Shown piece after piece: positions 1-45,046 of a stretch of 45,046 bases of DNA. The translations under genes were made by a program, and so were the position numbers. The notes under the pieces are model-generated. The model was not told the origin of the DNA, ran no database searches, and worked only from the letters and a program-made list of their open reading frames with translations. Position 1 is the first letter of the stretch. Each line of letters opens with the position of its first letter. The stretch is from Lachnospiraceae bacterium (GTDB taxonomy: Bacteria > Bacillota > Clostridia > Lachnospirales > Lachnospiraceae): NCBI GenBank assembly GCA_017476665.1, contig JAFUZJ010000060.1:1-45046 (forward strand). Direction: 5' to 3'.

Positions 1-23
1 AAGTTCGAATCTTGTCGCGACGA
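1..23 (+). tRNA. 3' end of a tRNA (partial, identity unknown)
   Basis: The first bases read as the end of a tRNA: a TTCGAAT T-loop (4-10) closed by the 3' T-stem strand CTTGT, then a seven-base acceptor strand CGCGACG and an A discriminator at 23. No CCA is encoded. The anticodon lies outside the window, so the amino acid cannot be named. A hairpin terminator follows at 43-71, which supports reading this as the end of a tRNA transcript. Confidence 0.75.
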
Positions 24-42
24 CTTAAGGGTTTATTTAAAG

Positions 43-71
43 GACTTTCGGAAATGCCGGAAGTCTTTTTT
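43..71 (+). terminator. Rho-independent terminator after the tRNA
   Basis: A nine-base stem, GACTTTCGG paired with CCGGAAGTC (one G-T pair), encloses a five-base loop and is followed by TTTTTT. It sits 20 bases beyond the tRNA end. Confidence 0.8.
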
Positions 72-171
72 GTTGTGCTGTTTTTCCAAATTTGTATTGA
101 CATTTATAGTACAGCCGAAATTTTGAAACAAAAAATTTCAGATATATAAAACATTCTGAAGAGTTACATGC

Positions 172-471
172 TTAGAGTAATTGATTTTTAAAGCATTTAT
201 AGGTTAAAGTAAGTGCCTCAATCTGTTTATCAGATAAACCATTCAGAGAAAGCGAAGTTTTTTCAACGGCTTCACAACCTAATAAATAATCAGTTGTTAC
301 TTTGTAGATTGTTGCAAGTTTCATAAGAGCAGAAAGGGAAGGTTGTCTGACATCCGTTTCATACAAGCCCACAATGCTTGTTGAAACACCAAGCAACTCA
401 GCAACCTGTTTTCTGGATAATTTGGAGTTTTTGCGTGACTGTTGCAATCTTTCGCCTAAACCGTTTATCAT
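172..471 (-). CDS. XRE-family helix-turn-helix regulator
   Basis: A 99-residue DNA-binding protein. Residues about 5-60 form an HTH_3/Cro-CI domain: ERLQQSRKNSKLSRKQVAEL leads into LLGVSTSIVGLYETDVRQPS, then KLATIYKVTTDYLLG. The C-terminal 30 residues are short and helical and probably mediate dimerisation. I chose the ATG at 471 because AAAGGAG lies just upstream; a longer TTG start at 489 would put that ribosome site inside the gene. The gene is divergent from the zinc-ribbon membrane protein at 715, and two palindromic boxes at 493-521 lie directly upstream. It probably represses itself and perhaps its neighbour; that role is inferred from layout only. Confidence 0.85.
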   Translation of the reverse strand: MINGLGERLQQSRKNSKLSRKQVAELLGVSTSIVGLYETDVRQPSLSALMKLATIYKVTTDYLLGCEAVEKTSLSLNGLSDKQIEALTLTYKCFKNQLL

Positions 472-492
472 GATAATCTCCTTTTTCAAGTC

Positions 493-521
493 TTGTAATA
501 CAATTTTAAGTTGTAAAACAA
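493..521. promoter_or_regulatory. Tandem palindromic boxes, likely XRE operators
   Basis: TTGTAATACAA at 493-503 is a perfect 11-bp palindrome, and the near-identical TTGTAAAACAA follows at 511-521, 18 bp later. Both lie between the XRE gene start and the divergent promoter at 531-559. The spacing and symmetry fit binding of an HTH dimer. Assignment to the adjacent regulator is inference. Confidence 0.45.
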
Positions 522-530
522 TACCGCGGG

Positions 531-559
531 TTGCAATAGTTGACTTTAAGTAGTATAAT
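531..559 (+). promoter_or_regulatory. Sigma-A type promoter for the zinc-ribbon gene
   Basis: TTGCAA (531-536), a 17-base spacer and TATAAT (554-559) form a good vegetative promoter reading toward the gene at 715. The predicted leader is about 150 bases and AT-rich. Confidence 0.55.
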
Positions 560-714
560 GTAACAAATTGTAGTATTTGCTGTTATACAAATTACTATTC
601 AATAATAAGTATGCTCCTATATAAAATTTGCTTAAAAATAGATGTTGTGTCTTACCAAAAAGACAAAAATAAAGACGAGTCTCAAAAAATTGGAGAGAAG
701 GCGAGGAAAGATTA

Positions 715-2289
715 ATGTTTTGTATTAATTGTGGAAAAGAATTAGTGGGCAAGTCGACTTTTTGCCCTAGCTGTGGAGCGAAAATTGATTCTGGAATAGG
801 ACAAAAAACATTAGAGGAAAAAACGATTAAACTTCGCTGTAAAGATTGTAATGGCATTATGGAAGTAGATGCTAATAATCAACAATTAGTTTGTCCATAT
901 TGTGGTTCAAAGGAGTTGATCATAGATAGCGATGCAGTGGCCGTAGAAAAAATTCGAAGTAATACTTATAAAGAAATTGAGTATGAACGGATAAAACATG
1001 AGAAAGAAAAAGAACAAAAAAAGGAAATAAAAGAAACTCGTGATGCCTACTGGAAAAGTAGGTTTAGCAAAATAACTATCACTTTTACGGCTATATGTTT
1101 ATTAGCTATGTTTGTAGCTTTTAGCGATAAACAAATTCTTGCCGGTCTTATTGCTTTAATCCAAACATGTTTGCTTGCTTCATCTTGGCTTATGGGAATG
1201 CAGATTATTAAAGAGAAAAAAAATGCGCTGCATAAAGCATTAGCTGTGTTAGCTTTCATTCTTATCATACCATTTATAATGTGGAGCAATAATCAAAAGC
1301 CTGATAAATTAGATTGGCCTACAACAGGAATTGCAACAAATATTCCAAAACCTTCAACTAAGTATGGTAATATTATTACAAACAGAGAGAATTCTTTCTA
1401 TGCATCGTTGGAAAAGGTATCTCAAAGCGATTACAATAAATATATTGAATTGTGTAAGGGAATGGGATATACGTTGGAAAGCAACTCTGATACCAATGGA
1501 TATGAAGCATTCAATGCAGATGGATATAAATTACAAATTTTATATTTTTCAAATGAAGATATGAGTATCTGTCTAGATGCTCCAATGGATGGTAAAGAAT
1601 TTACTTGGCCCAAAAATGATATTGCAAAACTTATTCCGCATCCTCAATCAAATGTTGGAAAAATTGAATGGGAACGTGATGATGGATTTGTGATCTATGT
1701 TGCCAATACAACAAAAGAAGATTTTGTTGCTTACGCAGAGTCTTGTGCAGACGCAGGGTTCACAGTAAATTATAATAAAGGAGATACATACTACTCTGCA
1801 GATAATTCAGATGGATATCATGTCGACCTAAAATATGAAGGCAATAGTACTATGTCTGTGCGAATAGATAAACCCGACAAAAAAGAATCTTCGGCAAGTG
1901 ATACAAAAAACACAACTTCTGAGGAAAAAGAAACTGACGCAAATAACCAACCTACTAGTGACAATAACGAAGCATCCAACACTTCAGAGGAATCAACATT
2001 AGAAAGCGATGATTACGAGGAACTTGTAGATGGTATGCGACCATCCTTCAAAGAGGCAATGGATGCTTATGAAGAATTTTATGTTGAATATTGTGAATTG
2101 CTAAAAAGTTATAATGCAAATCCAACCGACATGTCACTATTGAGTAAGTATACTAATATGATAATAAAGGCGGAGGAAGTAGACAAAAAGTTTAACGCGT
2201 GGGAAAATGACGATTTGAACGAAGCAGAACTAAAATACTATACAAATGTAAATCTTAGAGTTCTACAGATGTTGACGGATGTTGACTAA
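715..2289 (+). CDS. Zinc-ribbon membrane protein with duplicated C-terminal domain
   Basis: A 524-residue protein. Two zinc ribbons open it: Cys3/6 with Cys17/20, and Cys42/45 with Cys60/63. A charged coiled-coil stretch follows (about 75-112), then three hydrophobic segments (about 119-136, 140-162, 172-190). The rest should be outside the membrane. It contains two related blocks of about 90 residues, each opening with a WP..I...IP.P pattern (about 200-295 and 297-390). A Ser/Thr/Asn/Glu-rich linker (about 393-435) leads to a helical tail. The layout resembles DUF6591-containing proteins of gut Firmicutes, whose function is unknown. GAGGAAAG precedes the ATG. A possible role is membrane sensing, but nothing here proves it. 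Confidence 0.75.
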   Translation: MFCINCGKELVGKSTFCPSCGAKIDSGIGQKTLEEKTIKLRCKDCNGIMEVDANNQQLVCPYCGSKELIIDSDAVAVEKIRSNTYKEIEYERIKHEKEKEQKKEIKETRDAYWKSRFSKITITFTAICLLAMFVAFSDKQILAGLIALIQTCLLASSWLMGMQIIKEKKNALHKALAVLAFILIIPFIMWSNNQKPDKLDWPTTGIATNIPKPSTKYGNIITNRENSFYASLEKVSQSDYNKYIELCKGMGYTLESNSDTNGYEAFNADGYKLQILYFSNEDMSICLDAPMDGKEFTWPKNDIAKLIPHPQSNVGKIEWERDDGFVIYVANTTKEDFVAYAESCADAGFTVNYNKGDTYYSADNSDGYHVDLKYEGNSTMSVRIDKPDKKESSASDTKNTTSEEKETDANNQPTSDNNEASNTSEESTLESDDYEELVDGMRPSFKEAMDAYEEFYVEYCELLKSYNANPTDMSLLSKYTNMIIKAEEVDKKFNAWENDDLNEAELKYYTNVNLRVLQMLTDVD

Positions 2290-2323
2290 ATATAAATAAC
2301 AGCATCTTTGAGAACTGCATAAT

Positions 2324-2352
2324 TTGACAAACTCCACAACTAATGCTACAAT
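2324..2352 (+). promoter_or_regulatory. Consensus promoter for a small RNA
   Basis: TTGACA (2324-2329), 17 bases, then TACAAT (2347-2352). No open reading frame follows before the shared terminator at 2409-2450, so the product should be an untranslated RNA of about 100 bases starting near 2359. Confidence 0.7.
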
Positions 2353-2358
2353 CTAAAT

Positions 2359-2456
2359 AGAAAAGGTGCTACCGATAGACGGTCAGCCCGATTTAGATAT
2401 TAGTTAATACAAAAATAACCGCATCCTTAGCCGGGGGCGGTTATTTTTGTGTTTTA
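2359..2456 (+). ncRNA. Putative antitoxin-like small RNA
   Basis: The predicted transcript runs from the consensus promoter to the strong hairpin at 2409-2450. Its 3' part is antisense to the end of the 34-aa membrane peptide gene on the other strand, the arrangement of txpA/ratA-type type I systems. Its 5' end, near GGTGCTACC, resembles the 5' end of the opposing transcript (rc of 2689-2697). No coding potential is visible. Boundaries are inferred from promoter and terminator only. Confidence 0.5.
2409..2450. terminator. Bidirectional terminator shared by toxin and antitoxin RNAs
   Basis: A perfect 14-bp inverted repeat: ACAAAAATAACCGC at 2409-2422 pairs with 2437-2450 across a 14-base loop. 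Both outer flanks give U-rich ends, so it can stop transcription in either direction. It contains the stop codon of the minus-strand peptide gene. Confidence 0.75.
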
Positions 2457-2545
2457 TCGTTGCGTCCGATGGCATATCCAAGTCCGAACGCCGTCAGTAC
2501 GAGACTGATTACTGCAATAAGTCCTTCGATAGTCAACATCTTCAT
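2441..2545 (-). CDS. Small hydrophobic peptide, holin-like type I toxin candidate
   Basis: A 34-residue peptide with a single membrane helix (about residues 8-26) and a charged tail ending GRNDKTQK. Size and shape match holin-like type I toxins (TxpA/Hol_Tox-like), although I cannot confirm the family. An exceptionally good ribosome site (GGAAAGGAGG, six bases before ATG) sets the start at 2545. A longer frame open up to 2803 is the transcribed leader, since the promoter at 2706-2734 lies inside it. The leader of about 155 bases is full of hairpins, as expected for type I toxin mRNAs kept silent by structure. The small RNA on the opposite strand overlaps its 3' end. Confidence 0.6.
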   Translation of the reverse strand: MKMLTIEGLIAVISLVLTAFGLGYAIGRNDKTQK

Positions 2546-2699
2546 ACGCCCTCCTTTCCGTGAATTCCCTTGCGGGTTTCTATGTAATCGGAGGGTCACA
2601 GGTCTCCGCTCTCGCTTTGGTCGGCGCAAAGCGGACATCCACCGGATGTCCTGCGCCCCTCCGTAGAGGGCTAACCGCCTACCGTGTATGGTAGCACCT
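2546..2699 (-). other. Structured 5' leader of the small peptide mRNA
   Basis: The minus-strand leader begins near GGTGCTACC and carries several stable stems, for example GACATCC/GGATGTC around 2634-2652 and CCCGCAAGGG near 2568-2577. No convincing upstream frame with its own ribosome site is seen. It probably hides the ribosome site until processed or unfolded; this is inferred by analogy with type I toxin mRNAs. Confidence 0.4.
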
Positions 2700-2705
2700 A
2701 AACAT

Positions 2706-2734
2706 ATTATATCATATGCCAATATAACAAACAA
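2706..2734 (-). promoter_or_regulatory. Promoter of the small peptide mRNA
   Basis: On the minus strand, TTGTTT (2729-2734), a 17-base spacer and a perfect TATAAT (2706-2711). The start would be near 2699, giving a leader of about 155 bases. Confidence 0.65.
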
Positions 2735-2802
2735 GCGTTTGCTTTGCTTTTCAACAAATTTTGTCATTTCTCTGTTGTCGGCATTAAAGTGTATGTGTAT
2801 CA

Positions 2803-3216
2803 TTATATATCCTTTAGCTGCGTGTATCCTATGGCAGGTACTTTTCCAGTTTTATTCTTTTCTAATTGACAAACTTTATATAGTTTATCCAAACTATCCG
2901 TCAAAAACTTTCTCTCATTTATAACTATGTATCCCATACCATCATTTTTGTGTAATTTTCTCAATGCTTGTTTAATACTTCTTTTTATCCAATAACTTTT
3001 TTCTTCAAATTTATCAAGGTATATACACTGTTTTCCCATGCATTCATGCTTTTTCATTAAATTCTCATTCAAATATCCTACATGATTTGGATTATGACAA
3101 AATGCAATTGCATTTTGTGCATCAGACTGTCCAGCCATTATAATATTCCCTCTGGAATTTCTTTTGTACTGTGTTTTTAGATTGTTTTTTCTTATTGTCC
3201 GTCTGCCATGACTCAT
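2803..3216 (-). CDS. Conserved hypothetical Cys/His protein
   Basis: A basic 137-residue protein with no membrane segment. The core CHNPNHVGYLNENLMKKHEC, followed by MGKQC (residues about 40-64), carries a C-x3-H / H-x-C / C pattern that could bind a metal. Related short proteins with this signature occur in Clostridia, but I know of no function. Start choice is open: the ATG at 3216 has GAGG about ten bases upstream, while an internal ATG near 3138 follows AGAGGG and would give about 111 residues beginning MAGQSD. It lies between the toxin-like locus and the core gene at 3252, on the same strand as the latter. Confidence 0.6.
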   Translation of the reverse strand: MSHGRRTIRKNNLKTQYKRNSRGNIIMAGQSDAQNAIAFCHNPNHVGYLNENLMKKHECMGKQCIYLDKFEEKSYWIKRSIKQALRKLHKNDGMGYIVINERKFLTDSLDKLYKVCQLEKNKTGKVPAIGYTQLKDI

Positions 3217-3251
3217 TCATTATTATCCTCTACATTTGACAGGTTGACCGG

Positions 3252-4307
3252 TCAAGCTCCGGATGTCCGCCTGACACTCCGGTAGGTCTCCGCAATCATG
3301 ACGAACCCCAGCGGTCCCTTGATGATCCCGCCCACGCCAAAGAGCTGGATCCCCGCATACAGGGATAAAAGCACCGCAATGGGGGGAATCCCCATGCGCT
3401 TCCCGATCAGTCTGGGCTCCAGCAATTCCCTTACAAAAATACACACCACATACAGAACCGCACAGACGACGGCCCTGCCGTAATTTCCCTGCATAATCTG
3501 GATGATCGCCAGGGGCGTCAGCACCACGCCGGTGCCGATAAACGGCAGCGCGTCCAATACGCCTGCAAGGATCCCCCACAATATACCTTTGGGAAAACCG
3601 GCAATCCCTAACGTTGCGGCGCACAGCGTGCCGATCACCGTCATGATGACCGCCTGGGCCTTGATAAAAGTGGCGATATAGCGGATCACGCCGCAGATCA
3701 CTTCCAACAGCACGTGATACTCCTCGTTGTCCAGGAGTTTGTTCATAATATCGTCGTAGTCCTTTGCCAACAACACCGCCGCAATGAAAAAGACCACCAG
3801 AAAACCGCCGACAGCGCCTGCGATCTTCATATATTCCAAGGATTGCGACAGCATGCCGGAAGCAGTACTTTTTCCCAGCATACGCCCTTTTTCCTGGATC
3901 AGGTTCAGAATCTTTGTTTCCAGATAAGCGCCGTTCACTCCTACCAGATTTCCGATCCGATCACAGAGATCATGCAGCGCCTCCTGCAGCTGCCCTGTCA
4001 TCTCTTCCAGCCAGATCGTCCAATCGGGAATACTCCCCACGATCCAGGACGTCAGCACACAGACCAGGATCACCAGCACCGCCACGGCGGCCACCAGCAG
4101 CAGCACCGCTCCGATCTGGCGATGGATATGGAAGCGATCCTGCAGTTTTTTTAAAAACGGCCCAAAGATCGTCACAAACACCATTGCCAAAAGCACGGGT
4201 CCGACCAGAGGCGACAGGAATTTCAGAAAAAAATATACTGCCCCTGTCAAAAGGAGCAGTAAAACAATTTTATTATTTTTGATGGAATCCCGGATTTTTT
4301 CTGTCAT
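3252..4307 (-). CDS. AI-2E family membrane protein (PerM/TqsA-like)
   Basis: A 351-residue polytopic membrane protein of the AI-2E transporter superfamily, a group that includes small-molecule exporters and Na+/H+ antiporter-like proteins. An N-terminal pair of helices is followed by a long soluble stretch (about 75-160) and a C-terminal helical bundle with the typical PFIGTGVVLTPLAI and GIIKGPLGFVM stretches. I chose the ATG at 4307: the frame is open further upstream, but that extension would run 68 bases into the pseudouridine synthase gene. The stop codon lies in a perfect 12-bp palindrome, TTGACCGGTCAA (3244-3255). Substrate unknown. Confidence 0.85.
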   Translation of the reverse strand: MTEKIRDSIKNNKIVLLLLLTGAVYFFLKFLSPLVGPVLLAMVFVTIFGPFLKKLQDRFHIHRQIGAVLLLVAAVAVLVILVCVLTSWIVGSIPDWTIWLEEMTGQLQEALHDLCDRIGNLVGVNGAYLETKILNLIQEKGRMLGKSTASGMLSQSLEYMKIAGAVGGFLVVFFIAAVLLAKDYDDIMNKLLDNEEYHVLLEVICGVIRYIATFIKAQAVIMTVIGTLCAATLGIAGFPKGILWGILAGVLDALPFIGTGVVLTPLAIIQIMQGNYGRAVVCAVLYVVCIFVRELLEPRLIGKRMGIPPIAVLLSLYAGIQLFGVGGIIKGPLGFVMIAETYRSVRRTSGA

Positions 4308-4374
4308 ACCGCCGCACCCTTTCTTTGCCGAATAACCGCACATCAATAGTATGACAAAATTCTTCCTGTCTCTT

Positions 4375-5133
4375 TCAGGAAATATTTTCCTCAAGACGAA
4401 ACGCCGGATTCTCCGGTGTGATCTCAAAGGACATCTCCTCATTTTCCACCGGATGTCGAAAGCGCAGTCGGTTGGCGCAGAGTGCTACATTTCTTACACC
4501 GAACTCCCTGCTGACCTGTTTTGACAACTCCGTGCCGTATTTGATATCTCCCAGGATTGGCAATCCGGCATGAGAAAGCTGCGCCCTGATCTGGTGAAAT
4601 CGTCCTGTATCGATCTCAACATCCAGCAAACACACCGTTACCGACCCCGACACAGAACCCGGCGCACATTTTTCATCCTGCAGCGGATGCTGCCATTTGT
4701 TTTGCACCCGGTACCTCAGACTGGCTTTCCGCGCTCCCTTTTCCTGAATCAATCCCGTTTTTTCGGAATCAGGGATCTCCTCCGCAGAGAGGATTTCTGC
4801 CCGATTGTCTTTTGTCTTATAAAGATAATCCACCAGTTTGGCCTGGCTCTCTTTCGGTTCCCCGCACACCATGGCAAGATACCGCTTCTTCAATGCATTT
4901 GACGCCAACTGCTTCACAAGCTGTGCCGATACCTTTTCCGTTTTCCCGAGAACCAGAAGTCCTTCCACAGGCTGGTCCAGGCGATGCACCAGTCCCAGAT
5001 AAGAACAGCCCAGATAATTCTTTACCTCGCTCTCCAGATCCGGCTGTCCAATCTTATTCGTCTGTGTGGCCAACCCTGCCGGCTTCTGTACCACCAGTAA
5101 AAATTCGTCTTCATAAATGATTTTTGCCTGCAT
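4375..5133 (-). CDS. RluA-family RNA pseudouridine synthase
   Basis: A 252-residue enzyme that should convert a specific uridine in rRNA or tRNA to pseudouridine. The RluA motif HRLDQPVEG (residues 50-58) carries the catalytic Asp53; KPAG and the later GRFHQIRAQLSH motif also fit. There is no S4 domain, so this is the short form. It starts nine bases after the rRNA methyltransferase stop, preceded by GAGGTGAG, and the two are very likely one operon for RNA modification. The exact target base cannot be told from sequence. Confidence 0.9.
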   Translation of the reverse strand: MQAKIIYEDEFLLVVQKPAGLATQTNKIGQPDLESEVKNYLGCSYLGLVHRLDQPVEGLLVLGKTEKVSAQLVKQLASNALKKRYLAMVCGEPKESQAKLVDYLYKTKDNRAEILSAEEIPDSEKTGLIQEKGARKASLRYRVQNKWQHPLQDEKCAPGSVSGSVTVCLLDVEIDTGRFHQIRAQLSHAGLPILGDIKYGTELSKQVSREFGVRNVALCANRLRFRHPVENEEMSFEITPENPAFRLEENIS

Positions 5134-5141
5134 ATCTCACC

Positions 5142-6578
5142 TCACCCCTTGCGCAATCCCTTCGGATAATGATTCTTCAGAATACCGCCCGCAAGTTTGC
5201 CCCAGCCAAGACCATATCCGTCCACTGTGACCAGATACCAGCCCTTATCCCCATCCAACGGGAAAGTCTGTCCGTTCAGATACATGGAAACCAATTTTGC
5301 CTGTTCTTCGTCCGCCAGACTAAATTGACATTTATGTCGTATTTCATTGGGTGAAATTGCCAGCGCCAATGCGTGGGAAGGTTCAAACCGATCTTTTTTT
5401 ATCGCCCCTAACTGTAACCCGGGACGGAGAACCTTCAACCCCTTTAAAGATGGCATATGATCCGGTGCAAGATAAAGATTATCCCCAAAACGCAGGAACA
5501 CGCCCTGCTTCAGTTGCTGATCCGGAGTCGACGCCGTATCCCGCCAGAAACTCCACCAAGGCTCCAAACTCTTATCCTTGGAAGAAATCCCTCTCTCCAT
5601 ACCCCCCACCGCCATCGGCTCATAGGAAACGCCCTCTCCGATCGCAGACATCTCTTTATTTTGCAGCACAGCGGCAAAATGTCCCTCCCCCTTTACCAGA
5701 TGAGGCCACAGACGTAAGGTACGATGGATCACAGAAGCAATCTCCGCATCCGCCTCCGGACACCACTCCGGTCTTCCGTCACATTTTCCCGCAGGCAGTC
5801 CCATACGCTCCTTATCGACAGGCAATAATTCAAATTCCGGATGTCTCTGCAAAAAGCGACTGACACTGCCCTCGTTTTCCGCAGGGGCAAAGGTACAGGT
5901 AGAATACACGATCCGACCGCCCGGCCGCAGCATTTTCGCCGCACAGTCCAGGATATCGTCCTGTCTGTCCGCACAGAGCTGTACGTTTTCCGGACTCCAC
6001 TCTCCGCAGGCAGCCTCATTTTTGCGAAACATTCCCTCTCCGGAGCAGGGCGCATCCACAAGGATTTTGTCAAAATATCCCGGGAACTTTTCTGACAGCC
6101 TCGTCGGTTCCTCATTTGTCACACAGGCGTTGGATGCGCCCAGTCGCTCTATATTCTCAGAAAGGATTTTCGCTCTCGCCGGATGAATCTCGTTCGCCAC
6201 AAGCAGCCCCCTGCCCTGCAGATATCCTGCGATCTGCGTACTCTTACCGCCCGGAGCCGCGCACAGGTCCAGCACCTTTTCCCCGGGCTGCACAGAAAGA
6301 AGCGGCACCACCGCCATTGCGCTGGGCTCCTGAATATAGTAGACGCCGGCCTCATGCAGGGGATGCTTGCCCGGCTGATCCTCCCTGGCATAATAATACC
6401 CGGACTCCTCCCATGACACATGTGTCAGATTAAAATACTTATCTAAGGCTTCCCCCTGTGATTTCAGCGGATTGACGCGCAATGCCTGATAATTGTCCCG
6501 CTCAAAACTGCGCAGAAAATCTTCAAATTCTGCGCCCAGCATATTCTGCATTCTCTCCGTAAATTTCTCCGGTAACAT
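5142..6578 (-). CDS. rsmF: RsmF/RsmB-like 16S rRNA m5C methyltransferase
   Basis: A 478-residue SAM-dependent RNA cytosine-C5 methyltransferase. The SAM motif DLCAAPGGKST is at 104-114, motif IV DAPCSGEGMF at 175-184 (Cys178 releases product) and motif VI YSTCTF at 225-230 (Cys228 attacks the base). The remaining C-terminal region of about 170 residues matches the RsmF-type PUA-like extension found in Firmicutes. It is the first gene of an operon with the RluA-type gene and is divergent from the GH5 glycanase. The gene symbol reflects family membership, not a tested target. Confidence 0.88.
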   Translation of the reverse strand: MLPEKFTERMQNMLGAEFEDFLRSFERDNYQALRVNPLKSQGEALDKYFNLTHVSWEESGYYYAREDQPGKHPLHEAGVYYIQEPSAMAVVPLLSVQPGEKVLDLCAAPGGKSTQIAGYLQGRGLLVANEIHPARAKILSENIERLGASNACVTNEEPTRLSEKFPGYFDKILVDAPCSGEGMFRKNEAACGEWSPENVQLCADRQDDILDCAAKMLRPGGRIVYSTCTFAPAENEGSVSRFLQRHPEFELLPVDKERMGLPAGKCDGRPEWCPEADAEIASVIHRTLRLWPHLVKGEGHFAAVLQNKEMSAIGEGVSYEPMAVGGMERGISSKDKSLEPWWSFWRDTASTPDQQLKQGVFLRFGDNLYLAPDHMPSLKGLKVLRPGLQLGAIKKDRFEPSHALALAISPNEIRHKCQFSLADEEQAKLVSMYLNGQTFPLDGDKGWYLVTVDGYGLGWGKLAGGILKNHYPKGLRKG

Positions 6579-6721
6579 TTTCTTCCCCTTATCTGCCGCA
6601 TCTTTGTTCTCAGGGTATCATACCATATTCGAAAAAGGCTTGCAATCATCACGCTTTCCATCTATACTGATTTTGAGCTTTTAAATAAGCTTTTAAACTA
6701 TGAGAAACGGAGGATTTTTCC

Positions 6722-8041
6722 TTGCAATACAAAAAACTGATAACGATCTGTCTGTCCGCCTTGTGCATCGGCACAATGGCCGCCTGTGGAGGACAAGCGA
6801 CAATGAATGAAGAAAATACGGCACTTGTGGAATCCATTGCGGAATCAGTGGCTGCCTCCGTGGCAGAGTCGGTAGCCGAGTCCGCCATGGGCATCTCCGA
6901 AGATCAGGAAAGCAGCAGTAGCCCGGCCGGGACAAAAGCCAGACTGGGGGGAAACGCGGAATCTTCGGGCGTCGAAACCAATAACGGAGTCGGTGCAGAA
7001 ACAGCTTCTTCCGCAAACGAAACCACGCAAAACACACAGGCACAGACTGCGCAGGCGTCAAGCACACAGGCACAGACCGCTCCGACACCAAGCTCGCAGG
7101 CGCAGACACCTGCAGTCAAAACCTCCGGCGCCGGATTTGCAGGCACGCACGGCGCACTGCATCTGGACGGTACCAAGCTGGTGGATCAAAACGGCGATCC
7201 GATCCAGCACTATGGTATGTCCACCCACGGTCTTGCCTGGTTTCCGGACTATGTGAATTATGACGGTTTTCAAACCCTGCGGGATGATTGGAATACCAAC
7301 TGTGTCCGCCTGGCCATGTATCCCCACGAGTACGGCGGATACTGCACCGGCGGTGACCAGAACAATCTGAAATCTCTGGTGAGAACCGGCGTAGATGCGG
7401 CCACAGACTTAGGGATGTACGTGATCATCGACTGGCATGTGATGCAGGAGCAGGATCCCAATGTTTATAAAGAGCAGGCAAAGTCTTTTTTCCAGGAGAT
7501 GTCCTCGACTTACGCGGATCACACCAATGTCCTCTATGAGATCTGCAATGAGCCCAACGGCTCCACCTCCTGGTCCAGTGTGAAATCCTATGCGGAGGAA
7601 GTAATCCCCGTGATTCGGGCGAACGATCCCGACGCCATCATCATTGTAGGCACACCCACCTGGTGCCAGGACATCGACAAGGCAAAAGCAGATCCCCTGG
7701 ACTTTGACAATGTGATGTACGCTCTGCATTTTTACGCAGGCACCCACAAGGATGTGCTCTGGAACCGTCTGGACAGCTGTGTACAGAACGGACTGCCCGT
7801 GTTTATCTCCGAATTCGGCATGTGTGACGCCTCCGGAAACGGCGCCAACGATTTCAATTCCACCGAGAACTGGTTTAACGTGATCGAGCGGTACAACCTG
7901 AGCTTCTGCTGCTGGAACCTGGCCAATAAAAACGAAAGCAGCAGCGTGATCAGCCCCTCCTGCTCCAAAACTTCAGGATGGAGTGAAAATGAACTAAGCG
8001 AAGCCGGAAAATGGATCCGGAATTATTTCAGAAATAAATGA
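6722..8041 (+). CDS. Secreted lipoprotein GH5 endoglucanase
   Basis: A 439-residue glycoside hydrolase family 5 enzyme. A lipoprotein signal ends at Cys22 (MAAC). A low-complexity Ala/Ser/Thr/Gln linker with repeated TQAQT units (about 30-138) tethers a GH5 domain (about 140-436). Hallmarks are DWHV (237-240), the acid/base Glu277 in CNEP and the nucleophile Glu364 in SEFG. It should cut beta-1,4-glucans or related plant polymers at the cell surface. Translation starts with TTG at 6722; GGAGG at 6709-6713 is eight bases upstream and no nearer ATG keeps the signal peptide. A stretch of ESVA repeats near residue 40 is unusual. Confidence 0.9.
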   Translation: MQYKKLITICLSALCIGTMAACGGQATMNEENTALVESIAESVAASVAESVAESAMGISEDQESSSSPAGTKARLGGNAESSGVETNNGVGAETASSANETTQNTQAQTAQASSTQAQTAPTPSSQAQTPAVKTSGAGFAGTHGALHLDGTKLVDQNGDPIQHYGMSTHGLAWFPDYVNYDGFQTLRDDWNTNCVRLAMYPHEYGGYCTGGDQNNLKSLVRTGVDAATDLGMYVIIDWHVMQEQDPNVYKEQAKSFFQEMSSTYADHTNVLYEICNEPNGSTSWSSVKSYAEEVIPVIRANDPDAIIIVGTPTWCQDIDKAKADPLDFDNVMYALHFYAGTHKDVLWNRLDSCVQNGLPVFISEFGMCDASGNGANDFNSTENWFNVIERYNLSFCCWNLANKNESSSVISPSCSKTSGWSENELSEAGKWIRNYFRNK

Positions 8042-8045
8042 TTGA

Positions 8046-8076
8046 CAGGCAGCCCGATCAGGCTGCCTGCTCTTTT
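8046..8076. terminator. Terminator between convergent GH5 and MATE genes
   Basis: A nine-bp perfect stem, CAGGCAGCC with GGCTGCCTG, and a six-base loop, followed by a T-rich tail. The last codons of the MATE gene lie inside the stem, so both convergent transcripts can use it. Confidence 0.8.
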
Positions 8077-9509
8077 ATTGCATTCTTTTGTTTTTTATCC
8101 TTAAATCCTCTTTCTGCTCCACCCAGCTCCTGATAAGTCCGCCAGATCACCACCGCCGCAATCAAAAAGGTGAGAAAATCCGACACCGGCATGGAATATA
8201 ACACACCGTCCAGGCCAAAGAACAAAGGCAACAGCAGCGCGAAGCCCACGCCGAATACCACTTCTCTGACCATGGAGATCATAGTGGAGGAAAACGCTTT
8301 GCCCAGGGATTGCAGATAGATAAACGTACCTTTATTGACCGTAGCAAAGATCATCATGCACAGATATGTCCGGAACGCCTTGATCGCAAATTCCGTGTAA
8401 TAGATGCTCTCGTTTGCCGCGCCGAAAATGGAGATCAGCTGTCTCGGGAACATTTCCACAATCAACAGGGCGATTCCGCCGGTCACCGCCTCCGCAGTCA
8501 AAAGCTTCGTAAACAGCTCCCTGGCGCGGTCCTTTCTGCCTGCACCGATGTTATACCCCACAATAGGGATGCAACCCGCCGCCATACCCACCGCGATAGA
8601 GATGACGATCTGGAAAAACTTCATGACAATCCCTACCACAGCCATGGGAATCTGTGCATACTCCGTCTGTCCGAAAATCACATCCAGAGCACCATATTTC
8701 TGAATCATATTGTTGATCGCAGCCATCGCTGCCACCAGCGAGATCTGGGAAAGGAAACTGGTGATGCCTAACGGCAGAAATTTCCTCATCAGGCTGCCCC
8801 ACATACCGAAACTCTTTCCTGATAACTCCACTGCCTTCATGTGGCACAGATACCAGACAGAGAGCGCAGCGGTGAGCACCTGCCCGGCTACGGTAGCCAC
8901 GGCCGCGCCCATCATACCCCAATGAAATCCGAATATAAACAGCGGATCCAGAATGATATTGGTCACTGCGCCCAGCACCGTTGACACCATGGCAAACCGG
9001 GGACTTCCATCCGAACGGATGATGGGATTCATAGCCTGCCCAAACATATAAAAAGGAATTCCCAGCGTGATATAGAAAAAGTATTCTTTTGACTGTACAA
9101 AAGTCTCCTCATTTACCCTGCCGCCAAACAATGTCAGAATCCCATCCTGAAAAATCAGATACAATCCGGTGATTACAACTCCACAGACCACGCAGAGCAC
9201 AATTGCATTTCCTACACTCTTGTGCGCCTTCTCGTTTTCACCGGCTCCCAAACTCAAACTCACATAAGCACAGGCACCGTCTCCGATCATGACCGCCACG
9301 GCAAGCGCTACCACCGTTAACGGAAACACCACTGTATTTGCCGCGTTACCGTAAGAACCCAGATAACTTGCATTAGCAATGAAGATCTGATCCACAATGT
9401 TGTAGAGCGCCGCCACCAACAGAGAAATCACACAGGGGACAGAATATTTTCTCATCAGCTTTCCCACAGCTTCTGTCTCCAAAAAGGAATTTGATCTTTG
9501 TTCCATCAT
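8058..9509 (-). CDS. MATE-family multidrug exporter
   Basis: A 483-residue polytopic exporter with two homologous halves of six helices. The N-terminal Met-Met-Glu-Gln start follows GAGGAGGTAA. Conserved features include an early PCVISLLVAALYNIVDQIFI helix and a mid-protein QAMNPIIRSDGSPR motif typical of the NorM/DinF-like branch. It should use an ion gradient to expel cationic compounds; substrates cannot be predicted. The ribosome site comes directly after a hairpin and U-run (9522-9563), and the only promoter visible nearby (9581-9610) lies upstream of that hairpin, so expression may depend on read-through. Confidence 0.9.
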   Translation of the reverse strand: MMEQRSNSFLETEAVGKLMRKYSVPCVISLLVAALYNIVDQIFIANASYLGSYGNAANTVVFPLTVVALAVAVMIGDGACAYVSLSLGAGENEKAHKSVGNAIVLCVVCGVVITGLYLIFQDGILTLFGGRVNEETFVQSKEYFFYITLGIPFYMFGQAMNPIIRSDGSPRFAMVSTVLGAVTNIILDPLFIFGFHWGMMGAAVATVAGQVLTAALSVWYLCHMKAVELSGKSFGMWGSLMRKFLPLGITSFLSQISLVAAMAAINNMIQKYGALDVIFGQTEYAQIPMAVVGIVMKFFQIVISIAVGMAAGCIPIVGYNIGAGRKDRARELFTKLLTAEAVTGGIALLIVEMFPRQLISIFGAANESIYYTEFAIKAFRTYLCMMIFATVNKGTFIYLQSLGKAFSSTMISMVREVVFGVGFALLLPLFFGLDGVLYSMPVSDFLTFLIAAVVIWRTYQELGGAERGFKDKKQKNAIKEQAA

Positions 9510-9521
9510 TTACCTCCTCGC

Positions 9522-9563
9522 AAAAAAAGAAAGCGCAAGTCCTCTGTTCGGACTTACGCTTTC
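9522..9563 (-). terminator. Terminator/attenuator hairpin just before the MATE gene
   Basis: On the minus strand a 14-pair stem (GAAAGCG and AAGTCC arms with one C-A mismatch, 9529-9563) is followed by seven T residues (9522-9528). Those lead straight into the MATE ribosome site. It can end the upstream two-component operon and/or attenuate MATE transcription. Confidence 0.75.
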
Positions 9564-9580
9564 GCTACTCAACACATTGC

Positions 9581-9610
9581 ATTTTAACAGACTGTTTTCA
9601 AATTTGTCAA
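9581..9610 (-). promoter_or_regulatory. Promoter upstream of the MATE attenuator
   Basis: On the minus strand, TTGACA (9605-9610), an 18-base spacer and TAAAAT (9581-9586). The predicted start, near 9574, is only about ten bases before the terminator hairpin. Confidence 0.55.
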
Positions 9611-9620
9611 GGACTGATTT

Positions 9621-10313
9621 TTAAATCTTAAACCGGTATCCCACACCCCAGATTGTCTCAATATATTGGGGTTTTGCAGAATCTTTCTCAATCTTTTCAC
9701 GGATCTTTTTGATATGCACCGTCACCGTAGCAATATCTCCGATGGAATCCATATCCCAGATCTCGCGGAAGAGTTCCTCCTTTGTAAACACGTGGTTGGG
9801 ATGTTCTGCCAGGAATGTCAGCAGATCAAACTCTTTGGTGGTAAAGTTCTTCTCTTCCCCGTCCACATAGACTCTGCGTGCAGTCTTGTCAATGCGGATT
9901 CCGCGAATCTCCACAATATCGTTCTGCGGCTTGTTGCTGTTGCCCACCAACCGCTCGTAACGTGCCAAATGCGCCTTCACACGGGCAACCAGCTCGCTGG
10001 GGCTGAACGGCTTGGTCATATAATCATCCGCACCCAGACCTAAGCCCCGGATCTTGTCAATATCATCCTTTTTGGCGGAAACCATCAGGATCGGAATATC
10101 TTTCTTCTCCCGAATATTCTTGCAGATCTCAAAGCCGTCCATGCCGGGCAGCATCAGATCCAGCACCACCAGCGCATAATCCTTGGACAATGCCATCTTC
10201 AGACCGTCTTCCCCGTTATTGCAGGTGTCCACCTCAAAATCACTCAGCTCCAGATAATCCTTCTCCAGATCCGCGATCGCTTCCTCATCCTCAATGATCA
10301 ATATTTTGCTCAT
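9621..10313 (-). CDS. OmpR/PhoB-family response regulator
   Basis: A 230-residue two-component regulator. The receiver domain (1-120) has the acidic pair near residues 8-10, phospho-acceptor Asp52 in VLDLMLPGMDG, and Lys101 in MTKPF. The C-terminal winged helix (about 130-229) ends with ETIWGVGYRFKI, the usual PhoB-type ending. It follows the histidine kinase gene by 15 bases and should act on promoters as a phosphorylated dimer. Targets are unknown. The divergently placed luxS cluster and the MATE gene are neighbours, but no link is shown. Confidence 0.93.
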   Translation of the reverse strand: MSKILIIEDEEAIADLEKDYLELSDFEVDTCNNGEDGLKMALSKDYALVVLDLMLPGMDGFEICKNIREKKDIPILMVSAKKDDIDKIRGLGLGADDYMTKPFSPSELVARVKAHLARYERLVGNSNKPQNDIVEIRGIRIDKTARRVYVDGEEKNFTTKEFDLLTFLAEHPNHVFTKEELFREIWDMDSIGDIATVTVHIKKIREKIEKDSAKPQYIETIWGVGYRFKI

Positions 10314-10328
10314 ATGCTGTCTCCTCCT

Positions 10329-11807
10329 TTACCCTTCCGGCTGCAATTCAATATATTTTCGTAAAACAAAATGCATGCAGGTACCTTGTCCCTCTTTGCT
10401 GGTCGCCCAGATGTAACCGCCGTGATCCTCAATAATCTTTTTCACAATGGAAAGTCCGATCCCACTGCCGCCCTGTGCGGAATTTCGGGATGCATCCGTA
10501 CGATAAAACCGGTCAAAAATACGCTGCAGATCCTTCTGGGCAATGCCCTTTCCGTTGTCTTCGATCTCTACCCGGATGGAATCCGTCTCGTCCAAAATAC
10601 GGATATCAATGGCTCCTTTCGGCTTATCCATGTATTTTACACTGTTGCTGATGATATTGTTGATCACCTTTTTCATCTGTTCCGGATCAATTATGACTAA
10701 TGTGTCATGTGATGTCAGATTGGAGTAATTCAGCTTAATATTCTTGGCTTCCAGATCCAGTCCAACCTCTTCAATACAATCTCCGAAATAATCCGCCACA
10801 TTAATCCGGTGAAAATTATACTGAATGCGACTGTTGTCAATACCGGAATAGGTGGTCAGTTCATTGATCAGGCGATCCATATCATTGGCCTTGTTATAAA
10901 CAGTCTTGATATATTTGTCCACCTTCTCCGGCGTGTCCGCCACGCCATCCATGATCCCTTCCACATATCCCTTGATCGCAGTGATCGGCGTCTTCAGGTC
11001 ATGGGAAATATTGGCAATCATTTCCTTATTGCGCTGGACATTCTCCTCTTTCTCCTCCTCCGACTCCTTCAGCCGAAGCCTCATGTCTTCATAATTGCGG
11101 TACAGATCACCGATCTCGCCTTTCCTATCGCCGGCCAGCATGTAATCCAGATTGCCGTCCTTGATGTTCTGCATCGCTTTATTCAGGTCAGCCACCGGCT
11201 GAAACACACTTTTTTGTATCCATTGCGTCAACATGAGACTGGTAAAGAGCAACACGACGATGATCGCTACAAACATATAGATCAGCAGATGTCTGGACAT
11301 CAACGCATAAATCCTTGTGACAATGAATACACTTCCCTTACTGCCGTCTGAGAACCGAAAATCGATCTGCTTCACATATTTTTCCAGATCATTAAAGTAA
11401 TATCCCGCACCTTCCGCCAGTTCCGCTTCTCCGTAAGCAGGCAGCTGGAAAAAAATACTTTTCGCCGCGTCCATGTTGCCGGCATAATAGATAAAACTGT
11501 CCTTCCGCACGATCAGATACGTGGATTTACGGGATATCTCGTTGTTCAGGCGTTCCAGATAAGCCTTGTCCTCCAGACGCTTGGGGTTGGTCTTGGCCTG
11601 CTCCAGCAATATATAATAGGCTCTGTCCGTGGTACCCAGAAATTCCTGTATATTTTCCGCGATCACCGGCTTCCCCATGGAAGAACCCACGCCTTGATTG
11701 GCATTTGTCAGATAAAATACAATGACCAGAAATGCCAGCACCGTGAGGATCAGCGGCAGAAGTATGATACTGAAAAAGGTAACTTGTAAACGGGTCCTGA
11801 ATTTCAT
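10329..11807 (-). CDS. Membrane sensor histidine kinase
   Basis: A 492-residue kinase pairing with the regulator at 9621. TM1 is at about 10-35, an extracytoplasmic sensor region of about 140 residues follows, then TM2, a HAMP domain with a PVADLNKAMQNIKDGNLDY segment, a HisKA domain with the phospho-acceptor in NISHDLKTP, and a HATPase domain with N, G1 and G2 boxes (GKGIAQ, GGSGIGLSIVKKI). I chose the ATG at 11807, which follows AAAGGAGATAAGG; 13 more upstream codons are open but poorly supported. The gene is divergent from luxS. The signal sensed is unknown. Confidence 0.92.
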   Translation of the reverse strand: MKFRTRLQVTFFSIILLPLILTVLAFLVIVFYLTNANQGVGSSMGKPVIAENIQEFLGTTDRAYYILLEQAKTNPKRLEDKAYLERLNNEISRKSTYLIVRKDSFIYYAGNMDAAKSIFFQLPAYGEAELAEGAGYYFNDLEKYVKQIDFRFSDGSKGSVFIVTRIYALMSRHLLIYMFVAIIVVLLFTSLMLTQWIQKSVFQPVADLNKAMQNIKDGNLDYMLAGDRKGEIGDLYRNYEDMRLRLKESEEEKEENVQRNKEMIANISHDLKTPITAIKGYVEGIMDGVADTPEKVDKYIKTVYNKANDMDRLINELTTYSGIDNSRIQYNFHRINVADYFGDCIEEVGLDLEAKNIKLNYSNLTSHDTLVIIDPEQMKKVINNIISNSVKYMDKPKGAIDIRILDETDSIRVEIEDNGKGIAQKDLQRIFDRFYRTDASRNSAQGGSGIGLSIVKKIIEDHGGYIWATSKEGQGTCMHFVLRKYIELQPEG

Positions 11808-11958
11808 GCGCCTTATCTCCTTTGAAAGATTATAACATAATGCCACCGGAATAATCCTAAAAAAAATATAAATATTTCATTGTAACGAAGTTTATGCTAT
11901 ACTGATACAAAGAACTTTTGAAATTTTCCTAGAATTTATGAGGAGGTAAGGAAATTCC

Positions 11959-12438
11959 ATGGAGAAAATTGCAAGCTTTACAGTTGACCATATCCGGCTG
12001 CAGCCCGGTGTCTATGTATCCCGCAGGGACACGATTGGAAGCGAGATGATCACCACTTTTGACCTGCGCATGACCAGCCCAAATGACGAGCCTGTCATGA
12101 ATACCGCAGAAATCCACACGATTGAGCATCTGGGTGCAACTTTTCTGCGAAATCATCCTGTTTATAAATATAAAACCCTTTATTTCGGACCCATGGGATG
12201 CCGCACCGGATTTTATTTACTTTTAGCGGGAGATCACACCTCGGCGGACATCGTACCCCTGATGGTCGAGATGTATGAATTTATCCGTGATTATGAGGGT
12301 GAGGTTCCGGGCGCGTCCCCCCATGACTGCGGCAACTATCTGGATATGAATTTAAATATGGCAAAATACCTTGCCCGGAAGTATCTGGATGAAGTGCTGT
12401 ATGACATCAAGTGGGAGCAGCTGAATTACCCGGAGTGA
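11959..12438 (+). CDS. luxS: S-ribosylhomocysteine lyase (AI-2 synthase)
   Basis: A 159-residue LuxS. It cleaves S-ribosylhomocysteine to homocysteine and DPD, the precursor of autoinducer-2. The zinc ligands are visible as His53 and His57 in HTIEH (with Glu56) and Cys124 in PHDCGNY; Cys81 in GPMGCRTG is the catalytic cysteine. A GAGGAGG ribosome site lies upstream. It is followed by a DUF4304 gene and by mtnN, which makes its substrate, so the locus handles the activated methyl cycle. A possible -10 (TATACT) is near 11898, but the -35 is poor. Confidence 0.97.
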   Translation: MEKIASFTVDHIRLQPGVYVSRRDTIGSEMITTFDLRMTSPNDEPVMNTAEIHTIEHLGATFLRNHPVYKYKTLYFGPMGCRTGFYLLLAGDHTSADIVPLMVEMYEFIRDYEGEVPGASPHDCGNYLDMNLNMAKYLARKYLDEVLYDIKWEQLNYPE

Positions 12439-12459
12439 TATTTGTATGAGGCCATAGCC

Positions 12460-13230
12460 ATGGATAAAACGACTTTGAAACAGATTAAGGGAAATTTAAA
12501 GCCCTGCATGAAGGCTGCGGGCTTTAAGACAGAGGGACAGTGGTATGTCCGTGTCACAAACCGGCAAATATGCCAGATAATTAATTTTCAGGGTTTCTCC
12601 GGTGGCGACTGCTTTACGGTAAATATCGGAATTTATCCACTTTGCGCGGAGGAAATCACAAATTATAAATATCATAATCTCGACATCCGAATTGGCATGT
12701 TGATGGGAAAAGGGGATACCTGGTGGAACTACACAAAGGAGTCCGCGGATCAGGTTGCTCAGATCATATCGGAACTGGTTCTTCCTGTTTTGGAAAGATG
12801 CTCATCCTATGAGGCACTTCTTGCGGTCGCGGATAAAGACAGAATCGCAAAGGAAACCGATCCTCTTTTTGCACCTCTTTCCGTCATCTCCGAACACATG
12901 TGGTACGGCACGCTTTTTTATTTGAGTATAGCTATGGGGGCATATGATAAGGCCGCCTTTTATTTGGAAAAACAGATTGCCGCTCAACGCGATACCGCAG
13001 AAGAAAACCTAAAATGGTATGATCTTGTGATCTCAGAAGCAACCACGGAATCCGCAAAAGCAGACTGGCTTGAGAAAAAGGAGGAAAACCTTCAATTTTT
13101 CCAAAAAAAGATTGATCGGCTTCTTGCCATGAAGGAACAATTAAAACAAGGGGATTGGGGCGGAATTCTGGACGAGATTGCACAAAATGAGAAGGCCGGG
13201 CTGGAAAATCTTTCCAAATATGTGATTTAA
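12460..13230 (+). CDS. DUF4304-like protein between luxS and mtnN
   Basis: A 256-residue soluble protein. Residues about 1-120 match the DUF4304 pattern: a short amphipathic start, GFKTEGQWYVRVTN, then a beta-rich stretch with FTVNIGIYPL and a WWNYTKESAD segment. The rest is helical and Lys/Glu-rich. DUF4304 proteins have no assigned activity. I chose the ATG at 12460 with GAGG eight bases before; a TTG start at 12442, with GGAG six bases before, is also possible. It begins 21 bases after luxS and ends 62 bases before mtnN on the same strand. Co-transcription is likely, but a role in methyl recycling is not shown. Confidence 0.75.
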   Translation: MDKTTLKQIKGNLKPCMKAAGFKTEGQWYVRVTNRQICQIINFQGFSGGDCFTVNIGIYPLCAEEITNYKYHNLDIRIGMLMGKGDTWWNYTKESADQVAQIISELVLPVLERCSSYEALLAVADKDRIAKETDPLFAPLSVISEHMWYGTLFYLSIAMGAYDKAAFYLEKQIAAQRDTAEENLKWYDLVISEATTESAKADWLEKKEENLQFFQKKIDRLLAMKEQLKQGDWGGILDEIAQNEKAGLENLSKYVI

Positions 13231-13292
13231 ACTTTTTACCGCAATATATGTTGCAGGTCAACGCCTAAAGAAACAAAGAAACGAGGGAAAAA

Positions 13293-13991
13293 ATGAAAAA
13301 AATAGTAATTATTGGTGCTATGGAGTTGGAGGTGGAAACCTTGAAATCCAAACTGTCCAATGAAAAAATTACCAAAAAAGCTGGCATGGAGTTCCACGAA
13401 GGCATCCTGAACGGCGCATCCGTCGTGATCGTGCGCTGCGGAATCGGAAAAGTAAATGCGGCATTATGTGTACAGATTCTGGCGGATCTGTTTGAAGTGA
13501 CTCATGTGATCAACACCGGTATTGCCGGTTCCTTAAATGCAAAATTGGACATTGGAGACATCTTAATCTCCAAAGATGCCATCCATCATGACATGGATGT
13601 CACAATATTTGGCTATAAGCCCGGTGAAGTTCCCCAATTGGGATGTCTGGAGTTTTCCGCGGACAAGCGGTTGATGGAGCTGGCGAAAAGCGCCTGTGAA
13701 AAGGTCTGCACCGATACCCATGCCATCTATGGCAGAGTAGTCAGCGGTGATCAGTTTATTTCTGACAGCGCTGTCAAGGAAAGGCTGATCAATACCTTCT
13801 ACGGAGACTGCGCAGAGATGGAGGGTGCATCCATTGCCCATGGCGCATATCTGAATGGGATTCCTTTTGTGATCGTGCGCGCCATCTCCGATAAGGCGGA
13901 CGGCAGCGCTGAGATGGATTACCCGATGTTTGAGAAAGCTGCTGCTGAGAACTGCGCAAAGCTGGTGGAAGAAATGGTGGCAGGAATCTAA
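13293..13991 (+). CDS. mtnN: 5'-methylthioadenosine/S-adenosylhomocysteine nucleosidase
   Basis: A 232-residue Pfs/MTAN enzyme that removes adenine from MTA and SAH, giving the S-ribosylhomocysteine used by LuxS. The N-terminal IGAMELEVE holds the catalytic acid equivalent (Glu13), AEMEGAS (174-180) binds the ribose and Asp200 in ISDKADG binds adenine. The length is normal for the family. Its position next to luxS, with only the DUF4304 gene between, matches the two-step detoxification of SAH. Its stop overlaps the convergent gtrA stop by four bases. Confidence 0.95.
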   Translation: MKKIVIIGAMELEVETLKSKLSNEKITKKAGMEFHEGILNGASVVIVRCGIGKVNAALCVQILADLFEVTHVINTGIAGSLNAKLDIGDILISKDAIHHDMDVTIFGYKPGEVPQLGCLEFSADKRLMELAKSACEKVCTDTHAIYGRVVSGDQFISDSAVKERLINTFYGDCAEMEGASIAHGAYLNGIPFVIVRAISDKADGSAEMDYPMFEKAAAENCAKLVEEMVAGI

Positions 13992-14494
13992 CCCTTGCTC
14001 TTTTTGGAAAAGATCAGTATTTTACTGAACACATAATTCAGGATCGTGACGATAACCGATGAAATAAAGATCTTCGCGATCCAGTAATTCATGTGGAGCG
14101 CATTCACCGTTACCCACATGATCACCAGATCCAGAATCCAGGTAGACAAACGGGATGCCGCGAATCCGGAAAACTCTTTCAGAATCTGGGGGTTATGACT
14201 CCGGAAGACCCAGCTTCGGTTTAACGGATAGGCAAAGCACACACCTGCCACCCAGCCGATCGTATTGATGACCATATTTTGAAAATCATTTGAAGCATCC
14301 AGAAAAAACCGCTCCGCCACAAAACAGGCTGCCCAGGAAAAAATGGTTGTCAGCACACCGACTACCAGATACACCAGAATCTCCTCATATTTGCAATATA
14401 TTTTATGAATTGCCGGCCAACGCTCCAAAAAATCACAGAATTTCTCGGCCAAATTCTTTTTATAGATCACTTCGTTCTCTGTATTTTCACTCAT
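13988..14494 (-). CDS. GtrA-family membrane protein
   Basis: A 168-residue protein with four predicted membrane helices (about 36-56, 66-90, 110-130, 136-160), the GtrA/DPMS pattern. Such proteins are thought to flip or present polyprenyl-linked sugars for glycosylation of surface polymers. The motif WAACFVAERFF with NTIGWVAGVCFAYPLNRSWV is characteristic. The gene tail overlaps the mtnN tail on the other strand. No glycosyltransferase partner is adjacent. Confidence 0.85.
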   Translation of the reverse strand: MSENTENEVIYKKNLAEKFCDFLERWPAIHKIYCKYEEILVYLVVGVLTTIFSWAACFVAERFFLDASNDFQNMVINTIGWVAGVCFAYPLNRSWVFRSHNPQILKEFSGFAASRLSTWILDLVIMWVTVNALHMNYWIAKIFISSVIVTILNYVFSKILIFSKKSKG

Positions 14495-14569
14495 TCTCCA
14501 TGACTCCTAAACTGCGTATTGTCTGCATTTTGCAATCTTACTATGAAACCTATAACTTGTCAAGGTTTT

Positions 14570-15532
14570 TCACAGGTTGACCACATGGATCGGTGCACCC
14601 ACAAGGTACGCTTTGATATTGTCATAGACGCCCTGCACACAGCGGGTCCGGGCTTCCACACTGCCCCATGCCAGGTGCGGGGTGATGATCAGGCGGTTAC
14701 TGTCCTTAAATTGACTTAAGGGATTGGTGAGCTCCAAGGGCTCTTTCTCCAGCACATCCAGTCCTGCTGCTGCAATCTCCTCCGCCACAAGCGCGTCATA
14801 AAGGTCGGAATTGTTCACCACCGGACCTCTCGCCACATTGATGAGAATGGCGCTGTTTTTCATTTTTTTCAAGGCATCTTGGTCAATAAAATCTCTGGTC
14901 AAGTCGCTCAATGGACAGTGCAGGGAGAGATAGTCGCTCTCCGCAAGCAGAGTCTCCTTATCCACCCGCTCATAATCCGTGCAGGTGCTCTTGCCCGTCA
15001 CGGAGTGAAAGATCACCCGACAGCCAAAAGCTGTGGCAATCTGTGCTACCTTGCTGCCGATATGCCCCATGCCTACAATGCCCCAGGTCTTGCCTGCCAG
15101 CTCGTAAAAGGAGCGGTCAAAATTGGAGAAGCGGTCCTGGGCGCTGTATGCTCCAGATTTGACATAGTTGTCATAATATGCCAGTTTCTGGCTCAATGCC
15201 AAGGCCAGCGTAAAGGTGTGCTGCGCCACCATATCCGTGGAGTAATTTACCACATTGCAGACCACGATGCCCCGGGAATGGCAATAATCCAGATCACAAT
15301 TGTCGTACCCTGTGGCAAACTCGCAGATCAGCTTTACGTTCTCTGCCTCCGCAAGACTCTCCTCCCGCATGGGCGACTTGTTTACGACAATAATGTCAGC
15401 TTCTTTAACCCGCTCTTTCACTTCCTCCACAGTGGTGGTGTTTTTATAATAGGTGACTTCACCCAATTCCTCAAAACAATCCACCGGGATGTCCGGTCCT
15501 ACGCTGTTTCGCTCCAGTACCACAATCTTCAT
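14570..15532 (-). CDS. D-2-hydroxyacid dehydrogenase
   Basis: A 320-residue NAD-dependent dehydrogenase. The Rossmann motif GIVGMGHIGSKVAQIA lies about 145-165, and the catalytic triad appears as Arg in NVARGP, Glu in LEKEPLE and His in TPHLAWGS. It should reduce a 2-keto acid to the D-hydroxy acid; the substrate (pyruvate, glycerate or other) cannot be fixed. The ATG at 15532 was preferred; a GTG four codons upstream is also possible. It stands alone, with GtrA downstream. Confidence 0.9.
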   Translation of the reverse strand: MKIVVLERNSVGPDIPVDCFEELGEVTYYKNTTTVEEVKERVKEADIIVVNKSPMREESLAEAENVKLICEFATGYDNCDLDYCHSRGIVVCNVVNYSTDMVAQHTFTLALALSQKLAYYDNYVKSGAYSAQDRFSNFDRSFYELAGKTWGIVGMGHIGSKVAQIATAFGCRVIFHSVTGKSTCTDYERVDKETLLAESDYLSLHCPLSDLTRDFIDQDALKKMKNSAILINVARGPVVNNSDLYDALVAEEIAAAGLDVLEKEPLELTNPLSQFKDSNRLIITPHLAWGSVEARTRCVQGVYDNIKAYLVGAPIHVVNL

Positions 15533-15643
15533 TTTTTTCTTCACCTATACTCTTCCCGTCGCCGATTACACCAACAAAAATAACTTACAGCATCTGCCCG
15601 TGTCCAGTATATCACAAAAGTGGAGGCAACAAAACCACATATT

Positions 15644-15787
15644 TTACTCTTTGGTCTGAAGCCGAAATCGCCTTTGCTCTATGATCAATGTTTCCACCAA
15701 CGCACGATTTACCTCATAGGAAAACACATCTATAATAGAGCTATCCTTAAGCGCATGCATCCTATAATTTGTTACTACTTCTGTCAT
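15644..15787 (-). CDS. 47-residue ORF of unknown origin
   Basis: A short open frame beginning MTEVVTNYRMHALKDSS and ending RFRLQTKE, with a helical YEVNRALVETLIIEQ centre. There is no good ribosome site. It begins inside the decayed copy of the lipase N-terminus (15770-15846), in another frame. It may be the salvaged end of the broken second lipase gene or a fragment of another protein; I do not recognise it. Confidence 0.3.
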   Translation of the reverse strand: MTEVVTNYRMHALKDSSIIDVFSYEVNRALVETLIIEQRRFRLQTKE

Positions 15788-15846
15788 ACTGCTTTTTTGT
15801 CTACGCCAACTGTGTAGCCCAAACTAATTCTTCTGCTGTATACATT
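15770..15846 (-). pseudogene. Remnant of a second lipase gene (N-terminus only)
   Basis: The minus strand reads MYTAEELVWATQLA and then a stop. The intact lipase at 16912 starts MYTAEELVCATQLA, so 13 of 14 residues match, and similarity fades within the next 40 bases. It begins 18 bases after a lipoprotein gene, just as the intact lipase begins six bases after its own lipoprotein gene. The repeat unit is therefore lipoprotein plus lipase, and this copy is dead. Confidence 0.75.
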
Positions 15847-15864
15847 TTCTTTTACCTACGCTTT

Positions 15865-16668
15865 CTAATTATTTTCCTTCCGCAACTCTTGAAATCTCAT
15901 GCGACGTTTTTTATATTCCTCATAGTCTATATCAATTTTTCCATCTTTGTATATACCAATAATATTGCCATATTTCATCAGCTCACTATCAAACTCACCC
16001 ATTATACTTGTGTTAGTTTGAAAGTACACTTCACTTTTCTTCAACGTTTCCTCGTCCACAAACCACAAATTAACCTTAAGATCCGGAACAACATCCGGGC
16101 AAATATCTGATTGTATTTTCTCCAGCAATGTTGATGTAAGAAATACATATTCCTCGTCTATATCATTTGGGGACGCATCATGCATTTCTACGAACACACT
16201 GCACACTATAAAATCTGAATACTTGTGCAAGTATTCCTTTAGCTGTAATTCTATTGGTTGATCCTCTTGAATTCTTAATTCAACAGAATAACTACGTCCC
16301 AACTTACATCTTGTATAACACCTTCCAAACACATCTTCAAAATACGGTTTCAATATACGATTGATCTCTCCCGCAAGAATCGTTTGCTTATAGTTGTCCG
16401 CCTCTACCCCTTTCCCGTTCTTATAAACGTCCGCTCTGAAAACTATCTCTGAATTATCCTTGGGCGAGCAGTCCGCATAAAACACGTCCTGATTCTTGGA
16501 CCAAACATTATGTACGACAAACTCCTCGTTATACTTCTTATGCAGCGATTTCTCCGCTACATTCTTTAACCCCGTCTCCGTATAGACATGATTTTGCGAA
16601 CCGCACCCACACAGCCAGACACCTAACAGGATCACGACTACCGGTAGTATAAATTTGTGTTTTTTCAT
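15865..16668 (-). CDS. Paralogous lipoprotein 1 of the lipase locus
   Basis: A 267-residue lipoprotein: a basic start MKKHKF, a hydrophobic core and lipobox LCGC with Cys22. The mature part starts with YTETGLKNVAEKSL, then DCSPKDNSEIVFRADVYKNG, and is rich in acidic and aromatic residues. It is closely similar to the lipoprotein at 19115 and more distantly to that at 17770. Internal ATG 16668 is preferred because AAGGA lies nine bases upstream; an upstream ATG would sit against that site. The family is not one I can name with certainty. Beside a lipase, with paralogues in tandem, it may protect the cell surface from lipase, as TilA-type lipoproteins do in Staphylococcus aureus. Confidence 0.75.
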   Translation of the reverse strand: MKKHKFILPVVVILLGVWLCGCGSQNHVYTETGLKNVAEKSLHKKYNEEFVVHNVWSKNQDVFYADCSPKDNSEIVFRADVYKNGKGVEADNYKQTILAGEINRILKPYFEDVFGRCYTRCKLGRSYSVELRIQEDQPIELQLKEYLHKYSDFIVCSVFVEMHDASPNDIDEEYVFLTSTLLEKIQSDICPDVVPDLKVNLWFVDEETLKKSEVYFQTNTSIMGEFDSELMKYGNIIGIYKDGKIDIDYEEYKKRRMRFQELRKENN

Positions 16669-16686
16669 TGTATGCATTCCTTCCAC

Positions 16687-16911
16687 AATAATCTTTGTTT
16701 CTCTCTCCTCTTTACTGTTTTGCGGTCTGTTACAAAAACAGCAGATGTATGATATGATAATATTCTATCCTCAATTTGTCAGCCGTTATTTTTTTCTTAT
16801 TATATCGTTCTTAATTTTCCTTTGGGCTTTTTCTATAATGTCAACTATTATTGATCAAATGCCTTCAATATATCCCTGCATACAAACGCAAAACAAGCGC
16901 TTCCATCTTTT
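16687..16911. other. AT-rich gap between lipase and lipoprotein 1
   Basis: There is no intact gene. On the minus strand just after the lipase stop, a second frame is open to 16848 and reads KKDGSACFAFVCRDILKAFD. It could be the lost C-terminal tail of the lipase (see findings). The rest is AT-rich, without a clear promoter or hairpin. Confidence 0.5.
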
Positions 16912-17763
16912 TTAGCTTGCCTTCGCCATGCCGTATAGCTGTCTGTCCTCACCCAAGATGTCTGCCGCCAAATAAATCTCCGCGCTTGTCCTTGTTTCAT
17001 ATTTCTCAGATTTTTCCCGGCATACCGATTTCAGTATTGATCCAACCAAGCTCCAGTGATAATGCGTCATAACACCTTGCATTTCGTTGATCGCATCCTG
17101 ATATTTGTCTATGAATTCCTGCGGATGCCCTGGTCCGTCCATACTGACACTCTGCACGATACGAGAAGCCAAGTCAGTATTCTTTTTTCCCTCCTCGGTT
17201 GCTGTGTAGATTGTGGAAACCAACGCGAGATTACCTCCCAGAGAATGACCGGTTAAAGCAATTTTCTGGTACTTGTCAAACGCTGGACTATCGGCAATTT
17301 CATTCATATATTGACAAGCCGCCTGCTCCTGCGCTGTCAGTCCGCCATACAATATCTGAAGGTCTGCCTGTATCCAGTCCTTACACACTTGTTCCGCGCT
17401 AAGAGTACCATGAAGATAACTCTCGCTTCCCCTGAAAGCTATGATTGCCTCGTCTTCTCCAGTTTCAATCACGACTGCATAAAGTCCACTGTCGCTCTCG
17501 TCGTTTTTGACGTCAACAATTTTCCAGCCCATGCATTTTTCGCCTGCTGCTATAGCATCTATAAAATCTTTTGTTGATTGAATCATTGTTGCGTCATCGC
17601 CAGTAGCTTCGTCTTCCTTCTCTTTACTATAGCTATAGTATATCTCGTATTTATTCTCTTTAAGATTCAGTATGTCTGCAACTGTTTTTTCTTTATCCTC
17701 ATACTTATCAAAATCGCAATATGCTAACTGTGTAGCACATACTAATTCCTCCGCTGTATACAT
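16912..17763 (-). CDS. Mbeg1-like (DUF2974-type) lipase, putative effector
   Basis: A 283-residue alpha/beta hydrolase with the nucleophile Ser174 in TGHSLGGNLA, an oxyanion region FRGSES (110-115), an acidic candidate Asp209 in SMDGPG and His234/His236 in THYHWS. The pattern matches Mbeg1-like lipases. There is no signal peptide or membrane helix. It follows a lipoprotein gene by six bases, and paralogous lipoproteins flank it. In S. aureus the lipase effector TslA is paired with inhibitory lipoproteins, so an effector/immunity pair is plausible here by analogy. The downstream frame suggests the C-terminus may be cut short. No type VII secretion gene is in the window. Confidence 0.75.
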   Translation of the reverse strand: MYTAEELVCATQLAYCDFDKYEDKEKTVADILNLKENKYEIYYSYSKEKEDEATGDDATMIQSTKDFIDAIAAGEKCMGWKIVDVKNDESDSGLYAVVIETGEDEAIIAFRGSESYLHGTLSAEQVCKDWIQADLQILYGGLTAQEQAACQYMNEIADSPAFDKYQKIALTGHSLGGNLALVSTIYTATEEGKKNTDLASRIVQSVSMDGPGHPQEFIDKYQDAINEMQGVMTHYHWSLVGSILKSVCREKSEKYETRTSAEIYLAADILGEDRQLYGMAKAS

Positions 17764-17769
17764 TTACAT

Positions 17770-18597
17770 TCACTCCCCTTCCTTTTTATTTCTTAATTCC
17801 TCATATTCCTTGTATAGTAATCGTTGTTCTTTGTATTCTGCATAGTCCATTTCGATTTCTCCATTTTTATATAAACAAATAATGTCTTGATATTTTCGCA
17901 TTTCACAGTCAAACTCACCTCTTATACTAGTATAGGTTCCAAAATCCTCCTTAGTTTTTCTTAGCATTTGGGGATCCAAAAAATATAAATTCACTTTAAT
18001 ATTTGAAGCAAAATCCGGACTAATATTTGACTTTATCTTATCCACTAATATATATTTTAGAAATTCATATTCTACCTCTAAATCATTTTCTGTAAAAATA
18101 TCATTTTCTATATAAACATTACACGTTATATAACCGTCCACGTGTAATTCGGCCATGTATTTTTCCAAATACTCTTGTAATGTTATCTTATGAACATTCT
18201 CTACTTCTGGTTGACTATAATAATCCCCAATCAGAGTTCGGGTATAACAATTATTGAATACAACTTGGAAATTAGGTTCTAATAATTCATTTGCTTCCTT
18301 TGATACAATTGCACGTGCGTATCCATCATCATACAGACCTTTCCCATTTTTATAAAAGGTTGCTTTGAATACCACCTCCGAATTATCTCGAGGCGAACAA
18401 TCTGCAAAAAATCTTTCTTGATCTCTGTTCCACGTACTATGTATAACAAACTCCTCCCCATACTTTTTCTTCAGCGACTTCTCCGCCACCCTTTTCATGC
18501 TCTCCTCTGAATGTGCATAATTACCTGTTCCACATCCACACAGCAAAACACAAAATAATAATAGAACTGCCCAAAATCTGATTTTTGTTTTCTTCAC
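17770..18597 (-). CDS. Paralogous lipoprotein 2, upstream of the lipase
   Basis: A 275-residue lipoprotein with signal MKKTKIRFWAVLLLFCVLLC and lipidated Cys22 in CGCG. It shares with its paralogues AEKSLKKKYGEEF, ADCSPRDNSEVVF, the FYKNGKG segment and a C-terminal MDYAEYKEQR block. It starts with GTG, GGAGG lying about ten bases upstream, and ends six bases before the lipase start, so the two are certainly co-transcribed. The perfect palindrome at 18613-18628 sits just before the ribosome site. It is the most diverged of the three copies and the one physically paired with the intact lipase, hence the best immunity candidate. Confidence 0.8.
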   Translation of the reverse strand: MKKTKIRFWAVLLLFCVLLCGCGTGNYAHSEESMKRVAEKSLKKKYGEEFVIHSTWNRDQERFFADCSPRDNSEVVFKATFYKNGKGLYDDGYARAIVSKEANELLEPNFQVVFNNCYTRTLIGDYYSQPEVENVHKITLQEYLEKYMAELHVDGYITCNVYIENDIFTENDLEVEYEFLKYILVDKIKSNISPDFASNIKVNLYFLDPQMLRKTKEDFGTYTSIRGEFDCEMRKYQDIICLYKNGEIEMDYAEYKEQRLLYKEYEELRNKKEGE

Positions 18598-18612
18598 TTT
18601 TTAGATTCCTCC

Positions 18613-18628
18613 ATGAAAGCGCTTTCAT
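18613..18628. promoter_or_regulatory. cre-like catabolite response palindrome
   Basis: ATGAAAGCGCTTTCAT is a perfect 16-bp palindrome matching the CcpA cre consensus at every fixed position (TGAAA-R-CG-Y-TT). It lies immediately upstream of the GGAGG (18608-18612) of the lipoprotein 2/lipase operon. In this place CcpA would block transcription when good sugars are present. Binding is inferred. Confidence 0.6.
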
Positions 18629-18936
18629 ACATAATATTTCACATATTGCTTATCCATTAAACACAGCTCTCCTTTAAATTCTCCTCACCTGCCGCTATGC
18701 ATCCATATTGTCTTTATTGTTTATCGTACTACAATATCATATTTTTAGAAAATAACTATATTTAACAAAAATATAGCTTTTCACTAAAAGTATTTTTAAA
18801 TTTTTAATAAATATATGCTGAGAAACTTTTTAGATGATTTAGTATTCTGGTCTTTAGTGTTGATCCAAAACTTCCTTCCAGTCCTTACAATTATCACTTG
18901 CTGCAGCAACATCGAAATCATTTATCTCTTTTCATA
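18629..18936. other. AT-rich stretch without an intact gene
   Basis: There is no open frame of note. The lipoprotein 2 promoter should lie here, but I see no consensus. Around 18860-18920 the minus strand reads SDNCKDWKEVLDQH, vaguely like the VCKDW region of the lipase. This may be a trace of a third lipase copy, but it is weak. Confidence 0.4.
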
Positions 18937-19145
18937 TTATGATGTCAAGGTCAAAACCCTTTTCTGAAAACCAGATATGGTAATATTTCACAAAAAGATT
19001 ATGAGTTTTGCGCTGCGGAAATGAGACTAATGTTTCCAATGATACATGTCTTGGGCTCATTGGAGTGCATTACGCATCCGAATAATCGTTTGTGCAATAT
19101 TGCCATATCGGAACTTACAAGTAACCTTTTGACCCTGACATCATA
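18937..19145. mobile_element. MITE-like palindromic insertion (about 207 bp)
   Basis: Both ends carry TGATGTCARGGTCAAAA in opposite orientation (left near 18940-18956, right near 19127-19143), and similarity between the arms continues for about 60 bases, including GATATGGYAATATTKCACAAA. The middle also folds (CCAATG/CATTGG), so the whole piece is one long imperfect hairpin. TA lies at each outer edge, as for IS630/mariner-type insertions. It contains no transposase. It supplies the last nine codons and stop of lipoprotein 3. I know of no named family match. Confidence 0.6.
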
Positions 19146-19930
19146 TTGTTTCTAGTTGTCTTTTTTCGCAATTCCTCATATTTTAATCGGAGTTCTTTAT
19201 AGTCTTCATATTTCATATCGATATTTCCGTCTTTATATATACAAATAATTTCTTGGTATTCCCGTAATTCCCAATCAAAGTCCCCCATTACAATTGTACT
19301 GTTTCGAAAATAGTTTTGACTTTTTTTTAGCATCTCCTCGTCCACAAACTGCAAATTGACCTTAAGATCAGGAATAATATCCGGACAAATATCGGATTGT
19401 ATCTTCTCTAGCAGTGTTGATCTAAGAAATTCATATTCCGTTTCAAGATCACATTTGGAGATATCCTGCATTTCTATATAAATATCACATACAATATAAT
19501 TGGAATATTTGTATAAATATTCCTGTAACTGTACGCCTATGGGCTGATTCTCATCAATTTTTAGTTCACCTTGGTAACTCATTCCTAATAAAACCCTTGT
19601 ATAGCACCTTCCAAACACATCCTGGAAATACGGTTTCAATATACGATTAATCTCTCTCGCAAGAATCGTTTTCTTATAGCTGTCCGCCTCTACCCCTTTC
19701 CCGTTCTTATAAACATCCGCCCTGAAAACTATCTCTGGGTTATCCTTGGGTGAACAGTCTGCGAAAAACACTTCCTGATTCTTAGACCACACATCATGTA
19801 TGACAAACTCCTCGTCATACTTCTTCTGCAGCGACTTCTCCGCTACTTTCTTTAACTCCGTCTCCGTATAGACATGATTTCGCAAACCACATCCGCACAG
19901 CAGAACACAAAATAGAATCAATACAGCCAA
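19115..19930 (-). CDS. Paralogous lipoprotein 3 (damaged at both ends)
   Basis: The body is nearly the same as lipoprotein 1 (YTETELKKVAEKSL, then DCSPKDNPEIVFRADVYKNG), pointing to a recent duplication. The natural start, ATG at 19956 behind GGAAGGGG, is out of frame: it reads MRKYYH and stops. One missing A in the AGAAAAT run (19947-19953) would restore a normal signal peptide, with the frame reading KILPLKLLAVLILFCVLLCG. As it stands, translation would need TTG at 19930, leaving a signal without its basic start. The C-terminus runs into the MITE-like insertion, which adds MMSGSKGYL. It is probably non-functional, or the indel is an assembly error. Confidence 0.65.
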   Translation of the reverse strand: MAVLILFCVLLCGCGLRNHVYTETELKKVAEKSLQKKYDEEFVIHDVWSKNQEVFFADCSPKDNPEIVFRADVYKNGKGVEADSYKKTILAREINRILKPYFQDVFGRCYTRVLLGMSYQGELKIDENQPIGVQLQEYLYKYSNYIVCDIYIEMQDISKCDLETEYEFLRSTLLEKIQSDICPDIIPDLKVNLQFVDEEMLKKSQNYFRNSTIVMGDFDWELREYQEIICIYKDGNIDMKYEDYKELRLKYEELRKKTTRNNMMSGSKGYL

Positions 19931-20025
19931 TAGTTTCAGTGGTAGTATTTTCTCATTCGCCCCTTCCCATATCTTAAACTGCGGAGAACATGTTTTTCGG
20001 CAGTATCAATTTTTCCTACATGGTC

Positions 20026-20056
20026 AAATACCCCGCTCAAAAAGAGCGAGGTATTT
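20026..20056 (-). terminator. Hairpin terminator after pgi
   Basis: AAATACC-CGCTC arms (13 positions, one mismatch) around a five-base loop lie 30 bases after the pgi stop on the minus strand. The U-tract is short (ATTTG), so strength is uncertain. Confidence 0.55.
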
Positions 20057-20085
20057 GTTGCATGTCATAAACCACCTTTACAATC

Positions 20086-21435
20086 TTACAGTCTCTTCAG
20101 CAGTTCCTCTCTCTGCGCCTCATAGCCGGGCTTGCCGAGCAGAGCGAACATGTTCTTCTTGTAGCTCTCCACGCCGGGCTGGTTGAACGGGTTCACACCC
20201 AACAGATAGCCGCTGACACCGCAGGCAAACTCAAAGAAGTAGAACAGCTCGCCCAGATAGAACTCGTTGACCTCGGGGATGTTCACCATAAAATTGGGAA
20301 CCTGTCCGTCGGTATGTGCCAGGATCGTGCCGTTCATGGCGCTCTTATTGACAAAATCAACGGTCTTACCGGCCAGATAATTCAAACCGTCCAGATCCAC
20401 AGGCTCCTCACCGATGATGATCTCCTCGCGGGAGGTCTCCACGTTCAGAACCGTCTCAAACATAATGCGGGCGCCGTCCTGGATGAACTGTCCCATGGAG
20501 TGCAGGTCTGTGGTCAGATCTACGCTTGCAGGGAAGATGCCCTTCTGATCCTTGCCCTCGCTCTCGCCGTAGAGCTGTTTCCACCACTCACTTACATAGT
20601 GCAGAGCGGGCTCATAGTTTGCCAGGATTTCCACGCTCTTGCCCTTGCGGAGCAGGATATTTCTCAGTGCTGCATACTGCAATGCGTCGTTATTCTCAAA
20701 ATCATTCTCCAGCGCACGCTTTCTGCCGCTTGCCGCACCTTCCATCAGCTTATCAATGTCCGCGCCGCTGACTGCGATGGGAAGCAGACCCACTGCGGTC
20801 AGAACGGAGAAACGGCCTCCCACATCATCGGGAACCACAAAGGTCTCATAGCCTTCCTCGTTGGCCAAATTCTTCAAGCTGCCTCTCGCCTTGTCGGTGG
20901 TAGCGTAAATTCTCTTGGCAGCGCCCTCTTTGCCGTATTTCTTCTCCAGCTTCTCCTTGAATACACGGAACGCGATGGCGGGCTCCGTGGTGGTACCGGA
21001 CTTGGAGATCATGTTGATGGAGAAATCTCTGTCACCCACAACATCCATCAGATGCTTCAGATAGGTGGAGCTGATGGAGTTGCCGCAGAAGTAGATTTCC
21101 GGTGCCTTGCGCACACTCTTGTCCACCACATTGTAAAAGCTGTGGCTCAAGAACTCGATTGCCGCTCTCGCGCCCAGATAGGAACCGCCGATGCCGATCA
21201 CCAGCAAAACCTCGGAATCCGCCTGGATCTTCTTTGCCGCCTCTTTGATGCGCGCGAACTCCTCCTTGTCATAATCCACCGGGAGATCGATCCAGCCTAA
21301 GAAATCATTTCCCGCGCCGTTCTTGGAAACCAGCACCTCTTTCGCGTCCAGGGTCAGCTTCTTCATGTAGCCGATCTCCTCCTGCGAGATAAAAGAACCT
21401 GTCTTGGAATAGTCAAATGTAACCTGCTTGCCCAT
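20086..21435 (-). CDS. pgi: Glucose-6-phosphate isomerase
   Basis: A 449-residue cytosolic phosphoglucose isomerase that interconverts glucose-6-phosphate and fructose-6-phosphate in glycolysis. The motifs [28 protein letters not shown] and the C-terminal [14 protein letters not shown] are all intact. The length fits the short Firmicutes/archaeal-like form. ATG 21435 was chosen, with AAAGGG upstream; 14 further in-frame codons exist but lack support. A long antisense frame (20314-21300) is only a shadow. The gene stands alone with a hairpin at each side (20026-20056 and 21481-21510). Confidence 0.97.
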
Positions 21436-21480
21436 AGTTTTGCACCCTTTCTTGATTTGTTCTTTATGTATTTCCATGCG

Positions 21481-21510
21481 TGTGGAATTGAATTGGAATA
21501 AAATTCCACA
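21481..21510. repeat. Inverted repeat upstream of pgi
   Basis: TGTGGAATT (21481-21489) and its complement (21502-21510) form a nine-bp perfect stem about 45 bases before the pgi start. There is no U-run, so a regulator site or mRNA structure is more likely than a terminator. Confidence 0.4.
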
Positions 21511-21554
21511 TCCTGTCTATCAGTTTAGCAAAAATACACCACAAATTCAAGCCG

Positions 21555-22355
21555 TTAGCAGAATTCTTTGATCAAAGCTTCCAATTCTTCTTCCGATATG
21601 TAAAAGGGGCTTGCCTGATCGACGGACTGCGCAGAAACCGGCTGCGCCGATTCATCCGAACCCTCACCAAAGGCTTCCGCTGTGATTTTCCCGGCCACAG
21701 GTTTTTCTGCCGCGGCTTTCTCCGCCGCGTTCTCTACCGTTTTCCCCGTCGGGCTTTCCACCACGGTGCTGCGCGTTCCGATGGGCAAAAGCTCCAGCGA
21801 CCGCTTCCTGCCGTACAGCATCTTCATATCCTGCTCTGTCACTCCGATCCTGGCAGAAAGATGATTTTCCAGATAATCCACCAGATTCACCTTCAGAATA
21901 CGCTTTTTGCCTTTTAAATCCACCAGGGAGGACACGGAAAAATAAAGGTACAACCCCAGGAAACTTACAATGTAAAACGGAAGGATTTCCCCCAGCGTCC
22001 GGCCGCGCAGAATGGCTCTGACAATGCCAACACCGGAAAAAATCACCGAAAGAAGCATACTTTGCCCGGAAAGGTGATATAATGTTTCAAAGGAAAACGG
22101 TCCCAATGTCAGCCTGTTCAGGAACTTGTCCACGAATACGGGAATGTTGGATACCCCGCTGTTTAACTGATAGCAGTTGGCAAATTTCAGCTTACACTGC
22201 TTCAGCAGGCGATTGTTTGTCGTCGCCATATTGTCAGACTGCTTGATCATGCTCCGGTAAAGACTCCCCAGCAGGATCCGGACAAAAAGGCTGATCCCCC
22301 AAAAAACCAGAATTGCCGCGGTAATGATAGGTTCCTCCCATAAAATTTGAAACAT
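21555..22355 (-). CDS. Membrane protein of unknown function
   Basis: A 266-residue protein with an N-terminal helix (about 10-30), two further helices (about 97-117 and 130-150), and a long cytoplasmic tail. The tail has KRILKVNLVDYLENHL and an Ala/Glu-rich spacer before an acidic end (SEEELEALIKEFC). The start at ATG 22355 follows GGGAGAG. I do not recognise the family. It is divergent from the GT-C gene and follows no operon partner. Confidence 0.6.
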   Translation of the reverse strand: MFQILWEEPIITAAILVFWGISLFVRILLGSLYRSMIKQSDNMATTNNRLLKQCKLKFANCYQLNSGVSNIPVFVDKFLNRLTLGPFSFETLYHLSGQSMLLSVIFSGVGIVRAILRGRTLGEILPFYIVSFLGLYLYFSVSSLVDLKGKKRILKVNLVDYLENHLSARIGVTEQDMKMLYGRKRSLELLPIGTRSTVVESPTGKTVENAAEKAAAEKPVAGKITAEAFGEGSDESAQPVSAQSVDQASPFYISEEELEALIKEFC

Positions 22356-22503
22356 AAGCTCTCCCTTCTTTCTTTCCATTTACTTTTCGAATAGGTAGCT
22401 TTATTATATCGTGTTTGTGGTATAATATGAACGGTATTCCGTCGAATAATTATGACAGGATCACCCATATATTTTGTAGAATTTGCTTGATTTTTTATAT
22501 TCC

Positions 22504-22533
22504 TTGACAATAAAGATACATCTCATATATAAT
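22504..22533 (+). promoter_or_regulatory. Consensus promoter for the GT-C/murG pair
   Basis: TTGACA (22504-22509), 18 bases, TATAAT (22528-22533). It reads into the gene at 22575 with a leader of about 35 bases. Confidence 0.7.
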
Positions 22534-22574
22534 AAAGCACCCGATATAAGTTTTTATGAAAACAGGTATACGAT

Positions 22575-24206
22575 ATGGCCAAAAAAATTTTTAATCTATT
22601 ATATAAAATAATTATTTTCCTTTCCGGAATCCTATTTCTTTTTTTCGCCGTTTTGTCTTTTTGGGAGACCCAAACCGGTTATGTCTACGGAAAAGCACCT
22701 GATGATATCATTCCCTTATATAAGATTCACGACAATCCGCTGTGGCATATTCTGGCGGTAACTTCCGTGTTTTTGTTTTTTCTTATGTCAGACCGGATTC
22801 ACAGAAGAAAAACGGTCTTAAAGTTCTCAAAATATCATTTTGTCTTTCCTCTGGCAATGGCTCTCATTGCCGGTCTTGCTGCTTTCGCAGTGGTTTACGG
22901 AGGAGTGCGTCATCCCTACGGAGACCAGGCGCAATTATACGGAGCAGCCATGTACTTTAACGAGGGAAATTACATACAGCTTTCTCCCGGCGGGTATCTC
23001 GACCTGTATCCTCATCAGCTGGGATATGTTCTTTATTTACAGACACTCTTTCGCTTTACCGGCTCCACATCCTATTATTTGGTACAGATCATCAATTGTT
23101 TTTTTATCGCCGGGATCCTATGGAGAGTTTATACCTTGGCAAAATGCATTACAGAAAAGGTTGCTCCCTGGATTGCCGCCGTCCTGTTCGCCGCTCTTAC
23201 GCTTTCGCTTCCGCTCTATGCAAGTTTTATCTACGGCGATATTCCGTCCATCTTTTTCTCGCTGGGATTTATCCGCCGTATTATGCAGATCGTAAGGTCA
23301 TTCCACGCCTCTCCAACGCAGGAAAAAGGTCGCACGTTACCTTATGTCCTGGCCTTTGCAGATATTACGCTTGCCATTCTGTTTAAGAAAAATGCGGAAA
23401 TACTGTTGATCGCTGCTGTATTGACCCTTTTGTTTTTACTGGTATACGCAAGGATTACCGGACGGAGCAAATCCTCACTCCACATGGTCATCTTTCTGTT
23501 CTTCTTGTGTGTAACACCGGTGCTTGCTCCTCGGTTGGTTCATGCACATTACAGCCATTTGAGCGGATATTCCGTATCCGGCGGTCTTCCGTCCGTTTCC
23601 TGGGTTGCCATGGGAACGATCGAGGACGGTTCCCCCGGATGGTTCAACAATTATCCCGTACCTGTCTATTATAGTGTGGGTTTTGACCGGGAGCAGACAG
23701 CAGAACGGGCCATAGAAAAATTGAAAAGTCAATTTTCCTATTTTACATCACATCCGGTCTATGCGTTGAGTTTTTACAAGCGCAAAATTGCTACCCAGTG
23801 GAATGACCCTCTTTTTAACGCACAGATCAATTATAATGTGGAGGAAAACGCCTATTCTCCGGCACGGCTCTTCCAGGATCATATTTATCAGATGTCTTCG
23901 GTTCTGTCCGTGGTCCAAAATATGGTTTATTTCGGCGTTTTATTATATTCCTTATCTATCGGAAAAGACATTTTGAAATATACAAAAAAAGCTTCTTATG
24001 AACTGCCTTCCACCGCATTCATCGCTCTCTTTTTTGAATTCTTTGTACTGGGACAGTTCTTTTTCAGCATAATCTGGGAAGCCAACTCCCGTTTTACGAT
24101 CCTCTGCTATTTGTTTATGATCCCCATGTCTGCGACGGGATACAGCGAAACGTTTTCCAAATGGATATCTTCCATGGTTTCCATTGCAGAAAACAGGAAA
24201 ATCTGA
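22575..24206 (+). CDS. GT-C fold membrane glycosyltransferase (GT39-like)
   Basis: A 543-residue polytopic protein with about 10-12 hydrophobic helices. After two N-terminal helices comes the loop HPYGDQAQLYGAA, with Asp117 as the likely catalytic acidic residue of the GT-C fold, and later an YGDIPS motif. Such enzymes transfer a sugar from a polyprenyl-phosphate donor on the outer side of the membrane. Donor and acceptor are unknown. The ribosome site (AGGT) is weak, but the promoter is consensus. murG follows 44 bases later on the same strand, suggesting envelope-related co-expression. Confidence 0.8.
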   Translation: MAKKIFNLLYKIIIFLSGILFLFFAVLSFWETQTGYVYGKAPDDIIPLYKIHDNPLWHILAVTSVFLFFLMSDRIHRRKTVLKFSKYHFVFPLAMALIAGLAAFAVVYGGVRHPYGDQAQLYGAAMYFNEGNYIQLSPGGYLDLYPHQLGYVLYLQTLFRFTGSTSYYLVQIINCFFIAGILWRVYTLAKCITEKVAPWIAAVLFAALTLSLPLYASFIYGDIPSIFFSLGFIRRIMQIVRSFHASPTQEKGRTLPYVLAFADITLAILFKKNAEILLIAAVLTLLFLLVYARITGRSKSSLHMVIFLFFLCVTPVLAPRLVHAHYSHLSGYSVSGGLPSVSWVAMGTIEDGSPGWFNNYPVPVYYSVGFDREQTAERAIEKLKSQFSYFTSHPVYALSFYKRKIATQWNDPLFNAQINYNVEENAYSPARLFQDHIYQMSSVLSVVQNMVYFGVLLYSLSIGKDILKYTKKASYELPSTAFIALFFEFFVLGQFFFSIIWEANSRFTILCYLFMIPMSATGYSETFSKWISSMVSIAENRKI

Positions 24207-24250
24207 TAAACTTTAATGCATAGAATTCTAACAGGACGGTAATCTGTATT

Positions 24251-25324
24251 ATGAAAAAAATTGTTCTGACCGGCGGGGGGACCGCAGGTCATGTAACACC
24301 GAATCTTGCGCTTCTGCCTTATCTGCAGAAAGCGGGTTTTGAAGTAACCTATATGGGTTCTTATGACGGAATTGAGAAAAAACTGATCGCGGACTTTGAT
24401 GTGCCCTATCTCGGGATCGCCACCGGTAAATTCCGCAGATATCTGGATATGAAGAATTTTACGGATCCTTTCCGTGTGATCAAGGGCTTCGGAGAGGCCA
24501 GAAAATATTTGAAAGAACTGCAGCCGGATGTGGTATTTTCCAAGGGCGGTTTTGTCAGCGTTCCCGTGGTGCGGGCCGCCGCTTCCCTGAAGATTCCCTG
24601 CATTCTCCACGAATCGGATATGACGCCGGGACTTGCCAATAAGCTTTGTATTCCGGTCGCCCAAAAGATCTGCTGCAATTTTCCCGAGACTCTGGATACT
24701 TTGCCGGAGGGCAAAGCGGTTCTCACCGGCTCTCCCATCCGCGAAGAGCTGACACAGGGTAATAAACTGATGGGGCTGGATCTGTGCGGTTTTACCGCCA
24801 ACAAGCCCGTACTGATGGTCATGGGCGGAAGCCAGGGTGCCGCCGCCGTGAACAAAGCGGTACGCGAAGCCTTGCCCAAACTTTTGGAGAACTTCCAGGT
24901 TGTTCATCTGTGCGGAAAGGGAAAGCTGGATAACATTTATCTCAGCACACTGGGTTACAAACAGTTTGAGTATATTAAATCCGAACTGAAGGATCTGTTC
25001 GCCATGGCAGATGTGGTGATCTCCCGGGCCGGTGCCAACGCCATCTGCGAGCTGCTGGCATTAAAAAAGCCCAATATCCTCATCCCGCTGCCCACTGCCG
25101 GAAGCAGAGGCGACCAGCTGTTGAACGCAGCGTCTTTTCAGACACAGGGCTTTTCCATGGTGATCAATGAAGATGATCTGACCACAAATCTTCTGGTAAA
25201 TAAAGTAAATGAGCTGTATGAGAACAGACAGCAATTTACGGAAGCAATGGGCAAGAGCCAACAGATGGACTCCATTCCCATGATCCTGCAGCTGATCCGG
25301 GAAGCAGCCGGGATGACGGAATAA
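24251..25324 (+). CDS. murG: MurG: lipid II-forming GlcNAc transferase
   Basis: A 357-residue peripheral membrane GT28 enzyme. It adds GlcNAc to lipid I to make lipid II in peptidoglycan synthesis. The N-terminal TGGGTAGHVTPN glycine-rich loop, SKGGFVSVP, HESDMTPGLANK and MGGSQGA are all present, and ISRAGANAICELLAL near 258-272 matches the UDP-GlcNAc-binding region. It lies outside any division/cell-wall cluster, so it could be the main MurG or a second copy. The long antisense frame at 24107-24907 is a shadow. Confidence 0.93.
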   Translation: MKKIVLTGGGTAGHVTPNLALLPYLQKAGFEVTYMGSYDGIEKKLIADFDVPYLGIATGKFRRYLDMKNFTDPFRVIKGFGEARKYLKELQPDVVFSKGGFVSVPVVRAAASLKIPCILHESDMTPGLANKLCIPVAQKICCNFPETLDTLPEGKAVLTGSPIREELTQGNKLMGLDLCGFTANKPVLMVMGGSQGAAAVNKAVREALPKLLENFQVVHLCGKGKLDNIYLSTLGYKQFEYIKSELKDLFAMADVVISRAGANAICELLALKKPNILIPLPTAGSRGDQLLNAASFQTQGFSMVINEDDLTTNLLVNKVNELYENRQQFTEAMGKSQQMDSIPMILQLIREAAGMTE

Positions 25325-25379
25325 TTCTCATCGGCAATCAATACAATCGATACAATAACAATACACGCGAATTCGGCGG

Positions 25380-25940
25380 TTAACCGAGACTGTCATCATA
25401 GACGGCCCGATTGCCGCCGATATATTTTGCTCTCGTGCGGGCGCAGACCACATGGGCATCACCGATCTTGTCCGTGCGGATACGTACCGGCACCGCCACG
25501 TCCCTTAAATGCATACCGATCAAGGTATCGCCGATATCCATTCCGGCATGCGCCTTAATATGTTCCACCGCCACCGGATTCTCAAAGGCTTTATAGGCCG
25601 CCGTAGCAAAGGACCCGCCCGCTTTGGGCTGAGGCACCACATTCACGGTTTCCAGGCCATAGGATCTTGCCAATTCCTTTTCCACGATCAAAGCCCGGTT
25701 TAAATGCTCACAGCACTGGGCCGCCAGGTAGACTCCCGCTTCCTGCGTCGCCTGATAAATGCCGCCGAACACAACTTCCGCCATCTCCGGACTGGAGAAC
25801 GTACCGATGCCGGCACCGCTCACCTCACTGGTAGAGCAGCCAACCACAAAAATGTCATGCGACTCTAACTTCGCAATATCCAGAATCTCCTTTGCGGCTC
25901 TGTAAGCCTCCTCACCGATCATTGTCATCTCTGTTTTCAT
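25380..25940 (-). CDS. DUF436 (YwlG/TIGR01440) family protein
   Basis: A 186-residue protein with the family patterns VVGCSTSEVSG, CCEHLNRALIVE, VVPQPKAGGSFATAAY and AHAGMDIGDTLIGMHL. The fold and role of the family are not established. ATG 25940 follows AAAAGGAGAGGG. It starts 13 bases after the transporter gene, so the two share an operon. Confidence 0.88.
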   Translation of the reverse strand: MKTEMTMIGEEAYRAAKEILDIAKLESHDIFVVGCSTSEVSGAGIGTFSSPEMAEVVFGGIYQATQEAGVYLAAQCCEHLNRALIVEKELARSYGLETVNVVPQPKAGGSFATAAYKAFENPVAVEHIKAHAGMDIGDTLIGMHLRDVAVPVRIRTDKIGDAHVVCARTRAKYIGGNRAVYDDSLG

Positions 25941-25953
25941 ATTCCCTCTCCTT

Positions 25954-27123
25954 TTACGCAATGCACAGATACAATATCCCCAATATTCCCAAGAATACAA
26001 GATTGGTCACAGTAAAATACAGAAAATATCGCCCTTTTCCGCCGGGCAGATTCCGTTCCTCCGCCTCCGCCGCTACATATTTATACGAGATCAGGCTTGC
26101 CATGGAAGCGATCAGCGTACCCAGACCGCCCAGATTCGTACCGATCAGAAGTCCCTCCACATTGTCGGTAAATCCGGACAGAAGCAGTGCCGCTGGCACA
26201 TTGCTGATGCATTGGCTGGCCAGAACGGCCACCGGCACCTCATGCCCAGCCACCATACGCTGTAAAAATCCGGAAAACGCAGGCAGCCGCCCCATATTTC
26301 CGATAAAGACAAAAAATCCCACAAAGGTCAAAAGCAGACAGTAATCCACCCGCAAGAGCACCCGCGCATCCACGATCAGCACGCCTGCCAATACCGCCGC
26401 CAATGTGATCCCCAACGGCAGGATCCGCGCCACGGTCAACAGGCACATCACAAAAAGGATCAGATATACTGCCAGTGATCTCCCCGACCGGATCGTGTCG
26501 GCGTCAGCCCCGCTGCCTTCCTCTGCTTTCTCTTCTGCCTCTGCGCTCTCGTCCCGCTCCAGTCTCCTGCCGAGCACAGCGCAGCAGACTGCCAGCAGCC
26601 CGAAAGACACTGCGCTGTAAGGCAGCATGATCTGCACAAACCGCAGTGCACTCATTTCGGAAATTCCATACAGGTAAAGGTTCTGCGGGTTTCCGATGGG
26701 AGTCAGCATACTGCCCAGATTCGCTGCAACGGTCTGCAGCACCACGGTGGGAAATACCATCCGTCGGTACAGCTTCTCATCCAGCAGCCTGCCCACCGTA
26801 AACACAAACGGCACAAAGGTGATCAGCGCCACATCGTTGGTGATCGCCATGCTGAAGAAAAAGCACAAAAATACCAGGATTACCACCAGGCCGGAAGGTT
26901 TCCGCGTCTTCGCCAAGAGTTTCCCCGCAATCCACTTAAACACGCCGATCTTTTGAAGTCCTGCCATCACGCTCATCAGACAAAACAGGATTCCCAGCGT
27001 CCGGAAATCTATATAGCCTGCGTAAGCGCCGTCCGGCGGAACCAAAAATGCCGATAACACCGCCAGCACAACCGCCACGCAAAGAACAATTTCTTTTTTG
27101 ACAAAACAGACTATCTTTTTCAT
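25954..27123 (-). CDS. SLC13/ArsB-type anion transporter
   Basis: A 389-residue polytopic transporter of the ion transporter (CitM/ArsB/SLC13) superfamily, with about 10-11 helices. The signature halves are visible: AITNDVALITFVPFVF with NLGSMLTPIGNPQNLYLY, and ISNVPAALLLSGF with GTNLGGLGTLIASMASLISY. An acidic cytoplasmic loop (about 195-215) separates them. Substrate could be a dicarboxylate or other anion. It is first in an operon with the DUF436 gene. Confidence 0.85.
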   Translation of the reverse strand: MKKIVCFVKKEIVLCVAVVLAVLSAFLVPPDGAYAGYIDFRTLGILFCLMSVMAGLQKIGVFKWIAGKLLAKTRKPSGLVVILVFLCFFFSMAITNDVALITFVPFVFTVGRLLDEKLYRRMVFPTVVLQTVAANLGSMLTPIGNPQNLYLYGISEMSALRFVQIMLPYSAVSFGLLAVCCAVLGRRLERDESAEAEEKAEEGSGADADTIRSGRSLAVYLILFVMCLLTVARILPLGITLAAVLAGVLIVDARVLLRVDYCLLLTFVGFFVFIGNMGRLPAFSGFLQRMVAGHEVPVAVLASQCISNVPAALLLSGFTDNVEGLLIGTNLGGLGTLIASMASLISYKYVAAEAEERNLPGGKGRYFLYFTVTNLVFLGILGILYLCIA

Positions 27124-27227
27124 ACCGCCTTATCATAGCACGGTTTGGGACAAAAGGGAATACTCCGCTTTCTTTTGGCAAAACTAAATATATTCTTACG
27201 GAGTTATAAAGGTATTCGGAGGTATGT

Positions 27228-28724
27228 ATGGAGACGTATAGGGAACTTACGGAGGGCAGACTATCCACTGATCTGGCGAAAAATATTCAAACCCTCCACC
27301 GGCTGCTGCCCATCGACAGAAGTTTCGATCTGGTGACCCGCGATCTGTATCTGGGTGAGACTCCCGCTTACTGGATCGGTGTCAACGGGTTCTGCAAGAC
27401 GGATCTGCTGCAGCGCATTTTTTCCGATCTGCAGAGTCCCGGATACACCCGGGATGCGCAGATTGACGATCTGATCCGCTACATGAATGCCAAGATCGGA
27501 TTTGCCCAGGTGGAGGCGGAGGGCAATTGGGACAGGCTCCTTCAGAATCTGGTCAGCGGTCCTTCCCTGCTCTTTGTGGAAGGCTTCGATCAGGCTCTGA
27601 TCCTGGATGCCCGCACCTATCCCGCCCGGGGAATCTCGGAGCCGGACGCGGAACGGGTCACCCTGGGCGCCAGGGACGGCTTCGTGGAAACCATGCTCTT
27701 CAACGCCAATCTGATCCGGCGCCGCGTGCGGTCAAATGATCTGGTCTTTGCCATACACAATGTGGGCAGCGCCAGCCGCACGGATGTGGCCATCGCCTAT
27801 CTGGAAAACAATGTAAACCGGGAGCTGCTGGAGACTTTGACACAGAAAATGGAGCAGCTGAACAGCGCCGCCAACATAACTTCCCTGACTATGGGCGCCA
27901 AAAGCCTGTCCGAGCTGCTGGTGCCTCACAAATGGTGGAATCCCCTGCCTTCCATCCAGTACACGGAACGCCCCGACGTGGCCTGCAGCTATCTCATGGA
28001 AGGGCATATTCTGATCCTGGTGGACAATTCCCCGCAGGTATTGCTGCTGCCGGGCACCATTTTTCAATTCACCCAGAGCCCGGAGGACTATTATAAATCG
28101 CCTCTGGTGGGCTCCTATTTCCGCCTGGTACGGCTTCTGTGCATTCCCGCCGCGCTCCTGCTGCTGCCGGTATTTTTGCTCATCACGGTATATTTTCCGG
28201 ATCTCAGCGAAAAAATGCATTTGTTGTCCACAGCGCATCCTGAACCCTGGCGGCTGATCCTGTATGTGTTCGTGGTGGAATTTGTGCTGGATCTGTTCAA
28301 ATATTCCGCCGCCCAATCCTCCGGTCATTTCTCCGCTCCGCTGTCCATCGTGGGCGGGCTGTTGATCGGAGATGCGGCAGTCACACTGAACTGGGCCTCC
28401 ACGGAAGTCCTGTTCTACGGCGCGGTCTCACTGCTCGCCACGCTCTCCATCTCCAGTCTGGAACTGGCGGACGCGCTGCGGGTCTACCGGATTTTTTTGC
28501 TCCTGACCACCGCTGCCTGCGGGCTCCCCGGCTTTCTCACCGGCCTGGGACTGGTATGCCTCTCCTGCCTCCTCACGCCCACCTTCGGCGGTATGAGCTA
28601 CTTCTGGCCACTGTTTCCCTGGAATAAAAAAGCACTGGCCACCCTGCTTCTCCGCTACCCGACCGTAAAAGCGCAGCCCAGCAAAACATGGAACAGGGGA
28701 CCGGTGCACACAAAAAAAGGATGA
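27228..28724 (+). CDS. GerA-family spore germination protein (GerAA/SpoVAF-like)
   Basis: A 498-residue protein with a large N-terminal soluble domain (about 1-285) and a C-terminal membrane half (about 290-460). GerA marks include YPARGISEPDAERVTLGARDG, NANLIRRR and a lengthy AAQSSGHFSAPLSIVGGLLIG membrane region. Family members form or assist the inner-membrane receptor complex that senses germinants in spores. The gene stands alone, without gerB or gerC partners, and SpoVAF-type singletons are known. This is the best evidence that the organism can sporulate. GGAGG lies nine bases before ATG. Confidence 0.85.
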   Translation: METYRELTEGRLSTDLAKNIQTLHRLLPIDRSFDLVTRDLYLGETPAYWIGVNGFCKTDLLQRIFSDLQSPGYTRDAQIDDLIRYMNAKIGFAQVEAEGNWDRLLQNLVSGPSLLFVEGFDQALILDARTYPARGISEPDAERVTLGARDGFVETMLFNANLIRRRVRSNDLVFAIHNVGSASRTDVAIAYLENNVNRELLETLTQKMEQLNSAANITSLTMGAKSLSELLVPHKWWNPLPSIQYTERPDVACSYLMEGHILILVDNSPQVLLLPGTIFQFTQSPEDYYKSPLVGSYFRLVRLLCIPAALLLLPVFLLITVYFPDLSEKMHLLSTAHPEPWRLILYVFVVEFVLDLFKYSAAQSSGHFSAPLSIVGGLLIGDAAVTLNWASTEVLFYGAVSLLATLSISSLELADALRVYRIFLLLTTAACGLPGFLTGLGLVCLSCLLTPTFGGMSYFWPLFPWNKKALATLLLRYPTVKAQPSKTWNRGPVHTKKG

Positions 28725-28755
28725 ATCCTGTTCCTCACAGAATTCATCCCTTTTT
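28719..28755. terminator. Terminator between convergent GerA and DUF1508 genes
   Basis: GGATGAAT and ATTCATCC arms with additional internal pairing (CTG/CAG), followed by CTTTTT on the plus strand; the minus strand ends with an equally long T-run. It serves both genes. Confidence 0.8.
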
Positions 28756-28766
28756 AAAATATTTTA

Positions 28767-29135
28767 TCACTCTTTCACGATCTCAGCATCCGGCGCATTC
28801 TTCTTCACGCTCTCGATACCGTTGGTGCAGCCCTGCATTGCCTTGTAGCCCTCACCAACAGCAATGATCTGACCGTTGGTTGCTTTCAGGCGGAAACGGA
28901 ACTCGCCCGCTTTGTCTTTATAAATCTCAAACTTGGGGTTCTTCTCGGTCTGGAAGCCTTCCTTGGTCTGATCCTCGATCGCAGCGACAGCCGCATTCTT
29001 CTTCACACTCTCAATGCCCTTCTTGCAGGCTGCCTCAGTGGTATAAACCTCAGAAGTAGCGATCACCTCGCCGTTGCCTGCCTTCAGATCAAACTTGATA
29101 CCCGTCTTTGTCTCTTTGATCACAAACTTGCCCAT
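28767..29135 (-). CDS. YegP-like DUF1508 protein, two repeats
   Basis: A 122-residue protein made of two DUF1508 repeats (about 1-60 and 65-122). Both carry the F.LKA.NG..IA pattern and end with GIESVKKNA. E. coli YegP has the same layout; the family has no proven function. The start at 29135 follows AAAAGGAGAAGGG. Confidence 0.9.
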   Translation of the reverse strand: MGKFVIKETKTGIKFDLKAGNGEVIATSEVYTTEAACKKGIESVKKNAAVAAIEDQTKEGFQTEKNPKFEIYKDKAGEFRFRLKATNGQIIAVGEGYKAMQGCTNGIESVKKNAPDAEIVKE

Positions 29136-29208
29136 AACCCTTCTCCTTTTCTTATGCATAATTTGTATGACTTTATGTTCCCCAATCGGACTATTGTCAC
29201 ACTATATT

Positions 29209-30408
29209 TTACACGTGATTCATCCGCCAGTCAATACATCTTTGCAGATAATGTACATAATCCGGGTTCTTGCACATACCCTTTCCGGCCACATCGGACA
29301 GCTTTGCCACGTCCTGTCTGTTGCATACGGTGGTCTTCATGACGATGTTCAACGGATCCACGTCCGTGTCATTGGAGATGTAGGTTCCGATTCCGAAAGC
29401 CACCTTCGCCCTGCCTTCAAAATAGCGGAAGATCTCGTCCGCGCGCTTGAAATCCAGACTGTCGGAGAACAGTAATGTTTTGGTTGTGCCATCAATGCCC
29501 AGCGCCTTATAATGCGCCAGGATCTTGTCGCCCCATTCCATCGGATCGCCCGAGTCATGCCGCACGCCAGAGAACAGCGTCGCATAGGTGAGCTTGAAAT
29601 CCCGCAGGAAGCAGTCCGTGGTAATGGTATCCGTCAGCGCGGTTCCGTTCAGGACGCCATACTCTTCGACCCAAGCCTCCAGTGCATACCAGTTGGAATA
29701 AGCCGGGTTGTGCTTGTGATTGCCCTGCCCCACGCACATGATCCACTCGTGCGCCATGGTACCCACCGGCGTCACATGGTATTTTTTCGCCAAATATACA
29801 TTGGAAGTCCCCACAAATTTGGACTTGCCCAGATCAGCCTCGGCCAACTTCCGCACTGCCAGATCCTGTGCATCCGCGCACAGTCTGCGGCGCAGACCGA
29901 ACTCACTGAACGTGGAAATATAATAAGTCCCGTCCGCAAGCCACTTAATCTTTTCATCCAGTCTCCGCTCAAAGCTTGCCATCAGTTCGTCATAATCATA
30001 CTGCATGCGGAAATATACTTCATTGACGATCGCCAGAGTCGGAATCTCATACATGGAAGTATTCAGCCAGGTACCGGTGGTCTCGATGGTAAGCCCGCAT
30101 TCCGCATCCTCACCAATGGTAAAATCCTCATATCTGGGATGCCACAGACGCAGAAAATCAATATAAGAAGACTTAAACCAGGTGATCGTGCTCAGATACG
30201 CAAGCTCCTCCTCGGTAAACTTCAGTTCGCAGTACAGACGGATCTGATTTTTGATCTCCTCCACCATCTCTTTTGTGAAATGCACATCTTCATTACGACA
30301 CTTGAAACTCCAGGTCGCCGTGTAGCTGGGAAACTGATGATAGATCGCCTGCCCCATGGAAAATTTATATAAATCCGTCTCCAATAAACTTGTAACCATT
30401 CTGTCCAT
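29209..30408 (-). CDS. pncB: Nicotinate phosphoribosyltransferase
   Basis: A 399-residue enzyme converting nicotinate and PRPP to nicotinate mononucleotide in NAD salvage. The start TSLLETDLYKFSMGQAI, the FSEFGLRRR motif and GVRHDSGDP with LFSDSLDF are standard family features. It lies 18 bases after the nicotinamidase gene, giving the two consecutive steps nicotinamide to nicotinate to NaMN. Confidence 0.94.
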   Translation of the reverse strand: MDRMVTSLLETDLYKFSMGQAIYHQFPSYTATWSFKCRNEDVHFTKEMVEEIKNQIRLYCELKFTEEELAYLSTITWFKSSYIDFLRLWHPRYEDFTIGEDAECGLTIETTGTWLNTSMYEIPTLAIVNEVYFRMQYDYDELMASFERRLDEKIKWLADGTYYISTFSEFGLRRRLCADAQDLAVRKLAEADLGKSKFVGTSNVYLAKKYHVTPVGTMAHEWIMCVGQGNHKHNPAYSNWYALEAWVEEYGVLNGTALTDTITTDCFLRDFKLTYATLFSGVRHDSGDPMEWGDKILAHYKALGIDGTTKTLLFSDSLDFKRADEIFRYFEGRAKVAFGIGTYISNDTDVDPLNIVMKTTVCNRQDVAKLSDVAGKGMCKNPDYVHYLQRCIDWRMNHV

Positions 30409-30426
30409 AAATGTTCTCCTTTTGTA

Positions 30427-30969
30427 TTATCTGACAATGTCCATAATCTCTACATGACAGGTCTGCATCGCCGCCAGCGCCGTCTCGTGGCTCTCTGGCG
30501 TCACCCCTGCGCAGCACGCGGGATCCACTTTGATATGTGCATTGGGCAGAAAAGCCTTTATCAACAGCGCATTACTGATCACACAGATATCCGTACACAG
30601 TCCGATCAGTTCCACCTCCGTGACCGGCATCTCCTCATCTCTTTTCCGCAGAACCGCCCCCAGTTCGAACGAACCGAAGGTTTCCTTGTCGATCACCGTA
30701 TCCCCATCCGCAGGCGTAAGCTCCGGCACAATCTCCCAGCCGGCCGTACCTTTGATGCAATGGGGTACCGGCAGATTTTTGCCCTCCTCTGTCTCCAAAT
30801 ACGCATCCGTGTGGGTATCTCTGGTAAAAATGATCTCCGCTCCCTCTGCCCTCGCCTGTGCGATCTTCTCCGCAACCTTCGGAATAATCCGGATCCCATC
30901 CTCGTTTCGCAGTGCACCTCTGGTGAAATCCTCCTGCATGTCAACCACTACCAAAATCTTTCCGGCCAT
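30427..30969 (-). CDS. pncA: Nicotinamidase
   Basis: A 180-residue isochorismatase-fold amidase. The catalytic triad can be read as Asp10 (VVDMQEDF), Lys95 (DKETFGSF) and Cys129 (LCTDICV). Metal-binding Asp51 and His53 (RDTHTD) and His70 are kept, though the usual third histidine position is Tyr57. It turns nicotinamide into nicotinate for pncB, the next gene. ATG 30969 has GGAGG and AGGAGA upstream; an earlier ATG at 30984 overlaps that site. Confidence 0.92.
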   Translation of the reverse strand: MAGKILVVVDMQEDFTRGALRNEDGIRIIPKVAEKIAQARAEGAEIIFTRDTHTDAYLETEEGKNLPVPHCIKGTAGWEIVPELTPADGDTVIDKETFGSFELGAVLRKRDEEMPVTEVELIGLCTDICVISNALLIKAFLPNAHIKVDPACCAGVTPESHETALAAMQTCHVEIMDIVR

Positions 30970-30985
30970 TCTCCTACCTCCCATG

Positions 30986-32149
30986 TCAGCCGCCTTCCAG
31001 CTTCTCCATCATATTCCAAAACACCGCGCCCCTGCTCAGGAACTCCGTACAGTTCACATATTGCACCTTGAAAGCCCTTCCACCGGATCCGTAATAAAAT
31101 ACATACCGCCCCACCAGCCTGCCTCCGAAATACTCCTGCAGCTCCCTGCACACGGTCTTGTCCGTCAGATTACGCGCCTGATTCTCCTCTTTCTGATCCG
31201 TGCCCGCCACCTGGATCGCCACACAGCGCCGATTCCTTTTATTGATCAATACGATATCGAACACTTCCCCGCCATCGCTGCGGTATTTCGCGATCACATT
31301 CGCCCCGGACACCGTCATATCCTTCAGCAGATCCGTCACAAGAACATCCTTCAGACGCTCTGTCTGCATCTGCTGCTCACCGCCTTCTTCATCCGTCGGA
31401 TACGGCGTCTCGATGAGACCGGGCTGCGTGAAAGTAGTATGATAGCTCCTGCCGTTCTCCGGAATCTCCGCCAGAACGTCCATCGCTTTCAATATTTTCC
31501 CCGTTTTCCCCAAAAATACCGACATTTCCGATCTATCACCGCCCGGATCCGAGTATTTATCCGCAATCTTCTGTATTTTCTCCCGGGAAAGTTCGCTTTG
31601 ATATCCAAAATACTCCTCCAGCGAAGCGCCATAAAATCTCTGATACTCCCGAAATGAAACATAGCTGGTCCGGATCAGATGCAGCTTGTCGAGAAGCGCA
31701 CCCTCCTTCAGAAGGATCAGTTCATCGCCGTCGCCGCCCGACACCACAACCTTTTTCCCCGACTGCGTAAGTTCGTCCGCCAGGAAACCGCAATTCTGCA
31801 CAAAATCCGATATTTTATCCATATCGTCAACAAAGAAATAATGACACGCCGACTGGGTAAACAACTGCCGGATCTCCTCGGCCGGATCCTCTGTGGAACC
31901 GATGAGGAGCAAAGTATCATCGTACGCTCCCAGCAGGTCGATCGCCTGATAGAGCAGCGTAGTTCTGCCTGTCCGGTGCAGCCCGCACAAACCGAGAACA
32001 CGCTTCTCTCTCCCCCGGAGGTAGTCGCCCACCGACTCCAGACTGTCCCGCTTTTTCAGCGCAGCAACCCCACTGTCCGCAATATATTCCTTTAATGTAT
32101 CCCCAGTGAACACCTTGCTATGCAGCTCCTGCAACTTCGATCCCTCCAC
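30986..32149 (-). CDS. AAA_14-like ATPase with altered P-loop
   Basis: A 387-residue protein of the ATPase type usually annotated as AAA_14/DUF4143-like. The P-loop reads GLHRTGRTT (56-64): the invariant lysine is Arg62. The Walker B-like strand YFFVDDMDKI (103-112) is present. The C-terminal part has a PD-(D/E)XK-like look (FDIVLINKRNRRCVAIQV), as in related proteins. It sits 16 bases ahead of pncA on the same strand, so it is likely co-transcribed with NAD salvage, which is unexpected for this family. Whether it binds or cleaves ATP is doubtful. Confidence 0.65.
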   Translation of the reverse strand: MEGSKLQELHSKVFTGDTLKEYIADSGVAALKKRDSLESVGDYLRGREKRVLGLCGLHRTGRTTLLYQAIDLLGAYDDTLLLIGSTEDPAEEIRQLFTQSACHYFFVDDMDKISDFVQNCGFLADELTQSGKKVVVSGGDGDELILLKEGALLDKLHLIRTSYVSFREYQRFYGASLEEYFGYQSELSREKIQKIADKYSDPGGDRSEMSVFLGKTGKILKAMDVLAEIPENGRSYHTTFTQPGLIETPYPTDEEGGEQQMQTERLKDVLVTDLLKDMTVSGANVIAKYRSDGGEVFDIVLINKRNRRCVAIQVAGTDQKEENQARNLTDKTVCRELQEYFGGRLVGRYVFYYGSGGRAFKVQYVNCTEFLSRGAVFWNMMEKLEGG

Positions 32150-32173
32150 CTGTTCTCATCTGCCGCCTGTTCC

Positions 32174-34420
32174 TTATTCTCCGCCAAGATCTGCCGCATC
32201 ATAATGCACTTCCACATTTTTCTTGTCATAGCTGCGGTAAAAGTCCGCCATAATACGGTTTATGATCTGCCTGGTCTCCGTCTCATCCATATTTTCAAGC
32301 AGAACTACATACTGCACATTGGTATATTTTGTCGCCGCGCCCACATTTCTGGTGGCGCCGGTGATTGCCCGCTCCAGAAATCTCATGATCTCCTCATGTG
32401 CCTCCAGTGACACTTCGCCGATATCCCGCAGCGTAAACAGTACAATCCGTACCTTTCCGTTGTTCTTCTGCAAAATGTCGTTCACAAAATCATAAATCTT
32501 CACAAACCCGGAATCCATGCCCACAGGCCTACCGTCCGCATCCAGTTCCGCCTCGTTCCGGTTCTTGAAAAGATCCACCAGACGCTCCAGATCCGAAGAA
32601 TTTGCCACAGCCACATCATCGTCATCCCCCAGCTTATCCAGCCTGTGACAGAAATAATTGTTGCCGCCGTACTGCTTTGCCACAAAGAGCGCCTTGCTGG
32701 CATTTTCGTAGGAAACCATTACCTTATCCTTCTCCGTAGCAATCTGCGTGATACCTATGGAGACAGACAGCCTGGAAATGGAAGAATCCCTTAATGTCAT
32801 AACCTTAATCTCTTCCAGAAACTTCCTTGCTACGTCCTCCGCGTCCTCGGCGCTGTCCACCTGCGGCATATATACCACAAATTCATCCGCTCCGAACCGG
32901 GACACGATCTGATCCTCTTTGATCCGCTTGATCTTATCCGACAAGATCCGCAGGTACTTATCTCCCACCATAAAACCTTCCGACTCATTGATCTTACGGA
33001 AATGATCAATGTCAAAGATAAACAGGGAACCTGTGCCATACTTGCCAATCTGATCCTGCATCATATTGACGCCCTGCCCGCGGCTTAATGTGCCTGTCAA
33101 CTCGTCTGCCTGGGCTTCCTCCAGCACGGTCTCCTCCGCTTTGTCAATGACACGGGTCAGAATCTGTGTCGTCTGCTTCACCTCTGCGGAATCGTTATCC
33201 AAATTGAAGTTTGGCAGGCGCTTCTCCTCCACCAACCGGATCATCGCCTCGCAGGCAGCCGGATCAAACTGGGTTCCTTTGCCCTTCTTCAACTCCGCCA
33301 ACACTTTCTCCTCCGGCAGATGTCTCCTGTAAATGCGGTTGGAAGTCATGGCGTCATAGGCATCCGCCACACCGATGATGCGAGCAATCAGCGGGATCTC
33401 CTCGCCCTTCAACCCCTCCGGATAGCCCTTTCCGTCATAGCGCTCGTGGTGATACTTCGCACCCACATCCAGATCATTTATCATCGTGATATCCTTCAAA
33501 ATCTCGCCGCCTGTGACGGTGTGATCCTTCATCAACTGATATTCCTCATTGCTGAGCTTCCCCGGCTTATTCAGCACGGAATCCGGCACACCAATCTTAC
33601 CAATATCATGCAGTAATCCGATAAAACGGATGTCCTCCACCTTCTGTTCATCCAGCCCCATCTCCTTTGCAATGGCCACGGAATATTCCGCCACACGGCG
33701 GCTGTGACCTCTTGTGTATTCATCCTTGGCATCGATGGTGTTTGCAATGGTCATGATCGTCTGCATGGTCATCAGGCGCATCTGTTCATTTTTCACCAGC
33801 AGCTCATCGGAGTACTTATTCAGTTCGCCGTTCATGGCCTCCAGCTCCTCGGCCTGCTGATACAGTTCCTCCTTCTGATCTGCCAGATCTTTGGTGTAAG
33901 CGACATTCGCCTTATAAATATCATCGTAAATGCGGGTCGCCAGATAGGCGGCCAGGATGCAAAGGAAAAGCAGCGCCAGCTGGATCTCCGTCTCTTTCGT
34001 GAGAACAGCCGCAATCTCTCCTCTCCGGTAACGCAGAAAAATATCAATGAAATTCACGATCGTGGCAATAATGCCTGTTCCCAGCACCAGTTTGGGATCG
34101 TGATAGAGCACGATAAAAGCCGTGAGCGGCAATATGTACGTGAAGACCAGCGTGGTGGAACCGGTCACCATCACAAAAATATACATGAGAAAATAACCCA
34201 CCACCACATAATAACGCAGATCCTGACTCTCTTTATTCCTGAAATAGAAGAACGCCACCGCCGCCATCGGCAGGATCGTGACCGCTGAAAAAACGATCAG
34301 ATAAGGAACCGTCCTTGCTCCTTTGATCACTTCTCCCAGATAACTGACGAACAGGATCAGAACGATCAGCGTCCATCCCAATATCAAATTTCGATTAATT
34401 CTTTTGATCTGCGTATCCAT
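32174..34420 (-). CDS. Membrane HD-GYP / GGDEF signalling protein
   Basis: A 748-residue protein. Six or so N-terminal helices (about 12-165) are followed by a coiled coil (170-215) and an HD-GYP phosphodiesterase domain (about 225-400) with HD271-272 and DGKGYPEG (329-336) intact. A GGDEF-type domain (about 435-590) reads GADEF (510-514). A third region (about 630-745) looks like a decayed cyclase: the signature position reads KYTNVQYVVLLE. It could break c-di-GMP, with the cyclase parts as regulators or weak enzymes. GGGGTGG lies five bases before the ATG. Confidence 0.88.
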   Translation of the reverse strand: MDTQIKRINRNLILGWTLIVLILFVSYLGEVIKGARTVPYLIVFSAVTILPMAAVAFFYFRNKESQDLRYYVVVGYFLMYIFVMVTGSTTLVFTYILPLTAFIVLYHDPKLVLGTGIIATIVNFIDIFLRYRRGEIAAVLTKETEIQLALLFLCILAAYLATRIYDDIYKANVAYTKDLADQKEELYQQAEELEAMNGELNKYSDELLVKNEQMRLMTMQTIMTIANTIDAKDEYTRGHSRRVAEYSVAIAKEMGLDEQKVEDIRFIGLLHDIGKIGVPDSVLNKPGKLSNEEYQLMKDHTVTGGEILKDITMINDLDVGAKYHHERYDGKGYPEGLKGEEIPLIARIIGVADAYDAMTSNRIYRRHLPEEKVLAELKKGKGTQFDPAACEAMIRLVEEKRLPNFNLDNDSAEVKQTTQILTRVIDKAEETVLEEAQADELTGTLSRGQGVNMMQDQIGKYGTGSLFIFDIDHFRKINESEGFMVGDKYLRILSDKIKRIKEDQIVSRFGADEFVVYMPQVDSAEDAEDVARKFLEEIKVMTLRDSSISRLSVSIGITQIATEKDKVMVSYENASKALFVAKQYGGNNYFCHRLDKLGDDDDVAVANSSDLERLVDLFKNRNEAELDADGRPVGMDSGFVKIYDFVNDILQKNNGKVRIVLFTLRDIGEVSLEAHEEIMRFLERAITGATRNVGAATKYTNVQYVVLLENMDETETRQIINRIMADFYRSYDKKNVEVHYDAADLGGE

Positions 34421-34465
34421 ATAACCACCCCAATTGCCTCATTTTGACTTTGTTAAAATTATATC

Positions 34466-34502
34466 TTGCGTCATTCTATATTATAAATGAATTTGCGTCA
34501 TT
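34466..34502. repeat. Direct repeat before the HD-GYP gene
   Basis: TTGCGTCATT occurs twice, at 34466-34475 and 34493-34502, 27 bases apart. Both lie in the 107-base gap between the degV-family stop and the HD-GYP start. This could be a paired regulator site. Confidence 0.4.
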
Positions 34503-34527
34503 TGGCAATGTTCTATTAGCGCAATCA

Positions 34528-35358
34528 CTATAACGCGATCACAACACCGCCCGGATTCTCGTAGGTGGTGGAGATACCGCCGGCATTTATGATCTTCACA
34601 TCCGTAAAGCCAAACCGCTCTGTCAGAACCGCCGCAATCTTTGCACACAGCTCCCGGCTGGCGCATTGCGTGATCCGCACCTTCCGGGACGGATCCAGAT
34701 GCTTCTTCTCAATATGCCACAGCAGGCGGTTTACCGCACGGTTCATGCCGATCGCCTGATCGATCTGCTTGATATCACCGTCATCCCCTATCAAAACAGG
34801 TTTCACATTCATCGTGGTCGCAACCAATGCCTTAATGCCCTTCAACCGCCCGTTTTTCTTGAAGGTTTCCAGATCATCCAGCACAAAAATGGTAAACATC
34901 TCATCCCGAAACGCCTCTGCCGCTTGCACTACCTCCTCGAAGGAACAGCCGGAATCCGCCAATTCCACGATCTTCTCGTACAACAGATGCTGTGCGGCCG
35001 CTGCGCTCTTGGAATCAAACACATGGATGCGCACACCCTCGTGCTCCTCCTCAAACATCTCCTTCGCCACCATGGCACTGTTATAGACGCCGCTCAGCTT
35101 AGAGGAAAGCGTAATCACGTAGTTGTCACAGTTTTCGTCATACGCGCGGTAAAAATCGTCCGGAGACGGGCAGGCCGACCTCGGATATCCCGGATCACTC
35201 TTGATCATCTCGATCCACTCCTCCTGCTTTCTATGGCCGTCATCCCGATATTCCACCCCGCCGATGATGATCGACATAGGCACCCGCGCAATGTTCCCCC
35301 TGCGCATCTCCAGCTTGGAAAAATCACAACAACTGTCGCCGATAATCTTGTACGCCAT
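34528..35358 (-). CDS. DegV-family fatty-acid-binding protein
   Basis: A 276-residue DegV protein. Family patterns include IIGDSCCDF at the start, PMSIIIGGVEYRDD, SSKLSGVYNSAMVAKEMF and FDSKSAAAAQHLL. Members bind fatty acids and in some bacteria serve as FakB in fatty-acid kinase systems; no FakA partner is nearby. It is the last core gene before the accessory island. Confidence 0.92.
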   Translation of the reverse strand: MAYKIIGDSCCDFSKLEMRRGNIARVPMSIIIGGVEYRDDGHRKQEEWIEMIKSDPGYPRSACPSPDDFYRAYDENCDNYVITLSSKLSGVYNSAMVAKEMFEEEHEGVRIHVFDSKSAAAAQHLLYEKIVELADSGCSFEEVVQAAEAFRDEMFTIFVLDDLETFKKNGRLKGIKALVATTMNVKPVLIGDDGDIKQIDQAIGMNRAVNRLLWHIEKKHLDPSRKVRITQCASRELCAKIAAVLTERFGFTDVKIINAGGISTTYENPGGVVIAL

Positions 35359-35580
35359 TCCTGAAATCCCCTTTCGTCATCTCTTTCCTTTTTACCTTAT
35401 CATCTGCTCATATTATGCCACAAATAAAAGTTTTTTCAAGATTTGCAGCACATATTTCAGTACTGCCCAGATAAAAAACAGCACCCATGCCGAGTGCTGT
35501 TCCATTCATTGCTTTTTTAAGTAATCACTCCGGCAATATCGCGTTAATATAATATTGCCTTAAGTTTCATTCTAACATTT
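35359..35580. other. Gap at the core/island border
   Basis: No gene. It holds the terminator at 35473-35501 and a second perfect stem GGCAATAT/ATATTGCC (35532-35559). The border between conserved genes and the defence-type island is somewhere here; no attachment repeat was found. Confidence 0.5.
35473..35501 (-). terminator. Terminator after the AAA_14 ATPase gene
   Basis: On the minus strand an eight-bp perfect stem AACAGCAC/GTGCTGTT with a nine-base loop, followed by TTTTTTAT. It is 80 bases past the stop of the ATPase at 35581. Confidence 0.75.
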
Positions 35581-36876
35581 TTACTCTGCCGCAAGTACCC
35601 ACTCTTGTGCCAGATATAAGGGAACATTCGTCATCCATTCCTGCTCTCTGTATCCTGACATGGAAAATCTGCAAGGCTTAAGGGTATTATTGCTCTCATA
35701 TACAGCCCGCAGGCTTTTTGATTTCAGATTTTCTTCCGCTTTTACCTCTATAGGGTAGAGCTCATTCTTCTGCACAAGAAAATCAATTTCCAGCGGTGAA
35801 GCTTCCTTGGAGTAATAGTACAGTTTCAAATCCAATGCGATCAACTCCTGTGCAATGAACTGTTCCGTAAATGCTCCTTTATATTCCGAAAAATAATTCT
35901 CGCCGGTAATCACTTCCTTCGCTGTCACATCCGACATGGCTCCCAAAAGCCCAAGATCGGACAGAAACACTTTAAATGCAGAAATGTCTTCGTAAAATTT
36001 TAACGGACGCTTCACGGAATTTACCCTCACAACTTTATGGATCAACCCTGCACTAATAAGCCACTGTAGCGCGTTTTCAAAATCTTTTGCCCGTGCTCCT
36101 TTCTTAACAGCTCCGTAAATAAATTTCTTGTTTTCCTTTGCAAGCTGGGACGGTATGGAATTCCACACCATTGTTACTTTAGGCAGATCAACCGTAGGAA
36201 CATGTTTTGAAAAATCCTTTTCATATTCAGCCAGGATTCTTTTTTGGATCTGACGCACTTCATTCAGATCCTGCGACCTGACATAGTTCTTTACTACTTC
36301 GGGCATTCCGCCCACATAATAATACTGACGCAGTAGATCCGTAAATTTTACAGAGAGAGCCGAAAGCTCCTCCCAACGATGTTCACACATCTGACGGACA
36401 ATCGTTTCATTTCCGGAAGCCACCAGAAATTCCTGAAATGTCATAGGATACATCTTTATTTCATCCACTTTTCCGACCGGATATCCTGTTCCGGTGTGCA
36501 GACTTACTCCCAACATACTTCCCGCAGCTATGACATGATATTCCGGTGCATCTTCATAAAAGTATTTCAAAGCGGTTATCCCCTGTGGAGCTTCCTGAAT
36601 CTCATCCAGCACAATCAATGTTTCTTCCGGATTAATTGTTTCGGAAGTAAGCGATGAAAATACCCGTAAAAGACGTTTCACATCATAATCAAAGAAAATA
36701 GTCTTCATTTCCGCTATTTTGTCACAGTTGACATATGCTATATTCTTATATTCTCTGGAACCGAATTCTTTGATGATCCACGTCTTGCCAACCTGTCTGG
36801 CACCGTCTATGATCAATGGTTTTCTGTCAGCTTTTTGTTTCCATACCAAAAGGCGATCATATATATCTCTATGCAT
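35581..36876 (-). CDS. AAA_14 / DUF4143 ATPase
   Basis: A 431-residue ATPase with an intact Walker A, GARQVGKT (25-32), Walker B LIVLDEIQEAP (87-97), and a C-terminal DUF4143 domain ending in a PD-(D/E)XK-like strand (LEIDFLVQKNELYPIEVKAE). This is the common ATP-dependent DNA-binding-type family found in many copies in gut bacteria and archaea. Its function is unproven, though mobile or defence regions often hold it. Compare the lysine-less cousin at 30986. Confidence 0.85.
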   Translation of the reverse strand: MHRDIYDRLLVWKQKADRKPLIIDGARQVGKTWIIKEFGSREYKNIAYVNCDKIAEMKTIFFDYDVKRLLRVFSSLTSETINPEETLIVLDEIQEAPQGITALKYFYEDAPEYHVIAAGSMLGVSLHTGTGYPVGKVDEIKMYPMTFQEFLVASGNETIVRQMCEHRWEELSALSVKFTDLLRQYYYVGGMPEVVKNYVRSQDLNEVRQIQKRILAEYEKDFSKHVPTVDLPKVTMVWNSIPSQLAKENKKFIYGAVKKGARAKDFENALQWLISAGLIHKVVRVNSVKRPLKFYEDISAFKVFLSDLGLLGAMSDVTAKEVITGENYFSEYKGAFTEQFIAQELIALDLKLYYYSKEASPLEIDFLVQKNELYPIEVKAEENLKSKSLRAVYESNNTLKPCRFSMSGYREQEWMTNVPLYLAQEWVLAAE

Positions 36877-36975
36877 CTAAAATCCTCCCCTGTATGCTAT
36901 TTTTAACTTTTACATAGTAATTATACAAAAAAATGAACGAAAATTCAAATATGCATCACAAAAAAATGAACGAAT

Positions 36976-37206
36976 TTAGGTCGCGCAAAATAAAAAACCC
37001 GCAAACTGCTCTGTCAAATAGCTGAATACCATTTCATTTTCCACAATGAATATCGCTTTTCCCTCTCCATATGCCCGCTTTGCTTTTTTGAGCGCAGGCA
37101 TGACCAGGATTCCCGGCTCCCCCATCGCGCAATAGCCCTCAAACGCAGGGTGCAGACCATCCTCCATCTCAAGATGTACGCCAAAGGTAATGACCGTGTT
37201 GGACAT
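36976..37206 (-). pseudogene. Fragment of a JetD-type (TIGR02679/DUF2399) Wadjet gene
   Basis: A 76-residue piece with GLHPAFEGYCAMGEPGILV followed by IFIVENEMVFSYLTEQFAG and an abrupt end. The sequence resembles the interior of TIGR02679/DUF2399 proteins, the nuclease-like JetD subunit of type II Wadjet plasmid-defence systems, usually several hundred residues long. It begins right after the JetA-like fragment on the same strand. The family call is from memory and should be checked by profile search. Confidence 0.5.
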
Positions 37207-37207
37207 T

Positions 37208-37432
37208 TCATCCGGCAGAATATGATATTGCAGTAAACTCTCTCAGATAGTCCTGATAATTCTGATTCAGCCGCTTAAAATCCTCCTGCAGATTATTCCA
37301 CCATTCATTAATCTCCTTCGATGCCGCCGCATCCATTTCATCTGCCTGCTCCAAGCTGTTCTCCAGCCGAATAAACAGGTTTGTAGACAAACTGCCGGAT
37401 TCCAAAAACAGATTCTCCAATCTCACCGTCAA
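37208..37432 (-). pseudogene. Fragment of a JetA-type (DUF2397) Wadjet gene
   Basis: A 74-residue piece: a helical stretch with INEWWNNLQEDFKRLNQNYQ, then DYLREF. That signature is familiar from DUF2397/TIGR02677 proteins (JetA of type II Wadjet). A full gene would be several times longer, and JetB and the SMC-like JetC are missing between this piece and the JetD-like piece. A large deletion seems to have joined them. Confidence 0.5.
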
Positions 37433-38548
37433 TCTCTTTTCGTGATAATACCATCCTGTGTTTTCGCCAGCTTTAATATCATTTCAGGAAAAGCTATCCT
37501 ATCAATCCCGGTCTGTCTCACATATTGAATACTTTGATTGTTCTCCTTATATACCTTCTGCGAAAGTAAATATGATCTTGATCTGCCATTCCCGACGCCT
37601 TCCACAAGACCGTCTTCAATCAGATTTTCTATGGCACCTCTTAACTTTCCTTCTGCAAAATGTGTCTTCTCGGCAATCTGATCCAATGTAAGTCTTTTCT
37701 CGTTTTTAAGCAACGACAAGATCATAAGCGCATAAATAGACAAAGATCTTCCTAATCTGTTTTGTTCATCTGCTATAAACCTGGTAAATCTGTCATCCGC
37801 CTTAGCCCTCTGGATAAATAGTTTTACATTTGTACTGGTTGTTTCCGAATAATCCGGCCAGGGTCTTCCATATATGATAGAGCCTTCATAAATTCGATCT
37901 ATACCACGCCCCGTTTTTTCCGCAAGTCCAATTCTTTTTAATGCATCTGCCAGCGCAGGATTCTTCCCATGCGGCTCTACTGTAAGCAGATTATCTAATG
38001 TAACGCCATCAATGAAACCTCCAGGGCTGCTGATTGTCATTCCCTCATCATCAATCAGCACCCTCACCGTCCCAAGCATCGTGTAATCTCTATGACAAAA
38101 CGCATTCACCAGTCCCTCTCTGAATGCCGCTTTGTCAAATTCCGGAATAGAAGCCCTAAATAAACCATATTCAACTTCATGTTCCGGATTCCATGCTTCA
38201 GAATAGGTTTCAAATTTTTACCTTTGTTCCTTCCAAAACCTGAAAAGATGCCTTAACAGTCGGCATTAACTCAGCGATACGATTTTCTTTTCCGAGAATA
38301 AGCATTCCTGTAACCGTCGGATAAATCTTCCCGTCTATCTCTGTCGTAAAGCGCAGCGCTTTATCCAGCTCATCATCAGATAAACTAAGCAGATTCTTTT
38401 CCCCTCCCGGTCTCGTCTGTATAATGTTCCGTAATCTGATCCTCTGATTTGGATCAAAATCTTCGACGGCAGCACCGGCAAGTGGACCTGCTGAGAAATC
38501 TAATAAAGCCAGTTCCGAAAGTCTGGTCATGATCTCATAGGAATACAT
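37429..38548 (-). pseudogene. Broken AlbA_2/ATPase-family (RecG-like) gene
   Basis: Two consecutive frames belong to one ancestral gene. The first (38548 to 38210) starts within the family sequence (EIMTRLSELALLDFSAGPL), so the N-terminal AlbA_2 domain is gone. It ends at VLEGTKVKI. The second frame continues as FETYSEAWNPEHEVEYG, AFREGLVNAFCHRDY and GLAEKTGRGIDRIYE (the GHKL-like C-terminal ATPase region) to a winged helix. About 13-15 residues are missing at the joint near 38213-38220, with a frameshift. The end (GIITKRD) abuts the JetA-like fragment. It is decayed, not functional. Confidence 0.75.
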
Positions 38549-38636
38549 TTTTTGCCTTCTTCTCGCTATAATAAATACTATGAAACGGCAATTTTCTTAC
38601 TTTTTGCCAAATTATAGTTTTTAATGGGGTGATACT

Positions 38637-39377
38637 TTGAATATAGCAGACACACTATCCAATCTTCCACAAGATCAGATTTTTAACAAATCCCGTTTTC
38701 GTGAAGCGGTTCATACGGTAGATCCCGACTGCACAGAAAGCACCATCAATTGGATGCTGGTCACCATGCGCAAACAAGGTCTCCTCGCATCGGCAGGCAC
38801 CGGGAAATATTATTGTCTCCCTAGCGAATCTGACATAAAGAAAGACTATCGGTATCCGCATTCCCCGGAATATCAGGAAATTGAGCAAACCGTTACAGAC
38901 ACATATCCTCTTGTAAACTTTCAGATGTGGGAATTGATCCAGATGAATGATTTTGTCAATCATCAGATTGCAAAAAATGTAATTTTTATAGAAGTAGAAT
39001 CCATGTTGGTCGATACAGTATATGAAATGCTTCATGAAAAGTATCCATACGCCATGATCCAACCGAATGCAGATACTTTCTACAAGCAACGAGCCCCGGA
39101 AACCGATATTATCGTTCAGAAACTACTTACAGAAGCACCTACGCCAAATGACAGGCATTCCAGCCCTCTGGAAAAACTTCTCGTAGATCTTCTATCCAAA
39201 AAACTATCAGGAAACTTGATTGAAAGAAGTGAATACCCGCGCATATATGAAGACATCTTCCGAAAATACCTGATTAATGAGACCAGAATGTTTCGATATG
39301 CAAAGCGCCGGCATCTATACGATACCTTACTTTCTTTCATACAAACACAGACCAGCATAAAACTAATGACCATCTGA
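38637..39377 (+). CDS. AbiEi-like type IV antitoxin
   Basis: A 246-residue protein with an N-terminal winged-helix-like region (about 15-60, NKSRFREAVHTVDPDCTEST) and a longer C-terminal domain, as in AbiEi-type antitoxins of the AbiE phage-abortive system. It starts with TTG at 38637 after GGGGTGA. The toxin-like gene begins 13 bases downstream with a strong AAGGAG. In AbiE the antitoxin represses transcription and counteracts the nucleotidyltransferase. The intact antitoxin beside a broken toxin suggests remaining regulation, or a recent loss. Confidence 0.7.
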   Translation: MNIADTLSNLPQDQIFNKSRFREAVHTVDPDCTESTINWMLVTMRKQGLLASAGTGKYYCLPSESDIKKDYRYPHSPEYQEIEQTVTDTYPLVNFQMWELIQMNDFVNHQIAKNVIFIEVESMLVDTVYEMLHEKYPYAMIQPNADTFYKQRAPETDIIVQKLLTEAPTPNDRHSSPLEKLLVDLLSKKLSGNLIERSEYPRIYEDIFRKYLINETRMFRYAKRRHLYDTLLSFIQTQTSIKLMTI

Positions 39378-39390
39378 CAAGGAGACACAT

Positions 39391-40430
39391 ATGATTTCAA
39401 AAGATACCTACTCCATAGAGTATGTTAACAGCCTGCGAGAAAAATACAAAAAGGATCCCTCTCTTCTGGAGCGTGTCCCGTTTGCTTTCGGACTGCTCGA
39501 AGCGATTGCCCGTGTTGGTATGCCATTCACATTTAAAGGCGGCACCTCGTTGATGTTGATACACGACCATCCGCTCCGACTCTCCACAGACATCAATATC
39601 CTTGTGGATCCGGGTACCGATGTTGATAAATACATAACCGAAGCTTCAAAGCTCTTCCCATTTAAGTCGTATGAGGAAGACCGACGCATCGGCAAAAACG
39701 ACATTGAAAACGCCATTTCAAATTTGTGTATGACTCACCCTTAAGAAATGACGATTTCTACATACTTCTGGACATCGTCTTTGCAGAGAGTCCCTACATC
39801 TCTACCCAAACCTGTGAGATAATGAATGACCTTCTGCTTACTGAAGGAGTTCCGATCACCGTCAAGATTCCTTCACCGGAATGTATCCTCGGCGATAAAC
39901 TTACTGCATTTGCACCGCACACCACAGGCGTTCCTTTTGGAATTGACAAAGAGCTTGAGATTATCAAGCAACTGTTTGATGTTGCCACGCTTTCTGAGAA
40001 GATAGACAATTATCAGAATCTGATATCAACCTATGACCGAGCAGTCATTGATGAAATCGGTTATCGCGATATAACCGCAACCCGTGATGATGTCCTCCGT
40101 GACACCATACGGTCTTGTGCCTGCATTATTGGAAAAGGCATCTATGATCCGGATGAATTTCCACTGTTCATCAAAGGAATCCGTTCTATCGGTGGGCATA
40201 TTCTGTCAATGAAATATGGCGTTCCACTTGCTGCTGAGCAGGCCAGCCGTGTGATGTATCTGGCCTCCTGTATGCTCACCGGGCAGACATTTACTCCTAT
40301 CAAAAACCCTGAAACATATCTTCAAGCCAATATCGGCAAGAGCAAATATAAAAAGCTCTCATATATGAGAGGCCAGAGTGCTGAAGCGTTTGCATATATC
40401 GTTGAATCGGTTCGAATGATTGGAGAATAG
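39391..40430 (+). pseudogene. AbiEii-like nucleotidyltransferase toxin, frameshifted
   Basis: The first frame (39391-39744) carries the nucleotidyltransferase start FKGGTSLMLIHDHPLRLSTD; the second (39726-40430) carries the rest of an AbiEii/PF08843-like protein. The reading frame changes near 39707-39710, a run of four A residues. Adding one A gives DIEKRHFKFVYDSPLRNDD, which reads smoothly into the second part. The total of about 345 residues is normal for the family. Either the toxin is inactive or the assembly lost a base. Confidence 0.75.
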
Positions 40431-40495
40431 ACCCATGTAAATCTTAAAAGTAGGAGGTCAACCCAAAAAATCCGTCTGAAGAGGAAAATGAAAAA

Positions 40496-40528
40496 GCGGA
40501 AACCCTTGATTTTATAAGGATTTCCACG
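40496..40528 (-). terminator. Original tRNA-Gly terminator, displaced by the element
   Basis: On the minus strand, GGAAATCCTT and AAGGGTTTCC arms (one mismatch) are followed by GCTTTTTC. It lies only about 10 bases beyond the left attachment copy. Before the insertion it would have stood directly downstream of the tRNA-Gly gene. Confidence 0.65.
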
Positions 40529-40538
40529 CCTAACTAGG

Positions 40539-40560
40539 AGAGCGGGTGATGGGAATCGAA
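40539..40560. repeat. attL: 22-bp copy of the tRNA-Gly 3' end
   Basis: These 22 bases are identical to 44777-44798, which hold the last 20 bases of tRNA-Gly(TCC) and two bases beyond. Outside the repeat the two sites differ at once. The neighbouring GGGAATCG (40551-40558) also has an inverted partner CGATTCCC at 40610-40617. Confidence 0.9.
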
Positions 40561-40618
40561 TGACCATGAACACTCGAAAATCCAGTAAGAAAGGGGGTTG
40601 CGTAGCTGTCCGATTCCC

Positions 40619-40637
40619 TTGTACCACTTTTGTACCA
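40619..40637 (+). promoter_or_regulatory. Left arm-type integrase sites (2 x TTGTACCA)
   Basis: TTGTACCA occurs at 40619-40626 and 40630-40637, 11 bp apart, 59 bases inside attL. The same pair with the same spacing lies inside attR. This pattern fits arm sites bound by the integrase N-terminal domain. Confidence 0.6.
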
Positions 40638-40699
40638 ACAATATCTTTTAACATATGGTAGGGACAAACCTCTCTGCATCCTCTGTATTAAGTAGCATT

Positions 40700-40727
40700 A
40701 GTGGCAGACGAAGTAAAGCCTGCCACT
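40700..40727. repeat. Hairpin downstream of the lipoprotein gene
   Basis: AGTGGCAG (40700-40707) pairs perfectly with CTGCCACT (40720-40727) around a 12-base loop. It lies 70 bases beyond the lipoprotein stop on the minus strand. It lacks a U-run; it could end or stabilise the mRNA. Confidence 0.45.
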
Positions 40728-40797
40728 GTTACGCTTAATATTACAGATGCCAAAATTGTACATATAATTCTTTTAAATCGTTTCATAATACCCTTTC

Positions 40798-41916
40798 TTA
40801 AGGGATGGTTACACCAAATATCTCACCTGTTAACTCTTTGGAACTGGGGTTTACAGAAAATACAACTGCACCATCACCAACATAGTCTATACACTGAAAA
40901 TAGTCACCGTCAAGAGTAATAAGATAATTGTATTCTACCTCAATATATTCCTCTGGTGCCGGAATTGTAGCGTCATAAAATGCAATATATTTATAATTAA
41001 ACGCATTATATTTTACCGCTGTCATATTGATTGCTGCCTTAAGATATGGAGAAAGATCCTCAGTAATATTTAGGAGATCTGCAGTTTCTGTATCTGCTAA
41101 TACATAAGCATCAGAAATATGAGCAGTAGCTCTCATTCTCTCTGGTAACTCACTCTCATCAACATACTTCGGCATCAAGAACTCCTCAACATAGGCATCA
41201 CCATCGGAATCACTGAAATCGGGGGCTGCACTATGTACTCCCACAGCGGGATCTGTTTCTAGTACTTCAATTTTGGGTCCATAATAAGGATACAGTTCTT
41301 CGTATTCATCATGATAGTCGGTTAAGTTGTGCTTATCCCCAAAATCCTTGATATCGTAACCACATACCTCCCTACCCAACAAAAACTCGATTCCATCACC
41401 ATTTTCATCCGATACAAACTTGCCTGGCAACCATAACAACCCGTACCCCTTTTTTTCAAATACATACGCGCCAAGTTTTATTTCTTCACCATTATCATCT
41501 GTTCCCAAAAATTTATACACACCTGTCTCTAGTTCATCTGGTTTATCATCCATAAAATAATATGATATATCGTTAAAATATAGTTCAACGTCATCTATAT
41601 CCATAACCTTTGTTTTTTCATCATCGTAAAATAGAATCCTTTCATCCCAGTATTTCTCCAAAATGTCTGTAGTAAGTGGAGATAAATCATCAAGTTCAGA
41701 TAAATTTAGGTTTGCATAATTAAGAACATAGTACAAGATCACTGCTGTTTCTCCATCAGCTACAATTTCTTCTTCCTTATCCTTACTATCCGACTCCTCC
41801 TGTCTTGATCTGCTTCTTTCCCGTTCATTTACCGCAGGCTCCGTTTCCTTACCGCCGCAACCGCTAAGTGTAACAGCCATTGCTAATATTGCCAAATATA
41901 TACTAATTCTTTTCAT
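40798..41916 (-). CDS. Element-borne acidic lipoprotein
   Basis: A 372-residue lipoprotein with a clear signal (MKRISIYLAILAMAVTLSGC, Cys20 lipidated). A charged Arg/Ser/Glu/Lys linker (about 28-52) is followed by a highly acidic, Tyr- and Asp-rich extracellular part with no repeat or known domain I can name. It follows the membrane-anchored gene by 15 bases and is probably translated from the same mRNA, starting at the promoter 42506-42534. Surface location and repressor control suggest a role at the cell envelope, for example exclusion or interference, but this is speculation. Confidence 0.75.
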   Translation of the reverse strand: MKRISIYLAILAMAVTLSGCGGKETEPAVNERERSRSRQEESDSKDKEEEIVADGETAVILYYVLNYANLNLSELDDLSPLTTDILEKYWDERILFYDDEKTKVMDIDDVELYFNDISYYFMDDKPDELETGVYKFLGTDDNGEEIKLGAYVFEKKGYGLLWLPGKFVSDENGDGIEFLLGREVCGYDIKDFGDKHNLTDYHDEYEELYPYYGPKIEVLETDPAVGVHSAAPDFSDSDGDAYVEEFLMPKYVDESELPERMRATAHISDAYVLADTETADLLNITEDLSPYLKAAINMTAVKYNAFNYKYIAFYDATIPAPEEYIEVEYNYLITLDGDYFQCIDYVGDGAVVFSVNPSSKELTGEIFGVTIP

Positions 41917-41931
41917 CGTTCTTCCTCCAAT

Positions 41932-42453
41932 TTACTTTATCTTGTACCCTAAATCTTCTGCAATTTGCGATATCCTTCCGGAGCCACCAATGTATTTACG
42001 AGCCTCTCCATACAAGACTGTGTTTCCCTTTCTGACAGCACATACAAAACCGTCGCCGGATTTATAAGACACGCTAAAAGACGATTTTGAGCCTGTTAAA
42101 TTAGAGTTTGAATCTGATTTATACTGCTCATACTTTTCGCTCATAGCTTCCTGCGCCTTTTCTTTACTTGCAAAAACACAGTAGTCTATCACTCCGCCCC
42201 CGTCATTGCCGGACCATGACTCTGTTGATATGCGGATTACTTTTTGAGGAGACCCCATAGGAACACCTACATTAGACATTTCTGTTATTTTGTAATACTT
42301 GCTGTACCCCCTTACTACAGCTTCTATTTCCTCATAAGACAATTCTTTTACCGAACTCTCGCCCAGTCCTCCGCTCCCAATTAGTATTCCCACAAAAAGA
42401 ATACATGCCACTACACATACCGCAACCACACCGATTACTACTTTCTTTTTCAT
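41932..42453 (-). CDS. Element-borne membrane-anchored secreted protein
   Basis: A 173-residue protein with one N-terminal helix (about 4-27, KKVVIGVVAVCVVACILFVG) and an extracytoplasmic domain of about 140 residues. The domain contains GGGVIDYCVFASKEKAQEAM and a Ser/Asn-rich stretch, and ends in GRISQIAEDLGYKIK. ATG 42453 follows AAAGGAG; 16 upstream in-frame codons lack such a site and the promoter runs close to them. I do not recognise the family. It forms an operon with the lipoprotein gene and is divergent from the XRE gene. Confidence 0.7.
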   Translation of the reverse strand: MKKKVVIGVVAVCVVACILFVGILIGSGGLGESSVKELSYEEIEAVVRGYSKYYKITEMSNVGVPMGSPQKVIRISTESWSGNDGGGVIDYCVFASKEKAQEAMSEKYEQYKSDSNSNLTGSKSSFSVSYKSGDGFVCAVRKGNTVLYGEARKYIGGSGRISQIAEDLGYKIK

Positions 42454-42505
42454 ACATTTCTCCTTTGTTAAATATTTGTCCGTCATATGGCGGACATTCA
42501 AGGGG

Positions 42506-42534
42506 ATTGTACATCATTTGTTGTACACTGTCAA
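42506..42534 (-). promoter_or_regulatory. Promoter overlapped by TTGTACA operator pair
   Basis: On the minus strand, TTGACA (42529-42534), 17 bases, TACAAT (42506-42511). TTGTACA occurs at 42507-42513 and 42521-42527, so one box covers the -10 and the other lies in the spacer. The TGTACA cores are palindromic, 14 bp apart. The XRE protein is the obvious candidate repressor. Confidence 0.65.
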
Positions 42535-42585
42535 GGAATGTAATGCATAACAATATTTAATAAAAGCGTTGAAATGGGTGATGTA

Positions 42586-42822
42586 ATGGGATATTATCCT
42601 CGTTTGAGAGATTTGCGTGAAGATAAAGACTTATCTATCAGAAAATTAGCGGACATACTTCATATGCAGAGAACAACATATCATAACTATGAGACAGGAA
42701 AACGGGAACTGCCTTTTGAATTGGCAATTACACTTGCTAAGTTTTATAATGTTTCTCTGGATTATATTGGCGGTATAACGAATGATTCCACTCCGCCAAC
42801 CAAAGATAAACGCAAAATATAG
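42586..42822 (+). CDS. XRE-family repressor of the element
   Basis: A 78-residue one-domain HTH protein: RLRDLREDKDLSIRKLADIL forms the first helices and HMQRTTYHNYETGKRELP the recognition region, followed by ITLAKFYNVSLDYIGG. ATG 42586 follows GGGTGATG; an ATG four codons earlier lacks a good site. It is divergent from the exported-protein operon, with the operator-like boxes between them. A terminator-type hairpin follows at 42971-43027. It probably controls the cargo and perhaps integrase. Confidence 0.85.
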   Translation: MGYYPRLRDLREDKDLSIRKLADILHMQRTTYHNYETGKRELPFELAITLAKFYNVSLDYIGGITNDSTPPTKDKRKI

Positions 42823-42935
42823 ATCAATATTTTCAAACGGACAATACCGTTTTAAAAGACATATCCTCATAGGTAAAACGGTACACTAATTTTAGAAATG
42901 GTATCTACCCTATTAAAAACACATGGATAAGTTTA

Positions 42936-43129
42936 TTTGTAAGGTTTTCTTCTGTTTTTTTGAAAAATTTTGTAAGGACTAATATGTAGGCACTTTTGTC
43001 GCAAAAAAGTCCTTACATATTTTTTTGCCCAATTTTAGGGCAAAAATCGTATGTTTAAATAAAAATTTTTTCTGAAAAGGCTTCTTAAGGGGTATTTTTT
43101 GCAATTTTTGTAAGGTGTTTTTTGTAAGG
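42936..43129. repeat. TTTGTAAGG boxes upstream of integrase
   Basis: TTTGTAAGG occurs at 42936, 42969, 43107 and 43121, with an inverted CCTTACA at 43011. All fall in the AT-rich 655-base gap between the repressor and integrase. They may be protein-binding sites or iteron-like repeats; no replication protein is present. Confidence 0.4.
42971..43027 (+). terminator. Hairpin with U-run after the repressor gene
   Basis: A ten-bp perfect stem, TGTAAGGACT with AGTCCTTACA, and a 27-base loop are followed by TATTTTTTT. A second nine-bp stem (TTTTTGCCC/GGGCAAAAA, 43022-43046) directly follows and can act on the other strand. Confidence 0.55.
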
Positions 43130-43390
43130 AAAAAGTCATAATTCGCTTGAAATTTCATAGATTTTAATGTGAAGATTTTAGAATTTGATGTCATATCATT
43201 TTATTTTGTATACAAGTTTAGAAATTAGTTTGCCTCATTTTAGAAATTCATGTCATAAATCTTAGAAAATATACATATCTGAAATTTTTAAAAAAATAAC
43301 TCAAGTTTAAAACAACCTTTCCTTATTGGAAAATCTTCTATAGCCTGCACAAATATAATCGAAAGGAGACCTGCTTTTGGGGCGCAAATG

Positions 43391-43453
43391 CCTAATCGCC
43401 TAAACGCCAATCACCGACACACCTAATTACCTAAAATCCTAAGTACCTAGCAA
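43391..43453 (+). repeat. Degenerate 8-bp CCTAAnnn tandem repeat before integrase
   Basis: About eight units with a period of eight bases: CCTAATCG, CCTAAACG, CCAATCA, CCGACACA, CCTAATTA, CCTAAAAT, CCTAAGTA, CCTAGCAA. One unit has slipped by a base. The units lie in the integrase leader, 25-90 bases before its start. No function is known. Confidence 0.6.
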
Positions 43454-43458
43454 CAGTC

Positions 43459-43481
43459 CCATTGCATAAATACTGCAATGG
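43459..43481 (+). promoter_or_regulatory. Hairpin enclosing the integrase start codon
   Basis: CCATTGCA (43459-43466) pairs with TGCAATGG (43474-43481), whose ATG is the integrase start (43478). No ribosome site is close; the nearest, AAAGGAG, is about 110 bases upstream. Translation is probably restrained. Confidence 0.5.
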
Positions 43482-44704
43482 AGCACACGAATATTGAAGA
43501 TCTGATACATCTATTTCAAAATTTATCCCAATATGATATGATGTCTTTGGACAGCTACGCAATAAATGATATGCGTAATAGCTTAGAGGAACAAATCGAA
43601 AATAAATTAAAGGGGGTACACAACAACAAAATCTGTCAGATTTCAGACGGACGGTATAAAACACATAATCCACAGCTGATTAAAAAGACCAAGCTGGAAC
43701 TGCTGATTGCTTTGTATGAATATTATTTTCATCAATCTCCCCTGCCGAAGCGGAAAAAGAGCATTAAAACGGTTTATCCGCAATGGTTGGAAACTTATAA
43801 ATCATTGATCGAGCAGGGACACAGATCGGTCGGCAGTCTGCGACATTATGAGAGCGATTATAACAGATATCTGCATGGGATTGAACTGGAAACAAGGGAT
43901 ATTACCAAAATAACTTTCCAAGACATAAAAAAGTTTTATGCGGAAATCACGGCAAATCAGGCAATCACCAGAAAATCCTTGAATAACGTCAAGACCTTAA
44001 TCAATCAGATTTTTGACTACGCCAGAGATCAGAATATACCCGTTATCAATACACATGATATCCGCACTATAGACCTCTGTTGCAAAGAAACGGATAATTA
44101 TGACAAGGTGTACAGTGACGAGGAACGGTTAAAGGTCTTAGATGCTTGTAAACGCCAAAATAACGTATATTCCCGTTGCATAGGGTTGATGTTCTGTCTA
44201 TGCGTCAGAATCGGCGAAATAAAGGCTTTAAAGTGGTCTGACGTGGATTTTGAGAACAAAAGGGTATTTATTCACCGTTCTATGGTACAAATCAAGGAAA
44301 ACGGCATTTACAAGGACAAATGTGTCGACCGGACAAAGGGAAAGAAAAAAGAGTGCAACCGCTATGAGAGTTTATCGGCGCTGGCAATTTCTTTTCTGCG
44401 GGAACAGCGCAAAGAAACCGCATTTTGCGAGTATGTCTTTATGACTAACGAACACCCTTTACAGACAAATATGGTAAACAAGAAATTAAAGCGTATTTGC
44501 GAGCAGGCGGGTGTGGAATATCTTTCCTCGCATAAAATCCGTTTCTGGGCTGTAACCGCCATGTATAACCAGAATATTGCCGATTCGGTTATCCAGTACA
44601 CAGCCGGTCATTCCGACCCTGCAACCACAAATCATTATAAACGTCTTGCCAAAATTCAGCCTAAAATTGAAAGTGATATGTGGGATAAAATGTTTGGAAT
44701 GTAG
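43478..44704 (+). CDS. int: Tyrosine-type site-specific integrase
   Basis: A 408-residue recombinase. An N-terminal arm/SAM-like region (about 95-185) precedes the catalytic domain. The catalytic residues are intact: Arg in CVRIGEIKALKW, Lys in the beta-hairpin region, HKIR (H-x-x-R), GHSD and the tyrosine in TTNHYKRL. It cuts and rejoins DNA at the tRNA-Gly site. It reads toward the tRNA 3' end, stopping 75 bases short, the usual place for a tRNA-targeting integrase. Start at ATG 43478 as the first in-frame ATG after a stop. It has no visible excisionase partner. Confidence 0.93.
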   Translation: MEHTNIEDLIHLFQNLSQYDMMSLDSYAINDMRNSLEEQIENKLKGVHNNKICQISDGRYKTHNPQLIKKTKLELLIALYEYYFHQSPLPKRKKSIKTVYPQWLETYKSLIEQGHRSVGSLRHYESDYNRYLHGIELETRDITKITFQDIKKFYAEITANQAITRKSLNNVKTLINQIFDYARDQNIPVINTHDIRTIDLCCKETDNYDKVYSDEERLKVLDACKRQNNVYSRCIGLMFCLCVRIGEIKALKWSDVDFENKRVFIHRSMVQIKENGIYKDKCVDRTKGKKKECNRYESLSALAISFLREQRKETAFCEYVFMTNEHPLQTNMVNKKLKRICEQAGVEYLSSHKIRFWAVTAMYNQNIADSVIQYTAGHSDPATTNHYKRLAKIQPKIESDMWDKMFGM

Positions 44705-44716
44705 TATTTATGCGGA

Positions 44717-44735
44717 TTGTACCACATTTGTACCA
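44717..44735 (+). promoter_or_regulatory. Right arm-type integrase sites (2 x TTGTACCA)
   Basis: TTGTACCA occurs at 44717-44724 and 44728-44735, again 11 bp apart and in the same orientation as the left pair, 41 bases inside attR. Confidence 0.6.
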
Positions 44736-44776
44736 CTTGAAAAACGGTAGAAAGTGCGTATTTAGGGAAAAAAATA

Positions 44777-44798
44777 AGAGCGGGTGATGGGAATCGAA
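44777..44798. repeat. attR: 22-bp repeat inside the tRNA-Gly 3' end
   Basis: Identical to 40539-40560. It covers the discriminator, the acceptor 3' strand and part of the T-arm of tRNA-Gly(TCC), so insertion regenerates a complete tRNA. Confidence 0.9.
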
Positions 44799-44850
44799 CC
44801 CACGTGTCCAGCTTGGAAGGCTGGCGTACTAGCCATTGTACTACACCCGC
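44779..44850 (-). tRNA. tRNA-Gly (anticodon TCC)
   Basis: 72 bases. The seven-bp acceptor GCGGGTG/CACCCGC, the anticodon loop CTTCCAA, the T-loop TTCGATT and the U discriminator typical of glycine tRNAs are all present. CCA is not encoded. It is the integration site of the element, and its sequence remains complete. Confidence 0.95.
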
Positions 44851-44855
44851 ATGAG

Positions 44856-44927
<72 letters not shown>

Positions 44928-44964
44928 ATATTCTATATAAAGTTTGATCACTTTTGTATATAAA

Positions 44965-44991
44965 GCAGTCGGTCAAAAGCAGACCGCCTGC
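44965..44991 (-). terminator. Hairpin between tRNA-Phe and tRNA-Gly
   Basis: GCAGGCGGTC and GACCGACTGC arms (one mismatch) around a seven-base loop start five bases after the tRNA-Phe 3' end. The following T-run is poor (CTTTATA), so it may be a processing or partial termination signal. Confidence 0.5.
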
Positions 44992-44995
44992 GAAA

Positions 44996-45046
44996 TGCCC
45001 AGAACCGGAATCGAACCAGTGACACGAGGATTTTCAGTCCTCTGCT
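44996..45046 (-). tRNA. tRNA-Phe (anticodon GAA), partial
   Basis: The 3' part of a tRNA runs off the window: anticodon loop CTGAAAA, variable loop, T-arm with TTCGATT, acceptor 3' strand TCTGGGC and A discriminator. Anticodon GAA reads Phe. Confidence 0.9.

Follow-up and report, generated by a model that had tools for sequence, protein, structure and literature searches.

A small integrative element with an XRE-linked pair of exported proteins appears inserted at a tRNA-Gly gene of a Lachnospiraceae bacterium

Within the window, i.e. the whole stretch of 45,046 nucleotides analysed here, 4.2 kb appear to be mobile DNA inserted at the end of a tRNA gene of a Lachnospiraceae bacterium. We propose that this is, very probably, a small non-autonomous integrative element with an XRE-regulated cassette for an exported pair, lying in tandem beside an older remnant, and that it operates as follows. 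Recombination by the integrase would insert the circularised element at the 3' terminus of tRNA-Gly(TCC) via a 22-bp core, thereby rebuilding the tRNA end, and the integrase would presumably also serve excision. The unit would have arrived next to a pre-existing remnant with defence genes at this tRNA, generating a tandem array. Within the unit, the XRE protein would bind a pair of palindromes in the promoter region between the divergent genes and repress the exported pair, and probably itself too, with the exported pair likely acting at the cell surface. The element is of an ordinary kind; the recurring repressor switch is the less ordinary part.

Unit boundaries and tRNA target

The unit spans 4.24 kb and is delimited by an exact 22-bp direct repeat, AGAGCGGGTGATGGGAATCGAA, with a left copy at 40539-40560 and a right copy at 44777-44798, the latter completing, at its 3' end, a tRNA-Gly(TCC) gene that is intact (44778-44850, minus strand; ARAGORN). 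The chance expectation for such a repeat is 0 (100 shuffles, ≤3 mismatches), and its 20-bp core occurs at just two sites, allowing ≤2 mismatches, in the 3.64-Mb, 72-contig assembly. A direct repeat of which one copy completes a tRNA 3' end is what characterizes a tyrosine-integrase element, and the coordinates of both copies, together with the ARAGORN prediction, agree with the initial annotation, which had placed one copy of an exact 22-bp repeat in the 3' end of tRNA-Gly(TCC). A second tRNA, tRNA-Gly(GCC), is located at 44855-44927 (minus strand; ARAGORN); Rfam matched the tRNAs and gave two other matches, both far under threshold. Close to both unit ends we find arm-type repeats, TTGTACCACTTTTGTACCA at 40619-40637 on the left and TTGTACCACATTTGTACCA at 44717-44735 on the right, their presumed role being deduced from position, and the two intact core copies combined with these repeats suggest a complete unit. 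The GC content is 0.371 vs 0.468 in window 1-35562, and a terminator-like hairpin (40496-40527, minus strand), on the strand of the tRNA operon, occupies the flank adjoining the left core.

No relaxase or replication family was detected among the four proteins of the unit, in agreement with the earlier claim of a small integrase unit devoid of mobilisation and replication genes; the unit hence lacks the relaxase gene of a canonical IME, and spread would presumably need natural uptake or a helper that supplies conjugation or packaging functions. Nor could any gene of the unit be identified as encoding an excision factor. Alternatively, the unit may represent a relaxase-less mobilizable island in which the 655-bp intergenic region (42823-43477) acts as oriT or as a replication origin used by a helper. 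Such islands are documented (PMC5704250), and the region contains four same-strand TTTGTAAGG repeats at 42936, 42969, 43107 and 43121, clustered inside 194 bp and making up four of the five sites in the window (0.48 expected). However, the repeat-bearing part was matched just twice, over 32 and 37 bp, in 138 genomes of the genus, and we regard this alternative as unlikely.

The integrase and the stacking of elements at the tRNA end

The small non-autonomous element that we favour encodes a complete tyrosine integrase of 408 aa (43478-44704, plus strand; Phage_integrase match, E 1.1e-23). R244, K287, H352, R355 and H378 are invariant across seven aligned integrases, and by motif we take these to be the catalytic residues and Y387 to be the tyrosine, consistent with the claim of an integrase with intact catalytic residues. 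Identity of the window integrase to six others at the same site is 21-27%, and in the tree the integrases of this tRNA site split into several separate groups. An integrase of the family lies ≤1 kb away at 11 of the 79 distinct tRNA-Gly sites read in the genus, one being a fragment, and at 3 of the 48 sites forming a less selected subset, i.e. those not picked for having a second core. Duplication of the core at the same tRNA end along with a complete integrase is seen in G003, G031, G148, G158 (two units) and G163. In G079 (RGIG4995), window positions 44687-45044 are retained at 93%, including the final integrase codons, with the rest of the integrase absent. The tRNA-Gly site can be viewed as an entry point where one Lachnospiraceae genus acquires small islands and arrays them in series, with defence genes and lipoproteins among their contents.

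It has to be considered whether the unit is instead a decayed satellite or prophage remnant, of which only the integrase and cargo are left. At the same tRNA of G152 a core-bounded insertion of 35.7 kb is prophage-like by gene layout (families were tested for its integrase alone), and weak relatives of the window integrase, at about 25%, exist in streptococcal satellite phages. Nevertheless, phage structural families are absent from the four element proteins, and the intact cores and arm repeats point to a complete unit, rendering such decay improbable.

An older variable remnant adjoins the unit on its left, outside of it (35563-40538), and contains the defence candidate PDC-S01 (35581-36876), a split ATPase (37429-38548), AbiEi (38637-39377) and an AbiEii broken into two frames (39391-40430). 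The AbiE-type genes indicate that the site has collected defence cargo. The initial annotation predicted an empty junction in relatives, with 40538 directly joined to 44799. The joined sequence indeed aligns unbroken to G069 and G158 (164 and 163 columns), but the sequence matched there terminates a different integrase element and both sites are occupied; the closest relative read, G111, has a different 7.2-kb unit at the site, not an empty site. Since the sequence on the left looks like the terminus of a different element, the unit is considered to be in tandem with an older remnant and not in pristine chromosome. A CIME carries core copies at both ends and no integrase, whereas the left remnant has the near-end copy alone; no far core copy was found in 35001-40500 at ≤7 mismatches of 22, which makes 35563-40538 at most a possible CIME.

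The XRE regulator and the exported pair

The single-domain XRE regulator of 78 aa (42586-42822, plus strand; HTH_3, E 1e-13) probably starts at 42586, judging from the same start in close homologues. Two operator-like palindromes precede it, O1 GTCCGTCATATGGCGGAC at 42478-42495 and O2 GTACATCATTTGTTGTAC at 42509-42526, 31 bp from O1, and O2 is overlapped by a promoter-like TTGACA-17-TACAAT of the exported pair (42506-42534, minus strand), identified by consensus match alone. XRE accompanied by two palindromes exactly 31 bp apart is observed at six loci, the window and five others; similarity to the XRE protein led to five of these, window included, and a match to the operator pattern to the remaining one. 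The XRE proteins are 72-93% identical across these loci, and at 6/6 the first convincing gene in divergent orientation codes for a membrane protein, a secreted protein or a lipoprotein, a different one each time. G005, G099, G141 and MT839650 have XRE plus operators and lack any integrase-model ORF within about 4.5 kb or to the record end. Because of this recurrence, at four of the five other loci away from any integrase, the XRE seems to form a regulated cassette with the exported proteins and not to be the repressor of the element itself.

A related alternative is that the XRE maintains the element by controlling its integrase, as phage and ICE repressors do, with the exported pair as incidental cargo. 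The XRE is indeed placed between the exported pair and the integrase, in the same direction as the latter, and the right arm repeat (44719) is operator-like at 3 mismatches. However, this is the sole other operator-like site in 40501-44799 (≤3 mismatches), none being found upstream of the integrase, and as the four loci above combine XRE and operators with no integrase nearby, we consider such a role quite unlikely. G138 and G173 carry XRE copies (85-86% identical) for which the operator pair is absent at ≤2 mismatches and no divergent gene was classed as exported. When all XRE homologues with a gene in divergent orientation are taken, 14 in number, nine of these partners are membrane or exported proteins by our own rule vs 45% of background ORFs, which is not significant (p 0.12), 8/30 loci for which the gene caller gave no XRE ORF being left out.

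Returning to the exported-protein cassette, a broader proposal, somewhat short of probable, is that XRE/O1/O2 is a mobile output-swapping switch, in which a near-constant repressor and 31-bp-spaced palindromes are combined with interchangeable surface or secreted proteins. In Lachnospiraceae and further gut bacteria it would move from chromosomal sites to integrase elements and back, with the window element as one capture and an IMG/VR contig that has two integrases as a possible second. The repressor-operator arrangement is conserved and its output varies by locus, being a surface or secreted protein in all six found, and, should this hold, regulated surface proteins of gut bacteria could be predicted from operator pairs where homology offers no basis for annotation. 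The largely open-access literature searched contained nothing on point regarding a tRNA hot spot of this kind or such an XRE layout. As free circles of the element we considered, and rejected, a pair of 'Bacteriophage sp.' records from faeces, each about 4 kb long and linear: MT839650, which has the XRE and its upstream region in common with the window element, and MT839696, whose integrase is about 30% identical to that of the window.

The exported pair, proposed from the outset and upheld here, comprises a membrane-anchored protein of 173 aa (41932-42453, minus strand), probably starting at 42453, where AAAGGAG precedes its ATG, and not at the TTG at 42501, and a lipoprotein of 372 aa with lipobox LSGC (40798-41916, minus strand). 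The homology and structure check suggested for both returned no family, no convincing homologue and no usable structure. In 138 genomes of the genus, almost every lipoprotein match covers just 40-100 residues at the N-terminus, and the best is to G116 (E 2.5e-6, residues 1-99); 99 relatives gave the lipoprotein itself and one N-terminal-type match, and genome contigs, viral contigs and plasmids no relatives. The membrane protein retrieved itself and three weak matches in 392 genomes of the order, those inspected being unlike orthologues, itself and one match in the 99 relatives, and nothing in viral contigs and plasmids. A PDB sequence search with both yielded nothing at E 1, while the predicted structures are useless for the lipoprotein (pLDDT 31.8) and of pLDDT 57.5 for the membrane protein, with a best Foldseek match at E 0.63.

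The initial annotation suggested surface exclusion, phage interference or host colonisation as possible roles. The pair may exclude phages or conjugative elements, in the manner of conversion lipoproteins such as Ltp, and the element may be kept for this reason. Ltp of TP-J34, a temperate-phage lipoprotein, is the prototype of a superinfection-exclusion family (PMC3952083) and provides a precedent, and AbiE-type defence genes are present in the neighbouring remnant. Nonetheless, similarity to a known exclusion family amounts to weak PHROG matches (E 0.05 and 0.32), neither protein has a PADLOC match at E 0.001, and four lipoproteins of other elements at the site comprise one with an LCP domain, one with CAP and SH3, and two without a Pfam family above cut-off. 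We therefore hold exclusion to be a minority possibility. Lipoproteins make up 7/51 ORFs in eight core-bounded units at the tRNA vs 24/467 (Fisher p 0.024) and are the first far-end gene in four of these eight (p 4e-4). This enrichment is a hint only, since it was noticed post hoc, depends on a home-made lipobox rule and uses a background of 85 loci that includes four occupied sites and one with two cores.

Relation to known systems

The exported lipoprotein shares with Ltp of TP-J34 that it is encoded by a mobile element (PMC3952083), but the pair differs in matching exclusion families by weak PHROG matches alone. CIMEs and site-specific accretion are treated in PMC5704250, which cites Pavlovic 2004; as at the near end of a CIME, segment 35563-40538 has a core copy at its end and lacks an integrase, whereas a second, far core copy was not detected. 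Relaxase-less tyrosine-integrase islands described there measure 18-33 kb, in contrast to the 4.24 kb of the window unit, and very small relaxase-less islands, of 1.7-2.0 kb, use a DDE transposase (PMC5704250). The XRE-linked exported pair likewise sets the window unit apart from the relaxase-less IMEs covered there. Common to it and those IMEs are an integrase, direct repeats by which the target gene stays intact, extension in tandem next to older elements in decay and, presumably, transfer that depends on other machinery (PMC5704250).

Boundaries and content of the unit

The unit has defined boundaries and its own integrase, occupies a tRNA site shared with other elements, and carries a conserved XRE gene with conserved palindromes. 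It spans 4.24 kb (40539-44798) between two copies of a 22-bp direct repeat (40539-40560 and 44777-44798), whose position and exactness in the initial annotation were both borne out, as was the tRNA 3'-end target, one copy terminating tRNA-Gly(TCC) (44778-44850, minus strand). The 20-bp core of the repeat has no further site in the assembly at up to two mismatches. Four convincing genes lie between the core copies: an integrase (43478-44704, plus), the XRE (42586-42822, plus), a membrane-anchored protein (41932-42453, minus) and a lipoprotein (40798-41916, minus). No relaxase or replication family was found among the four proteins, in agreement with the claimed absence of mobilisation and replication genes, nor any phage structural family. 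The searches made gave no convincing homologue for either exported protein, and consequently no useful structure prediction for either. The 655-bp gap at 42823-43477 holds four same-strand copies of TTTGTAAGG and, at 43390-43449, two short arrays of 8-bp units like GCCTAATC; this region with its TTTGTAAGG repeats is a possible origin or oriT.

Left flank and comparison with relatives

An exact pattern drawn from the tRNA array assigns the lineage to Lachnospiraceae, with hits in two named genomes, UBA3821 and RGIG4995, each labelled 'Lachnospiraceae bacterium' and corresponding in sequence to G111 and G079, respectively. For the near relative G111 (UBA3821), identity to the window is 92% over 33074-35563 and 98% in the tRNA array (44765-45046). 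Everything from 35563 to 44765 is variable in this comparison, and G111 holds a different 7.2-kb unit between its two cores in place of that of the window. G079 (RGIG4995) keeps the right end only (93% over 44687-45044), including the last integrase codons and the arm repeat, followed by a GGDEF-EAL gene. As for the predicted empty junction, 40450-40538 joined to 44777-44860 aligns without break to genomes G069 (142/164 columns identical) and G158 (138/163), but an integrase gene lies directly upstream in both, and in G069 the junction-like stretch overlaps the final 26 bp of the integrase ORF. Because the matching stretch is directly downstream of integrase genes, the left flank of the window looks like the terminus of an older element that has lost its own integrase. 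The joined sequence also includes a terminator-like hairpin (40496-40527).

The unit has a GC content of 0.371, compared with 0.419 for the older remnant beside it (35563-40538) and 0.468 over 1-35562. The remnant encodes AbiEi (E 5e-92) and AbiEii (together 38637-40430), the latter split over two frames (39391-39744 and 39726-40430; profile positions 1-108 and 113-343) through either decay or assembly error, as well as a PDC-S01 candidate.

The XRE gene and its paired palindromes

DNA searches with the XRE and its surroundings gave 72-78% matches in G005, G099, G138, G141 and G173, besides weaker ones, and alignment upstream of the gene revealed a conserved pair of palindromes, with CATATG or CATTTG at their centres. 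At up to two mismatches, the motif has 26 single matches in the 914,590 bases searched, part of which were chosen because of the XRE and are hence not a random sample for such counts. Motif pairs with starts 18-300 bp apart number six, all spaced exactly 31 bp and all preceding this XRE: in the window (O1, 42478-42495; O2, 42509-42526), G005, G099, G141, the faecal record MT839650 and a contig from IMG/VR, which is the one sequence in viral_contigs that the paired pattern matched. The pair was not seen at the G138 and G173 copies at the same threshold. XRE identity among the six loci is 72-93%, and similarity between their divergent partner proteins is confined to weak matches of 25-28 residues (best E 0.01). 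These partners are a membrane protein and a lipoprotein in the window, a Sel1-repeat lipoprotein in G005, TM proteins in G099, and a lipoprotein cut by the end of the record in MT839650. In G141, a two-TM protein ending in a zinc-ribbon-like segment is followed by a lipoprotein gene, and the partner in the IMG/VR contig combines a Big_2 domain with a hydrophobic stretch at its N terminus. In that predicted viral contig (2588253903_000004), the cassette has an integrase-like gene on either side (a Tn916-type one at 3332-4609 and another at 11183-12412).

The exported pair has a near-consensus promoter (11/12 matches) that overlaps O2, promoter-like sites overall not being enriched here (18 vs 15.1 in shuffles, sd 4.3). 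The right arm repeat (44719-44736) resembles O2 at three mismatches, and cross-talk between the XRE and the element end is possible.

We propose that the unit would operate as follows. The integrase would integrate and excise it via the arm repeats, the XRE would repress at O1/O2, the exported pair would act at the surface, and spread would occur through a helper.

Occupancy of the tRNA-Gly site across the genus

The tRNA-Gly core is present in 105 of 138 genomes of the genus. The survey comprises 80 site rows with more than 1 kb read downstream of the tRNA, or 79 distinct sites, as rows L073 and L086 are one and the same G011 site. At 11 of the 79 (window and G111 fragment included), a family integrase is present no more than 1 kb from the tRNA, a set enriched for occupied sites and differing in selection between subsets: 5 of 14 rows were occupied where most were picked for two cores, 2 of 17 where two regions were picked for an integrase already seen there, and 3 of 48 sites in a third subset, whose regions were not chosen for a second core. 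A more divergent integrase adjoining the tRNA in G152 falls outside the 11/79.

Stretches that lie between cores but lack a complete family integrase occur in G011, G018, G035, G143 and G153; in G018 (L084) and G143, integrase fragments are present just beyond the far core. Contents of the multi-gene loci L084-L087 and L092 (G018, G011, G143, G153) appear similar between genomes, comprising membrane proteins and others, some of them lipoproteins, as judged from the start of the sequence alone. In G035 (L071, 4848-8624), two related lipoprotein genes lie beside tRNA-Gly with a core copy between them and no integrase seen, an arrangement suggestive of a core-bounded lipoprotein unit that has been duplicated.

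Core duplication with a complete integrase beside the tRNA-side core was found in G003 (4.5 kb), G031 (7.7 kb), G148 (5.5 kb), G158 (8.9 and 17.1 kb, in tandem) and G163 (9.3 kb). The G031 element (L063, 1963-9647) carries an FtsK/HerA-like ATPase, a Rep (Rep_OBD and helicase) and a lipoprotein, and Mob proteins are present in those of G158. The window integrase shares 21-27% identity with these six, and the integrase tree of the site resolves several distinct groups, of which three have good support; thus, different integrases have settled on tRNA-Gly.
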